From Capitulum mitella (taxonomy: Eukaryota; Arthropoda; Thecostraca; Pollicipedomorpha; Pollicipedidae): DNA of 64,000 bases. Positions 1-64,000 of the stretch are shown in pieces (the stretch's first letter is position 1; every line of letters begins with the position of its first letter). The DNA lies in the NCBI GenBank assembly GCA_030062745.1, contig CP099849.1, positions 6,246,586 to 6,310,585 of the forward strand, written 5' to 3'. The notes under the pieces are model-generated. The model made no database searches, was not told the origin of the DNA, and saw nothing but the letters and a program-made list of their open reading frames with translations. The translations under genes were made by a program, and so were the position numbers.

Positions 1-131
1 AGCCGTTGGCTGGCGTTTTGGTCGTAAAGTGGACGTTTTTCGAGTTTCCCGTTGAAAAATACGATTTTGGGTCGGAATAACCCCATATTCTGAACTGTCC
101 CCCCAATTTCTGAGACGTGGCTACACCCCTG
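1..131. mobile_element. possible right end of a hAT-like element
   Basis: The stretch ends in GTGGCTACACCCCTG just after a run of C. Reversed, this is CAGGGGTGTAGCCAC, which resembles the CAGGGACGTAGCCA terminal inverted repeat of the two better-supported elements near 15.4 and 16.5 kb. The other end would lie left of the window, so no target duplication can be tested. Tentative. Confidence 0.35.
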
Positions 132-3100
132 GATGTCTGGTTCGCGTCAGAAAAGAGGAAAGGCCGTAAAGGGGAATAATCGCCGGACATTTTCAAGTTG
201 AAAATGCTGCTGTCAACTGACAAGATCGATTGCCTGTAAATATTCAGCATTTCATCAAGCGGCACGCACGGCGCGACCAGACCGGTCGGGGTCCCGGGCC
301 ACCTGACCAACGTCATGCGAAGAAGCACAGAGGTAACGCTCAGGGCCACGGCCAGGGTAGCCGGCTCGCCCGAGCAACCGCCATACGGAGACTGAAATGC
401 CTCTCGCACTCGCAGACGCCAGACGGGGTGCTGACCGCAATAAATGCCCGCCGGACGGAGCCTCGTATAAAGCTACGCTCCTACCACAGCCTTCCATCGC
501 CAAACCCATAGCGAACGGTGTTGCAAAACGTGGGACCACCGCATCATTGTAGGAGCGTTTTTACATAGGGCCAGAGCCATTTTTGGGGCAATTTCGCTGC
601 ATACAGTACCATTGGACTAATGTTAAAGTCAAAGTTGGAAGGGCTGTCGCCCTATCTACCCTGCCGGTTGATACACACCCAGGCACATCTTTGTCACCGT
701 GTAAGTTTACAGGTAAACGGAGTGATGCCCGTCTGACGCGTCGCCCCTGAGGCGCCTGACGCCTGACGCGTCGCCTGACCGTCGCCTGGTGTGTCTAGTG
801 CTGCCCACGATTCCGCCGATCCGTGGAAAACCCCGAATAGTCTGGATAACGGGGTCGTCTTGGCATGTGTTCGTCCGCCCTCAGCTTCACCCTTGAAAAG
901 TTTCGCTTCTGTGTTCAGCATGACCCAGCCTGATGAGTTTTCGCAGCTAGTGTGTGTGCACAGGTGGCATGAGCCCGGCTGAAAATTGCTCGCGCCCGTG
1001 TGTTAGAATTCCATGACGATGTTTGCCATCGCAGCTTCGTGTGGCGACAATTTCGGCTGCAATCTCGGACAGCGTGTACGAGGACAGCCTCGCGTCAAAG
1101 CCCGAGACCATGTCTCCTCCGTCGTTAAGGGCCATGACAAGGGCCGGTCGTTTCTGCCTCCGTCGGTGAGAGACCATTATGCACCTGTAACCTGCTTAAC
1201 CGAGATGCCAATTTTTAATCTTATTTTTATATTGGGCGCCGATTCGGTTCCCCCTGATGGTTTTTCCAGGAGCTGAAGCCAGACCGTTTGCATCATGGTG
1301 CTAAAACTTGGTGACTGTTTCTATGTTCTTAATGCTCATCCGCCGTAGGGTTTTCGTTTTCGTAGCACTACGATTTCGTAGGAAAACGTAGTGCTCGGTT
1401 TCAAACCGAAATCGCACCTTAAAATGCCTTGTAATACTAGTCAGCGTTTTAAAATTACTCTGAAGCCAGCTGTCTATGCTGTGTGCTCTACGTCGCCACA
1501 TTTGTATTGCCTCTCGTACATCCGAAACGAATGCAAATGTTTTGCCCACTGCGATGACTTAACACAACGTCGCCGGGCAAAAAACGGCTTCACCGCCTAT
1601 TTTCTGTGTCTTCTTCTCCTGCTTCAAAAACAGCACCCAACCACCTGTATGCCGAAGCTTTTGCTTGCCCTCAGTTCGCTGCTTGTTTGCCCATGGAGTC
1701 TTCAGCGCAAACTTCACCAGTGTCACACCTACGAGCGCCTCCCAAGGCCACCCGTCGTCCGCTTCCAAGCAGAGGACGAACGAAGGTTACATTTCGGTCA
1801 TCGTTTATGCACAACAGGTAGCGCTATGGAGTGGACTTCTGCGCATCGTCGTTACCACGAACGAAACAGGGCGAGCGGTTAGCACCCGACGCGAGTCTGA
1901 ACTCTGACATCGAGCAAAGGCAATCTGACAGAGCCTTCGCCGTTAGAATTGAACTAGACCATAGTTCCGGAGACCACACGTAACGATTCTAGCTAGCTGA
2001 CGTGAAGTTCCCGTTGCTGCGCGAGGGAGGCGATAATCGTGGCATGCAAGGCTGCAGCGAAGAGATGACCTGGACTTTTGCGTCTGCTTAGAATAAAGAA
2101 GCACTCAATGGACGGCGGAAAGTCCAGACTCTTTATTCACAGGACTATGAATGGATGATCAGAACCTGCTGCTTTTCGATTGTCTCTGGCAATGGCACTG
2201 TGTTATTTGATGGTCACGCAAGACGCCGGGCTAGACGCTGCCATAGTAACAGCAAAACGACACCAGTTCTGCATGCATTGTGTGCATGTACTGTCCATGT
2301 GGAAAGTGGGGCATAGACGACCATAAGATGAACGCATCGTAAGCCTTGACAGACGTTATTTCATGTAATGCAATTTTAAATATTCCTTTCACGGTCGCAG
2401 TTCGCGCACACCTGACTGAAGAATGCTTGCAGATTGCAGAAAATTATTTGAGGGGCCTGACTAGAATTTTACTCTGTTTCGTTCCAGTCACTGTGTTTGG
2501 CCTAACGTTAGTATGTCTAAAAATGGGGGAGGGGGATTAAGCTTCCCAGCCCCTGAAGACTCCTTGCCTCAGCCATGTGACTGAAACAAAGGCTTTGAAG
2601 TTAGCCGCCACATGCACTGAAGTGCGAGCTTGGCCATGAAGAAGCTAAATTTTGCGAGCTCGAACGCCTTTTGTCGTTCGTTCGTCCGCAGAACGAGCCA
2701 CATCGCGCTATTCCATAGGTGTAGGAACGTTGCAATCACGACGGGGGGGGAAGTTCCACCTGTCAGCTCACTGCCGCTGCCCAAATAATGAACTTATCTG
2801 TGACTCCAGACATCTGATCTTACATTGACTTCAGATGTAAGTAGTGTTTGTGCCACCATGAGAACCTGTACGAGATACCGAGTAACAGGAGATCGGCATA
2901 CCAGATCTGGATCGCTGCTACCAAACCACCTCTCTAGGATGATAAGTAAATACAAATGTGATGGAGGTCTCCGTCATCTGCCATGACCTGGGTGGATTAC
3001 CTGCTGCCAGGCAAACAAATTAAAAGACCATTTAAGTAGCCCATCGATTCGTCCACCAAAAAACTATCATGTTTTTAATGTCAGCTGACGTGCATTGATG

Positions 3101-6100
3101 GAAAATGCCATCTACGTATTTATGTTTCCAACCTTTATGCTCTAAAACATTCTTCAGTCTTTAAATTATATCATCTCTTTTGATTTGGATGAAATTTACG
3201 ACAATAATAAACTGGCGAATTATATTGACTCAAAAAACAGAGCCATGGGTGGATTTTCCTGAAATTTTTCTTAGGCATTCGATGGATTTTGTTACATAAA
3301 TTTAGTCGCAATGCTCTGATGAAATGACGTTACTGGAACAGAGTCCATGCTAAGCACACTTGCTGCTTGGACCATCAGCCCACCACCCAATCGAGAAATT
3401 TTAAACCAACAGGAAATTTTAGACCAAAAGTTTTGGATTGAAGTGTTGACAGTGCCTACACAAAACCATCTTCTTGATCAGTGTCCTATTCATCCTTGCA
3501 AATTCCTAGCTGACCGGGACAAAATAGCCGCATTTGGCTGGAAATGGAACCCTACGTGGTTGCCGTTCCAGGATGGGAGGCGGAAGCTTTACTGTCGATG
3601 TCAAACCATGCGTGACGTCAAACTAGAGGAAATCCAACGCGTTACAAGGTTGGTGTGAGGTCAAAATCGAAATTTAATCGCACGCAGACCTGTGCACCGC
3701 TTAGTATCTTCATCTAAATAAAGGTACCAAGACATGAATCGCAAACTTTTCACAAACGAAGGATTCACGTCCAAAAAGTTGCACGCTCACATGGACGACA
3801 TCTGGCCATTGATACCCTAAATCTCGCTTGTTGTGGGATGGCGTTTGATTTTGCGGACCGCCCGTCCGCCTTTTCAAGCTATCGTCGCACCAAACTGCGC
3901 CGTTTGCATCCCGGCAATTGGCCTATAAGAAACACATGGGTGTAAAAGAGGCGCACGTGCGCTGCACGTGACCCGTTGCACTATGCCCATCATGTAGGGT
4001 ACTGCTGGATAGTCCTAGTGTTGGTCTATCTACTCATCAAATTTCAGCCGCCCAGGTCGCTTTTGACGGTACTGAAAGGTCCCGAGTCCATATCGAAACA
4101 AGTGCCTTTGGATCGACGCATGGAACGCACGTGGGTGTTGACAACAAAAGCACATGTTCGCGAGCGGGGCCCATGTTGTCGAGACTCGTTGACAACATGT
4201 TGTTAATAGCACCCTCCGTTCGACCGGTGCCCGTGATTTACTGAATTCTGCAGAGATCCGGCTCGCGCCACGTAGCACGTACCACACGCCACGACTCGTT
4301 TCGAAACCTGCACTGCAATCTGTTTGCCGAGTCTGTGTAATACCCGATGGTGCCACACGTGTCGCGATCGGCTGGCGCGGTCGGAAGCTTGAACACGCTG
4401 ACAAACACTTCGATCTGAGGTTTTTCGAGCGACCGCCAGGTATAAAATCTCACTTCGCCAACAGCCTGCAAAGCGCGCTCTTACCCTCGTCGACTCTGAA
4501 TTATTTTGGACAGATTCAACAATTATGTAGTTCTCGTTGATGAAAATTTGCACATCACCATTTCAACGTAAATGCTGATTTCCGGAAAAGGTTCGTTAAG
4601 AATCGGACAACAAATAGGAATGGTTGCCTCAAACGTTCAGCGTTAAAGCAGTCATGATGACTCAACACCCCGGATAGAGACCATGGATGCACGACTCCGT
4701 CCATTCAGCGCTCGGCACCACCCATTGCTGGAGACAGACCGACCGCGCGTCAGCTCATTCCATCCATTGCTGCTGAGCGGGGACCGGGAGGGTGGCGCGT
4801 TGTAACATGCAAAGACCGCAGTTGTACAGAAACCACTAAAAATGGAGCCAGAAAACAGAAATGCTGTTTAGAGACAAACATTGATTGTGCGAACGTGGGT
4901 AAGGATGCGGGATCGTGGACAGTTAGAATGATGTGGAAAGAAACACGGGATCCACCGTGCGAGCTGTCGGAAGCCGTACCGCTGCATGTCCGTGTCATGT
5001 CCGTGTCAATAATTCTATTATTTTTCTCTAACCGGCAGTGCCAGGTGTACTCCCCCAGCAGCCATAAATCCTGGATTTTCGGAGATAGATGCGCGGCTCC
5101 AAAAACGCATCACAGAGATTCCAGAGTCCAAAATTTTCCGTAAAAACAACAAAAGCTAACAACAACGAAAGCGTCGAGCACCATTATGCCCTGTCCGGGT
5201 CCATGCCTTTTAACATGATTGCCAGTAGCACCCGCTGTACTATACTTGATCTGAACTTCCCTTTATTTAAAAATGGTAAAATTTGTCAACATAAAGGTGG
5301 TTAGTGCCCATTAGATACGTTCATCGTCGAATTTCTGTGCTGCTTTTTTAATTCATGAATAGTGGATGCCCACACATATCTACATATCTGCTGTCTTTGT
5401 ATACAGATAAAGAAACGGGTCTTTCTCGCGTTGTAAAAGTATCCAAGTTTTGCTTTTAGGATCTTTAGTTGTTTCTGGATTGTGGGCGCACAGATCATGT
5501 TTGTGGGTGCATGTGCACGCACAGAGATATAAAGTTGCATCACTGATCAGAATGATTCTAATATAAATGCAACAGCTATTCATAACCTCCTGAATACTTT
5601 ACAATGAGACAAGCGTTTTAATAATTCTGACCGGAATCTCAAGAGTCACGGGTGCGATGTATGCTATCTCTCGGGTGTGCCGATGCTTCCGGTCTGGCCG
5701 GTCGCCTCGTGTCAGTCTGATGGCCGGTGTGACGCATGACATGACGTGATCTGATGCCTCAAAGACGTTACCCAGGCATTCCCCAGTAGCAGGAAGCCTT
5801 GAAGTATTGATTCTTACGTAAAGTACCCTGAATTTCCATTCGATTTCGACCGAACCTTTTCCAGGAATTAGCGCGCATGCTGAAATGGCGATTTGCAAAC
5901 TTTCGTCGACGAGAAGCTATAACTGTTCAAATTCAGTGAAGGAAAAGATGGACTCGCAGCACGCAAGACTTGTCGCTGACAACAGAGTGCAGATGACGGC
6001 AACACATTCCTGGACCACCCGCTCAGACTCTGGAACCTGACGGTGAAAATCAGTTGATACTGTTTCATCTTATCAATTGGTCAGTCAAGCAAAATGGGCA

Positions 6101-6640
6101 CTCACCTCTGAAGCAGCTTCTTTTACAACAAAACGGTCTTTCGGTAATTACTGTGTTTTGGGGAATCCGGTGATATGATGGGCTTGGTGTGGCGCATCAT
6201 GGTTGCTTGACAGCTTCACCATTACTCAGAAAACGTTTTCCCCATTTCTGTTTAATGATTATGAGCAAAAATTCCCCAAAAGTGGTAGGGCTACTGAACA
6301 TCGCTGATTTATTTGGTATGAAGTTGGATTTTTGATGAGCATAAAGAAATAAAAGTAACGAAAGAGTTTTTTAGCCGCGGAAAAAATGCTCGTATCATCT
6401 CTATTCTGGTCAAAGAGAAAACGTAGTTCCACAACGTAGGCAGTGCATAGGGGCATTTTTTGGCTTCGTGGCACCGACAGGTGTGTAACACAAGCCAGAC
6501 AACAATTTCTCATTTGCACTGAAACTTCACGGACGCTCCGCACGTCTGTGTCGCTGCCAGAGAGAAAGAGGAAAGAACTTAATCCGTAGCCATGCCGTTT
6601 CTTTCAGAGCATGTTTTTACCTGGCAATCAGCTGTCCCAG
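132..6640. other. long spacer without recognisable gene
   Basis: Only short open frames occur on both strands. None has a recognisable domain, and none chains through plausible splice sites into a larger product. Composition is mixed AT/GC and free of long tandem arrays. A reverse-strand polyA-like hexamer (AATAAA) lies near 2127-2132, but I find no reverse-strand coding exon near it. I see nothing else that I can support. Confidence 0.5.
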
Positions 6641-6646
6641 TTAGGA

Positions 6647-6654
6647 TATAAAAA
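6647..6654 (+). promoter_or_regulatory. orphan TATA box
   Basis: TATAAAAA is followed by a G-run, the typical look of a strong arthropod TATA promoter. No convincing start codon or open frame follows within several hundred bases. It may drive a non-coding or spliced transcript, or it may be chance. Confidence 0.3.
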
Positions 6655-7428
6655 GGGGGTGGGCAGTTAGGCAGGGTGGCACTCATTGGGCAGCTTCCCC
6701 TACCTACCGATCGGTAAAACCGTCACACAGTAGCAGGGGTAGAAGTAGGCTAACGAGAGCAAAATTCACGACGCCACGTCACGCCGGTCCTCAGAGGAGC
6801 ACGGCCCGTGCTGCGACCAGTCGTGACGTCATCGAATTGAAAAACGGCGGCGCCTGTTAGCGCGGGTTCTCGGGAGCCAGCCCCGCGCCTGAGGTCACCT
6901 CAGCTCTGCAGCCGCGGACAAACCCTGCACGGGGCTGATACCATCGGTCCAGGCGGTATAACCGCTGTTTATGGCCCGTGCATATTATGCAAAAGGAATC
7001 TCCGTTACCCGTCAGCTGCTTTAGCTGCCACCCGGATATGGTTTGATTGCTTCGACCACGTCCTGGCCGGAATAAGAAATAAAAGATAAATAAAGAAATA
7101 AACATAAAAAACTTATCACAATAGCTAACACTGTACATGATATTCTTGTAATCGATTTGCTAGCGGGTTCACATCGCACGTTTAAAATTTTTATCTTGGA
7201 GTGCAAGCCCATGTAAGTGATTTACCTCGTCTGCTCCTGGTCAAATTAGTGTCGACATGCCGTTCTAACGCCGTATGCAGGGGAGCGGCAGCTGGCAAAG
7301 CCCTGGGAGGTGGGCCTCCCTGGAGTGCATCTGGTATTCGAGGCCGTCCTTCTACCGCCGTCAGAGGACGCCCGGAGCCATGGGCGGAAAATCCGCCGCC
7401 GGACGGCGCGGCTCACCGCCACCCACCA

Positions 7429-7466
7429 TTATAAGGTGGAGAGCGGCCGCCAGCGTCCAGTCAACC
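7429..7466 (+). promoter_or_regulatory. core promoter of the Thr-rich protein gene
   Basis: A TATA-like TTATAAGG lies at 7429-7436. About 30 bases downstream is CCAGTCAACC (7457-7466), which could serve as an initiator. The predicted transcription start is near 7460-7463, so the 5' untranslated region would be only about 10 nt before the ATG at 7472. The spacing is right for a TATA promoter. The start site itself is inferred. Confidence 0.45.
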
Positions 7467-7471
7467 ACGCC

Positions 7472-8248
7472 ATGGCCGCGCTGACCGCGTGCGTGCTGGT
7501 GGTGGTGGTGACGCTGGCGGCGCCGGCCGCCGGCCGCCCGCTCAGCGCCGAGCTGCTTTGCCGCCGGCTGGCCGTCGTCGACGACCTGTGCCTGCAGCAT
7601 CTGGAGCCGGAGCGCCGACTGCTCGACCTCAGCGTCCGTCTGGAGGACGCCGGACTCGTGCTGGACGAGGACTCCGGCGAGGACGGCGAGGAGGACGACG
7701 AGGACGATGAGCTGGTGCGGCTGCGGCGCTCGCCGATGAAGCGCGGTCGAGAGCGTCGTCGCAAGCACTCGCGTGAGCGCACGTGCGAGGAACAGGACGG
7801 GGAGGAAGACGAGGAGGCTGCGTCGGAGGAGTCTGACTCCAGGGAAAGGAGGGGGAGAGGGCGCGGCGGGCGCTCCAAACGTCACCGCTGTCGCAAGAAC
7901 AGCAAGGAGAAGAAGAAGAAGAGCAGCGAAGAGAGGGAAGAAGAAGAAGCGGAGGAGGGGGCGAGCAGCTCTTCCACCACATCGACAACAACCACAACGA
8001 CGACAACGACCACGCCTAGCACTACCACGTCCACTACTACCCCAACGACGACCACATCCAGCACTACCACGTCCACTACTACCCCAACGACGACCACATC
8101 CAGCACTACCACGCCCACTACTACACCAACGACGACCACGACCAGCACTACCACGCCGAGTACCTCTACACCGACGACCGCTGCCAGCACCACATCGGCT
8201 ACGACGTCGAGCACTACAACGGCACCACCAAATCCGGCGGAGCCGTGA
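7472..8248 (+). CDS. secreted acidic/basic, threonine-rich protein
   Basis: This single open frame of 258 aa uses the ATG at 7472, chosen because it opens a classical signal peptide: a hydrophobic core at residues 7-17, with likely cleavage after Gly21. A longer in-frame reading upstream crosses the TATA box and is not favoured. After the signal come two cysteines (30, 40), an acidic Asp/Glu block (65-80), Arg/Lys blocks with possible furin sites (83-103), further mixed-charge low complexity, and a C-terminal tail of about 75 residues that is almost all Thr/Ser/Pro. That tail contains a 14-residue (42-bp) repeat beginning at 8018. Such tails are usually heavily O-glycosylated, so a mucin-like, matrix or biomineral-associated extracellular protein is plausible. 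No family is recognised. Codon use is strongly GC-biased, like the two conserved genes of the window. A polyA signal follows at 8634. Confidence 0.65.
   Translation: MAALTACVLVVVVTLAAPAAGRPLSAELLCRRLAVVDDLCLQHLEPERRLLDLSVRLEDAGLVLDEDSGEDGEEDDEDDELVRLRRSPMKRGRERRRKHSRERTCEEQDGEEDEEAASEESDSRERRGRGRGGRSKRHRCRKNSKEKKKKSSEEREEEEAEEGASSSSTTSTTTTTTTTTTPSTTTSTTTPTTTTSSTTTSTTTPTTTTSSTTTPTTTPTTTTTSTTTPSTSTPTTAASTTSATTSSTTTAPPNPAEP
8018..8170 (+). repeat. 42-bp coding tandem repeat (Thr tract)
   Basis: About three and a half copies of a 42-bp unit (14 residues, Ser/Thr/Pro only). The first two copies are nearly identical, so they expanded recently. The unit length is a multiple of three and keeps the frame. 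Confidence 0.75.
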
Positions 8249-8633
8249 AGTGGCACCCTGTCGCTGCAGCCACGCCACCCGTGATCAGGACGTTCAGCTA
8301 AGACCGACGTTCAGACGGTGTTCGGCGGAGACTGACGACGACCTTTCGAGAAATCTGAGCTTTTGTGACCTGAGGTTTTGACCAGTTAGCTCGCTGCGTT
8401 TGTGTCGCTACGACGCAGAAGTACTACGAGATGGCTAGGCATTTCAGTCCGCGTGCTTAAGGTACATCGACGTTGTTCTCGCTATAGTGACTGTCATGCT
8501 CAGTGGAGAACGAGATACCAGGTGATGCGCGAGGTCTGGTGCACGTTAAACAAGACGTAAACGCACCTTTTATTTGTTTCTATGTTTTCGATTGTTAGGC
8601 ACTACTTATCCCTGTCTTTACATCCGTGACCAA

Positions 8634-8639
8634 AATAAA
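8634..8639 (+). terminator. polyA signal of the Thr-rich protein gene
   Basis: AATAAA lies 386 nt after the stop codon at 8246-8248, on the coding strand, and is the first such hexamer downstream. Confidence 0.5.
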
Positions 8640-8786
8640 CAAGATGAGGACGCAAAATGCCTTCTGACAAAACTTTGTAACTGAAGCAATGACCTTCGCA
8701 CCATCTGGCATGCTTTCATAACAGTTGGATTCACGTGGTGGAACACGAATTTTTATGCATTTCTCGGAATAACATTATGCAATATC

Positions 8787-10779
8787 CAGGGCCGGATCCA
8801 GGATTTTGCGGGGGGATGGTCAGCGTGGAGCCCCCTCCTGGCCGCCCCCTATTTTTTGTTCTTAAGATATGAAAATCGTTTCTTTGCTCGGATTCAGGGG
8901 AAACATTTGATGTAATGTAACGTTTTTTTTTCAATTTTAAATAACCGAAAAAATTGGGCGTTTCGTCTTATTTCAGAAAACTCTGCGTTTTGCGTCACTG
9001 CAAAGTGGCCGGAATATCACAACGGCGGGATTTTAGACGGCTGCGTCCCTCCCTCTATTTGCTTGCAAAGTCATGTCGGTATCTGGTCCAGGGGCCCCTC
9101 TGTACCCTTGCAGTTTTTGGAGACTGTTTTGCTGGTTTAGGTTAGGTTTCCTCTTGCATTTATAAGGAACTTTTGGTGGTCTAGGGCCGTCTTCCGTGTC
9201 AAGGCCCTCTGATTTTCTTATGTTCCTTTTACAGTTTCACGTGTCCCTCGGGACGTCTCAGGCGCTCCTTTGACGGTTTCCGGGACACCTCGGGCAGTTT
9301 CATGGATCCAAGTGGCAGTTTGAGGGACACTTCAGCTATCTTAGGTTTCCTCCTGTCATCTCTGGATATTTTTGTAAAGGAGCCCGTCCGGCAGCAACAG
9401 GGGCACCTCTAGAAGTCTCTGTCTGCCGTGACAAAGGCGGTTCTGGCAATGCTCTAGGTTATTCGGCAGTTTCAGAAGCTGTCTAGACGTCTCAAGGCTG
9501 AGTAATTTCAGGGTTCCCTTCGGTCGTCTCAGGGACATCTGTTGCAAGAGACTGCTAGTTAGCAGTCTTAAAGGTCCCTTTCTAGCAGTCTCAGTGGACT
9601 CTCTGTTGTCTTAAGTCCCCTTTTGTCATCTCTGAGGAGAATTTTGCCGTGTCAGGGCCCTCTGGCAGTTACAAGAGACCTTCCTGCCGTTTCATGGACC
9701 ATACGTAATGCCATGGGCCTTCTGAACGTCTCCGATATGCTCCATGGCTGTATCAGGGGTCTTCTTCTGTTACATGGTGTAAATCTGGCAGTCTAAGGGC
9801 CCCCCAAACCGTATCAGAGGCCCTTGTTGGCGCTTCAGGGGCCTCACAGGCAGTCTCAGATGGACCCTTCCCGTGCCAGGAGTCCGCCTGATACACCTTG
9901 GACCCTCCAGCTGTCCAGGGCTCACATACCGTCTCAGAGATCTTCTTATTTTTTTTGCCTCGCAAGGGGTCTTCTGACCCTTTTGGCGACCTCAAGGGCC
10001 ATCTGCAGTGTAGGGGCCCGTCTTGCCGTCTCAGGACCCACCTGACCTTCCCAAGGCTCACCTGACAGCATTAAGAACCCCTCAGATTAAAAAAAAAGAA
10101 AACAGTGTAGTTCATTTGGGGCTCCTCTCGAGGTTGAGAAGGTCACTGATGCATCCCTGTTCAGGGGCCCTTCTGGCTGGCCAGGGTCTGCCTTATGCCG
10201 TTCTACCCACCCTCTTAAGTTCTTGCCGTCTTAATGGCCTCTCTGGTACTTTAAGCGGTCTCGTGGACCTTTTGTTGAGTTGGGCCCCTCTGGCGGCTCA
10301 GGTGACCTTGGGGAGTTTCGGGGACCCTTTTATCTTTCTTACAGGTCATCGTGACGTATCAGGGTCTCATTAACCCTCCCGGAGGCCCTCTGACTGCATA
10401 AGGGACTTCAGCTTTCCACACAGATCCGTGAAACTCATTTGGGGCCCCCATGACATTCCAAGGGCTCCTTTGCGTCCTAGGGACTCAGTCCTCATCTTGG
10501 CCGTCTCAGGGGCCTTGTGACCCTTCTAGTGGTCTCAGGCAATCTGCTGTACTGGGGTCCTGCTGTGGTCTCAGGGGCCGTGTGGGAGCTTCAGGGTCCC
10601 TTCTATGCGTCTCAGGGGTCCATCTAACCCTCTTAGAGACCCCCTGACTGCATCAAGAACCCGTCATGTTTTCACAGAGACCCCGTGGAGCTTATACGGG
10701 GCCCCTTCGGGGCCCCTTTGCAGGCCTCAGTGGATGGGTTGATGGCCCCCATCGTCCCCCCCCCTTGGATCCGCGTCTG
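8787..10779. mobile_element. hAT-like DNA element filled by a minisatellite
   Basis: The left end reads CAGGGCCGGATCCAGG and the right end, reversed, reads CAGACGCGGATCCAAGG. These are imperfect terminal inverted repeats sharing GGATCCA, each followed inward by a G-run. The flanking 8-mers are GCAATATC and GTAATATT, matching at 6 of 8 positions, as expected for an old hAT 8-bp target duplication. No transposase frame is present, so the element is non-autonomous. Almost all of the interior is a 21-bp tandem array (9150-10725). Confidence 0.65.
9150..10725. repeat. degenerate 21-bp minisatellite
   Basis: The phrase GTCTCAGGG..CC recurs about every 21 bases, for roughly 70 units. In the stretch 9254-9337 four successive units are each exactly 21 bases long. 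Units are strongly diverged from one another, so the array is old. Although 21 is a multiple of three, no open frame spans the array. Confidence 0.8.
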
Positions 10780-12690
10780 GTAATATTAACACAACATTTT
10801 ATCTCGTTTCGGAGCATTTTATAAGACAGCTGGCTTGCGGGATGATTTTGTACGGGGACACGATTTTGCAATTTGACACCGTTTACGACTAATACAAGCC
10901 CACTACCATAGCCAGGAATCTATACGTGGTATTCGTTAATTACCAAGGCGTTTTTAAGAGTCAATCGCTAGGGGCCAGTCGAATTATGAGCAACATAAAA
11001 ACACAATCTGGTTATCTCGACAACCTCGTTTTGTCCGGCCTCGTCAGAGTTCGGTTTTGTCGGGCTGTTGTGACGAGAGTACCGGCCGCAAGCGGCTGAA
11101 ACTTGGCCGTTCCAGGCGTTTGGTGGCATTATGTATTATGTAAGATTTTCGGGTACCTGGAGGGCGGGGCCGCGCGGCACGCGTTGGAGACTTCCATAGT
11201 GTTTGCATATATTTTGGGCAAAATCCGACATGTTTTCGGAAAACTTAGACGCGCGCCGTTTCCGGACGCTCAATCTCAAAAACTGGTGGATCGCACCGAT
11301 GCAAAAGCGGGTGGCTAGGACAACGAATCAATTAGAGAACTGCACTGCACTGAAAAGGCCGAGGCGGTAACGGCACGTGGCGCATGCTAGTCGCGGGAAC
11401 ACGCAAAAATGTCGAGTTTCGCAAAGGTTCTGGGTCATTTGTCATGGTGGGACAATTCTCGTGACTTTTTGACGAAAAGATCTCGGTAACCGTTAAAGAT
11501 ACGAACCCCAGGAGGCAATGACCAACCACAACAAGGTACCGACAGGATATCATTTAGCGGAGTTGATCTCATCCGTCAGACGGGGTAGCCGCGGCACGCG
11601 CTCAGTATGGTTTACACGGGGATTTCGAATGCATTAATGTCAGAGCGTTAATGTCTAGCTTTGAAATTGGCACCAACTGACAGCCCTTTTTGCAAAAGAA
11701 CCGAAAGTTCTTTTGCCGTTCCGATGACGTCAAACACTAATCAGGTACGCCGCGGCCGTTCCGGCCAAGCAACTCCTCATGAATCGATGCAAGAGGCGAT
11801 TTCGCCTGCTTTCAAGTGAGCTCGAGACCACTGCCAACCGCCGACACGGCGTCTTTCCCAGCGCCTAATCTCGCCAACCGCGGAGGCGCACCGAGATGAA
11901 GCCAGGTCCGTTCGGCACAAAATCGTTTGGAGAACAGTCATGTAAAACACCGCGCCTGAGAACCATCACGTGATGTGTCCTATCCACCAGAACACTAAAA
12001 AGACCGTTTTGCAGGCTGTACAAAATACGGTAACACGAAACTGAACCTTGAGTTACAACGACTCACTGACTATGTAGCCCCACGTCACAAGGTACCGACT
12101 GCATGTTTTTCTCCAGTGCCGACCGACAAACGGTGGTAAACGCGGCACGAGTTCAAGTTGTGCGCATTTTCGGTTTTCGGGTCGTTTGTGTTCACACTGT
12201 GATTGCGATGGCATGGAGAGTGAGATTTTTTAGCAAAATTAACACCAGTGGAACTAGCGAATTTTCATCGTTTTGGCGCTGCCATAAAATAATGATAATG
12301 TTTCACATAACTTGTGCTGCCAAGAGCGTCAGGAAAACCGGTGCAGGTCGTGATTTTTCGGAATACCGTTACATTTCGAGGTATTTGTGTTCCATTGAAG
12401 ACCGTGGCGACACCATTGGGAGCATACCGTTACGATACCACTGTTATGTTCCTCAATCAATTATGAACACGTCAGTTTGAGCCGTCTGGTGTGTCTCGTG
12501 GTCTATCCAAATGAAAGCGTACAAAAAAGATCTGCGTGTCGCGTTTTGTTGGTCCCCATCGAAAACCAGCTTCTCTTGTAGTTAACTAAAAACTATATCA
12601 TTCCATCCTGCTCGGTTTGACCTTAACGCGACCTTCAGTTTGGGGATTTCAAATACGTTACATGACAAGCAATGCCGCCGTAATAGGCAT
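10780..12690. other. spacer without recognisable gene
   Basis: Short frames only, and none is domain-like. No long tandem array or terminal-repeat pair was found. Confidence 0.45.
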
Positions 12691-12699
12691 GTAGATTTT

Positions 12700-13180
12700 G
12701 TCAGATACGGATGCAGATAGAGAAACACAAACAGGGCTATACAGAGACGGACTGCCATTCATAGACAGAGATAGTTACAGGGAATGAGGCGAAGACAGAG
12801 AAAGGGACAGAGACAGACAGAGATGGCAGCGAATGTGGGGGATTAACAAAAAGCTGGGTGAATGTGGGGGAGATTGAGGAGCACCGAGGAGACCGGCAGA
12901 GATTGACAGAGGTCGACAGGGACCGGTGGAGAGCGGCGGAGACCGGTAATGACCAAAACAAACCGACGAAGATCGGTTGAGACCGACAGAGACCGACAGA
13001 CATTTAACGAATTTTAGAGAGACCGAGAGACTGATAGACTGACGGACCAAAGGAGACTAGCAGAGAATAATGGATCGAGCTAGATCGTAAGAGACCAACC
13101 GAAAAGGATGGAGGTGCAGAGGCACCGTGGAAGATTCGCAGGCCCGACAGGACAGACAGTATGAGCGATCTTCACAGAGA
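12700..13180. repeat. degenerate 10-bp minisatellite
   Basis: The consensus is GAGACCGACA. Between about 12890 and 13000 nearly every block of ten bases is a variant of the unit, for example GAGACCGGTA and GAGACCGACA. Towards both ends it decays into GACAGAGA-rich sequence. The unit is not a multiple of three, and the frames across it are artefacts. Confidence 0.75.
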
Positions 13181-13184
13181 CTGA

Positions 13185-15438
13185 GACTGTGAAAACTGAC
13201 GGAGATGGAGCATAAAAAAACATTTTGCACCAGACCAACTTGGGAACCTGGGAAAGCGAAAACAGAGCAGGAACGAGGCAGTGGCTGCTTTGTACGTCAG
13301 GGCACTACATGAAGGGAAATTGAATGATATTAGCTGTGGAAAAAATCTGGGTGGATCGCACTGCCCTCGTTTACATTCGAAATGGACCGAGTGGTTCACC
13401 GTGCTCAAAGCGAGCGTGTGTCCGAGCGCGAAGAGTGAGGCCATACGGGCAGGCCAGCCGGCCGAGGACCTCTTTCCTTTGTCTCTTTCCGTGGGAGCTC
13501 GCAGCGCGATTGTGAAACATTATTATGGGCAGCTTGATCAACTGTTGAACAGGAACCGCTCTGAAGTGCACAGCATGACTGTGAAACGGTGCAGGGGTGC
13601 TGGCGTGAGAATTTTGCGGAGACCAGACTGCCGACGTTTGGTTCAACGAACAGAAGCCGTTTGTTGGCAATGAAGCATGCAATGCGGTCCTTGGGCGGTC
13701 CCGGGGGCACTTTGGTCAGCGTTTTGGCTTAAAGTTGATTTGAATGGAAAATACTTACACACAAAAGGCTACAAATGCGCGGCGTGGCAAGCGGCCAAAA
13801 AAGAGACCGGTGCGTCCGAGAAACGCATGCGCCTTGTGGCGTACTTGGGATCTAGGGGGTCGCGTTCTGGGGTTACATGGGTGGAGGCGAGCCGGCCAAA
13901 TGCCGTCTGCTCGCGTGTCTGTATCCATGGGCTCGCCAGCCGGATTCACCGTATTTTTGCGCGATCTGTTTATTTCGCTTGCGGTCGCAGCAGTTCATAA
14001 GACTGAACCATTCGGAGAAGAATTCAGCAGAATCGTCACAAGCATGAAGAGTATTTGTTGGTGATATCCTTGCCCTAGTCTTTGCACTCATCTACGCCAA
14101 TGAAATTCTAGATGACGGAACTCGAAGCCTGTCTGACGTTACAAAACTGCGCTCATTTTTCGTTTTCCTCTTTTTTCTTATTAACGAATAGATGCCTCAC
14201 TAAAAATATACGTCATTGGCAGTCTCTTCCCAAAGGGTGTCAGATACCTAATCGAGCGTGCTGGGGGGGGGGATTTTGCTGTGCACTGGGGGATTTGGCG
14301 GCCACTGATGGGGATTCCCCCCTAGTTAACATGTTTAAATAAGCCCTGTTTACTATTGGCTTTTGACGGAAGTCGTGCATGTGCAGCTCCAGAAAAGGAA
14401 AACGTGACTGCAGCCGACGACCTAGGAAAGGAAGAGCTTCTGCTGCCGACAGACGCCGAATCCCACACAGGTCCGGGCGGGGGCGTGTCTTCTCCCAACA
14501 ACCAACGGCGCATCGTGTCCCACCCCGGCCAACAAATACCGACGCTCGCCACGAAATCCGGCCTTCGGGTGACGTGACGGATGTAGCCGTCGCATCTGAT
14601 TACCACTGCGGTGCCAACCATCACAGTTCCGCTATCTGACAGACATGGATGCAACGTTAATGTAAGTTGGGGTTGCAGGTGCATCTCCAACTTCACAAAA
14701 TGTAAACATAACGAGTTTGGCGTTGGATGGCAAGAATTAGGCTCAGACTAGTATGCGCATCCCCAGAAATTTAAGGAAAGTTCCACTTCAGCTGACACGT
14801 TCACGTATTCCGCGGTCTTGACAATCATTACGACGTGCATATAACTTGGACGCACAGCAAGCACCCTATCCCTTCCCGTCGCGGCGTTGCGATGCCCCAT
14901 AGCCAATCCACTCATATTGTAAATGTCACTCAAAAGACCAACTCATCTTAGGGGTAAGCACGTGCGGGTCACGAAAACAAACCGTTTGGTATCAGACGGT
15001 ACCGGACTACACAATCCGTGTCTTGCGTCTACCGCCCTCATCAGGCGCCGAACCGAGAGACGCAGTCATGCAAAGCAATGCTGGTAGCCACGAGCACCAG
15101 GCCCAGCCGGCCGTAGCGACGGTCAGGCGTGACGTCTTCGTGTTAGCCGAGCGCGGCGCCGGCAGCCCTAAAGAAAAGAACGGCTCCTGGGGTCGGGCAC
15201 GGGTGCGACTCCGTTAGACACGGCCGACACGCCACAATGTAATTGTGCGGAGGCGGAGATGGCGAGATCCCTGCTCCGCCAGTCATGTCTGAAGACGTGG
15301 GTCCACACCATCCCACGGAAAAGTCAAGTCATCCATAACCAGTTACATCCCCTCCCACACACGCAATGACAAACACTCCGTTATCCGTCACCGGAACGTT
15401 GCGCCTGTAAGGTACACCGTGAATCCGTCTGTTGTCGA
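13185..15438. other. spacer without recognisable gene
   Basis: There are several short frames of 60-130 codons, partly overlapping on both strands between 13281 and 13710. None shows a recognisable domain or supported splice structure. A G-run at 14263-14274 resembles those found next to hAT ends here, but no partner end was found. Confidence 0.4.
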
Positions 15439-15446
15439 CAGTTACC

Positions 15447-15691
15447 CAGGCACGTAGCCAGGGTTTTCCTGGGGGGAGGCAAATGTCAAATTCTGCCACA
15501 TGCAACTGATATATGACGAAATTTATAGGTAAAAACCAGGAAAGTGCCCTGGAAAAATGCAATGTTTGCTTTTGCAACATATATATGATCACTATTCCGC
15601 ATTCGTGCGAATTCGCCAGACATTCAAAGAGGACCGCTTGACTAGGGGGGGGGGGGGCGGGCAAGGCTCTCCGGCCGTGGCTACGTCCCTG
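15447..15691 (+). mobile_element. hAT MITE, family A, copy 1
   Basis: The left end is CAGGCACGTAGCCA and the right end, reversed, is CAGGGACGTAGCCA. The flanking 8-mers CAGTTACC and CTATTACC match at 6 of 8 positions. The interior holds a G-run on each side and no coding potential. It shares the central motif GCAACATATATATGATCA with the copy at 16489-16765, which lies in the opposite orientation. Confidence 0.75.
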
Positions 15692-16215
15692 CTATTACCA
15701 CTTCTTTGTCTCGCCTTGCCCTATTAATGCACGTCATCGCGTGGGCCCATATAGTCTCTGTAATCGGACTAGAGGTAAGTGAACGACCAAGTACCAGTCA
15801 AGGGAAGGACTGAGGATCATTCTGGGCTGAGAGCCTTCGGAGGCGCACATGATTCGGGACTGCGACTGGCCTGCTGAAGACAAAGTAATTGTACACAGTT
15901 GCACTGAATGTTCTATTGACAATGAACATGCGAAAATTGAGGTAGCTGATATTTCATGAGTTCGCACCCTCAACGAATTTGTTGTTTTTCATTGTTTTTT
16001 TTTTGCTTTAATGTTGCATTCACATGGTCTTTTCCAACTTAAAGTTTTCCCTGTGACACTGGCACAAATTTGTTTTGGGACCACTGCTGTCACGATCACA
16101 ATTAGGTATTGCTTTAAACTGACTCAAAGGTGACAAGGCGTTACGCTGTTCATCCGGCCGATATATGGGTGTGCGGCGTAATATAATGGGAAAAAGTTCA
16201 GAAAGATAAATGCAA

Positions 16216-16380
16216 GTAAACAACTTTTGGTCATAAGATACCATAATTATCTCTTGATAGCTGAAAACATCTGGTGGCCGGATTTTTCCAAGGCAGGTAA
16301 ACAATCGATGATCAAAAGATACTGTAATTATTTCTTCAGGGCTGAAAACAGCTGGTGGCCGCCCGGCTGGTCTAGTCGAT
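16216..16380. repeat. tandem duplication of about 83 bp
   Basis: Two adjacent diverged copies share the AAGATAC..TAATTAT and GCTGAAAACA.CTGGTGGCCG motifs. One begins near 16216 and the other near 16299. No coding role is evident. Confidence 0.55.
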
Positions 16381-16488
16381 GGGACCGCCATCTATATGTC
16401 CATAGAAAAAAACCTGTTCCTCCTGATCCCATTACGCCTGAATTGACGAACTGCCGACAGCAAAGCATAATCGCTAGAGCGTTCAGCG

Positions 16489-16765
16489 CAGGGACGCAGC
16501 CAATGAGGGGGCCATGGGGGCCATTGCCCCGCACTGAGCCAAGCGGTTTTCACTAGACATATGGCGATTTCGGACGAATACGGAGTGATCATCATATATA
16601 TGTTGCAAAAACAAACATTATATGGTTTCCTGTGCGTTAAATATAAGGCAAATTAGACAAAAATTGCTGCTTTTTCCCGTAAATTTCGTCATATGCCAGT
16701 GGCATATGACAAAATTTGGCATTTGGCAGCCCCCCCCCCCGAGGAGAATCCTGGCTACGTGCTTG
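16489..16765 (-). mobile_element. hAT MITE, family A, copy 2
   Basis: The ends are CAGGGACGCAGCCA and, reversed, CAAGCACGTAGCCA. It is flanked on both sides by a perfect 8-bp duplication, GTTCAGCG (16481-16488 and 16766-16773), diagnostic of a hAT-superfamily insertion. The interior, read on the reverse strand, matches copy 1, so both derive from one non-autonomous family. No transposase is encoded. Confidence 0.85.
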
Positions 16766-17040
16766 GTTCAGCGCATATAACAACCACCGAGCTGGCGTCC
16801 AGCAGTCGCCGGAAAAGCAAAACGAAACCGGGCGTTCATGAAAAGGTTGGATCCCTCGCAGCAATCTCCGTTCTCCGCGCAGACACAGGTGCTATACTAA
16901 TTGGCGTCCGGTGCGGACGGCAACAGCCACGGGCATCGACCGGCAATGGAGGCGAACGTCTTCCCCGGGAAAGCAGCACACTTCGCGACATGCTAGCCGA
17001 TCAGGCTGTCTAGCCGGGGCGTACACAGACCCGTCCGGCG

Positions 17041-17110
17041 ATGGACCTGAGCTGCGCGCGTTTCCGGGGAACGCGCCTGACCGGCTTCATAGGCACTAAC
17101 AACGGAGAAA
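17041..17110 (+). CDS. SENP1: SUMO protease coding exon 1 (start codon)
   Basis: It encodes [20 protein letters not shown] and a few more residues, then splits a Lys codon at a GTAAGT donor. The split base joins AG at 21181 to restore Lys. G at -3 and G at +4 give a good Kozak context, and a TAG in the same frame at 17011-17013 excludes an upstream start. The GC-rich block 16790-17040 just upstream is the likely promoter; no TATA box is seen. Confidence 0.7.
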
Positions 17111-20100
17111 GTAAGTCCTTGCGTGTAAACAGTGATGTATTAATTATAAACCAGTGGCGGATTTCTTTAAATATTTCAGCGAATTTATTGAAATAGTATC
17201 AATACCAGACATATATAACTTATATTGCTTAATTTGATAAAGTTCCATGGTGCAAAATGAACAAAATGGTTGTAGAAACTCATTGACATGACGTACGTTA
17301 TGGCCTTTTCCGTAGCTGCTTATACACCAAATGTGTTACCTGCGTTCGTTTGAAAAAGAAGAGCGGATAAACTGCTGATTTTTTTAGAACAATCGTTATT
17401 ATCTTCGCAAAGGTATCTTCAAAGGAAGAAAAGATTTAATTGACCACCAGTCCAGTTTTACTGAGGCTGTGTTCTACGTATTTTTCAGAAACCATATTTA
17501 TGACGCTTGATCGCTTGTTCAGGGATGACACTGGAGGCAAAAACGCCGCAGGTTACCCGGCCGCGTCGAAATGGGCGCGAGAGGCGTTGAAAACACCCAC
17601 ACATAGATGTGATGCGAGAGTTTGGGTAGTTACGTATAAGGGGAAGTGGGGATATGTTAGCGTCAATATTCAACACGTTTCGTAGGAATTTTTGGAACCC
17701 TACGGAACCCAGAGAATCACGGAAGCGCCAAAGGTGATAATTATATTTCAGTGCTTGTCTGTTACCGTCAAAACCACAATATTTTGGTTTGACGCTATTT
17801 GGCAGTTTTTGCAAAAAAAGTCAGTTGAGCTATTGACCTGCAGTTGCCATGATGTCCACCATTCCATCTGGTAGATGCTGTTATAATTCATGCTACTTCA
17901 TAGGATGCAGCATAGGCAACTGTGATGCTTTCTGGTCAGATTAAAGCAGTCTGAAAACCTGACTAACATTATCGATGCATTGTCAAAAGGGCTTCCATCA
18001 GCTGGCCCTGGCAGGGGCAGCATGTGATCCTTGTGACAATGGGGAATGTCTTTGTCTGAGCAGTTAAAGGCAGATTCGGGTGTAAAGATCAAAGAATATA
18101 AGAATATTAATGTCCAAACTCATTGCAGCCATTTCTGTGAATTTCTGTATTGATGGAGGTTGAAGTGCATGCAAAAGCTGAAGTATCTTCTCAGGGTGGC
18201 AGTCATAATTTTTGCACCATTAAGAAACAGCCAGTGCACCTCAGTATGTATTTCACTCAATAATTGGACAGGAGTCCTAAGATGCTTACTTGGTTGCCTG
18301 GTCTGGTGCAGTACATTACCAAAGCCCACTCATTGTAGCAAAAAGAAATGAGATAAGTTTTCTTTGAATGCATTTTCTGCTATAATTCATTGATATGAAA
18401 CAAATGATAGTTGGGAAGGAAGTGATAATGACTTCATTTGAGTGAAATAAGGTCATGGAATCAACTTCTTTGTCGGCTAACAGTAAGTTTCTGCCCGACG
18501 AAATCGCAAACAACGCTTTGTATAATTGCCACCAATGTAAAGAATGTATCATCCTGTTTCTAACCGTACTTTCCACTACTTGATTTTCTAAACAATAACA
18601 ACAAAATTGTAACGATAACGTACGACACAGTAATACCGTGCTGCAGTCGACTGGCGGAGAACAACATTATTCCGCGGCGGAAAATGAAGTGCCACCAAGG
18701 TTAAGGTTATTGACATCAAGGATGTGTAGATCCTGCATGCATCTTCAAGCGATTAATGACGTCATATATAGGAAAATTCTATTCTGTTGCCAAAAACTGA
18801 ACTTGGAGAAACTGCTGAATTATTACGCCGTTATATTATTGTATTAGATAATTGTTGGGATGTCTGATATCAGTATTATTACATTATGACATTTAATACT
18901 CGTTAGATTAGGTTGCTAGGTTGGGTTGTGCTGGGCTAGGTTAGATCAGGTTAGGTTAGGTTAGGTTAGGCTAGGCTAGGCTAGGCTAGGTTAGGTTAGG
19001 TTAGGTTAGGTTAGGTTAGGTTAGGTTACTATGATAGGCTAGGGTAAATTTTTATTTATTGTTTTATTTCACTTCCTAATATTTTCCAGTTTTATTCCGT
19101 GATTTCTTGTGCTGGGCTACGTTAGGCTAGGTTAGGTTAGGTTAGGTTAGGTTAAGTTAGGCCAGGCTAGGCTAGGTTAGGTTAGGTTAGGTTAGGTTAG
19201 GTTAGGTTTGGTTACTATGTTAGGCTAGGGTAAATTTTTATTTATTGTTTTATTTCACTTTCTAATATTTTCCAGTTTTGTTCCGTGATTTTTTTCAGAT
19301 ATTTTATTTCACTGCTTTTTGTTTTTTTTGTATTTTTCAAATTGGAACTACGCTTTGCCATCTCTGTAATATTTTTACTTTTTTATTATTCTTGTTTATT
19401 ATTATTATTATTACCGTTATTATTACTATTATTATCACTATTATTATTTTTACAACCGTTAACTTCTTTATTTAAAGATAATTTATATCGCATTAGTTAT
19501 CCCCCAAAACTTTTTTATTGCTCTTGATTGGACCTTGAGTCCGACCGACGACCAATCAGTGTCGAGATCTCACGTAAACAAACTATTTAACGCAGAAACG
19601 TCAAAAATCCCTACGCGAGCGTCTGGCGGTTAGCATACCAGTGACGACGCAATCTGTTTTGGGGGAAATAATGTGTGTTTCAGGTTTTTCCGGCTGAAAT
19701 CGTGAGTAATACTTATCAATATTGCATTTGAAACGCCATGCAACCACTACTACGATTATTTTCCCTGGAAGTAAGCGCTCGAGCTGAATCTTACTGTTGA
19801 CCTCTTTGTCTGTAAAGTGAGACAAGATGTAATTTCTACAACTCATTTACTTTACCATATTCATTGTATCTTGTGGTCATCACTTAACAGATGTCTTTAG
19901 AATAAGGATTAGCAGTGAGTGTTGACTTGACTCAGGCATAATTTTGGCCATTTAGTCAGTTAGTGGTAGGGATGCACCAGATATCTAATCTGGCCAAAAA
20001 TTCAAGATAATCTAGTATTTGGTACCAAGCCAGATATGTCTGTGATCTGGCCAAATATTGCTGGATATTTGGCATACATTGTGTGATGGAGGCATTCTAA

Positions 20101-23100
20101 TGCCTTTATATAAAACTTTCAGGGGCAGTGTGCCATGTTATCTAGGGTTATCAATGTAACTGACAGTCCCTGAGTCAGTCTGGAACACTGCTTTTTCTTT
20201 TTAGTTCTGGAGGCTTCTTCTTAGTTCAGGAGACAGAATTTGCAAGGGTGGGACTTAAGCTCAAAAGAGTTCAACAACAGCAAGTATATGCGCTGCATCC
20301 CATTTTGTGGTGCATCATCTTTCTATTTTCCAAACATTTTTGTCTGTCCCAAATACTCTTATACAGATGCATTAAGGGACAATATCCTTGATTGGGCATA
20401 CCTTAACATTTGTAAAGAATGCTTATCAGTCCAGGAGTTCTAGGTCTACCAAGGCACTATAATGGCATCCTGCATATTCTGGAGCCTTTGCCTTTTGCCT
20501 GCAATCAAAGGTGGTGATCTCTGCTGTGTTTGCTGAGTTCTTTATGTATTCTTTTTTTACATAGAAACATGCAAAAACCTCACAATAACTGAAGGCTAGG
20601 GGCAATGATTCACAAACAACTAATGTTTTTTTTTGGTATTTATCAGTTTTTTCATATCTTGGTTTTTCACCTCAGTATTTTTCACTTCATTTTTCAGCAA
20701 CAATGGTAAACCAAGATAGGCAGCCATGATATCCAGCATCCAGCTGAATATCCAACAGGGTATCTGTCATCCTGATCCAGCATATCAGGTATCTGGTTGG
20801 ATCACAAAAATCCTTATCCACTGCATCCATACTTAGTGGTCTGTAAATCCTAATATGTGATTGGTAATGAATGAAGTGCATGTCACTGTCACTAAAACTG
20901 CCCTTCAGTTTTAGCTTAGAATTTTTATAGCTTAGAATAGCTTAGAATTTTAGCTTAGCTTAGCAGTTTTAGCATCATTTTCTTTCTGGAGGAAAAATAT
21001 TGCAGCCTTGCCAAACAAAACATTTCATCCCAGTGCCATTTATTTTGCTTTGCCTTGTTCTAGCTAGAAACACCCTGCATTTACCAGAAGTCTAACTGCT
21101 GTAATCTGATGAACGAAAATATGACAGACAGTTCTTTCAACAGCGACATAGCTGTCTGACCAATGTGCTCAAATTTCCAGAGAAGAAAGTGGATGAATCA
21201 GAGCCGGGAGAGCTGGCCAAGCGACTTCGATCAATGACGGAGAGTCGGATGACTGGCTGTGGCCGGTGTTCAACCAGTGGCAACCAAGCCAGTTTGGCGT
21301 CTCATTCGTCCTTGAGCGATGTGAGTAGATTCTGTTCACCCAGCTGCTGGTTTGCCATCTTTGGGCTGTCCATCGTGTGATGTTGGGCAGTGGTCCTGGT
21401 GCAAAAATGGATGTAAAATGCCACCCAGGGAACATTGCTCATGTGTCTTTTTTCACCTTTCCACGTCTTCAGATATTGTTCCATTCTGTAGTGCCCATTT
21501 GAAAGCTGTTCCACAGCATCATAGTTACACTATTACATACATATATGTTTGCTGCAGTTTAGACATCCCTCCAGCATTTTTCTACATATGCTCCCCAAAT
21601 GAAACAGAGTCTTCAAACAGTGTCAGGATAATATTCTGAAACTGTTGGCTGGGATTTGAAGCTTAAATCGGTTTTCGGAAGGGGGTGCTGGCTTTTTAGA
21701 GAAGACAGCTACAGTTTGTGGCACTGACATTTGCAAAATTTGGCCCTTGTGAACTGCACTGCTGCATGTTTGACTGCGTGGCATTCATAGCGAGGCTCAG
21801 TACTCATGGTATCAAAACTGTTCGAGGTGTGTCGTGTTCATGCTATAAATGCATGCCAGCAGGAGTTGGAGGATTGTGTTTACTGTGTGCCTGCTGGCAG
21901 GAGGTGGAGGGTGTAGTTATGCTGCATGTGTACTGACTGGCGATGGAGATTTTGTTTATGCTGTGTGCATGCCAGCAGGAGGTCAGGATTTGTGTTTATG
22001 GTACGTGCGTGATGGCAGAAGCCGAAAGCTGTGTTTACACCGCGTGCGTGCTGGCAACAGGTGGAAATCTGTGTTGACGCGGCGTGCGTGTCGGCAGGAG
22101 GTGGAGATTTTGTCTCCGACCGTAGAACCGGAGCGGCCGCGCCTCTGCCTGCCCCGCCGCCCCGGCCGCCGCCTGACCGACCCTCCCCGCGCTCCTCTGA
22201 CCGACACGACACAGGTGGGCACCTCGCGCGACCCAGAACACCGAAACTCTCTATATACCAGAATATTTGGAGCACGGAGAGCACTGCGATTCTCGGTGCT
22301 GCAGAAGGACAGCGTGTTTGTGCGATTAGCACACGTAGTTTTGCTACAAAACACAGTGAAATGGCATATTGGAAGGGTTGCTCCTGTCTCCCCGTGACCA
22401 CGAGCTCTCGTGTTGGAGTCAGGTGACAAGGAATGTTTTGTTCTTCCCTGCGACGATCGGCAAGAAGATGTCGACGCAAAGTGCCCCCGGAAGTCAGTGT
22501 TGCAATTGAATAACTAAATCCTGGCCAACGTTCGGAAACGCAATAAGTGATACAAAGTTGTTTTCCATTAATTAGTTCGGTATTCTGTCGAAACTGTGCT
22601 CCGACTGCCGCAGATCCCGGCCGCCCGAAGCGTGCCCATCGTCGTCGAGAAGGACGTGGCGGGCGCCGTCGCGCGCGACGCGCCGGTGGCGGAGCGGCGC
22701 GGGCCCGTCGAGCGGCGCGTGCCGGTGGTGGTGGAGGGGGCGGAGGCGGCGGCCCGGCGGCCGGACCCGGCGAAGGCGGCCCCTGGTGCCGACGGCACCG
22801 ACGACGACGTGGTGGTCATTGGCGAGAAGGTGTCCAATGGAGACGCCCCACGGAAAGGTTAGAACTAGAGGCCTGGAGCTTTTTTGAGGACTGGGGCCTG
22901 GATGTTGAATGTGGACGGGACCGTGCCGGCAGGGGTCTTTGTACGTCCGAACGTCTTGAGCGTCTGTCTGCCGTGTCGTCAACTTTGGCAACGCAGAAGT
23001 CATGCGTCAAAAGTGTAAGCGTCGCTTGCGACGACAAAATATTCCTTTGGTGTTTCGCTGTCGTTTCGTTACTCGGTTCCAATTACGTGTGACGCCACCT

Positions 23101-26100
23101 GAACGCGGTTTCTGCAGGCTCGTCCGCCGGTTTCGTGGGCCTGCGTAGCTTCCGCCAGATGCTGGAGACGGGCCGGGTGGCTGGCCGCGCCTCACCCTTC
23201 AAACGGTGCCAGCAGCAGCAGAAGCAGACCACCCCGGCGCAGAGGTGGGTCCGGGACGCCCCTTCCCTGGTTGGGTCTCGGCCAGAATACAGCCTGTCAC
23301 AGCTGAGAGTGTGTCAGCCAGTCACATGGAGGTCAACTGCAGTTTCTGATTAAAGTTGATCAGATTTGCTTTGCTCTGCCAAGGACAGGTTTCTCGGGTA
23401 TGGCATGAACTTGTGTATATGGCGTGGCTCGTTCGTCATGATTTGAGGCTAATTGTGGTTGTTCTTATCAGACGTGTTTCTCCTTTGTTTTCTTTTCCTT
23501 TCTTTTGTTCGCAGTTCGCTGTACAAAAAGCTGATCGGCATTGCTCCAGTTCGAATGAGCAGCAGTAAGCGTGGGATGGCCACTCTTCACGTAAGTGCAC
23601 ACAGTAGGCGCATTTTCTTCCAAACTGGTTTTTCCAGAGGGAGGACTGAGCCCGAAACCACTGAACCCTTCCTCGCTTGTTCGTTGCAAAACCACTCTCC
23701 ATGCAACTGTTGCAGAGGAAATCGAAATTGTCTCCATTGCAACCGTTGCAAATGAAATTCCTCACTGATGGCAAGTATAGTGGCCTTGTCGTAACCTGAC
23801 GTGCGCCGAGGTCACAGCACTGCTCTCGTGTATGTTCACGTGATCCACAACAGATCTCACGTTGCAAACCGAACATCCCCGCCGCGGCCCCGCGGCGCCG
23901 CGTGGTTTGCGACCCGTTGCCGCGGCGTGAGCGGCCGCCGCCGGTGCCGGCAGTGTTTCCGGCTGGAGGAGAAGAAGCGGTACCAGCAGCTGCTCGCCAA
24001 CCTCAGCTCCGTCAGCCCTCCGTCGTCGGTGGACGACCTGCCGTCGTTCAGGACCAGGTCCCTGATGGCGTCGACACCGTGAGTGGCCAGTCGGCGCTGC
24101 GTAGCTGTGGCCGAAGGTGCCCCGCGCCTCCCCCGCCCCTCTAGTGAGCATGTTAATCGAATGGTACATTGTGTAATCTTCATGCGTTGTGATGGCGTGG
24201 GAGACTGATAAGTACGTTTGAAAACGTTAAAAGGTGAGACGGTGAAAACACCAAAAGGTGAGACAAACAGTGCTCCGAGTTCCGCGTAACCGTGCGACGC
24301 CCGGACGGTGAGCGGTGCCCGTGTGCCGGCAGGCTGGAGCCGGCAGCGGCGCTGCGCCGGGACCGGCTGGACCCGGCTGCCACCTCGCGGCTGCAGCGGC
24401 GCGTCTCCACCATCGACCTGACGTCCTCTGGGAGTGAGGCGTCCCAGACGCGCCCGCCGCCGCCGCCGCCGCCACCGCCACCGCAGCGGGGCGCCACCGT
24501 CAACCTGGCCTCCAGCGGCAGCGAATCGTGCTCCCGCCAAGCCAGTGTCGGTGAGTGCTGGGTCTCCTGAGGTTTGTTTGGGACGATTGAGTTCCCCAGC
24601 TGGTGGTATGTGCGGATGGTACTGGGATGAGGGTCTTATGTTGAATCTTGCTGATAGCGGGTAGAGGGTTGGGAAGGAATCTCAGCTGATGGCGAAGACC
24701 GGTTCCCAGTTGATGGTGGGGGAGCTGGCTGACGTAAAGGCTCCGAGCTAGTAGTGATGATCCCTGGACGGCAGTGAAGGTCTGGAGCTGACGATGGTGG
24801 TTCCCAGCTGATAGTGAGTCCTCGGTTGACAGCAGAGTTTACACGTAACAAGCGTTGTCGATGAAGGTCCCCAGGTGATCATTGGGTCCCAGCGGATAAT
24901 GAAGGTCCCCAGCTGACGGAGGGGTCCCAGACGATCGAGCACCCCAGCTGGGGACAGAGCTGTTCAGCTGGAGTTGACGCGTCCGATCCGCCGCCAGTCT
25001 CGGACTCGGACGCCAGCGTCGTGATCGAGAAGGTGGTGCCGGCGCCGCCCCGCAGGAAGACCCAGCTGGACGAGGACATCGACCGTCACCTGAAACACTT
25101 CAGCGAGATGTGAGTGGCCACCGGGCCCCGTTCTCTCAGCGGGGGAGGGGTGGGAGACAGATGCTGGCGGCGAACCAGGTGTCACGCTGTTCGGCGTGTA
25201 TGTGTGTGTTTGTGGAACGCTCGGTATGGCGGAGTCAGTGTGTCGAGGTTCGAACGCGTCTTTTCCAGAAAGCGGAGCTGCGCGGTGAACTCGTTTGGAA
25301 GTGCTTTGATGCTGTTATTTTAGTTTGCCGACTCGAATAAGGTTCACGGAATCTGCTCATATTTTTCATCACTAACATTGCCCCGGACATCCACAGCAGG
25401 CATTTGCCATCCTACTTGGCCCCTTTGCTTTTCTCTTCCATATAGTCGAAGCCATGGCGTAAAACGACATACCTCCGGGACCTAAAACTGATCCTAAGTT
25501 TGATACATGGCTCACATGATGATCTGGCTCATAACGCATCCTTTTGTCCACTGTCATCTGGCCCGTGCATCCTGACCCTCTGTAACCCTCTGTAGTACCC
25601 TGCATTTGACGTGACCTGTGACCTACTGGGTGATCTGATGCGGCATCCAACCCTGGACCCAGCATTTAATGATTTGCGGCCCAGCTTGTGACACATTTTT
25701 TGCCCGCCCTGTGACGCATTAAGCGCCCTGGCCGTTGAGTTGGCCGTGGCCCGACATGTGATGGCACGCATTCCAGTTTGTGATCCGGCGTCTGACCTGC
25801 TCAGTGGCCCGAACTATGGCGTGATTTGTGACGCAGTGTCTGACGTGGCCCTTGACCCGGCCTCTAACGTGACCCGTGGCCCGACCTCTGATGCGACCCT
25901 GCGTCTGGCCCGACCTGTGCGCCGCCCTCTAACCTGCCCGTGACCGGTCTTCTGTCCCGCCCTCTGACCTGCCCGTGACCGGCTTCCGACGTGTCCCATG
26001 ACCGGCCTTGTGTGCCGCCCTGTGACCCAGCCTCTGACGTGTCCCGGCGCCTGACCTGTGCCGTGCGCTGGCAGCCGGGAGAAGTACGCCGCCTCGGAGC

Positions 26101-28394
26101 GAGACCGGGAGCGACAGATCATGGAGGAGGAGCGGCGCGGCGCCGAGTCGCGCGTCAACCACCTGGAGTGGGAGCGCCGCCTCACCGAGCGGCTGCGCCG
26201 CCAGATGCGGCTCACGCAGCGCGTGGCTCTCGAGGCCGAGCCCGAGCTGCCCGAGGAGGAGGAGGAGGAGCCGCTGCCGGAGCTCACCGCCCAGATGGAG
26301 GTGCGCCGCCGGCGGGCTGCTCTGGGAATCGGGCGGTGCTCCTCCGCCGTTTTTGGAGTGTGCGTGGGACCAGCGCTGGGTGGCGCTGCTTCAGATCTGT
26401 TGGGTCCGGTTTGTCTGGCAAGTTCTTGAATGGCTAAGCAATTTTTGGGCGGGTTTATCCTGCGCAGACTGCGGCGCGTTGGGTCTGGTTCTTTGCTCAT
26501 CACCCTCGTCCCCCGCCCCTCGCGGCAGAGCACGGTATCGGCGGCGCTGCGGGCCTCACCGCCCGACGAGCTGATGTCGGAGGCGTTCAACCAGCGCATC
26601 ACGCGACACGACCTGCAGACGCTGAAGGGGCTCAACTGGCTCAACGACGAGGTGAGGGCCGTCCAGGTTCGGGCGCCGACGCCAGCCGTGAGGAGGGTTG
26701 AGAAGAACCTTCCTAGGATCGGGCCTTGCAGAAGTTCCCCGCAGGACCTTGTCGGCCATTGCCTGAGGACGTGTATGATGCTGCATTGAGGCTCTCTAGA
26801 GGTCCTGGCTTTTTGACGTTTGGAGCCCGGGTCTGGGTCGATGGTACGTTATTATTCGTTTACTCTGTGTTTCTTTCTGACCAAGATATGTTCGGTTTCT
26901 GACCAAGATTTGTTCGGTATCAGCCTGTTATTATATGATAGTCGTCGCTAAAGATATTTTCGGTTCAGACGTTTTCGTAGGGTTTTTGTGGTATGTCGGT
27001 GTCATGTTATAGACGTGCTGTTATTTCCATCAGGTCATCAACTTCTACATGAGCTTGATTATGGAGCGAAGCAAAGCGAATGGCAAGTTTCCCAAAGTAT
27101 ACTGCTTCAACACTTTCTTCTACGGGAAGATCGTGTCACAGGGTCAAAGTTCGGTGAAGCGGTGGACGAGGAAGGTAATGATTGGCGCCTTACTTGTATT
27201 ACCTAAATGCGAAATGATTTGTCACGGGAGGGGAGTTGATGGAATGTAATAGAATTAAGCTGGAAGTATCCATACAACATTGCAAGGTGTTTTGGCGATG
27301 CTGATGTGGTTTCCCGTATACATGGATATGAGCTAAACTCTTGCAGCTGTAAGAACTGGCCCCAGTTTTTTTGCACCACATTTTCCATGTATTTTCAACT
27401 CCTTTTTGCTGCAAAGTGAGGAACATGCTATCAGCCAAGATGTAGACACATGCCTTTGTTTGGCTGATACTGGATCTGAAACCCTCATCAGGAGGAGCTT
27501 GCAGAAATTATTTTTATGCTTGTCCATGTACGCTGTTGATATGGGTCCAAGTTGCGACCGTTCTGTCGAGATGGTTCTGTTGTGAACCTCTTGAGTGAAT
27601 TCCGCTGAGACCTCTTCCTCTTTCCTTGCGTCGTTCGTTTGGTCGTTTTTTTTTTTGCTGCTGCTAAACGGCATCCCCGGCTGGACGTTTGTAAACCGAA
27701 CTGCGGTGCGCCTCATGAACGCATGCCGGGCCGGCAGGTGGACATCTTCGCGCACGACCTGCTGATGATCCCCGTCCACCTGGGCATGCACTGGTGCCTG
27801 GCCTGCGTGGACCTGCGTAGCAAGACGGTCCGCTACTTCGACAGCATGAGCGGCAACAACAACAAGGGCCTGGACGCCATCCTGCGGTACTTGCGCGACG
27901 AGCACGCCGACAAGAAGAAGACTCCTCTGGACACATCCGACTGGGAGGCCATCAACGAGAAGGTGCGGTCGCCGGAGAGGCCTGTATCTCGCACGGCCGG
28001 GGCCCCTTACATCCTGGGTCACGACTCATTTTTACCAAAAACTTATTGCAAGGTGAAGTTACAGAATATGCGGCTGTACGGTCGTAACGTGTAATCAGTC
28101 TCGGACCTCTCTGTCAAGACAAACGTGTTCGAATTTGAGCTGACTTGCTGCCCGTAACTTTCGTCCTGATGTTGAGGGAGCTACATTGCAGACGTGGCCC
28201 GAGAGACGTTGACGGTGCCGTTTGGCCTGTGGCAGGATATCCCGCAGCAGATGAACGGCTCCGACTGCGGCATGTTCGCCTGCAAGTTCGCCGAGTACCT
28301 GTCCCGGGACGCCAAGATCACCTTCACGCAGGAGAACATGCCCTACTTCCGCCGACGCATGATCTACGAGATCATCTCCAAGGCGCTTCTGTAG
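17041..28394 (+). CDS. SENP1: SENP1/Ulp1-type SUMO-specific protease, 14 exons
   Basis: This C48 cysteine protease processes SUMO precursors and removes SUMO from conjugates, mainly in the nucleus and at the nuclear envelope in relatives. Coding exons are 17041-17110, 21181-21320, 22098-22214, 22614-22857, 23118-23244, 23515-23590, 23954-24078, 24333-24550, 24968-25109, 26075-26300, 26529-26651, 27034-27174, 27738-27962 and 28236-28394. All have GT-AG borders and matching phases, and total 2133 nt (710 aa plus stop), close to human SENP1 (644). The ATG has an in-frame stop 30 bases upstream. The N-terminal two thirds is low-complexity with SUMO-interaction-like motifs, then an Arg/Glu-rich coiled coil (about 421-480), then the protease (about 500-710). 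Catalytic residues are His601, Asp618 and Cys669, with Gln663 for the oxyanion hole. The His-Asp spacing of 17 equals human SENP1. Exons 2 and 3 are the least certain; the catalytic exons are very secure. Confidence 0.9.
18899..19030 (+). repeat. interstitial TTAGG telomere-type array 1
   Basis: GGTTA units are interspersed with GGCTA variants. TTAGG is the ancestral arthropod telomere unit. The array lies inside the first intron of the SUMO protease gene and is one of two. Confidence 0.85.
19024..19390. repeat. 186-bp tandem duplication next to the TTAGG arrays
   Basis: The segment starting GGTTACTATG at 19024 recurs from 19210, with a shared AT-rich body and shared CCAGTTTT.TTCCGTGATTT. 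The second TTAGG array is part of the duplicated unit. The match fades near 19290. Confidence 0.8.
19113..19215 (+). repeat. interstitial TTAGG telomere-type array 2
   Basis: GGTTA and GGCTA units again, separated from the first array by the AT-rich body of the 186-bp duplication. Confidence 0.85.
19396..19452. repeat. TTA/TTATTA microsatellite
   Basis: An imperfect run of TTA triplets within the intron. It gives hydrophobic chance frames of no meaning. Confidence 0.7.
19499..19666. repeat. inverted repeat pair, possible small MITE
   Basis: CCCCCAAAAC near 19501 is mirrored by GTTTTGGGGG near 19656, with further partial symmetry outward (TTAT and ATAA). A terminal-repeat element of about 170 bp is possible, but no clear target duplication was found. 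Confidence 0.35.
19967..20831. mobile_element. hAT MITE, family B
   Basis: The left end TAGGGATGCACCAGATA and the reversed right end TATGGATGCAGTGGATA are inverted repeats of the TAGGGATGCACC class, common in hAT elements. The flanking 8-mers GTTAGTGG and CTTAGTGG match at 7 of 8 positions. Subterminal regions carry many GATATCTGG/CCAGATATC-like motifs in both orientations, a usual feature of transposase-binding subterminal repeats. The interior is CpG-poor with no transposase. It sits in the first intron of the SUMO protease gene. Confidence 0.8.
21181..21320 (+). CDS. SENP1: SUMO protease coding exon 2
   Basis: The exon is bounded by a TTTCCAG acceptor and a GTGAGT donor, with a leading 2-base phase that completes the Lys codon left by exon 1. 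It encodes a charged and Ser-rich linker of 46 residues ([20 protein letters not shown]...). No domain is recognised. Support is splice signals and phase, not homology. Confidence 0.6.
21850..22118. repeat. 39-bp minisatellite overlapping an exon border
   Basis: About seven diverged copies of a unit containing GTGCNTGCTGGCAGGAGGTGGA. The last copy supplies the 3' splice site and first codons of exon 3 of the SUMO protease gene. Earlier copies carry near-identical CAGGAG motifs (for example at 21901 and 21979), but those would enter a different frame. Confidence 0.7.
22098..22214 (+). CDS. SENP1: SUMO protease coding exon 3
   Basis: 117 nt, phase 0 at both ends, between a GTCGGCAG acceptor and an ACAG/GTGGGC donor. 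It encodes an Arg/Pro-rich 39-residue linker beginning [12 protein letters not shown]. The acceptor lies in a minisatellite copy, so the exact start is less sure. Confidence 0.5.
22614..25109 (+). CDS. SENP1: SUMO protease exons 4-9, SIM-bearing regulatory region
   Basis: Six exons in continuous phase (22614-22857, 23118-23244, 23515-23590, 23954-24078, 24333-24550, 24968-25109) encode residues of about 110-420. The region is disordered-looking with four or more hydrophobic cores beside acids that fit SUMO-interaction motifs: [10 protein letters not shown] (172-181), [10 protein letters not shown] (326-335), [10 protein letters not shown] (355-364) and SDASVVIEK (386-394). A ten-proline run lies at 341-350. 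SENP relatives use such motifs and basic stretches to bind SUMO chains and set localisation. The motif calls are by pattern only. The reading frame is secure because every junction restores it. Confidence 0.75.
24560..24965. repeat. degenerate 19-20-bp minisatellite in SUMO protease intron 8
   Basis: Variants of GGTCCCCAGCTGATAATGA recur about every 19-20 bases, clearest at 24860-24940. The array fills the intron and runs almost to the acceptor at 24966-24967. Confidence 0.6.
25480..26070. repeat. degenerate 12-bp minisatellite in SUMO protease intron 9
   Basis: Successive 12-base blocks are variants of CTGTGACCCGGC, clearest between 25800 and 26060 where more than 20 blocks fall in register. 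The array abuts the acceptor of exon 10. The open reverse-strand frame through it is an artefact of the 12-bp period. Confidence 0.75.
26075..28394 (+). CDS. SENP1: SUMO protease exons 10-14, coiled coil and C48 catalytic domain
   Basis: Exon 10 (26075-26300) encodes a highly charged helix ([20 protein letters not shown]...) ending in an acidic run. Exons 11-14 (26529-26651, 27034-27174, 27738-27962, 28236-28394) encode the Ulp1 fold. Conserved blocks are the [19 protein letters not shown] substrate-cleft segment, [18 protein letters not shown] with catalytic His601, YFDSM with Asp618, and [20 protein letters not shown] with Cys669. The C-terminus (residues 693-710) resembles the end of human SENP1. 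For exon 14 the acceptor before GATATCCCG (28236) is chosen because it keeps phase 0 and gives an Asp-Cys spacing of 51 (53 in human). A stronger-looking CAG at 28189-28191 would break the frame. All triad residues are present, so it should be active. Confidence 0.95.
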
Positions 28395-29215
28395 CCGGCG
28401 CGCTGCTTCGTCGTCCGTCGTCGCCGGCGGCGGTCGTCAGCAGCATCTGCGATCTGCTTCCTCCCGGCGGGCGGGCGGCGGCGTCCCCCCCTCCGTTCGG
28501 CGGTATCGGCGAGTCCTGTGGACGCCGCAGTGCGGGGATCGCCGGCTGGGATCCGGTCCGGTCCGGCCCGTGGCGGCGGCTGCGGCGCACCGGGCGAACA
28601 ACGGCGCAGGACTGGCGGTGCTGAGACTGCACGGATGGCCCCGCCGGCGCCTCTCCGGCCGGCGGTCGGAGGAAGTACAACATGGTGGGCGTCCGTGGTG
28701 CTCGTCTGTGCTGGCTGGGCTAGACAGGGTCCGCGCAGGTACTTGGCCGTGGGTTCCTGCGGCCGGGTGGCGAGATTTCCTACTCGACTTGGGAGTAAGG
28801 GAGTCCCTTTTCGGCTTGGGTGCGATTGTGGCTGGCAGATACTGTGTTTGCCATTATATTGGCACTCATCGTATGACGAACAGGAACGTGCCACTCATTT
28901 TTTCATTGTCAAGAAAACTGCACTTTGAATCCTCAGTTCCAGCTGTTTCCAGTGTGCTGTCCATTCATCATGCTTATGACAGTACACTCTGTAAAGGACG
29001 TGATGCTGTCGTCAGTGCGTCCAGCGGTTCGGATTGTCGTGGTGGTGTGTTCCGCCATGTTCTCTTCTCACCCGGCCCCTGTGGACCTTTTTTTGTTATG
29101 CCGCATTGTAGGCGATGTGCTGAAGGAAACAAACTGAGTTTCGTTGGACGATGTCGGCGATCTTAAAGAAATGCGGATCAAGTAAAATAAAACATAATTT
29201 ATACATTAATTTGTG
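28395..29215 (+). other. 3' untranslated region of the SUMO protease gene
   Basis: GC-rich sequence follows the TAG at 28392-28394 and then becomes more AT-rich. The first coding-strand AATAAA is at 29186-29191, giving a 3' UTR of about 0.8 kb. The open frames here overlap on both strands and look like chance GC frames. Confidence 0.5.
29186..29191 (+). terminator. polyA signal of the SUMO protease gene
   Basis: AATAAA is in sense orientation, about 0.8 kb past the stop. A second one at 29745-29750 could serve as a distal site. Confidence 0.5.
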
Positions 29216-30120
29216 TACTACCTTTGGTGTAAGGTCGACGCCAAGGAGACTAAAACGGCAGCCTTCGTCGAACGCCGCAGGAATGCGTTTAGTCGCATTC
29301 AGTTGAGGCTGTTTTCCTGAACGTCATGCTGAGTTTTGAAGAGGCTGCGCAATGTTGCACAGCCAGCCCATCTAATGCAGTACAAGAGGTCCTAGGACGA
29401 GAAGGCGCCAGATGGACGGCACAAGCCTCTGTAGTGCGTCCCATCAGTTGCTCAGGATATCGTGATTCTGGGTGGCGCTGTACCTGGTATCGGCGGTTCC
29501 GAGCTTTTCAACAGCTTTTGCTGGTATTCTCGCTCCGCGGCGCAGCCTTTTCAGCAGGTGATTTCAAAACATTTTTCGCTGGGCGGCATCCCAAGTTTGT
29601 TGTCACGACCGGGCTTCTTCTGGAGAGGGAGGAGAAGGCCGGTGAAGTACAAATGGAATTTTGTGACACTGAATGGTGTTATTAAACTTCTTTGTGTTTT
29701 TTTGTGAAACGAAACAAATTTTGTAACAATGAATAGTCAAAGTAAATAAAAAAAGGTGCGCGCCCATGCATTATATTCTGGACTTCCAATTATTGCGTCC
29801 ACGTGAAATGGTCACATGTTAAATTCAGAAATCTTTGGAGTGTGCTGGAGCACCCACAAAAGGATCAAAAACAATCATGCGGTATGAGTAAAAGATGTGT
29901 GAGATGTTTAGCAGATCGGCTCCTTCAGCGCATTTTTTTTCTGCTTTGTTTTTTCCTCCACGGGGACCCGAGCCATCAGACCTCTCCCTGGACGCGCCTT
30001 TGATCGCCAGTAATCATGGTCCCACAGCCGACACGCCCCCGCCCGGGGTCTCTGGCCCACTTCCATGCTGTCCTGCGGCGGACTCACGCCGTGGGTTTCC
30101 CGATCGCCTTCAGGGCTTCC
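29216..30120. other. intergenic spacer between the two long genes
   Basis: About 0.9 kb without a recognisable exon. It contains a second AATAAA at 29745-29750 and becomes GC-rich towards the TATA box at 30124. Confidence 0.5.
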
Positions 30121-30123
30121 CGA

Positions 30124-30197
30124 TATAAACACCGACCCTTTTCTGCGCCAGGCTCGTCGCGTGCGGGCTGCTTCGACCGCAGCTGAGCCGGTTTCTG
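30124..30197 (+). promoter_or_regulatory. AARS1: probable promoter and non-coding first exon of the AlaRS gene
   Basis: TATAAA lies at 30124-30129. About 70 bases on is a donor CTG/GTAAGG (30198), or AAG/GTAATG at 30203, with no ATG between. The nearest good sense acceptor before the AlaRS start codon is TGTTTCTGCAG at 32447-32457. The transcript would therefore start near 30155, splice out about 2.25 kb, and enter the coding exon a few bases before ATG 32482. Inferred from signals only. Confidence 0.45.
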
Positions 30198-30199
30198 GT

Positions 30200-32457
30200 A
30201 AGGTAATGCGATTTTTCTGCGGCATTTCTTCGAAGTCGTGCTAGAGTTATCAATTATTGATATGTAGCACGTAAGCACGGGGTGCCACTCATTCCACAAG
30301 TGACAAATAGTCTTTGTAAGTGTCCATACGGTTGGGCCTTTCCCTGCTCCTCACGTGTTCCGTATGATTGCTTGTGGTATGGGATTACATCAGACGCAGT
30401 GGAATTGAGGCTCCCAGACCATTCAAGCCCTTGAGATTGTTTTCGGAGCTCTGTGAGGTATGTAGGCAATATGCAGATAGCACACACTGGTTCGCTGGTA
30501 AAAGCTGAGGGGAACATGCAATTTAAGGTGGGAACAAAATCAGTTTTTTTGCCATGGACACCAGGGGCATAACCAGACTTGCACTCTGATTCCAAGTTAT
30601 CACCCTTCATGTCGCCCCCGCTTGACATTTCCTCAGGCCAGCCTGTCACCAATGGTGAAAACAGTGAGAAAAGCTAATGTGACCAGAGTTCCCTTGTGCT
30701 GTTCAAGTGGCTGTTTTTGAGAATGCTGTTAAACAGCTGTTAAAATGCATGGTAAATGTCATTAAGAATACCATCAAAAATGGCTGCTCAAACTGTACAT
30801 GAAAGGACTTGTATAGACATTAAATTCCCTCTCCATCAGTCCTCCCTGGAAGGAATGATATGCCAAAGGGTCATATGTCAACTGGTGTGATGAAAGGGAT
30901 AATTCAGAATCAGAGCACAAGTCTAGGCAGAACATGTTCCAGCAAGGGGCACTGGCTACTTTTCAAGCCATTTGTAGCCATCCAGTGCCATGGGATAAAT
31001 GTTAGATTTTGCAGTTAAAAGGGCACAATGCCCTTGTGTGCCCCCCATTCTTCTGCCTGTGGTGATGGATGCAGATATTTCAGAAAATCATTGTGGATAT
31101 GAGAGAGGTTATTTGCAGTGTGGTTTGTTGGAGCCAAACCAAAAAGAAAACAAAAACTACTGATGACTGCCTAATATTGTGCACTCTCCTGGAATTTATG
31201 GAGGAATTATGTGCAACTACATTCAAGTGCAATTTTTGTGTAAGTTTGGAACATCAGCATGAAAAACCAGACAGTTTCACAAAGTACAGATTTAAAGTTT
31301 ATGCATGTTCAGATGCCCACAAACATGGAAAGTTCTCTGCTTGTAAGCATACATATCTTTGGTCATAAATACATGCATACAGGTTTTTGTTGCTTTGTTG
31401 TATGTATTTGTCAATTTGAACTAAATTAGTAGAAAGAAAGGTGGGAAGTTTAAGGCCAATGATGAACACTTGCCTCCCTTTGCATTAAGTGGCAATTTAC
31501 ATAATTTGAAATTTGAAGTGAGGTACCAGGTCCTCTGAAGTGACAATCACTGTGTGTGACATAAATGGATCCTGCTGTATACATTTCTGCAGTATGTCCA
31601 CCTCTGTAATGGCATGACATTTGTTATTTTGTTTGTTATCGTAAGCATGTGATACACATTTCAAATGTTGTTGCCCTCATGCGTCACATTCTCAAAAATG
31701 CACTTTTAATAAGCTAAGCCATTGTTTTAGCCATGCATGCATTGGTCTGATTCTGTAAAAAAAGCCTTGAACTTGAACAGAAGGTGCAATAACAAACCAA
31801 ACCATTGTTTTAGCCATACATGCATTGGTTTGATTCTGTGAAAGACCTAGGATTCAAACCAAAAAGAAAGGATGGTGGTTTTGCTTGGACAGGTGTTTCT
31901 CAGAAGATTGGGTTGAGCCAGGTGTGAACACATTCAGCTGAGGTGTCTCATGACTTGAGTGTAATTATCCTAGTACCAGTTAAGAATGTACAGACCAAAT
32001 CAGGCTTGTGGTTTGATGTATTCCTCTTTTGTGTCTATAAGACGTCATTTAGGGAAATAGCAGTCCAGAAGAGAGGACCTGAGGTCTAGAAGACAGGTAC
32101 CATACCTTCATGGTGGCTTTGAAGGTGTGAAAGCATATGAAATTGTTTACTTTATCTGATCCACAGAGGTAGAAATGTTTATTTGCTCTGAATTAGGCAG
32201 CAATGTAGAGAATGTGCATTGAGCATAGAAAAGTATCAAACTGTTCATTGCAGCATCTCAGATATGTTGCCCATTTGTCAGTTGCTCTGTTTGAAAATGG
32301 GATAAAGTAACTAACTTGATGAAATAGTCCATTTATCATGCATATTGCAAGCAATCTAGCCTCAAGGAATCACACTTTTTACTGCCACATGTGCCTCAAA
32401 GAGACTGTTTTGGTGGACAACCCATCATTGGGTGGTCAATTGCCACTGTTTCTGCAG
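30200..32457 (+). other. probable 5' UTR intron of the AlaRS gene
   Basis: AT-rich, CpG-poor sequence without coding exons. It contains two diverged copies of a roughly 80-bp unit (31716-31763 and 31797-31845) sharing CCATTGTTTTAGCCAT. A CAGGGGCATAACCAGA block at 30571 resembles a hAT end, but no partner end was found. Confidence 0.4.
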
Positions 32458-32481
32458 CAGTGAGTCTGCAGGCGCGTGACC

Positions 32482-33082
32482 ATGGTGGCCTCCTACACGG
32501 GCGCGGAGGTGCGGCGCACTTTCATCGACTACTTCCGCGAGAAACAAGCGCACACGTACGTCCACTCGTCGTCGGTCATCCCGTTTGACGACCCCACGCT
32601 GCTGTTCGCCAATGCCGGCATGAACCAGGTAAGTGTTCCCATGGTCCGGTGAGACGCGGGCTTGGGGTGGCGTCTTCAAGCCGGGCAGATGCGCTGCACG
32701 ACGGTGGTAGTCGCATTGGATAATGCAATTGGGTAAATTGTGGACAGTTGAGCTGGCAATGTGGAGGGAAAGCCATTGTGGCTTTTTGCTTCGTTGGAAA
32801 CGGTGATGGCACGTTTTCAATGAAGACGTCGCTCCCAGCTTTGTCCAGTGCAGCTGCGGGCTTGGAGCGCGTGGTCGCGTCTGCCCCCCCCCCCCCGCTG
32901 ACCCCCCGATGCCGGGCCAACGTCTGACCGTGTTCCGGCCGCGCCAGTTCAAGCCCATCTTCCTGGGCACGGTGGAGCCGGGCAGCGAGCAGAGCCGGCT
33001 GGTGCGCGCCGTCAACAGCCAGAAGTGCATCCGCGCCGGCGGCAAGCACAACGACCTGGACGACGTCGGCAAGGACGTCTAC

Positions 33083-33113
<31 letters not shown>

Positions 33114-36100
33114 GGAGCTTCGGCGACTACTTTAAGGTCAGCAGGTCGGACGAGCTTTGGCGGAGGCTCCGATGAGCGCTCGGGCTGACGAGTATGAGCC
33201 TGGTTTCTAAGGCAGAAATGGATTTGCTTTTGACATGGAAGTGATGTTTTGCCGGATGGGTAAATTATTTATGTGGAAAAACAGACGAGAAGTGGCAGAA
33301 ACATCAGGCGTCCCAACAAGCTAGACTTATAAGGGCGGTAGTTTAGTGGTGGGTTGGGGAGGCGCGTCACATTTTTATGTTTTGTCCATCTATTTAGAGA
33401 AACATATAGTACAATAAAGGCAAAATTTTCGGTTTCGGGGCGGAACGGTGAGTGGGATGGTCGTTGGAATGATTGGTTCAAGCTTTGGTTTGGCTTTCCA
33501 GTGTTTCTTTCCATAGTGGAGGGTGTGGTTTTCATCTCTAATTTGCTGACCTTGACCCAACCTTGGCCTGAGTCGGTCTCAGGCTGGACCTTCCGGAGCG
33601 GTGCCACTTGGCCTTGTGAGCTCATAGCGGGAGTTACCGAATTGTGGATGGTGGTGCTTGGTGCAGTGGTTTGTGAGAAGAACTTGACCTTTCTTTGGCT
33701 TTTTGTCTTTCCTTCTTCCATAATTTCTCCAGCCCTGACTTTGACTGACTGTGGACTGTTTTTAGGGCTTATTCCTTCCTCTTGTTCCCTTGTTATTTTG
33801 CCTTCTCCTTTAGTTATTCTAAGGACCAGCGTAGGTAAGTTGAGCCGCCCAGCGGTTTGTGTGATCGGACATTTAAGATCATTTGGTCCTCCGGGCCGGA
33901 TAGGAATATTTCCCTGATAGCAATTTTGAACTTCGAGGTGTTCGGTACTCATTTGGAATTTGACCCCGGTATCGAGATTCATCTGGCCAAGTCGCACTTT
34001 TTTCTCGTCATCTTTCACTGGGAAAGATGAGCAAAATGGAGAAGTCGGCTAAGAAGCTGGCCGAGATTGTGGCCTGCCGCCAGCTGTTGGCAGAAGACAT
34101 TCGGGCTCAGGCTGAGGTCCTGGTCAGCTGCGATCGCAGTCAGTCTGGTAGATTGCTGCAGGAGATAAAGATCATGAAATCTTATGAGCTAGAAGTGCAG
34201 AACTCTTTGAAGCTTGTCAAAGGTCTGCCTTTAGAGCCCGACGAGTTAGCATCTGAGCTTAGAGAGCACAGGATGCTTAGTAATGTTATCATGCGCAGCC
34301 TGGCAGTAGAGAGTGAGATAGAGTTGGGGCTACAGAGGTCTGACTTGAATGGGGGGAGGGCCTGTGGAGAGTCCCAGCAGTTTGCCTAAACTTGATATAA
34401 AAAAGTTCAGTGGTGATCTGGAGGACTGGCCAGCTTTCCATGAGTCTTTCATGGCAGCTATTGGTAGCACTGGCCTGTCTGATATCCAGAAGCTGACTTA
34501 TTTGAGGTCACTGGTGGTTGGGAAGGCTGAAGATGTTGTTGCTGGCCTTCATCTGACAGGTGCAAATTATCCAGTTGCACTCTCGCTGCTGAAGGAGAGA
34601 TTTGGTAGAGAGGAGCTGGTTGTCAACTCGCATGTAAGAAAACTTGTCCAGATGCAGAGCATGGATTCTGATTCTCTTCCTTCACTGCAGACATTTCTGA
34701 ACAACTTAGAGTACCGCTGTCGTGCACTGAAGGCTCTTGGTGTGGATGTGGCCAGTCACGATTTGATACTTGCGCCCCTGGTTGAGTCAAAGATGGCTCC
34801 CAGTTTAGCTGTTCATTTCAACAGGCAGAGGTCAGACAGCAACCCCCCAACACTCAAAGAAATCATAGGCTTCCTGCGCAGTGAGGCCATGATCAGGGAG
34901 AAAATGGAATATGAAAACTCATGTGATGAAACAAAGCAGAAAAAGTCTCTAGGATCTGTACATGCCTTGACCACTGCTACACAGAAGTCTCCTCAGTCTC
35001 TGTGTGTGTTCTGTGATGGGAAACATCCCAGTTACAGCTGTGGGCAGCAGATGGGTGTAGATAAGCGCCTGGCTCTGCTTAAGAAAGCACAGGCATGCTT
35101 TCGGTGTCTCAGACCTGGCCACCTGTCTGTCAAGTGTCGGTTCAGAGTAAAGTGTAAGACCTGTGGAGGTATGCATCAGACTGTGCTGTGTCGTAAAGCA
35201 TTGCTCACTGGGAGCGATGCAGCATCAGCCACTATCCCAATGACTACCCCACCTCGTGGTAAGACTGTGAGTCTGCCTACATCTGAGGAGCAGGTGATAG
35301 TTGGCTGCAGTTCCTCTGGTGAGGCAAGTAAGTTTGTGTTGCAGACCGTGTCTGCTGTCCTGAAGGCAAACTCTGGAAGCCAGAGGGTGAGGATCCTCCT
35401 GGACACTGGGTCTCAGCGGTCTTTCATCCGTAAAGATGTGTCAGAGGCACTGGGCCTCAGTCAAGTGGGTAAAGAAACCCTGGTTATCAGTGGTGTTGGT
35501 GGTGTGCAGGCTGCCAGTGGTTCATCAGCTCACAAGAGAGTAGAGCTGAAGGTGAGTGGAGCAAAGCAGTCTCTTGTGATGCAGGCTCTGGAACTTGATC
35601 ACATCTGTTCCCCAGTGAATGTAATCCTGGGACAGGAGGTGAAAGAAAAGCTGGTAGCAGTGGGAATCTGTCTGCCTATTGGTGAAGATCTCGTGGCTAG
35701 TGAGGCTGTAGATGTCTTGATAGGGGCAGACTTCTACTGGAGTGTGGTGACTGGACGTGTCTGTAGGCTGGATAAGTCCCTGGTGGCTCTCGAGACCATA
35801 TTTGGCTGGATGGTGTCTGGATGTGTGGACAGTGTCTCCAGTCCATGTGCTGTGTCTGAGGCCACTGTGATGTTTGTTCACACGCAGAGCTGTTCTGAAG
35901 ACGCTGACTGTCAGCTGAGAGCCTTCTGGGAGATAGAGGCAGTGGGGATAAATGATTTAGATGAAAGCAGAAAGTCAAAGCTTGACAAGGTTACTGAGAT
36001 CACTTACAGTGATGGTCAGTATGAGGTGACCCTGCCTTGGAAAGGTACATCCAGGCCCCCAGCCAACTTTGAGGTGGCGAAGCGGCGTCTGGAAAAACAA

Positions 36101-39100
36101 GTAGATAGGCTTCAGAAGACCCCAGGGTTGTTGCAGCTGTATAATGAGAAAGTTCAAAGTCTGGTGTCAGATGGGTATGCAGAGTTCCTTGGGGATTCCA
36201 TGGAGCCTGTTGCAGATGGCCACTACCTACCTCATCGGGCTGTGGTTCGTGAGCAAAGTGCTACCACCAAGCTCCGCATTGTTTACGACGGCTCAGCTAA
36301 GTGTAAGGGTCGAAGCTCCCTCAATGAGTGTTTAATGCCTGGCCCCAACCTGAATGCCAAGCTGTTTGACTTACTGTTGAGGTTTCGCTGTGGTGAAATC
36401 GCCATCTGTGCAGATATCAAGGAAGCTTTTCTGAGGGTCAAGCTGAGTGAAAAGGATAGAGATTTTGTACGATTTCTTTGGGTGGAGCCGTCAGAAATAG
36501 ACCAGGAGCCCCTCAGGTTCAAGGAGTACAGGATGCGCGTTGTGGTGTTTGGACTGACCTGTTCACCGTTTCTGTTGGCTGCCACCATGCAACATCACTT
36601 TGCGCGACTTGAGGAGCTCTACCCTGATACTGTTCAGAAACTGAAAACCAGTTTCTATGTTGATGACCTGATCGTTGCAGTTGACACAGTAGAAGAGGGG
36701 TTAAAACTGTATCATGAGTCACTGAAAGTGCTTGGAGATGCCAACATGGAGTTGAGGAAGTGGCAAACCAACTCAGCCGAGTTGGCTTCTGAGTTTGGAG
36801 ACAAAAGTCTTGAAGTTGTTAGGTTGGACAGTAATGAGCAGAAGTTAGCTGTCTCAAAGGTTTTGGGCTTGGAGTGGGACCGCGAAACAGATCAGTTTCA
36901 GTTCGCTGTAGCTGACTGGTGTGATGACTTTGAGTTTGTGCCTTTTTGGACCAAGCGGAAGATCTTGAGCTGGTGCTCAAAGATCTTTGACCCGCTTGGG
37001 TTCCTGGGTCCCTTTGTCATTAGGGCTAAACTCTTGATGCAGGAGCTGTGGCAGGTAGGTGTGGAATGGGATGAACCTGTGCCTGCTGCCATAGTGGACC
37101 AGTTACTGGGCTGGCTAAGGGAAATTAATCTCATAAGAACTGTGAGAGTCTCAAGGTACCTGTTCAGCCAAGCCAGGCGTGATGATGTTCGTGTTCACAT
37201 GTTCTGTGACGCCAGTCAGAGTGCGTACTGTGCCGTTGTCTATGTGGTGTCTCCTGGACAGAGGGGTAAGCTAGTTGCTAGCAAGACCCGTGTAGCACCA
37301 CTCAAGAAGCTCACGCTGCCTCGGCTGGAGCTCATGGCAGCGTTGATTGGTGCACGTCTAGCCCAGAAGGTGTGCGGTCTGCTTGACTTGCCGCTGAGCG
37401 TTTGTCGCTACTGGTCTGATGCGCAGATTGTTCTGCACTGGGTGAAGGGGAGCTCGGGGAGGTTCAAACCTTTCGTGTCCAACCGCGTGGAAGAGATTCA
37501 CTCTTTGAGTAACCCTGCTCAGTGGAGCTACTGCTCCACCTCCGAGAACCCAGCTGACTTAGGTACCAGGGGTCTCAGTATGGCCAAGCTAGTGAGCACT
37601 GATCTGTGGTGGCATGGTCCGTCATTTCTGATGTCGGGAAGTGTTGGGGACGGGCACGACGAGGTGTTGGTGAATGTGGATGATTCTCTCGAGGAGACAT
37701 CACGTCCTGAGCTCAAGGCAGAGACGCAGAATCTAGTGTGTCCAGTGTACGCAGTGAGCCAGGTCGAAAACCCCATACTGAATTTGGCACGATTTAGTTC
37801 ATTAGATCGAGTGCTTCGAATCACTGCGTACTGTTACATGTTCGTTGACAAGTGTTTGAAGCGGTGTTCACGCACTGAGGTGCATCTTTCAGCTGCATAT
37901 ATGGCCAGGGCAAAGACGTACTGGATCCGTAAGGCTCAGGCAGATGCGTTCTGTGATGAGGTAGAAGGCCTTAGCCGGGGGGAGCTCTCAGTTCGATCAA
38001 AGCTAGCACCGTTGAACCCGATGATGGACAACGACGGATTGCTGAGGGTTGGAGGCCGGCTTGATCGTTCTGAGCTGAGCTACGAGAACAAGCATCAGAT
38101 TATCCTGCCTCATAAGGCCAGATACGTGGAACTAATGGTCATGAACCTGCATCTTAAACTGTTACATGCTGGGGTGCGTGACGTGATGGTGGAGTTGCGT
38201 CAGCAGTACTGGGTACCGAGACTAAGGCAGGTCGTGAAACGTATCATTCATGGATGCTCGGTCTGTAGAAGGTTTGCAGCCCGGCCATTCACGACGCCGA
38301 CGAGCCAGTTGCCGGACTTTCGGGTCACCAAGTGTGCCGTTTTTGATGTGGTAGGGGTGGATTTTGCTGGGCCTGTTTATTTTCGGGAAAGTCAGGAGAA
38401 AGGATACATTTGTCTATTTACGTGCGCCGTTACACGGGCGGTACACCTTGAATTGGTCACGTCGCTGAAAGTAGCCAGTTTTCTCATGTGCTTGAAAAAG
38501 TTTATTGGTAGGAGAGGACTGCCCTCTGTCATTGTCTCGGATAATGCTCGGACGTTCAAGGCGGCAGCGAATGCCTTGGATAACCTTTGGGATCTGGTGG
38601 ACAGTGAAGAGGTACAACAGTTCTGCGCTTCTCGCAGTGTCAAGTGGGACTTCATTGTCGACCGCGCACCTTGGTGGGGTGGTTTCTGGGAAAGGTTGGT
38701 AGCAGCCATCAAATCCCCGCTGAGAAGAACGTTTGCTGGGAAGTCCCTGACCAAGGAGGAATTTGAGGTGGTTCTGTGTGAAATCGAGGGGATTCTGAAC
38801 AGTAGACCACTCACGTACGTGTACTCTGATCACCAAGATGGTGAGCCGCTCACACCTGGACATTTTCTGAGTGGCAAGCGCCTACTTGGGATCGACCGAC
38901 CGGTCCAGGAACAGAAGGACAGCACCAACATTCCTCTTTCGGATCACTTTCGTTCCTTGGAGATTCAGAGGGATGTATTCTGGAAATACTTCTCCAAAGA
39001 ATACTTGCCTGAACTGAGTCTTAGTCGACAGGCGACTGAGACAGGAAAGATGCGTAGAATTCGAGTTGGTGACGTGGTGCTGATTTCCGACAGCACGGGT

Positions 39101-42100
39101 AGACAGAACTGGGTCACTGGGATTGTAAAGCAGCTACTTACGGGACAGGATGGCAACACTCGCGCGGTCATAGTTCAGACCAAGAGTGGTACTCTAAAGA
39201 GAGCAGTGCAGTGTCTTTACTTTCTTGAGGGTGATCTTGAGTCGAATGATGTTGCGGCGCCTGATGTTTCTGCCGGGGGAGTGTGGAAAAACAGACGAGA
39301 AGTGGCAGAAACATCAGGCGTCCCAACAAGCTAGACTTATAAGGGCGGTAGTTTAGTGGTGGGTTGGGGAGGCGCGTCACATTTTTATGTTTTGTCCATC
39401 TATTTAGAGAAACATATAGTACAATAAAGGCAAAATTTTCGGTTTCGGGGCGGAACGGTGAGTGGGATGGTCGTTGGAATGATTGGTTCAAGCTTTGGTT
39501 TGGCTTTCCAGTGTTTCTTTCCATAGTGGAGGGTGTGGTTTTCATCTCTAATTTGCTGACCTTGACCCAACCTTGGCCTGAGTCGGTCTCAGACTGGACC
39601 TTCCGGAGCGGTGCCACTTGGCCTTGTGAGCTCATAGCGGGAGTTACCGAATTGTGGATGGTGGTGCTTGGTGCAGTGGTTTGTGAGAAGAACTTGACCT
39701 TTCTTTGGCTTTTTGTCTTTCCTTCTTCCATAATTTCTCCAGCCCTGACTTTGACTGACTGTGGACTGTTTTTAGGGCTTATTCCTTCCTCTTGTTCCCT
39801 TGTTATTTTGCCTTCTCCTTTAGTTATTCTAAGGACCAGCGTAGGTAAGTTGAGCCGCCCAGCGGTTTGTGTGATCGGACATTTAAGATCAATTTAGTTT
39901 TTCTGCAGGTAAATTATTTTAGGTTCATGTTGTGAGCAGTGGGATAACTTTGGTTAATCGGTCCAATCTCTTATGAGTGCGTCCTGTGGCAGTTTAGTGT
40001 ACAGTGACGCTGCTGTGTTTTTTTCTGACCACGCCCAACAACTTCTGCAGAAGGAGGTTTGCGCGTGGGCGTGGGACCTGCTGACCAACGTCTTCAAACT
40101 GCCCAAGGACCGTATGTACGTCACCTATTTCGAGGGCAAGCCCGAGGCCGACCTGGAGCCGGACCTGGAGACGAAGGGCATCTGGTCGTCACTGGGGTGA
40201 GTGCAGCAGCCGGCTGAGTGTCACCCAGTGACCAGGTGTCCAGCTGTAGATGTGGTCTCGGCAACGTGCCAGAGGGATCGTGCGGTCGGCATTTCAGATA
40301 ATTCAGACCTGGGCGGTGTACCACCTTTATCGTGATTCGTAGTGAGTGCGAGGGGACCTGGTCGTGAGCTCGTCCCGCGTCGGCTTCCACATCGTCTGAC
40401 GCGCCACTGTCGCCGACTTCAGGATCCCGGAGGAACGTATCCTGAAGGGCAACATGAAGGATAACTTCTGGGAGATGGGCGACACGGGCCCGTGCGGGCC
40501 CTGCACCGAGATCCACTTCGACAGGATCGGCGGCCGCGACGCCGCCCACCTGGTTAACATGGACGACCCGGACGTGGTCGAAATCTGGAACCTGGTCTTC
40601 ATCCAGTTCAACAGGTGGGCGATAGCCTGGATGCATGAATTATGTGTCGCAAATGGGATGTGTGAATAGAGTTTGTTTTGGTCCCGGCCGGTTTGACTGT
40701 GTTTCGCGTAGATACGAAGAAGTGCACGTACTTTATGTTGATAATGTCTTGCTACCTGTCGACGTGACTCACCCAAAGCAGCTGATTCTGTTCTCGTGTG
40801 CTGCCGGGAGTGCGGCTTCCGCCACCGCTCCGTTCGTGCTGTACGTGACGTGCTGCGTCTACAGGGAGACGGACGGCTCGCTGAAGCTGCTGCCGAAGAA
40901 GCACGTGGACTGCGGGCTGGGCCTGGAGCGCCTCGTCTCCATCCTGCAGGGCAAACTGTCCAACTACGACACGGACCTGTTCCAGCCCATCTTCCAGCAG
41001 ATCACCAAGGTAGCGGACCGCGCTCGGCTGCCGTGGACGTGTTGTGTCGAGTGAGGCTAGCCGCTGTTGGTTACGCAGCGGTAGTGGACTCATGTCTTTG
41101 TCAGTAACGACGCCGGGACACCTTGAGGTCTGGATGCGTGGTTCGGATATATCTTTTGATTAGATGTCCTTCGGCGTTCCTGTCTTTCGTGGTTTCTCAG
41201 TCCTCAAGGCCTTTGCGACTTAGTTTCTCGTCGCTGCGTTGCGTAACGCACTCGAAAGTCGAAAGCACGGGAAAGTCAAGAAATTCCGTAGCCATCCCGC
41301 TCAGCATTCTGCACAGCAAATGCACCGGTGCCTGACCTGAGTCCGTGACCTGAGCCCGTGGCCTGAGTCCTTGACCTGAGCTCGCTGACCTGTGGCGGGC
41401 CTCCGCCAGCTGACCGGGGCGCGGCCGTACACGGGCCACGTCGGAGCCGACGACACGGACGGCGTCGATATGGCGTACCGGGTGCTGGCCGACCACGTGC
41501 GCACGCTGACGATCGCGCTGTCGGACGGCGGCCGGCCGGACAACGTGGGCCGCGGGTGAGGACGGCGTCCCCCCCCCCGTCCCACCGCCGCCGCCGCCCC
41601 GGCTGGTGGTGGTACCGGAACCCGCCGGCTGGCCACCGACAGGGATGAGTGTTTTTCTTTTGGTGCTTGACGTTTGGCGGTCGTCGTTTTCGTGTTCAGT
41701 GACCCGTTTTTTAAACCGGTATTTCACAATTATTATATTATTATATATTATATAATGTTATATATTATTATAACATTATTTCACAATTAATTCCGTCTGT
41801 TAAAATTTGTCCAAGCTGTGTTGGTACGTTTTTAAGTGATCTTAAATCGTGTTCTGAGTTCTGTGATGTCTAACCAAGACAGTGGCTCCTCACAACACTG
41901 ATTTTCATGCCATAGCAAATGTATATTTTTGTGGCGAACGTCCTCCGTATCCGAGTCCCGATGATGCCGGTCCGGAGTTCCCTCGACATGGCTGCCCGCT
42001 GACGCCGACACGGCTGCCCGCTGACGCCAGGTACGTTCTGCGGCGGATCCTGCGGCGCGGCGTGCGCTACGCCACCGAGAAGCTGGGCGCCAAGCGGGGC

Positions 42101-42157
42101 GTGTTCGCCGCGCTCGTGCCCACCGTGGTCGAGGTGCTCGGCGACTTCTTCCCGGAG
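32482..42157 (+). CDS. AARS1: AlaRS exons 1-7, aminoacylation domain
   Basis: Exon 1 opens with ATG 32482 and the segment [20 protein letters not shown], typical of AlaRS. Exon 2 holds [17 protein letters not shown] and [18 protein letters not shown] (motif 2 region). Exons 3-5 carry [30 protein letters not shown] and GLGLERL (motif 3). Exons 6-7 carry MAYRVLADH and [14 protein letters not shown], the tRNA-recognition helices. All key class II residues appear intact. Introns other than intron 2 are short (about 225-480 nt). Confidence 0.93.
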
Positions 42158-45100
42158 GTGAGCGGGCGGCGGGGGCGGGGGAGGGAGGGATCAGGTTGGC
42201 TTTTCGAGATTGGGGCATTGTTGTTAAGTTTCGTTCAGTTGGTACGTAATGTGAAAGGTGGATGGTACGTGATATGCATTTTTCTCCTTTGAGCCCAGTT
42301 GTTGTACATGTAGTATTGGATACCCGCAGAATACTCTGCGGAGATAGTCTGAAACCGTCTTTGGAGGTATTTTTGACTGCTTTTGTCGGGAAATGCTAGC
42401 AGGATGCCGTGTGTGATGGACTGGTGTGATGTTTCGTTAATGATGAGTTCTTATTTTGTCCGTGACATGCAGTGTCATTGTGCAGTGTCTGGCGTGCCGT
42501 AGATGTCGTATGCCATCGGCGTCGTAACTCGTACGGAACATTCTCTGAGGTGCCTCTCGTGAAGTACCATAATCTGCCGTGTTGGACGTAGTTTTTGGTT
42601 TCCGTTTGTGATGTGCTTTGTGGCGAATCCCCTGCGATGTGTCTGTGACGTTCCCCGTGTGACGCGTGATGTGGCGTCCGTAGCTGAAGAAGGACCCGGA
42701 CACGGTGATGGAGATCATCAACGAGGAGGAGGCGCAGTTCTTGAAGACGCTGAACCGCGGCAGGACGCTGCTGGAGCGCACCATCGGCAAGCTGGGCGGC
42801 TGCAAAACTCTCCCCGGTCAGTGATGCCCGCGGCGGCCCCTCCCCCGCGGGACGGTCGCCCTCCCCCGCGGGACGGTCGCCCTCCCCCGCGGGACGGTCG
42901 CCCGGCGGTCGCGGCGAGTTTTGTGATCGATTGTGCCCGTCGAGATCGATTGTGGAGAGGTTTTGGTGTGCGCGCAGTTCACCAGGGTTGGATGTTAACT
43001 GATTTTTGGCGTTGTCGTTCGGGTAAGGTGATTGTCGTTATTTTGGGTGTGCGAGTGGCGTCCGCTGGTGTCTTTTACGCGCGGATTCGTTCCTGTTATT
43101 GTCATGACGCGTCGTTTGTGGGGAGTCGTCAAGCGTCGTTTTCGGTTCATGTGTGCGTTGGCCCCGAGAGCAGTTGCGTAGAAGGCTTGCTACATTTTGG
43201 TACTCCTGGACTATACCAGGAGAAACTACCAGGTCGTCCTGGTGTTCCCGACTGAAATATGGTTAACAGACCTGAAAGTTATCACGCCTACCAACGCGTC
43301 TGTTCCCGGTCGTGTGTGACCACGTCTGAACGTCGTCAGGCGACATTGCCTGGCGCCTGTACGACACGTACGGCTTCCCCGTGGATCTGACCTCCCTGAT
43401 GAGCGAGGAACGAGGGCTCGACATCGACATGGAGGCGTACGAGGCCGCCAAAAAACAGGCCCAGGTCAGTCCGGGTATGCCGCAGCAACAGTTATAGTGT
43501 TGTTTGGGAAATGCTTTTGTCTGTTGCTTCATGTGATGGCAAAATGCCTGATACCCTGTTTAGCTTTATCATGCGTTCTGGCTGGTTTTACATACCCATT
43601 TTTTATCTACCCATTTTTTTGGTTCAATTACCCATTTTTTATTATAATTCATGTAGAATGTCATGTAGCTTTTGTGTTCATGTTGTGCAGTATGGTCTGA
43701 GGGTGGGCTGAAATGTCAGGTTGCCAGTGGTTGTGTTTAAATGCATCAGAATGTGAGATGGTTCGTTTTATCTTGTTTTGCCAGTCACATCTCTGTGTAC
43801 AGTCCATGACATGGTGTGGTGTAGCTGCGTTGTGTGAAAAGGATCTTTCCTTTTGTTGATTCTGTGCACCTGTTGACCCCATCACAGCCCAGCTGCCCCC
43901 CCCCCCTCCCACCCCAGCTGATTCTATGGAGTGTTTCCTAACGCGACGGTGCGGCCGTTCCAGCTGATTTCGCAGGCCGGCGGCAAGGGCGTGGACGAGC
44001 AGATCAACCTGGACGTGCACGCCATCAGCGAACTGCAGGCGCGCGGGGTGCCACCTACCGACGACTCGCCGAAGTACGACTACAGCGCCCTCTCGTCAGA
44101 CCCTGACGCCGCTTACGGTACGGGACATCGGAGGTGGCTTGAAGGAGGTGTTGAAGCCATGGTGCATCCGTGGTACACGAGACGTTACCTGTCGTTGCTA
44201 GATTCAAGTGTCTCTGACCTGTTCTTGCTCTCAGTTTTGTTGGCGTGATTCCGCATTGTTTCCGTTAGAGGAAACGCCAAAACTCGTCTGTTTCGATGAA
44301 GATAGTCCCCAGTGTACTAATGGAAGCTGGTTGCCCGCTAGTTTCTTACGGGACCCGGTTGTTTTACGTCGGCGTCCATAAAACAAATGGTTGTACAGAA
44401 CCGGGCGATTGTCGTCTGTCCTTCAGCAGCGCATTTGTCTGTACTGCTATAGCATCTCGTTTGTCATCTCATTTTATGTTACTTCATGTCTAAAGTTGAC
44501 CGAGGTTTGCTGTTCCCCGGCGGCGACGTTGACCCGACTTGACCCGGCCGGCCTCAGTGAGCCCGGGAGGCCGTCGACTGCCGTCCCCGACCCCGTCTGA
44601 CACCCCCCCCCCCCTGGCAGAGTTCGGCACGTGCCAGGGCCGGGTGATCGCCCTGCGCTGCGACAAACAGTTCGTGCAGGAGGTGACGTCCGGCCGGGAG
44701 TGCGGCGTCCTGCTGGACCGCACGGCCATGTACGCCGAGCAGGGCGGCCAGATCTGGGACGAAGGCTACATGGTGAAGCACGGCGACGAGGTGAGCACGG
44801 CGTCGGCCGGGCCGCTCCGGCCGGGGCTCCGTACCGGTGCGGAGCGGCTGGGAGTTGGGATGGTGGTCGCGTGTGCCCGGTGGAAGGACACTGGTGATGT
44901 GGATGTTAAAGGCCTGTTGTGTGTGTTCAGTTTGCCACGAATGGTTTGCGTTCGGCCGTGAGTGGTGCTCTGAAAGCGAAACTGCTGAAGGACGCTGGAT
45001 GAAGGCACCGCCAGTTAAATTTGGTTCCACTTGAGGCTGGGAGGTAATTGGCCGTAAAAGATAAAGGACTGTGTTCGTATCCGCAGTTGGACGAGGCTGG

Positions 45101-48100
45101 AATAGTTGACACGAACGTGACCCATGCCCCCGCAGGAGACTGAGTTCACTGTGAAGAATGTGCAGGTGCGCGGCGGCTACGTGCTGCACATCGGCTCCGG
45201 AGAGGGCACCATCCGCGTCGGCGACGTCTTCGACATCTTCGTCGACCAGGTGAGCCGACTGCCGACAGGCGGCCGAGGAGACCGATTATCCTGAGCTGAG
45301 CTGACCTGAGGCTGTCTCAGCTAAATCGAGCCGAACCAGATCCAGAGTGATGTAATCGGAACTGTGCCTTCACTGCTGGGAATCAGTATTCGTGGAGAAA
45401 AAGCAGTATTATTGGTTTGCAGCGTTTTTTTTTCAACGAATGAAGTACTGATTTGATATTTCACAAGTTGCATGTGTATCGTTGGCTTAACATCACTGTT
45501 TGTTAAAAGTCGTTTTTATATGCGGGAAATAAGTCGGGTTGCGTGTTCTAAAAAAATGTTATATACTCATAAGCCGACAAGTCGGCTGGGCAGACCACGC
45601 ACCACTGCTGCACTCTGTCCTGTCATGGTATTTCGACTCTGGTCGTCTTTGTGGCTCCTGGCCTTGGTGTGAGCTGATCCCTCTTCAGTGACGTCCGTTT
45701 TGGCTCACCTGCCCATCTCTCCGCAGGATCGGCGCAAACTGGTGATGAACAACCACACGGGCACGCACGTGCTGAACTTCGCGCTGCGGCGCGTGCTGAG
45801 CGCCGAGGCCGACCAGAGGGGCTCGCTGGTGGCGCCCGACCGGCTGCGCTTCGACTTCACCAGCAATGTGAGCGGCTCGGCGGGCTGGCGACCGATTGTG
45901 TGCTGTTGATGCGTGTGTGCTTGTGTTTGTGTTTGTGTGTAGGAGGCGGGAGCAGGTGTTGGTGTTCGTTGGAATGTGACCCCCTTAGCCGGACGTACGA
46001 ACAGTGGTGCTGCTTGTCTGTGCACTCGAAGGTCCTGGTGCTAGTTGGCTTGGTGGGATGTGTTTTGCGAGCATGCAACCCCACGGTGTGACGTCACATG
46101 TGATGCCGCGGGCGCACGCCGTTCCTGTGGTTAAGGACAGGTGGGAGTGGCTTGTCGCGTGTACTAATGTGTATTATTGTCGTTATCTATGGGCGCCTAT
46201 CTTGCCGTTGCTTTATTGTTTTGTTTGGAGTGTGTGTATTGCCAGGTACTCGACCCTAGGCCTTGATTGTCATGGGAACACTCAGGACATTGTTGTGAAG
46301 CAGGCTGTATGAATCATACATAATGCTTCACGACTCTGTCACATTCTGTTACCACTCAATGTGATAATGTGTTGGGTCTGAAGCTCGCCTTAAGCCAGCA
46401 GTCGGTCGCGTCTCTGCAATGTCGCGCTGTTCGCGGCCGGCGAGCGGATTCATTAGCCATCCATAACCTTCCGCCTGCAGCACGCCATGAAGCCGGACCA
46501 GGTGCGTCGCACCGAGCAGGCCGCCAACGAGCTGATCGCCAAGAACGGCGAGGTGTTCGCCAAGGACTCGCCGCTGGCGCTGGCCAAGTCGATCCAGGGC
46601 CTGCGCGCCGTGTTCGACGAGACGTACCCGGACCCGGTGCGGATCGTCTCCATCGGTCAGTAGGCGAGTCGCGGTATCCTCCTGCGGTCAGGACCGGTCC
46701 TGTTACCGATAAAGGGACTCGGCTGCTCCACCCGACACCCGTCTGATCTTAATCGATTGTATAGCATCATTTTGTCCTTCACTCATCCTTGCATTTTCAT
46801 TTATACCGTATTTTTCGTGTTATTTCCGCATCGTTGAGTGATTAGTCGCGTCCTCATGATGTCTTCCTCAGCCACCTCGTCCACAGACGCATCACTGCCT
46901 TCGTTGCCGCGTGACTGTTTCCCCTGCCTACACGTCCTACGATTGTCCGTCTCCTCGTGTTCGCCTCCGCCCCGGCACCTCCTTACCACCCTGGCCTCCG
47001 GCCAAGCATGTCCGTCTGTGTTTGACGTCCATGGTTGACGTCCGTGTCCTGACATCCGTCGCCTATCTTCGTCCGCATGCGGGTCGGCGGCCTCTGCGGG
47101 CGTGCGTCGTCCCGCAGTAGCCACCGGTCGCTCCGTGTAACGCTGGCCGGTCTCGCTCGGCAGGCGTGCCCGTCGAGCAGCTGGAGGCGGACCCGAGCGG
47201 GCCGGCCGCCACCGAGACGTCGGTTGAGTTCTGCGGCGGCACCCACCTGCGCCGCGCCGGCCACATCGGCCCGTTCGTCATCGCCTCCGAAGAGGCCATT
47301 GCCAAGGGCATCCGGCGTATCGTGGCGCTCACCGGGCCCGAGGCGCAGAAGGTGCGGGGAGGGGGGGGGGGGGGCTGTAGCGATGGGGCCCTTCAAGAGT
47401 GCGGTTTTGTTCTTATCGTGAGAGTGTAATAATTTTGGATTTTCTCTTGCCGAATGGGATGGATGCAGTGTGCTTTGTGTTGAAGAGTTGAGTAGCATCG
47501 CCCTGACGGGAATGACGGTGTGGTAAGAGTTCTTTTTTCTTTTTACAAGAGAGACGGTTGTTGCATTGGGCCGATGGTAAGAGTTCTTTTTTTAACAAGA
47601 GAGACGGTTGTTGCATTGGGCTGCATGTGCATTTGTTAAGTGTTCCGGTTTTCCTTCGAAATGACATACACAAGCTGCTACCGTAAACTGGCCGTTAACT
47701 GTTCCGTTTTCCTGCCTGACCTCAGGCGCTGAACCGGTCCGCCGCCCTGGAGAACCGGCTGAACACGCTGGCCGAGCAGGTGGCTGACCCCCGGAGCCCG
47801 CTCAGCAGCAAGGAGCTGGTCAGGAGGATCGTCGAGCTGACCGACGAGATCTCGCAGGCCACCGTGCAGCAGTGGAAGAAGGTCGGGCACGGACGCTTTC
47901 CGGCCGCCGTTCGGGCTCCTCACGGCTTTGTCGCGACTGAACACGCAGTCTGTCCCCGTCGCACTGTGTGTTTAATTTGTGCGATCAACTCCCTGCTCTT
48001 TAGAACTATTGGAAGCTCATATTTGTACTATGCGCGTGTATGTGCCCCTGATGCTTGTTTTATACGAGGGGATGTTATATCTGTCAGGGAAGGAGGGAGT

Positions 48101-51100
48101 TACTTTATAGTTTTCCCGGCTCACTCGCTGCACTTCCCCGGCCAGGATGAGCTGCGGACGGCGCTGTCCAAGATGAAGAAGCAACTGGATGACAAGGACA
48201 AGGCCGCCAAGGCAGCCGTCATGACCTCGGTCGTGGAGGAGGCCAAGGCGTTCGTCACGGCCAACAAGGACCTGCCGTGGGTGGTGCGCCAGTTCCACGC
48301 CTACTCCAACTCAAAGGCAAGCCGGCGCTTGGGCTGGGGCGGACTGAGATGGCTGGCCGTCTTCGGCTGCTGATGAGTGCTGTGCTGGATAGTCCGTCCG
48401 TGCTGATTGGTCAGTCGGGACGCCGACGGGCCAATCAGCGCGGTGGACTCGATTTATGGTGTCTCCCCTGCTGGACTGGTTCGTGTGGTTGGGCTGTGTC
48501 CAGCTCTGGCGTGGGGTGTGCTGTATTCTGACCAGCACGTTTGCACGGCTTCATTGCCGCTGCGATCGCACTCTCAGGTCTGCGATGCGCCACCGCGGAC
48601 TGGTCCCGTTGCCCGAACCGAGCGCGTTTTCATGTTGAGTATGCCTCATCTCGTTCGTTTTCTAAACGAAAGGCTACTTACGTGATTTATGCGAAGTTTG
48701 TAAGACAGAAGAATTGCAGTTCAGTCGTCCGACTTGCACTGTTCCTATCCAGATTAGTCTTTCCGAGTGTCTGGGTCGCCGCCCGTCTGCCGTGGGTGTA
48801 GTTGTTATCTGCCCCGTTCGGCGGGTCGCCGCTGTCCGGCGCGGCCCGCGCTCCTGTCCGCTCGTCTGGCCGGTCCGGCCCGCGGCAGTGACGCGCGCCG
48901 TCGCCGCAGGCCCTGGACGCCGCGCTGAAGCAGGTGAAGGCGATCGCGCCGGAGATGGCCGCGCTCTTCCTCTCGGTGGACGAGGACGCCGGCAAGATCG
49001 TCTGCCTCAGCGCCGTGCCGAAGGTGAGTGGTCGGAGCGGCCTTGTCGGCCGGGCGAGTGGGTCGAGCCCACACACTCGGCACGTGTAAACAGTGTCCGG
49101 TTTCCGGTGGCTTGAGAGGAGGCCGCTGGCCGTTTGTTTTAATTTTGTTCGACTGGACCGGTCCTGTTTTGTGGCGCGCGGTTCGGCTCGGGCTAGGTTC
49201 CACTCTGAGCAGCTCGAGTCGGTTCAGATTTTCCCGTTCCTGTTCAGTCCAGTCTAGCCCGTTATCCGTGCGTCTTGTTTCGTATGATGGGACTTACAGG
49301 ACAGACCTCGAGGTCGGTTGAGCGTTCGTTCTGTGAGCGTGAGTAGCAACTAGCAGGTGCTATTCCGTGCCTCCAGACCAGTTGTGTGCCTTCTCCGGGC
49401 GCGACTGGTGTCTGTCCGTGGCGCGCCTGGCCGAAACCGGACTCCGCCGCCTCACTGGCACCGCGGCCGTCTGCTCGCAATGAATCGCGACCCGCGTGTG
49501 GCCGCGGGGCCGCCATTAGGCCCGCGACAGGCGCCGCTCGTGGTGCCCGGCCGCGGCCGTTGCCAACGCTTTGATCACGGTCTCGTTTGACGTCGGTCCG
49601 CGGCCGCGGCGGAGCGACTCGATTGGACCGGCCCACCTGGGTGTCGTGGCAGTCGGGCGCGGCGGCTTTCATGTGCGCGACACGGCCCGAGCGCTGGCGC
49701 CGCGCACGGTTATGTAACGTGGCGTTAGGTTGCGTGATGACGGGGTTTGGACTGCCGGTGTTCGTTTGACGACGGCCGCCCGCCGCCCGCCGCGGAGTTG
49801 GGTGGCGTGCCGGCGCTCGTCCTTGATATTGGCGATTCATTGTGGCCTGACCCGGCTCGGCTGGGAGGGTCTCAGAGGTCTTTTGTCTTGCCTGATCTGT
49901 GCTGACCTTAGGTGAGTATCGTAGAAATCCCTCCCTTCCTCAGGTAACATGAGCCAACTGTTGTCGGCCCCGGCCTGATTCCGGAAGCTTGTCCCCCGAC
50001 GTGACGCAACAGGACCTGACCTGACCTGACCCGATCCAACCCGACTCGACTCAGTCTGACCTGGCATGCCGTGACGTGGCGTGACCTGACCTCACCTCTG
50101 CTGACCTCGTCTGGCTGTGCCCCGCAGTCGGCACTGGCGGCCGGCCTGAAGGCCAACGAGTGGGTGCAGCGTCTGAGTCCTCTGATGGGAGGCCGCGGCG
50201 GCGGCAAGCCGGAGTCGGCGCAGGCCACCGGCACCAACACGGACGCCCTGACCGCCTGTCTGGAGGCGGCCCGCCAGCACGCCCGCGACAAGCTCGGCAA
50301 TGACTCGCAGCCGAAGGAGGTGAGTGGGAGGGCAGGGGAGGGGAGAGGCATGGGGCAGACGGATGGAGAAAGGCGGGAGAACGGGAGACAGCGATGAGCT
50401 GGCGATGGAGATGGGAGAATGAAAGAGGGTCGTTTGGACCTAAATATTTGGAGAATGGAACCAGTTGGGATGGTTGACGGGAGTGGAGGGAGGTTGGCGG
50501 ATGCGAATAGAACTTGGCAAACGAATCGGTCGAAGTGATTGGGGAATGTGGAGAAAAGGTCCTGCACGTTTGATAGATAGGGAAAGATTGTATCGCTCAA
50601 TTCGTTAGCGCTTTGAAAATGTAATTGTCCTGTTCATATGCGTGTAGATCTGGAGGTTAACAATAGTCCCTCACGTTCCCCTCACGGCGCTGGTCCGTCC
50701 GTGTCCACACAGCGTCGCCTCGTCCTCACCAGCCTCGCTCCCCAGGTACCGACCGCCGGTGTCGGCAGCGGCCCGGCGCCGCCGCCGGCCCCCGCCGCCG
50801 TCCCCGCCGACGGCCTCCTGCTGCTGGCCGGCGCCGGCGACCCGCGCGCGCTGCCCTGCCTGATCGCGGCCAGCTACGCCGGCCGCCGGCTGCCGGTGTC
50901 GGACGGGCCGGCGCCGGCGGACGCGCCACTGGGCCGGCGGCCGGCGCTGCTGACGCCGGACGGCCCGCTCTGGGACGCGGGCGCCGCCGCGCTCTACCTG
51001 GCGCCGGAGCAGCTGCGGGGCGGAGCCGCGCCCGCCGGCCAGGCGGCCGTGCTCGCCGCGCTCTTCCAGGCGGCCGAGCTGCGCCAGCTGGTGGCCGGCT

Positions 51101-51390
51101 GGCTGGCGCCCGCCGCGCCGCGCCAGCTCGCCGAGGCCAGCCGCCAGGCGGCGCTGCGCCAGCTGGAGCGGCTCGACGCCCACCTGCGCGACTGCACGTA
51201 CCTGGTGGGCGAGCGCGTGACGCTGGCCGACGTGGCGCTGTGCTGCGCGCTGGTGCCGGCGTTCGGCGGCGCGTTGGGCCCGGCGCGCCGCCGCCGCCTG
51301 GTGAACGTGACGCGCTGGTTCTGCACCATCGTGCACCAGCCGCCGGCGGCCGCCGTGCTCGGCGAGGTGGTGCTCTGCGCCGCCGACTAG
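32482..51390 (+). CDS. AARS1: alanyl-tRNA synthetase with C-terminal GST-like domain, 20 coding exons
   Basis: This class II enzyme charges tRNA-Ala and edits mischarged Ser/Gly. Exons: 32482-32628, 32948-33136, 40051-40196, 40423-40614, 40865-41009, 41410-41555, 42031-42157, 42684-42816, 43340-43464, 43964-44117, 44621-44790, 45136-45249, 45727-45867, 46481-46655, 47164-47351, 47726-47881, 48146-48316, 48910-49023, 50128-50319, 50746-51390. They total 3570 nt (1189 aa), and every junction keeps phase. Residues 1-975 align end to end with human AARS1 (968 aa) from memory. Residues 976-1189 are an extra eEF1-gamma/ValRS-type GST-like module. Motif 3 is GLGLERL (242-248). The editing zinc site is His606, His610, Cys725 and His729. 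No mitochondrial presequence is seen, so the product is cytosolic-type. Intron 2 carries a young BEL/Pao element, and intron 17 uses a GC donor. Confidence 0.93.
33272..33881 (+). repeat. 5' LTR of the BEL/Pao element
   Basis: 610 bp, TG...CA, containing an AATAAA hexamer near 33412. It is essentially identical to the 3' LTR. Confidence 0.92.
34349..39334 (+). CDS. BEL/Pao polyprotein open frame
   Basis: A long frame of 1661 codons holds, in order, the rest of Gag with CCHC-type knuckles (about residues 215-290), the aspartic protease (near 350), reverse transcriptase with a YVDD core (near 770), RNase H (about 950-1060), and integrase with its zinc-binding and catalytic DDE regions (about 1250-1450). 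The order and the YVDD variant fit BEL/Pao. The amino-terminal part of Gag lies just upstream, from about 34027. The end of the frame runs into the 3' LTR. Base composition is near 50% GC, unlike the very GC-rich host exons around it. Confidence 0.9.
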   Translation: MGGGPVESPSSLPKLDIKKFSGDLEDWPAFHESFMAAIGSTGLSDIQKLTYLRSLVVGKAEDVVAGLHLTGANYPVALSLLKERFGREELVVNSHVRKLVQMQSMDSDSLPSLQTFLNNLEYRCRALKALGVDVASHDLILAPLVESKMAPSLAVHFNRQRSDSNPPTLKEIIGFLRSEAMIREKMEYENSCDETKQKKSLGSVHALTTATQKSPQSLCVFCDGKHPSYSCGQQMGVDKRLALLKKAQACFRCLRPGHLSVKCRFRVKCKTCGGMHQTVLCRKALLTGSDAASATIPMTTPPRGKTVSLPTSEEQVIVGCSSSGEASKFVLQTVSAVLKANSGSQRVRILLDTGSQRSFIRKDVSEALGLSQVGKETLVISGVGGVQAASGSSAHKRVELKVSGAKQSLVMQALELDHICSPVNVILGQEVKEKLVAVGICLPIGEDLVASEAVDVLIGADFYWSVVTGRVCRLDKSLVALETIFGWMVSGCVDSVSSPCAVSEATVMFVHTQSCSEDADCQLRAFWEIEAVGINDLDESRKSKLDKVTEITYSDGQYEVTLPWKGTSRPPANFEVAKRRLEKQVDRLQKTPGLLQLYNEKVQSLVSDGYAEFLGDSMEPVADGHYLPHRAVVREQSATTKLRIVYDGSAKCKGRSSLNECLMPGPNLNAKLFDLLLRFRCGEIAICADIKEAFLRVKLSEKDRDFVRFLWVEPSEIDQEPLRFKEYRMRVVVFGLTCSPFLLAATMQHHFARLEELYPDTVQKLKTSFYVDDLIVAVDTVEEGLKLYHESLKVLGDANMELRKWQTNSAELASEFGDKSLEVVRLDSNEQKLAVSKVLGLEWDRETDQFQFAVADWCDDFEFVPFWTKRKILSWCSKIFDPLGFLGPFVIRAKLLMQELWQVGVEWDEPVPAAIVDQLLGWLREINLIRTVRVSRYLFSQARRDDVRVHMFCDASQSAYCAVVYVVSPGQRGKLVASKTRVAPLKKLTLPRLELMAALIGARLAQKVCGLLDLPLSVCRYWSDAQIVLHWVKGSSGRFKPFVSNRVEEIHSLSNPAQWSYCSTSENPADLGTRGLSMAKLVSTDLWWHGPSFLMSGSVGDGHDEVLVNVDDSLEETSRPELKAETQNLVCPVYAVSQVENPILNLARFSSLDRVLRITAYCYMFVDKCLKRCSRTEVHLSAAYMARAKTYWIRKAQADAFCDEVEGLSRGELSVRSKLAPLNPMMDNDGLLRVGGRLDRSELSYENKHQIILPHKARYVELMVMNLHLKLLHAGVRDVMVELRQQYWVPRLRQVVKRIIHGCSVCRRFAARPFTTPTSQLPDFRVTKCAVFDVVGVDFAGPVYFRESQEKGYICLFTCAVTRAVHLELVTSLKVASFLMCLKKFIGRRGLPSVIVSDNARTFKAAANALDNLWDLVDSEEVQQFCASRSVKWDFIVDRAPWWGGFWERLVAAIKSPLRRTFAGKSLTKEEFEVVLCEIEGILNSRPLTYVYSDHQDGEPLTPGHFLSGKRLLGIDRPVQEQKDSTNIPLSDHFRSLEIQRDVFWKYFSKEYLPELSLSRQATETGKMRRIRVGDVVLISDSTGRQNWVTGIVKQLLTGQDGNTRAVIVQTKSGTLKRAVQCLYFLEGDLESNDVAAPDVSAGGVWKNRREVAETSGVPTS
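39282..39891 (+). repeat. 3' LTR of the BEL/Pao element
   Basis: 610 bp. It is followed by the ATTTA target duplication and then the remaining original intron up to the exon at 40051. Confidence 0.92.
42684..47351 (+). CDS. AARS1: AlaRS exons 8-15, linker and editing domain
   Basis: Exons 8-10 encode the helical/linker segments ([42 protein letters not shown]). Exons 11-15 encode the editing domain that hydrolyses Ser- and Gly-tRNA-Ala. It includes [27 protein letters not shown] with zinc ligands His606 and His610, and [11 protein letters not shown] with Cys725 and His729. All four ligands are present, so proofreading should be intact. Borders are canonical GT-AG with consistent phase. Confidence 0.93.
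47726..50319 (+). CDS. AARS1: AlaRS exons 16-19, coiled coil and C-Ala domain
   Basis: Exons 16-17 give the dimerising helices ([22 protein letters not shown]). Exons 18-19 give the C-Ala globular domain, ending [30 protein letters not shown] and then [10 protein letters not shown], where human AARS1 stops a few residues later. Exon 17 ends at a GC donor (TCAAAG/GCAAGC, 48317). Exon 19 has no stop and ends at GAG/GTGAGT (50320). If that donor were not used, translation would add about 25 low-complexity residues and stop at 50397. Confidence 0.92.
49980..50120. repeat. CTGAC-type simple repeat in AlaRS intron 18
   Basis: Imperfect CTGAC/GTGAC units stand just upstream of exon 19. A similar short run (CCTGAG/TGACC) lies at 41330-41400 before exon 6. 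Confidence 0.5.
50746..51390 (+). CDS. AARS1: terminal AlaRS exon encoding a GST-like domain
   Basis: The exon starts after CTCCCCAG in phase 0 and encodes 214 residues ending at TAG 51388-51390. After a Pro/Ala linker, residues 998-1065 resemble the thioredoxin-like half of eEF1-gamma and ValRS ([31 protein letters not shown]). Residues 1075-1185 resemble GST_C, including [15 protein letters not shown] (1126-1140), NVTRWF (1162-1167) and AVLGEVVL (1178-1185); the last two are especially like vertebrate ValRS. No catalytic glutathione-binding residue is evident, so a protein-protein docking role is likelier than enzymatic GST activity. Alternative: a separate small gene starting at ATG 50638, in the same frame. 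The lack of a stop in exon 19, the strong donor and the matching phase favour fusion. Confidence 0.75.
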   Translation, partial: VPTAGVGSGPAPPPAPAAVPADGLLLLAGAGDPRALPCLIAASYAGRRLPVSDGPAPADAPLGRRPALLTPDGPLWDAGAAALYLAPEQLRGGAAPAGQAAVLAALFQAAELRQLVAGWLAPAAPRQLAEASRQAALRQLERLDAHLRDCTYLVGERVTLADVALCCALVPAFGGALGPARRRRLVNVTRWFCTIVHQPPAAAVLGEVVLCAAD

Positions 51391-52380
51391 CCGCCGGACG
51401 GCCTGCCGGACCGACGCCGGCCCGGGTGTTATTTATTGTGGCCGGCCGGCTGGTGTTTGTCTCGGCGCGGTGCCGACGCTGTCGGAAGGGTGTGGTGCTC
51501 AACCTGGTGATAGGAGGGCGTCTCGGTTTCGATACATTGGAGGCAGACAGCAGTGCGTTTCCTGCGGCTTTAGTCCCGCTTAAGAGTGGAAAGACGACTG
51601 GGCACGACGGTCCCGATGTGGGTGCTTTTGATTTGTCAGATGGTGATCGGTTATTGACACAGAAAGAGTCCAAAGACAGGGTCAGGTGATGTTTATTGAG
51701 GGTATCAGCGATGCGAGGTAATGCCCGGTCTTGCTTGCCAAACATTCACGGTCACCGAGCATGACGAATTGGAAGGCCCTGGGGATGGGGGGTGGCAACA
51801 GAACGAAACAGAATTCCCAGCATCGCCAAGTAACTAGGTGAGCGAAATGATACATTATTAAATGGATCATTTGACGTTTAAGAACCAATTGCATCGGCCA
51901 GACATATTTGACCACTTATCGAATTAAGGCCTTTGGAGCCTTTTAACTTTCCCGAAGGCAGCTTGTCATGGAAGGGAAGACAAGCCTATTCATTCGAAGA
52001 TGCCCAACGACGTTCAGCACACCGCTGCAACAAAGGACAGAGTCCCTCATGCCGTCCATTCACTTTCCTGTGTTTGTACGACGAGCACGACGCAGTCCCA
52101 CAGGCAACGAGTTAATGAATGAAAAAGAGTTGTATTGTAATATGTACAGTATGGAATTGGACATGGAACAACAGTGAAATATGCCGTACAGCACCGGAAA
52201 TAAGCACGATAACGGCTATCGGCATATAACGCAATATCACAAGCTGGGGTTTCGGCCGTCGGACACAACCGTGCTCCAAGTCTATTAAAATTCAAAACTT
52301 GTAACATGAATTCTAAGTGCTATAAAGGCATGGCAATACCAAATGTCTGTTTTATCCTGACTGCGCTAAAACATACTACC
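51391..52380. other. AlaRS 3' UTR and following spacer
   Basis: GC-rich for about 60 bases, then balanced. No sense AATAAA occurs in the first 400 bases; the first candidate is ATTAAA near 51857. No further coding exon is seen. Confidence 0.4.
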
Positions 52381-52389
52381 GCGGGGCAC

Positions 52390-53280
52390 GCGCCTCGACC
52401 GGAACAGAAGCAGTGTTGCCTAGCGTCTTCGAGCCCTATGGGTGCGCTAATACTGCGGCGGCACGGCGGGCGCCGGCCGGGCGTGCCAGTGAAGGGTTCC
52501 GCCGGCGGCGGGGGTGAGGGCGGCGTCGGGCCGGCCGCCGCCGCCGGCGCTGGCCCGATTCCCGGCGCCCGGCTGGAACGCCGGCGACGCCGAGAGGAGC
52601 GCCCCTGGCGCGGAGCGCGCCGCAGCCGGGCGCCCCGTCGCGGGCGCGCAAGCGTGAGCGGCGGACCGGCCGCTGCCTGGAATGTCGCCAGCGGGCGCGG
52701 CGCCGGCCGGCCGCCGTTGAGCGTCGGCGCCGGCCGGCCGCGGGCCGCGCACGCGCTCTCGCGCCGGCGCCGCTAATCTCCGAGTCCGTAAGTGGCGCGC
52801 GGCCGCCGCCGGCCCGTTTGATTCGACTCGCTGCTATTGCTCGCGGCGCCGGCGCGCCGCGCCCGTTGAGCTGCGCGCTCCCGCCCCCGCGCGCTCGAGT
52901 ATCACATGCGGCGCGGCCGACTCGCGCCAAATATCACCGTCCGGCAGCCGCGCGCACTCTCGCGCGCCCGCCGCGCGCGGGCGGCGCGCCTCACGAGCCC
53001 GCCAAAACGGGCCGCCGGAGAACGGGCGGGCCGTCTGTATAACAGTGCGCGAACACGGGGCCGCGTCGTTGCGACTCGCGCGCCGCGCCTGCAAACGGTG
53101 CGGGCGGCGCGCCGCGGAGCGTAGTTCGGTCGGCCGCCGCCGGGTGGCGCGCGGCCCGGTTCGGGCCGTCCGGAGAGCAGCGACACGCGGGGCAAACAGT
53201 GACTGCGCGTTGAGCGGGTGAGGGCGCCGCCGGGCCGAGTCTTGACCGCCGGGCGCCGCGCCGCCGGCCGCGCCTCTGCC
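52390..53280. promoter_or_regulatory. CpG-rich island, possible promoter
   Basis: About 0.9 kb of extreme GC and undepleted CpG, full of GGCCGG and GCGCGC. Long frames are open on both strands, as expected for such composition, and none resembles a protein. It could be the promoter or first exon of a gene whose other exons I cannot identify. Confidence 0.35.
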
Positions 53281-53284
53281 GCAG

Positions 53285-53700
53285 CTGGGCCTGCAACAGA
53301 GGCGGGACACGTCAGACGAGTCCGCAACAGAGGCAGAACAGATCGGCCGGGCCTGCGGCAGAGGCAGAGCAGGTCAGCCGGACCTGGAGCGGAAGCAGAA
53401 CAGGTCAGCCGGACCTGGAGCGGAGGCAGAACAGGTCAGCTGGACCTGGAGCAGAGGCAGAACAGGTCAGCTGGACCTGGAGCAGAGGCAGAACAGGTCA
53501 GCTGGGCCTGAAACAGATGTACAGCTCAGCTGGGCCTGTAGCAGATGTATCTGCTGTATCTGCCGAAGACAGGAGACGGTTCAGCGAGCCTGAAGTAGGT
53601 GATGATAGGTCAGTGAGCCTGCAGCAAGAGGAAGACAGGCAAGCTGGGCCCACAGCAGAGGTCAGCCAGGTCACCGGGCCCGGAACAGATAGACCATTTG
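53285..53700. repeat. 31-bp minisatellite
   Basis: The word CAGGTCAG recurs at 53370, 53401, 53432, 53463 and 53494, spaced exactly 31 bases apart. The unit resembles GCAGAACAGGTCAGCTGGAC plus 11 bases. Outer copies are degenerate. 31 is not a multiple of three, so the frames across it are not coding. A different CCGGAAAGGTGAGCC-type repeat follows to about 53880. Confidence 0.85.
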
Positions 53701-53899
53701 TTCACGGAACACAGCGCACTCGCACGCCGAACCTGAGACGGAAAAGGTCGCGTTACATGGGCGGATGATGGAGGGAGGAATCGCGTCCGGAAAAGGAAAT
53801 GTCGTGTTGGACCCGGAAAGGTGAGCCAAAGCAGGGAAAGGGTGATGTCGGAACCGGAAAGGTGAGCCTGGGCGAAGAAAAGGTCGCGTCTCCAAGGCC

Positions 53900-56800
53900 T
53901 GGGAGAAGGAGAGCACGCGTCAGCTGTGTGGCATGTGGGCGCCACCGGCAAAGTCGGGGTCAAACGACCACGAAATGTCTGACATTCCTGGTCGGCGACG
54001 CAGTAAATAACCCGGATTTCCGCCAGGTGTCGCGTTGCGAACAAAGCAGCCCATCCTTTGCCCTACGTTCCGGAGGGGGAATGCCTTTCAGAATTGACGC
54101 GATTAGGATGCATCACTGGCTACTCCTATCAGCTACTAAAAGCTTTAAGCCGTTTAAAGATTCACGGCACTTCTGTCAGCTTTCTCACCGTACCAAAGGC
54201 CCAGAAACGTTGACAATGAAACCGTCACTTTTGTTCGCTGATTTTCGGCCCAATGCATGAAAGTTATATTTTACTCGTGTGCTTGAATTCATACAAGGCC
54301 GTGCAAGCTCAAGTCGGCGTCAGGCCGGAGATAATAGTGTACGCTTGTTTTGCCGCTGAGCAACACCAAGCCGCTCGCTCACTCAAAATGTCCTGGTAAC
54401 GACAACAGGACCCAGGCACGGACTCCTCCTCCAGATCGGCTTGGTACGTCATCATGCTGCTGGCCTAAGTGAGTCACTACAGGAAGGCGTCAGGTTAGCG
54501 CCACCCCTGTTTTTCAGCCTCCAGTTTTCAGCCGACGCCTGGAAACGGGGACGCCGGCTGCCCATCAGCTGGGAACGCATCAGGCTATATTTGAACCATG
54601 CCGGGCCGCCAACACAGCAGTCCGGTCTCCAGCGACGACACAACGCGCCTGTGACGTCGCCGACGAGCTGGTGACGTCACCGCTGGGTAATCTGGGCCGA
54701 CGGGTGGCCTTGCAGGCGCCCGGAAACGTCACGTTCCTACACTGACACGCGCCAGCGGCGGGGTCCAGACGAGGTGCCGAGACAGATGTTCGAGACACGT
54801 ATGGCTAACGTCTAGTTCCTAACGGAGACGGACAGCGGAGATGGAGGCAGGAAACGACGCTCGCTCGGCAGCACCAGATGATGTCGGGCTGCAGCCAGAT
54901 CAAGACCAGGGCAAGGTCGGCCCGGCGCTCGAGACCTGGCGACCTAAATGCGAAAGGTTTGATGACGTCAGTTGGGTGCAAGGCAGGGCAAAGGATGTAC
55001 CTCTGCCGGTAGCCAACGGACAGCACCTCGTGTGCTACGCGATGTGTGAGCGTTCCTTTGGCGTGCACTTCACTGAAAGCCGCTACACTCCGTCAGACCG
55101 AATCATCGCAGGAGCTCGCATTTTAGTGGGAAACACGGTTTACAGGATTTGGGAACTCGGATTTTTATGGCCGACCCTCGAGAGGTAACACATAAGTGGG
55201 CTTTGCACAGGGACATGAAGAACCGAGGGCTGACCACCAGCACGTGGCTGACAATCTCGTGAAACTGCTAACCATCATCCGGCCAAGGCCGCGCCAGCCG
55301 CGGCTTCCGCTGGCTTTGTTGGCGGTCGCAGCCGGTCGGCAGGTCGCCAGGCGTGACCTGTTGCTTGTTTGTCCGCCGGAGCGCGCCGCAATGGAGCGTG
55401 AGCTCGCGTCGAAAGCCGAGCCGACGCCCGGCACCGCCACCGAACCGCCCTGGCGATTCTGACGGCGTCGTCGGGCGCAGCGCCGGCGCTACGTCGGAAG
55501 GCGCTCGACTGGACTGCACGCAGGCATGGCGGACCGAAACCGGCGGGAAGAAGGTGGGGGGCACCGGACGCCATTCCCCACACTGCGGGCTGGGCGATGT
55601 CTGGTGCGACGGCGCCATGAGCTCCAGGAAAGAATGCCGTGGCGGACTGACGCACATCGGGGAGACGGAGCGGGAAGGACTGAGCACAGAATAACGGCGG
55701 GCTGAGGACGTCAAGGTGGGTGCACTGAGAGCCTGGGAGATGGATTCCTGGGCTGAGCCTCCGTGATGCGGCGAGGCGGATGAGCCGAACTCCCGGAGGG
55801 GGCGTCTTCCCCAGGAGCGCCGTGGTAGTGGCCTGGGACGCGTGGCTAGCCCGCACCGCGTCCGAGGTGAGGCTCGAGGTTCTCACAGCGTCACGTGGTC
55901 GGACCTGGCGCAGATGAGATGCGGTGGCGGGCCAGCGGTTCCGGCATGCTTCCGCCGGCAGCTGCGGTTTCAACAGCGCCCAGTGTGGCGCGTCGGCAGT
56001 CGGCAGACGCCGGAAGTGGTGCGGGTACCTACAGACCACAGACGCCTGCCCACAGGCCGGGTGTGCGTCGTTAATGGGGCAAGGAGCCAGCCGCCGACGA
56101 GGCTGCAAGTTTCTTGACCTAGAGCCTCCGAGGAGCTGAAACGTGATATCCCACCGTGCTGCGGAACACTCCAAGTCAAATGAAATGCTCTGGAACGAAA
56201 GCGCAATCAGAAGCTGGATCTGCGACGATGAACGGTCATAACCCGCGCCGCGTTGCCCTGCACCAAACGTCGACTACTGCGCGGAATGCTTGGTTCAACA
56301 CGTGCATCGACTCAGACTTGCTAAATACGTGTAATTATGGAGGTCCAAGCTTCATTCGACGCACACCGCGTATTTGTCTTTTCCAGTGGCGGCTCCACAA
56401 CTGCCAGTCCGTCCGGCCATCCCAGCATCCGCCCGCGGCCGACAAGAGGGCCGAACATCGGTCCATTTCGATATGGTGGCCTCCGAGCGGCGGCCGTTTG
56501 GAAGTCCGCCTCATAGACTGCCGGAAACGGCACCAAACCGCGCCATGAAACAGTCGCAGCCCTGAACAGTGCATGGAGGAAGGCCGAGCTCTTGCTGAGA
56601 AGCAACAACAGAGAAGTCCTCCGTCAAGACAGGTTCTATCACAATTTCAGGTCCTTGACTAACACGCCAAACTAAACCACATGAACGGTTGAGAGCTGTG
56701 CGGTTTATGGAATCCGAAACGAATGGAACCGTTTTTCAACGTCGCGTGTCTGCCGCGAGGACGTCCATAGCGACGCACGTCTTCCTGCACCCAACGTTAC

Positions 56801-57410
56801 CAGACCCCTCCAATATCGCGGACCTGTCCGCCGCGGACCCGACCATATCGCGGACCCGACCTCCAGTCGCGACCATATCCTCAAATATCGCGGACCCGAC
56901 CGCCGGTCTTCGAGGCCTCCATCGCCGCAGCCCGACTACCTCCACCGCGCGGCGAGAAGACGGAGCCGCCGCCGCCCGGGGCGTCGCCTGCGGGCATTCT
57001 GCTGTCGCGTCAGCCGCCCACTGCCGAGCCGACCCAGCCGCGGCGTGCAGGGCGCCCGACACGGCCGCGAGACGGCGTGCAAACGGCGGCGGCCGCGGGC
57101 TTTGTCGCTGAGCTCGGACGGTGGAACTGTCGGGCACGCTGGCCGCCGACTGCCGGCGTCGGCCGGCTGGGCTGGGCTGAGGCGGCGGCGGCGGCGGCGG
57201 CGGAGGCGGCGGCGCCGCGGCGGTGACCTGGCGTGACCCGGGCCGCCGCGGCGACCCAGGTCGCGCTTCACGGTCGACACGGTTCGTTCATCATTGAAAG
57301 CTTTATCGTGAATTGAGCCCGGTCGATATCCAGTTGTCATGACGACGGCGCGCCGCAGGGATCAATGTTGAGACGCGCGCAGGCGGCGGCGCTCGGCCGC
57401 CCGCGCCGCG
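53900..57410. other. GC-moderate spacer without recognisable gene
   Basis: It contains overlapping frames on both strands (for example 54841-55188 and the reverse frame 55275-56174) with no domain, no splice chain and low-complexity composition. Short repeats of ATCGCGGACCCGACC occur at 56813-56905, and a GGC run at 57180-57215. Confidence 0.4.
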
Positions 57411-57424
57411 GCCGACGGCCGCAC

Positions 57425-57870
57425 CTGACGCCGACGGCCGGCCGATACTGACACCGGAACCGGCACCGAGGCCGACACCGATAGCCGGCACTGACACGGC
57501 GAGTGACACCGGGACTGGTGGGCCGTGGACTCCGGTTGACGGTGTCTCCGAAAGCTGCGTTGTTCCTGAGGCTAGCGCTAATACCGAAAATAATAGCGAT
57601 ACTGAGGCTGACACCCTGTCATTTGTACGTAAAAATTTCGGGACAAAACCTTTATGTGAGGTCAAAATTGATGACAACAGCATCAGCCCGGTCGTGGGGC
57701 AGACAACGCCTCTTATAAAACCGTTCAGGTGATGCCAGTTAAACACTTGTGTCACAACCGACACTGACACCGACATCGACACCGACGCTAACACCGTAAA
57801 CGAGTCTGAGATCACTATTATCATTCACCCTGACACTGGTGCCGTAACTGACACCGGCATGCGACGGATA
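57425..57870. repeat. GACACC-type degenerate simple repeat
   Basis: Imperfect 6-base units (GACACC/GACACT) occur in two clusters, 57425-57500 and 57760-57860, separated by unrelated sequence. Confidence 0.5.
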
Positions 57871-59300
57871 ATGGACGAGGGCCGGCGCGTGTTCAGATGA
57901 GTGAACACAGTGACGGAAAAGGAATTCTCACGTAACGAAATACCGCGGTGGATGTCATTGCCCTTGGCATTCACGGGCACGGCGTCAGTTAAAATGACAG
58001 ATGAACCGACATAAGACGGCAATAAAAAGTGATACTTTATTGGGCCACATAATGTTTGCCGAAGGAGCTTCGGACATTGTTCGTCCTTTTTTTGTGGTCG
58101 TCTGCCGCGGACCCATTTGTTTTACTCAGTCGGCTCTTTCTATCCGTTACCCGCCTTACGCGGCCATTTATTTATTTTCGGAATTTTGTCCCCACTCGTT
58201 CAGCTATTTCAAACCACCGTCTAAGTTCAACCTGGTTCTAACGCAACCACGATGACTTCTCTTTGCGCTCATTGCATTCTACCTGTAGCATAAAGTTTCG
58301 TTCGTACTTCGTTTGGGGTGTATCAGAACGCCCTATTCGTTGCCTCTGCGCACCGTACCTATCTCTCTCGGCCCCCATCGGCGCTGGCCGGAAACGTTGC
58401 TTAATGAACGCAGACGGTGCACCAGCGGCCGTGTGTTTGCCCTCTCGGACCACTGAAGTGGGGCCTGATACGGCACCGGTCTGGGGTGGGGGTCGGCGAC
58501 CGACTGGCGGCTCGGCTGCTGTTACTATGATGCCCGGATGAAGGACTGGTGACGTTCTGTCCTCGTGGCAACCCTAGGAGGACCGTTTCCATTTCTTGTT
58601 GATTGAACGCTCTATAGTTTGACCGTTTCTGCCTTGTCGATCTTTTGTCTTCTCTCCTTTTTTCTGCATGAAGTACAACTCTCTACTCCCGACAATACAC
58701 CTAAATTATCCATCTGAAGCTTGCACGCACGCATATTTTCTGAACGATCGAAATTGTTCAGGGTTGCTTCTGTGCCTGCATGTCTCCAAGAACATCGCCA
58801 GATTTAACCGTCAACGACGAAAGGGACCACGTCTAAGTAGCTCACCAACGTGACCGAGCACATACAGACGCTCGCATTCCTTCGGCACCTTCGGCGGACG
58901 ATCCGTCAACGCCGCCAGTCCAGCCGGGCAGGTACGAGCCGCCGCCGCCAATTTACGACGGCGGCGGCCGCTATTTCTGGTGCCGGCACCCCGCTGCCCC
59001 CCGGCCGGGGAGGGCGATGTCCTCGCGTCCTCGCGTCCTCCGCGAGGAGGCGCCGAGCGCGGCTCGGCCGCGGCGGCGGCGGCGCCGGCCGGACCACCCC
59101 CGGGACGGAGAGTGACGTCACGGAGCGGTAACGATCCGGCGTGCCGGCGGCGCCCCGCCCCGCGCCCCCCGCCGTCTGGAGGCCGGTGTAAACACTGGCC
59201 ACCGGCTCAATTAGAGCGAGCGTGCCGGCGCCGGCAACGAGCGGATGGGGAGATTCGGCCGGACGCCCAGGCCGGCGCCGCGGGGGCCGCCGCCCGCTGG
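57871..59300. other. spacer without recognisable gene
   Basis: AT-rich to about 58800, then GC-rich. Reverse-strand AATAAA hexamers are present near 58030 and 58160 but cannot be tied to a gene. Nothing else supported. Confidence 0.4.
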
Positions 59301-59309
59301 CCGGCGCCG

Positions 59310-59600
59310 AACGGAGCGGACGCCGTCGGACAGCGCCGGACAGCCGCGCGTTCCGGACAGTATTGGGCAGAGCCGTGCACTGCCTGACCAAGGTGGACAG
59401 GGCAGTGCGTTGTTTCGCAATGCCGGAATGCGGAATACGCAATACGCAGTACGGATGCACCGATCGCTGTTTGGCAATGGCGGACCGAACCGTATTGCGT
59501 GGCACTGAGAAGCTGAGCCGTGCGCTGTCTGGGAAACCCGGACAGTTACATGCTGTCTGGCAATGCGGATAGACCCGTAAGCTGTCCGACAAATACGGCT
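59310..59600. repeat. degenerate minisatellite of about 29 bp
   Basis: Variants of TGGCAATGCGGACAGACC plus GTGCGCTGTC recur every 28-31 bases. The copies are well diverged. Confidence 0.5.
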
Positions 59601-59604
59601 GGCA

Positions 59605-60940
59605 AACCTGGAGGACGGGGGTCCGGGCCCCCCAAAGTCAGGGATTTTAACATGAGGCCTATGGCCATGACTACCAAGAAACGGTCTGAAAGCTTGCCGA
59701 TGACAATGACTGGAAAGAAACGGTCTGAAATCCTACGTGGAACCTCCATCCCAATAATTTTCGGGGAATCTACCAGCCATGTCAACAACGTCGGACAGCG
59801 CGGTGCACCACTCAACGCCGACAGACCCGTTCTTTATCGAACACGTCAAGGGACGGGGGCCTCCCAGTACCGAAAACATGCGACAACGGAACGCATCGCC
59901 AACTGACCGGACTTCGCGAGCGGACAAACTGGGCGGAACGGTGCCGACGCCACCTGCCGCCGCCGCGTCAGCCGCCGTCTCCGCGGGACGCGCCACAGCC
60001 ACAGCGCGCCGCTCCAGCCAGACGATAGGCCCCGTGCCAGCGGGGCGGGCCAGCGGCCACCGGCGTCCAAACGTGCCTGCCCGGGCGGCAGCTCGGGAGT
60101 TACGGGACGGCCGGATCTGGACTCAGGGACCGGGCCGGCCGGCCGCGGCGCCGGCGGAGGCTGAGAGGCTCCCGCGGCAGATTGAGGGGACGCTCTGCTC
60201 TGTGGTGGTTTGGCCAGTCCGAGGCGGGCACACGCGGTACTCCCGAGACTGTTTGGAGATGAAGGAAACCATCCTTGAGGGTCATGGCTCATACGAAGAG
60301 AATGCAGAGGATGACAGGAATCGGCGTGACTGTTCTTTTTGTTGGTATGGACGCTGCGGGGAAGGCGACATTAACCTCGTTCCCAAGATTAATCATTGCA
60401 TGACTTTGATTCGCCGCGCTGAGTTCGTGTGTCGGCGATGTCACGGATCGGCAAGCTGTCGTGCATGCCCACGCTACGGCGTGAGGACTACTGCGCGTAA
60501 CTTAGGCCGATCGATGGAGTTCTGCAGGCTGCGATTTCGCCCACGTCTGCCTACGCACAGAGCTTAAATAGATGAGGACCTGCGGCCCGGTTTGAGCACC
60601 GGGTCACGCTGAAAGATTCAGAGTCATCAGCGCTGCGGCGGCCTTCCTAATTACAACGAAGGCCATGCACGCGGCCTTGGGTCCGGCCATCAATCAGAAA
60701 CGAGCCGCTCAATGCCACTCCCGAAGATTGCCACGGCGTAACCTGTCGGGACGGCGACGGAGCGTCACGGGAGGACGGCACGTCACCGGCCGGCCGCGGC
60801 GCCCGGCCGCCGACGGCGTGACGGGCGCGGCGCTGGCACGGCCGCGGCAGCCGTCGCCGCCCCTGCCAGCTGGTCGCGGGTGGTCGGAGCTCGGGTTAAC
60901 GGGCCCGTTTGTGGTTCCTGGTGGAGTGATCTGGAGGGCT
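59605..60940. other. GC-rich spacer without recognisable gene
   Basis: A 262-codon frame from ATG 59779 to 60567 lies here. Its sequence is low-complexity in the first half and has no recognisable domain, so it is not called a gene. Confidence 0.35.
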
Positions 60941-60944
60941 GGAC

Positions 60945-61265
60945 CTGACCGGACTTGAATATACCTGACCGAACCAGAGCGTCAGGTATGGCCTAATCGG
61001 ACCTGATCTGACCTGAACAGCGGCCGGACCGGACCGGACCGGACCAGACCGCAACGGACCAGACCAGACCAGGCCAGACCAGACCAGACCAGACCAGACC
61101 AGACCAGACCAGACCAGACCAGACCAGACCAGACCCGACCTGACCTGACCTGACCGTACCCGCGACAGGACCTGAACGGACACAACCTGTACTGACCTGT
61201 GCCATTCTGCCCTGACCTGACCCGATTCGTCCCGGCGTGTCCTGACCCGACCCGACCCGACCCGG
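60945..61265. repeat. GACCA/GACCT pentanucleotide array
   Basis: It is a near-perfect (GACCA)n run at about 61056-61135, flanked by GACCG, GACCT and GACCC variants. It lies within 50 bases of the stop codon of the reverse-strand gene, so it probably forms part of that gene's 3' UTR. Confidence 0.85.
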
Positions 61266-61312
61266 CCGGCCGACGGGCGCCGCCACGCACCTGGTGCCGA
61301 CGACGGCCGGTG

Positions 61313-61779
61313 TTACGAGGAGACCTGGCCGGCGGCGGGGCCGGCGGCGCGCAGCAGCGTCGTCTCCTCGTCGGGCGACGACTCGCCGCTGCGCGGCGCC
61401 GCGTGGTTGGCGGCCGGCCGCAGCATGCGGCCACCGCACAGGCACACCTCGCCGTGCGCCGGCGACAGCAGCGCCACCGTGTTGTACAGGCAGCCGGCGG
61501 CGGCGCAGCGGGGCGGGCCGGCGCCGCGGCGGCGCGCCGTCTCGGCCGCCCGCCCGGCGGCCAGCGCGGCCGCGTCGGCCGGCCGGTGCGGCGCCGCCGC
61601 CGGCGGCGAGGCGTCCGCCTCCACGCCGCTGTCGGTCACCAGTGCGGCGTCCAGCAGCTTCTCGGTCTCCGGGTCGGCGCGCGCCTCCGGCTTCTTCAGG
61701 ATGGACTTCTTCTTCTCGGGGCTGCGGTGCCGGGCGTCGGGCGCGTCGCCGGCGAGCGAGCTGCGGCTGCCAGACTTGC
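61313..61779 (-). CDS. last coding exon of an unidentified gene (partial at right edge)
   Basis: On the reverse strand a good acceptor (CGCCGTTGCAG) precedes an exon of 467 nt with a 2-base leading phase, 154 codons and a stop. GC bias matches the conserved genes of the window. The encoded tail has a basic SPEKKKSILKKPEA stretch, an acidic TDSGVEADAS patch, a small Cys cluster (CLYNTVALLSPAHGEVCLCG) and near the end DEETTLL, which fits an acidic dileucine sorting signal. A cytoplasmic tail of a membrane protein is possible. I do not recognise the family. Earlier exons must lie to the right, beyond the window or unseen in 61800-64000. Confidence 0.5.
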
Positions 61780-61799
61780 CTGCAACGGCGACGTGGGCT

Positions 61800-64000
61800 G
61801 AGGTGGCTCGGCGCCGGACGTCCGGCTCGGCACGGGGGGGGAGGAGTCGTGCGCTGTTGTAGTTGCTCGGCGGTGATACGAATATGGCGACTCGCACGAG
61901 GGCCCGTCCCTGGTACAGTGTGAAAGAAATGTCACTGACCGCATTGGCTTTGTTAGATTTGTTACATGTTATGGTTTTGACGAGGCCTGTTGCTTTTAAT
62001 ACAGGATATGCGTGGCTGACGAAAAAAAAATCCGCGAAGGCGATTTGAAGGGTGCCGCAATAATAAAATACATTACGCCCGGTTGTCCGTGCTGAGGAAC
62101 CACCAACAGCAGAACGAACGGTCAAACGTATTTTGATTATTTTGATGAACTAAGACCAGTGCACAACATTTCAGGGCAATAGCGTTTCTAATGGATGATT
62201 TGACCTACCATCATTGATAAGCTATCACATCTACTGCACGGGCCTCTCCTTACTTTGTTGCTACAAACTACCCATTCGCTAGCTTGCTACAATAAGGACA
62301 TGACATCACAGTCGCAAAGCCGATCGTTGCACTCGTTCCATCTAATGCCGCTCGATTTGAGCGAATATGCTCTCCCAGCACTGAAACTTAAAAATAAATC
62401 ACGAAACGTCTGTCGCAGTTGATTCTTAATCTACCCTGTCAATCTACAAGACTGTCCCGAAAACGGTTGGCTTCTGGAAAGGCTAACAACTTGCAACGAT
62501 AACTAATGAACGACAGTACCGATGGCCAGCATTACTAGACGCTGGCTGCTTTGGTCCGGCTAGTGTTGCTGCGTTATCTAATTGCTCGCACTGCCGAGCC
62601 TCTGTCTAGGCGGCAGTCGTCATCACCAACTAAACACGCTAAAAACGTACTTACGGTCATCGTTACCAGACGATAAGGGCTGCGGAACGCGTTGTGTTAG
62701 TAAGCTACAACTAGCCGTTTCAGAAGATCCGTGCAAAGGTCCACGGTGTCGATCTATAGAACAGGGCCAGGGCGTCATCCTGGGTAGATAGCTTTACAGA
62801 ATAACTCAGCTTTCACACGACTTTAAGATGCCATTGCTAATTCATCAGCTTTCGGAATAACCGATATAGTTGGTTATTCCGACAAATGGCATATAGTTGG
62901 CACCAGACAAACAATGAAATGCTTTGCTCACATATTGGAATTTACGTCAAATTAGAGCAGCCTTAAAATCAATTAAACTTTGACATGCTTCACTCCGTAG
63001 CCAGATTTGCAGAATCGTATGTAACTGGCACGAAAAAATGACGACGACGTTTACTCTTTAACTGGTGGAGATATGGTTTCCAAACACTGTGCAAGCGCGC
63101 AGTCCTATCCCAAGAATCTGCTACCGCTACATTCCACAACGAAAACTTTTCCGTATCATGGATTACATGGACCAATGATTTTACGGGCACAAAGTTCCAA
63201 CAAAGTATCGGCAAACAGATATGATGTGACCGTATTTCCGGCATGTTTAAGCTGCAGACCAATCACTGAACTGGGTTAAATGAACCCAGTAGTCGATCAC
63301 CGGGTCCATCATCAGTCAAAGAGATGAATATTATTGTACGAAGCCTTTCATTCCACAAATGTGGACTAGACAAGCGAAATTTTGTTAACCTTGTTGGTCA
63401 TTAGGTATGCTAGTGCTGGCCTGCATGAAGCATTTGTCTGTGACCTTGAATACGCGATTCTTACTTGTAAGTACAAGTAAGAGCGAATTTTTATAAACAC
63501 CGCTTAATTTGGTTGACCACAAGCTCGCCACTAAGCCATACCAAAGAGATATTATTTCTATGTGAGCTCTGTTGAATCTGCAGTCTCGGCAAGTTCCCAG
63601 AGAATTCCAGTCCTGACAGGGGACAGTGGAACTAGCGCACTGACAAGAGGAGCGCAGTAGAAAATGGGTCGACTTACCAGAATAACTTTAAAACGGCATT
63701 GGCGACATCGGCACGTAAAGAAAATGTCACTCGATATGCACGGCCATGGAGTAATTTAGGCTAACACTCCATGAGTTATTCTTTATTTCCTTTAGCATGC
63801 AGATGTAAGAAATGCTAGGCTGCATTTTGGCCACAAAAGTAAGTTCAACAACATGCACAAAGTCACACTAAAAACGTTCACGTGTTCTATCTAGCCACAA
63901 AGGGATATGGTCATTTCGGGTCCAAAAATAACGGCGAATGTTTCGTGCATTAATCTGCATTTCGTGCCCTCTCCAGATCAGTTTTAACCATCCTCACTAG
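61800..64000. other. probable intron of the right-edge gene
   Basis: AT-rich sequence with only short, domain-free frames. If the reverse-strand exon at 61313-61779 is real, this is its upstream intron. No terminal-repeat element or array was recognised. Confidence 0.4.

Follow-up and report, generated by a model that had tools for sequence, protein, structure and literature searches.

Does the cytosolic alanyl-tRNA synthetase (AlaRS) of the barnacle Capitulum mitella end in a GST-like domain and, if so, where did this domain come from and what might it do? The question arises from the window analysed here, a stretch of 64,000 nucleotides lying on contig C11 of the 477-Mb, 16-contig genome assembly, and holding on its + strand a complete gene for cytosolic AlaRS with coding exons spanning positions 32482-51390. 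In silico splicing of 20 exons yields a protein of 1189 residues (AlaRS-GST), with 18 of the 19 introns being of the GT-AG type and one of the GC-AG type (donor at 48317). The features of the gene are as follows:

32482..32628, + strand: exon 1, with the ATG in ACCATGG; ends CAG/GTAAGT
32948..33136, + strand: exon 2
40051..40196, + strand: exon 3
40423..40614, + strand: exon 4, catalytic core
40865..41009, + strand: exon 5
41410..41555, + strand: exon 6
42031..42157, + strand: exon 7
42684..42816, + strand: exon 8
43340..43464, + strand: exon 9
43964..44117, + strand: exon 10
44621..44790, + strand: exon 11
45136..45249, + strand: exon 12
45727..45867, + strand: exon 13, editing-site motif HTGTH
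46481..46655, + strand: exon 14
47164..47351, + strand: exon 15, editing-site motif CGGTH
47726..47881, + strand: exon 16
48146..48316, + strand: exon 17, followed by the GC-AG intron
48910..49023, + strand: exon 18
50128..50319, + strand: exon 19, end of C-Ala (DHHA1), stopless, GAG/GTGAGT
50320..50745, + strand: phase-0 intron separating the AlaRS part from the GST exon, free of AATAAA and ATTAAA
50746..51390, + strand: exon 20, linker and eEF1-gamma-type GST-like module (residues 976-1189), TAG stop
51857..51862, + strand: candidate poly(A) signal, the first ATTAAA 3' of the GST stop

AlaRS-GST aligns over its full length with the Pollicipes protein P0001 (1057 of 1185 aligned residues identical, 89%), all 7 gap columns falling in the linker or at the extreme end. 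Through this identity the protein displays the domain order of a cytosolic AlaRS (class II core, editing domain, and C-Ala), as P0001 itself is matched by the tRNA-synt_2c, tRNA_SAD, DHHA1, and TIGR00344 profiles. HTGTH at residue 606 and CGGTH at residue 725 match the AlaRS editing motifs HxxxH and CxxxH. Intron 2 harbours a BEL/Pao-like LTR retroelement (33272-39895; the family name is our assignment) with a 1661-aa open frame at 34349-39334, and its insertion looks recent because the end repeats (approximately 33272-33884 and 39282-39895) agree at 99.7% of 614 columns. Upstream of the gene, an open frame at 27609-28094 resembles a SENP-type SUMO protease in a by-eye reading of the sequence.

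The earlier note had described an AlaRS exon that lacks a stop and closes with GAG/GTGAGT in phase 0, followed 426 bases downstream by a phase-0 GST exon ending in a stop, and both observations were borne out. Exon 19 terminates in ...LGNDSQPKE, and read-through past 50319 adds only 25 codons before a TGA at 50395-50397; after the 426-bp intron, exon 20, preceded by CTCCCCAG and in phase 0, is open throughout until the TAG at 51388-51390. The junction donor is among the best consensus matches of the gene, and the GC3 of the GST exon (0.98) is comparable to that of the AlaRS exons (0.86-1.00). The overall G+C content of this exon is 82%, compared with 61-72% in the four AlaRS exons preceding it. 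An in-frame ATG at 50638, upstream of the acceptor, might suggest that the GST exon belongs to a gene of its own, or that its annotation is an artefact, and that it is unjoined to AlaRS in the mRNA; however, this appears exceedingly improbable. The proteins of two other barnacles join at identical residues (QPKE-V in C. mitella and QPVE-V in the public proteins of Pollicipes and Amphibalanus), and the Pollicipes protein lacks the residues that 50638-50745 would encode. Moreover, no poly(A) word occurs from the AlaRS exon to the GST stop, the only AATAAA or ATTAAA words on the + strand of 50001-54000 being at 51857 and 52284, both 3' of that stop, and AlaRS and eEF1-gamma share one frame in P0008, a copepod fusion that comes from GFUD, a transcriptome assembly of Neocalanus flemingeri (PMC6105596). 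The AlaRS and GST exons are predicted from the sequence to be spliced in C. mitella into a single protein.

The GST-like module constitutes the last ~190 residues of this protein, after a flexible Ala/Pro-rich linker. Its exon scored 9.4e-13 with the GST_C profile and 8e-24 with human eEF1-gamma in a sequence search of PDB proteins, where the next protein was EEF1E1 (E 5e-8), and eEF1-gamma is also its nearest fold, making this a module of the eEF1-gamma type by sequence and predicted structure alike. As in other GST-bearing synthetases, a GST-like domain is carried on a synthetase, here at the C-terminus (residues 976-1189) rather than the N-terminus, and EF1G (PF00647), the domain expected of an eEF1-gamma protein, is absent from AlaRS-GST. 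Across three barnacles the linker ranges from 26 to 49 residues and the module stays alignable, with identities to Pollicipes of 149/193 for the GST module and 846/906 for the AlaRS part; compared with eEF1-gamma, the barnacle module shows short gaps, mainly in its thioredoxin-like half. The full-length model of the Pollicipes protein, built from 20 rows, is mediocre (pLDDT 70.0, pTM 0.43), and all that it reveals is a linker of low confidence at 977-992. The module had been described as "eEF1-gamma/ValRS-like", of which the first half stands and the ValRS kinship is not supported: by its scores the module is eEF1-gamma, and according to one report the GST domain of ValRS is probably confined to deuterostomes (PMC4394549). 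A ValRS-type origin is disfavoured and was set aside, as the ValRS rows stand apart in the trees.

Searches of the whole genome place the source family at a second locus. The GST exon matches a single other place, on contig C9 (50%), where several tblastn exons together cover nearly the whole of an eEF1-gamma protein that is 88% identical to that of Pollicipes. C. mitella has a true eEF1-gamma gene elsewhere in the genome, separate from the AlaRS fusion. An EF1G remnant 3' of the GST stop was considered and rejected, as tblastn gave no EF1G match within the window and PF00647 was found in the genome only at the C9 locus. The GST part occupies one exon in AlaRS and several exons in eEF1-gamma, a difference that a retrocopy origin would fit. 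The last AlaRS exon is single-copy, with 1 genome match, and the AlaRS core exon matched itself, a locus on C7 (54%), and, weakly, C2 (E 0.067). Since the C7 locus, also matched by tRNA_SAD, is taken as mitochondrial AlaRS, a second cytosolic AlaRS was rejected, leaving a single cytosolic copy in the genome.

How far the fusion extends beyond C. mitella was assessed by a protein search that scored only word-sharing candidates, so that the carrier counts are bounded accordingly. With residues 760-1129 of the fused product as query, 15 of the 70 proteins found were AlaRS with a GST part, and with the eEF1-gamma part of the Blattella protein as query, 39 of 52; six clusters are common to both, giving 48 distinct public AlaRS clusters with a GST part, several of which also carry EF1G. 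The carriers comprise barnacles (Pollicipes and two proteins of Amphibalanus), a lobster (Homarus), copepods, cockroaches (Blattella, Periplaneta, and Diploptera, the last partial with GST_N only), crickets and other insects (Anabrus, Gryllus, and two species of Timema), as well as ants and bees among other Hymenoptera (Dinoponera, Vespa, Bombus, Colletes, Hylaeus, Anthophora, and Habropoda). The whole eEF1-gamma make-up, GST plus EF1G, is found on AlaRS in cockroaches (Blattella, Periplaneta), orthopterans (Anabrus, Gryllus), and copepods or copepod-like rows, whereas barnacles, the lobster, Hymenoptera, and Timema have the GST part only. Fifteen fused rows are frames of 1,387-1,413 residues on mRNA-sized contigs of 4.3-5.0 kb. 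For the other 55 of the 70 matches to the fused product, the precomputed Pfam list shows no GST; flies and fleas are among them, as are a caddisfly, a springtail, spiders, and termites, one of these as isoform X2. Among the best 120 of 2655 matches, stand-alone eEF1-gamma is also present in Pollicipes, Amphibalanus, Periplaneta, Anabrus, Homarus, and Diploptera, so that the fused copy is an additional paralogue in these six genera. The idea that "this lineage" may recruit AlaRS reaches less far than the fusion itself, whose clusters span several pancrustacean groups. Outside these groups, P0099 of the nematode Aphelenchoides fujianensis, named isoleucyl-tRNA synthetase, combines GST_C and EF1G with class I synthetase domains and represents either another synthetase-eEF1-gamma fusion or a gene-prediction error.

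Whether so scattered a distribution reflects one origin or several was addressed with trees of the two eEF1-gamma parts. The GST tree compared 26 fused rows, made up of the window and 25 of the 48 public clusters, with 29 stand-alone rows (26 of 120 listed, these being the best 120 of 2655 matches, plus 3 from the Blattella-query search), after seven of 62 prepared rows had been left out (two ValRS, P0099, P0072, P0097, P0013, and P0014). A quick tree held 58 rows, 24 of them fused, with four fused rows excluded for lacking a motif, and the EF1G tree included 18 of the 27 fused EF1G-bearing clusters, with P0094 left out; the copepod and hymenopteran labels on some rows are guessed assignments. 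All 26 fused rows form one clade in the GST tree (98/96, the bootstrap being not fully settled), which reaches an SH-aLRT of 100 without barnacles and likewise without copepods; when ValRS is added, its rows stay apart and the support of the fused clade drops to 42. Grouping fused with stand-alone rows was rejected for Hymenoptera (p 0.009) and for copepods with two stand-alone rows (p 0.017). The fused rows also share a proline in the motif LLPxF/Y, present in 46 of 47 of them (46 of the 48 clusters plus the window, with P0003 motif-less and P0016 left out; the exception is P0014) versus 3 of 120 stand-alone rows, again the best 120 of 2655 matches, from Apolygus and Adelphocoris. This proline may be an old state, given that the nematode row P0099 also has it. 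When diagnostic columns were chosen without the barnacle rows, the two strongest showed the fused state in each of the three barnacle fusions, and several weaker ones did not. A single origin of the GST part is favoured by these sequence comparisons, according to which the AlaRS-GST fusion is old in pancrustaceans.

Other results leave some room for AlaRS having joined eEF1-gamma repeatedly, with one or more of the events in copepods or barnacles and with the two genes perhaps having long been neighbours. In the EF1G tree, the copepod-type fusions join two stand-alone rows (100/97) and monophyly of the fused EF1G parts is rejected (p 0.002), while for the GST part a clade uniting the barnacle fusions with barnacle eEF1-gamma passes the AU test (p 0.286). 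When barnacles and Homarus supply the only fusions in the set, those 4 rows join 4 stand-alone rows (95 SH-aLRT), and barnacle-type eEF1-gamma is nearest to them by path. Copepod-type rows such as P0008, P0009, and P0079 differ in the nearest relatives of their GST and EF1G parts, a conflict that either a second origin or EF1G gene conversion in copepods would explain. Repeated joining appears unlikely, though it is a serious contender, in view of the fused GST clade, the two rejected groupings, and the common proline. For the single origin, a fuller scenario with about as much for it as against it is that the AlaRS gene took up a complete copy of eEF1-gamma in the common ancestor of most crustaceans and insects, by which AlaRS itself became a subunit of the eEF1B complex, an independent counterpart of vertebrate ValRS-eEF1H with a different amino acid. 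Reduction to GST only (barnacles, lobster, Hymenoptera, Timema), loss (flies and others), or EF1G gene conversion with eEF1-gamma (copepods) would have followed.

Taken as a whole, the locus probably encodes a cytosolic AlaRS whose eEF1-gamma-derived GST module docks it in the eEF1 complex. Gene structure, homology, predicted fold, wide conservation, and the separate eEF1-gamma gene provide the observed basis of this reading, from which we infer the docking partner and channelling. The module, tethered to the AlaRS C-terminus by its flexible linker, is probably dispensable for alanine charging itself, because most AlaRS lack one. Its most likely ligands are those of the eEF1-gamma GST domain, namely the exchange-factor subunits of eEF1B, through their N-terminal domains, or else a further GST module. 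Docking would keep AlaRS in the eEF1 complex, near eEF1A recycling, and Ala-tRNA could then pass to eEF1A; a tethered docking module is the simplest reading of the sequence and the predicted fold, and the module probably couples alanine charging to ribosome delivery. The earlier proposal of recruitment to an eEF1 or multi-synthetase complex survives as the best deduction from fold and homology. It is rather improbable that the partner is instead the multi-synthetase complex, reached through the GST modules of AIMP2, AIMP3, EPRS, or MetRS: modules of MetRS, EPRS, AIMP2, and AIMP3 (EEF1E1) do build that complex (PMC10452860), and EEF1E1 is the second PDB protein by sequence, but eEF1-gamma is best by both sequence and fold, and the fullest fusions carry EF1G too. 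Less probable still is that the module stabilises or dimerises AlaRS or senses redox state on it, with recruitment beside the point; eEF1-gamma GST domains homodimerise and the rice protein is weakly GST-active (PMC10452860), yet the gaps of the barnacle module relative to eEF1-gamma fall mostly in the thioredoxin-like half.

A synthetase joined covalently to a subunit of an elongation factor would open the long-standing question of tRNA channelling to direct tests, with bumblebees, cockroaches, and crickets as tractable carriers. Public records label the fused proteins plain alanine--tRNA ligase, a name under which a widely conserved domain gain has been hidden, and a literature search on the AlaRS-eEF1-gamma fusion and its setting, with most subscription journals outside its scope, found no description. 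AlaRS is an addition to the GST-tethered synthetases. MetRS, GluProRS, CysRS, AIMP2, and AIMP3 likewise bring GST-like assembly modules to the charging machinery, although the AARS Online domain table gives GST for CysRS, GluRS-E, MetRS, and ValRS and omits AlaRS (PMC11580382), and a mosquito survey names GST for MetRS (PMC8665550). C. elegans MetRS also carries an assembly-factor domain at its C-terminus, which is p43-like (PMC4394549) and thus of another family and on another synthetase. With eEF1-gamma (EEF1G) the AlaRS module shares the GST-like domain, and in cockroaches, orthopterans, and copepods EF1G as well, whereas in C. mitella the domain sits on AlaRS without EF1G. In vertebrates, an N-terminal GST-like domain ties ValRS to eEF1 as eEF1H (PMC4394549, PMC10452860); AlaRS-GST resembles this system as a synthetase with a GST-like domain and differs from it in the synthetase concerned, in the C-terminal position of the domain, in the animal branch, and in that its docking to eEF1 is predicted.
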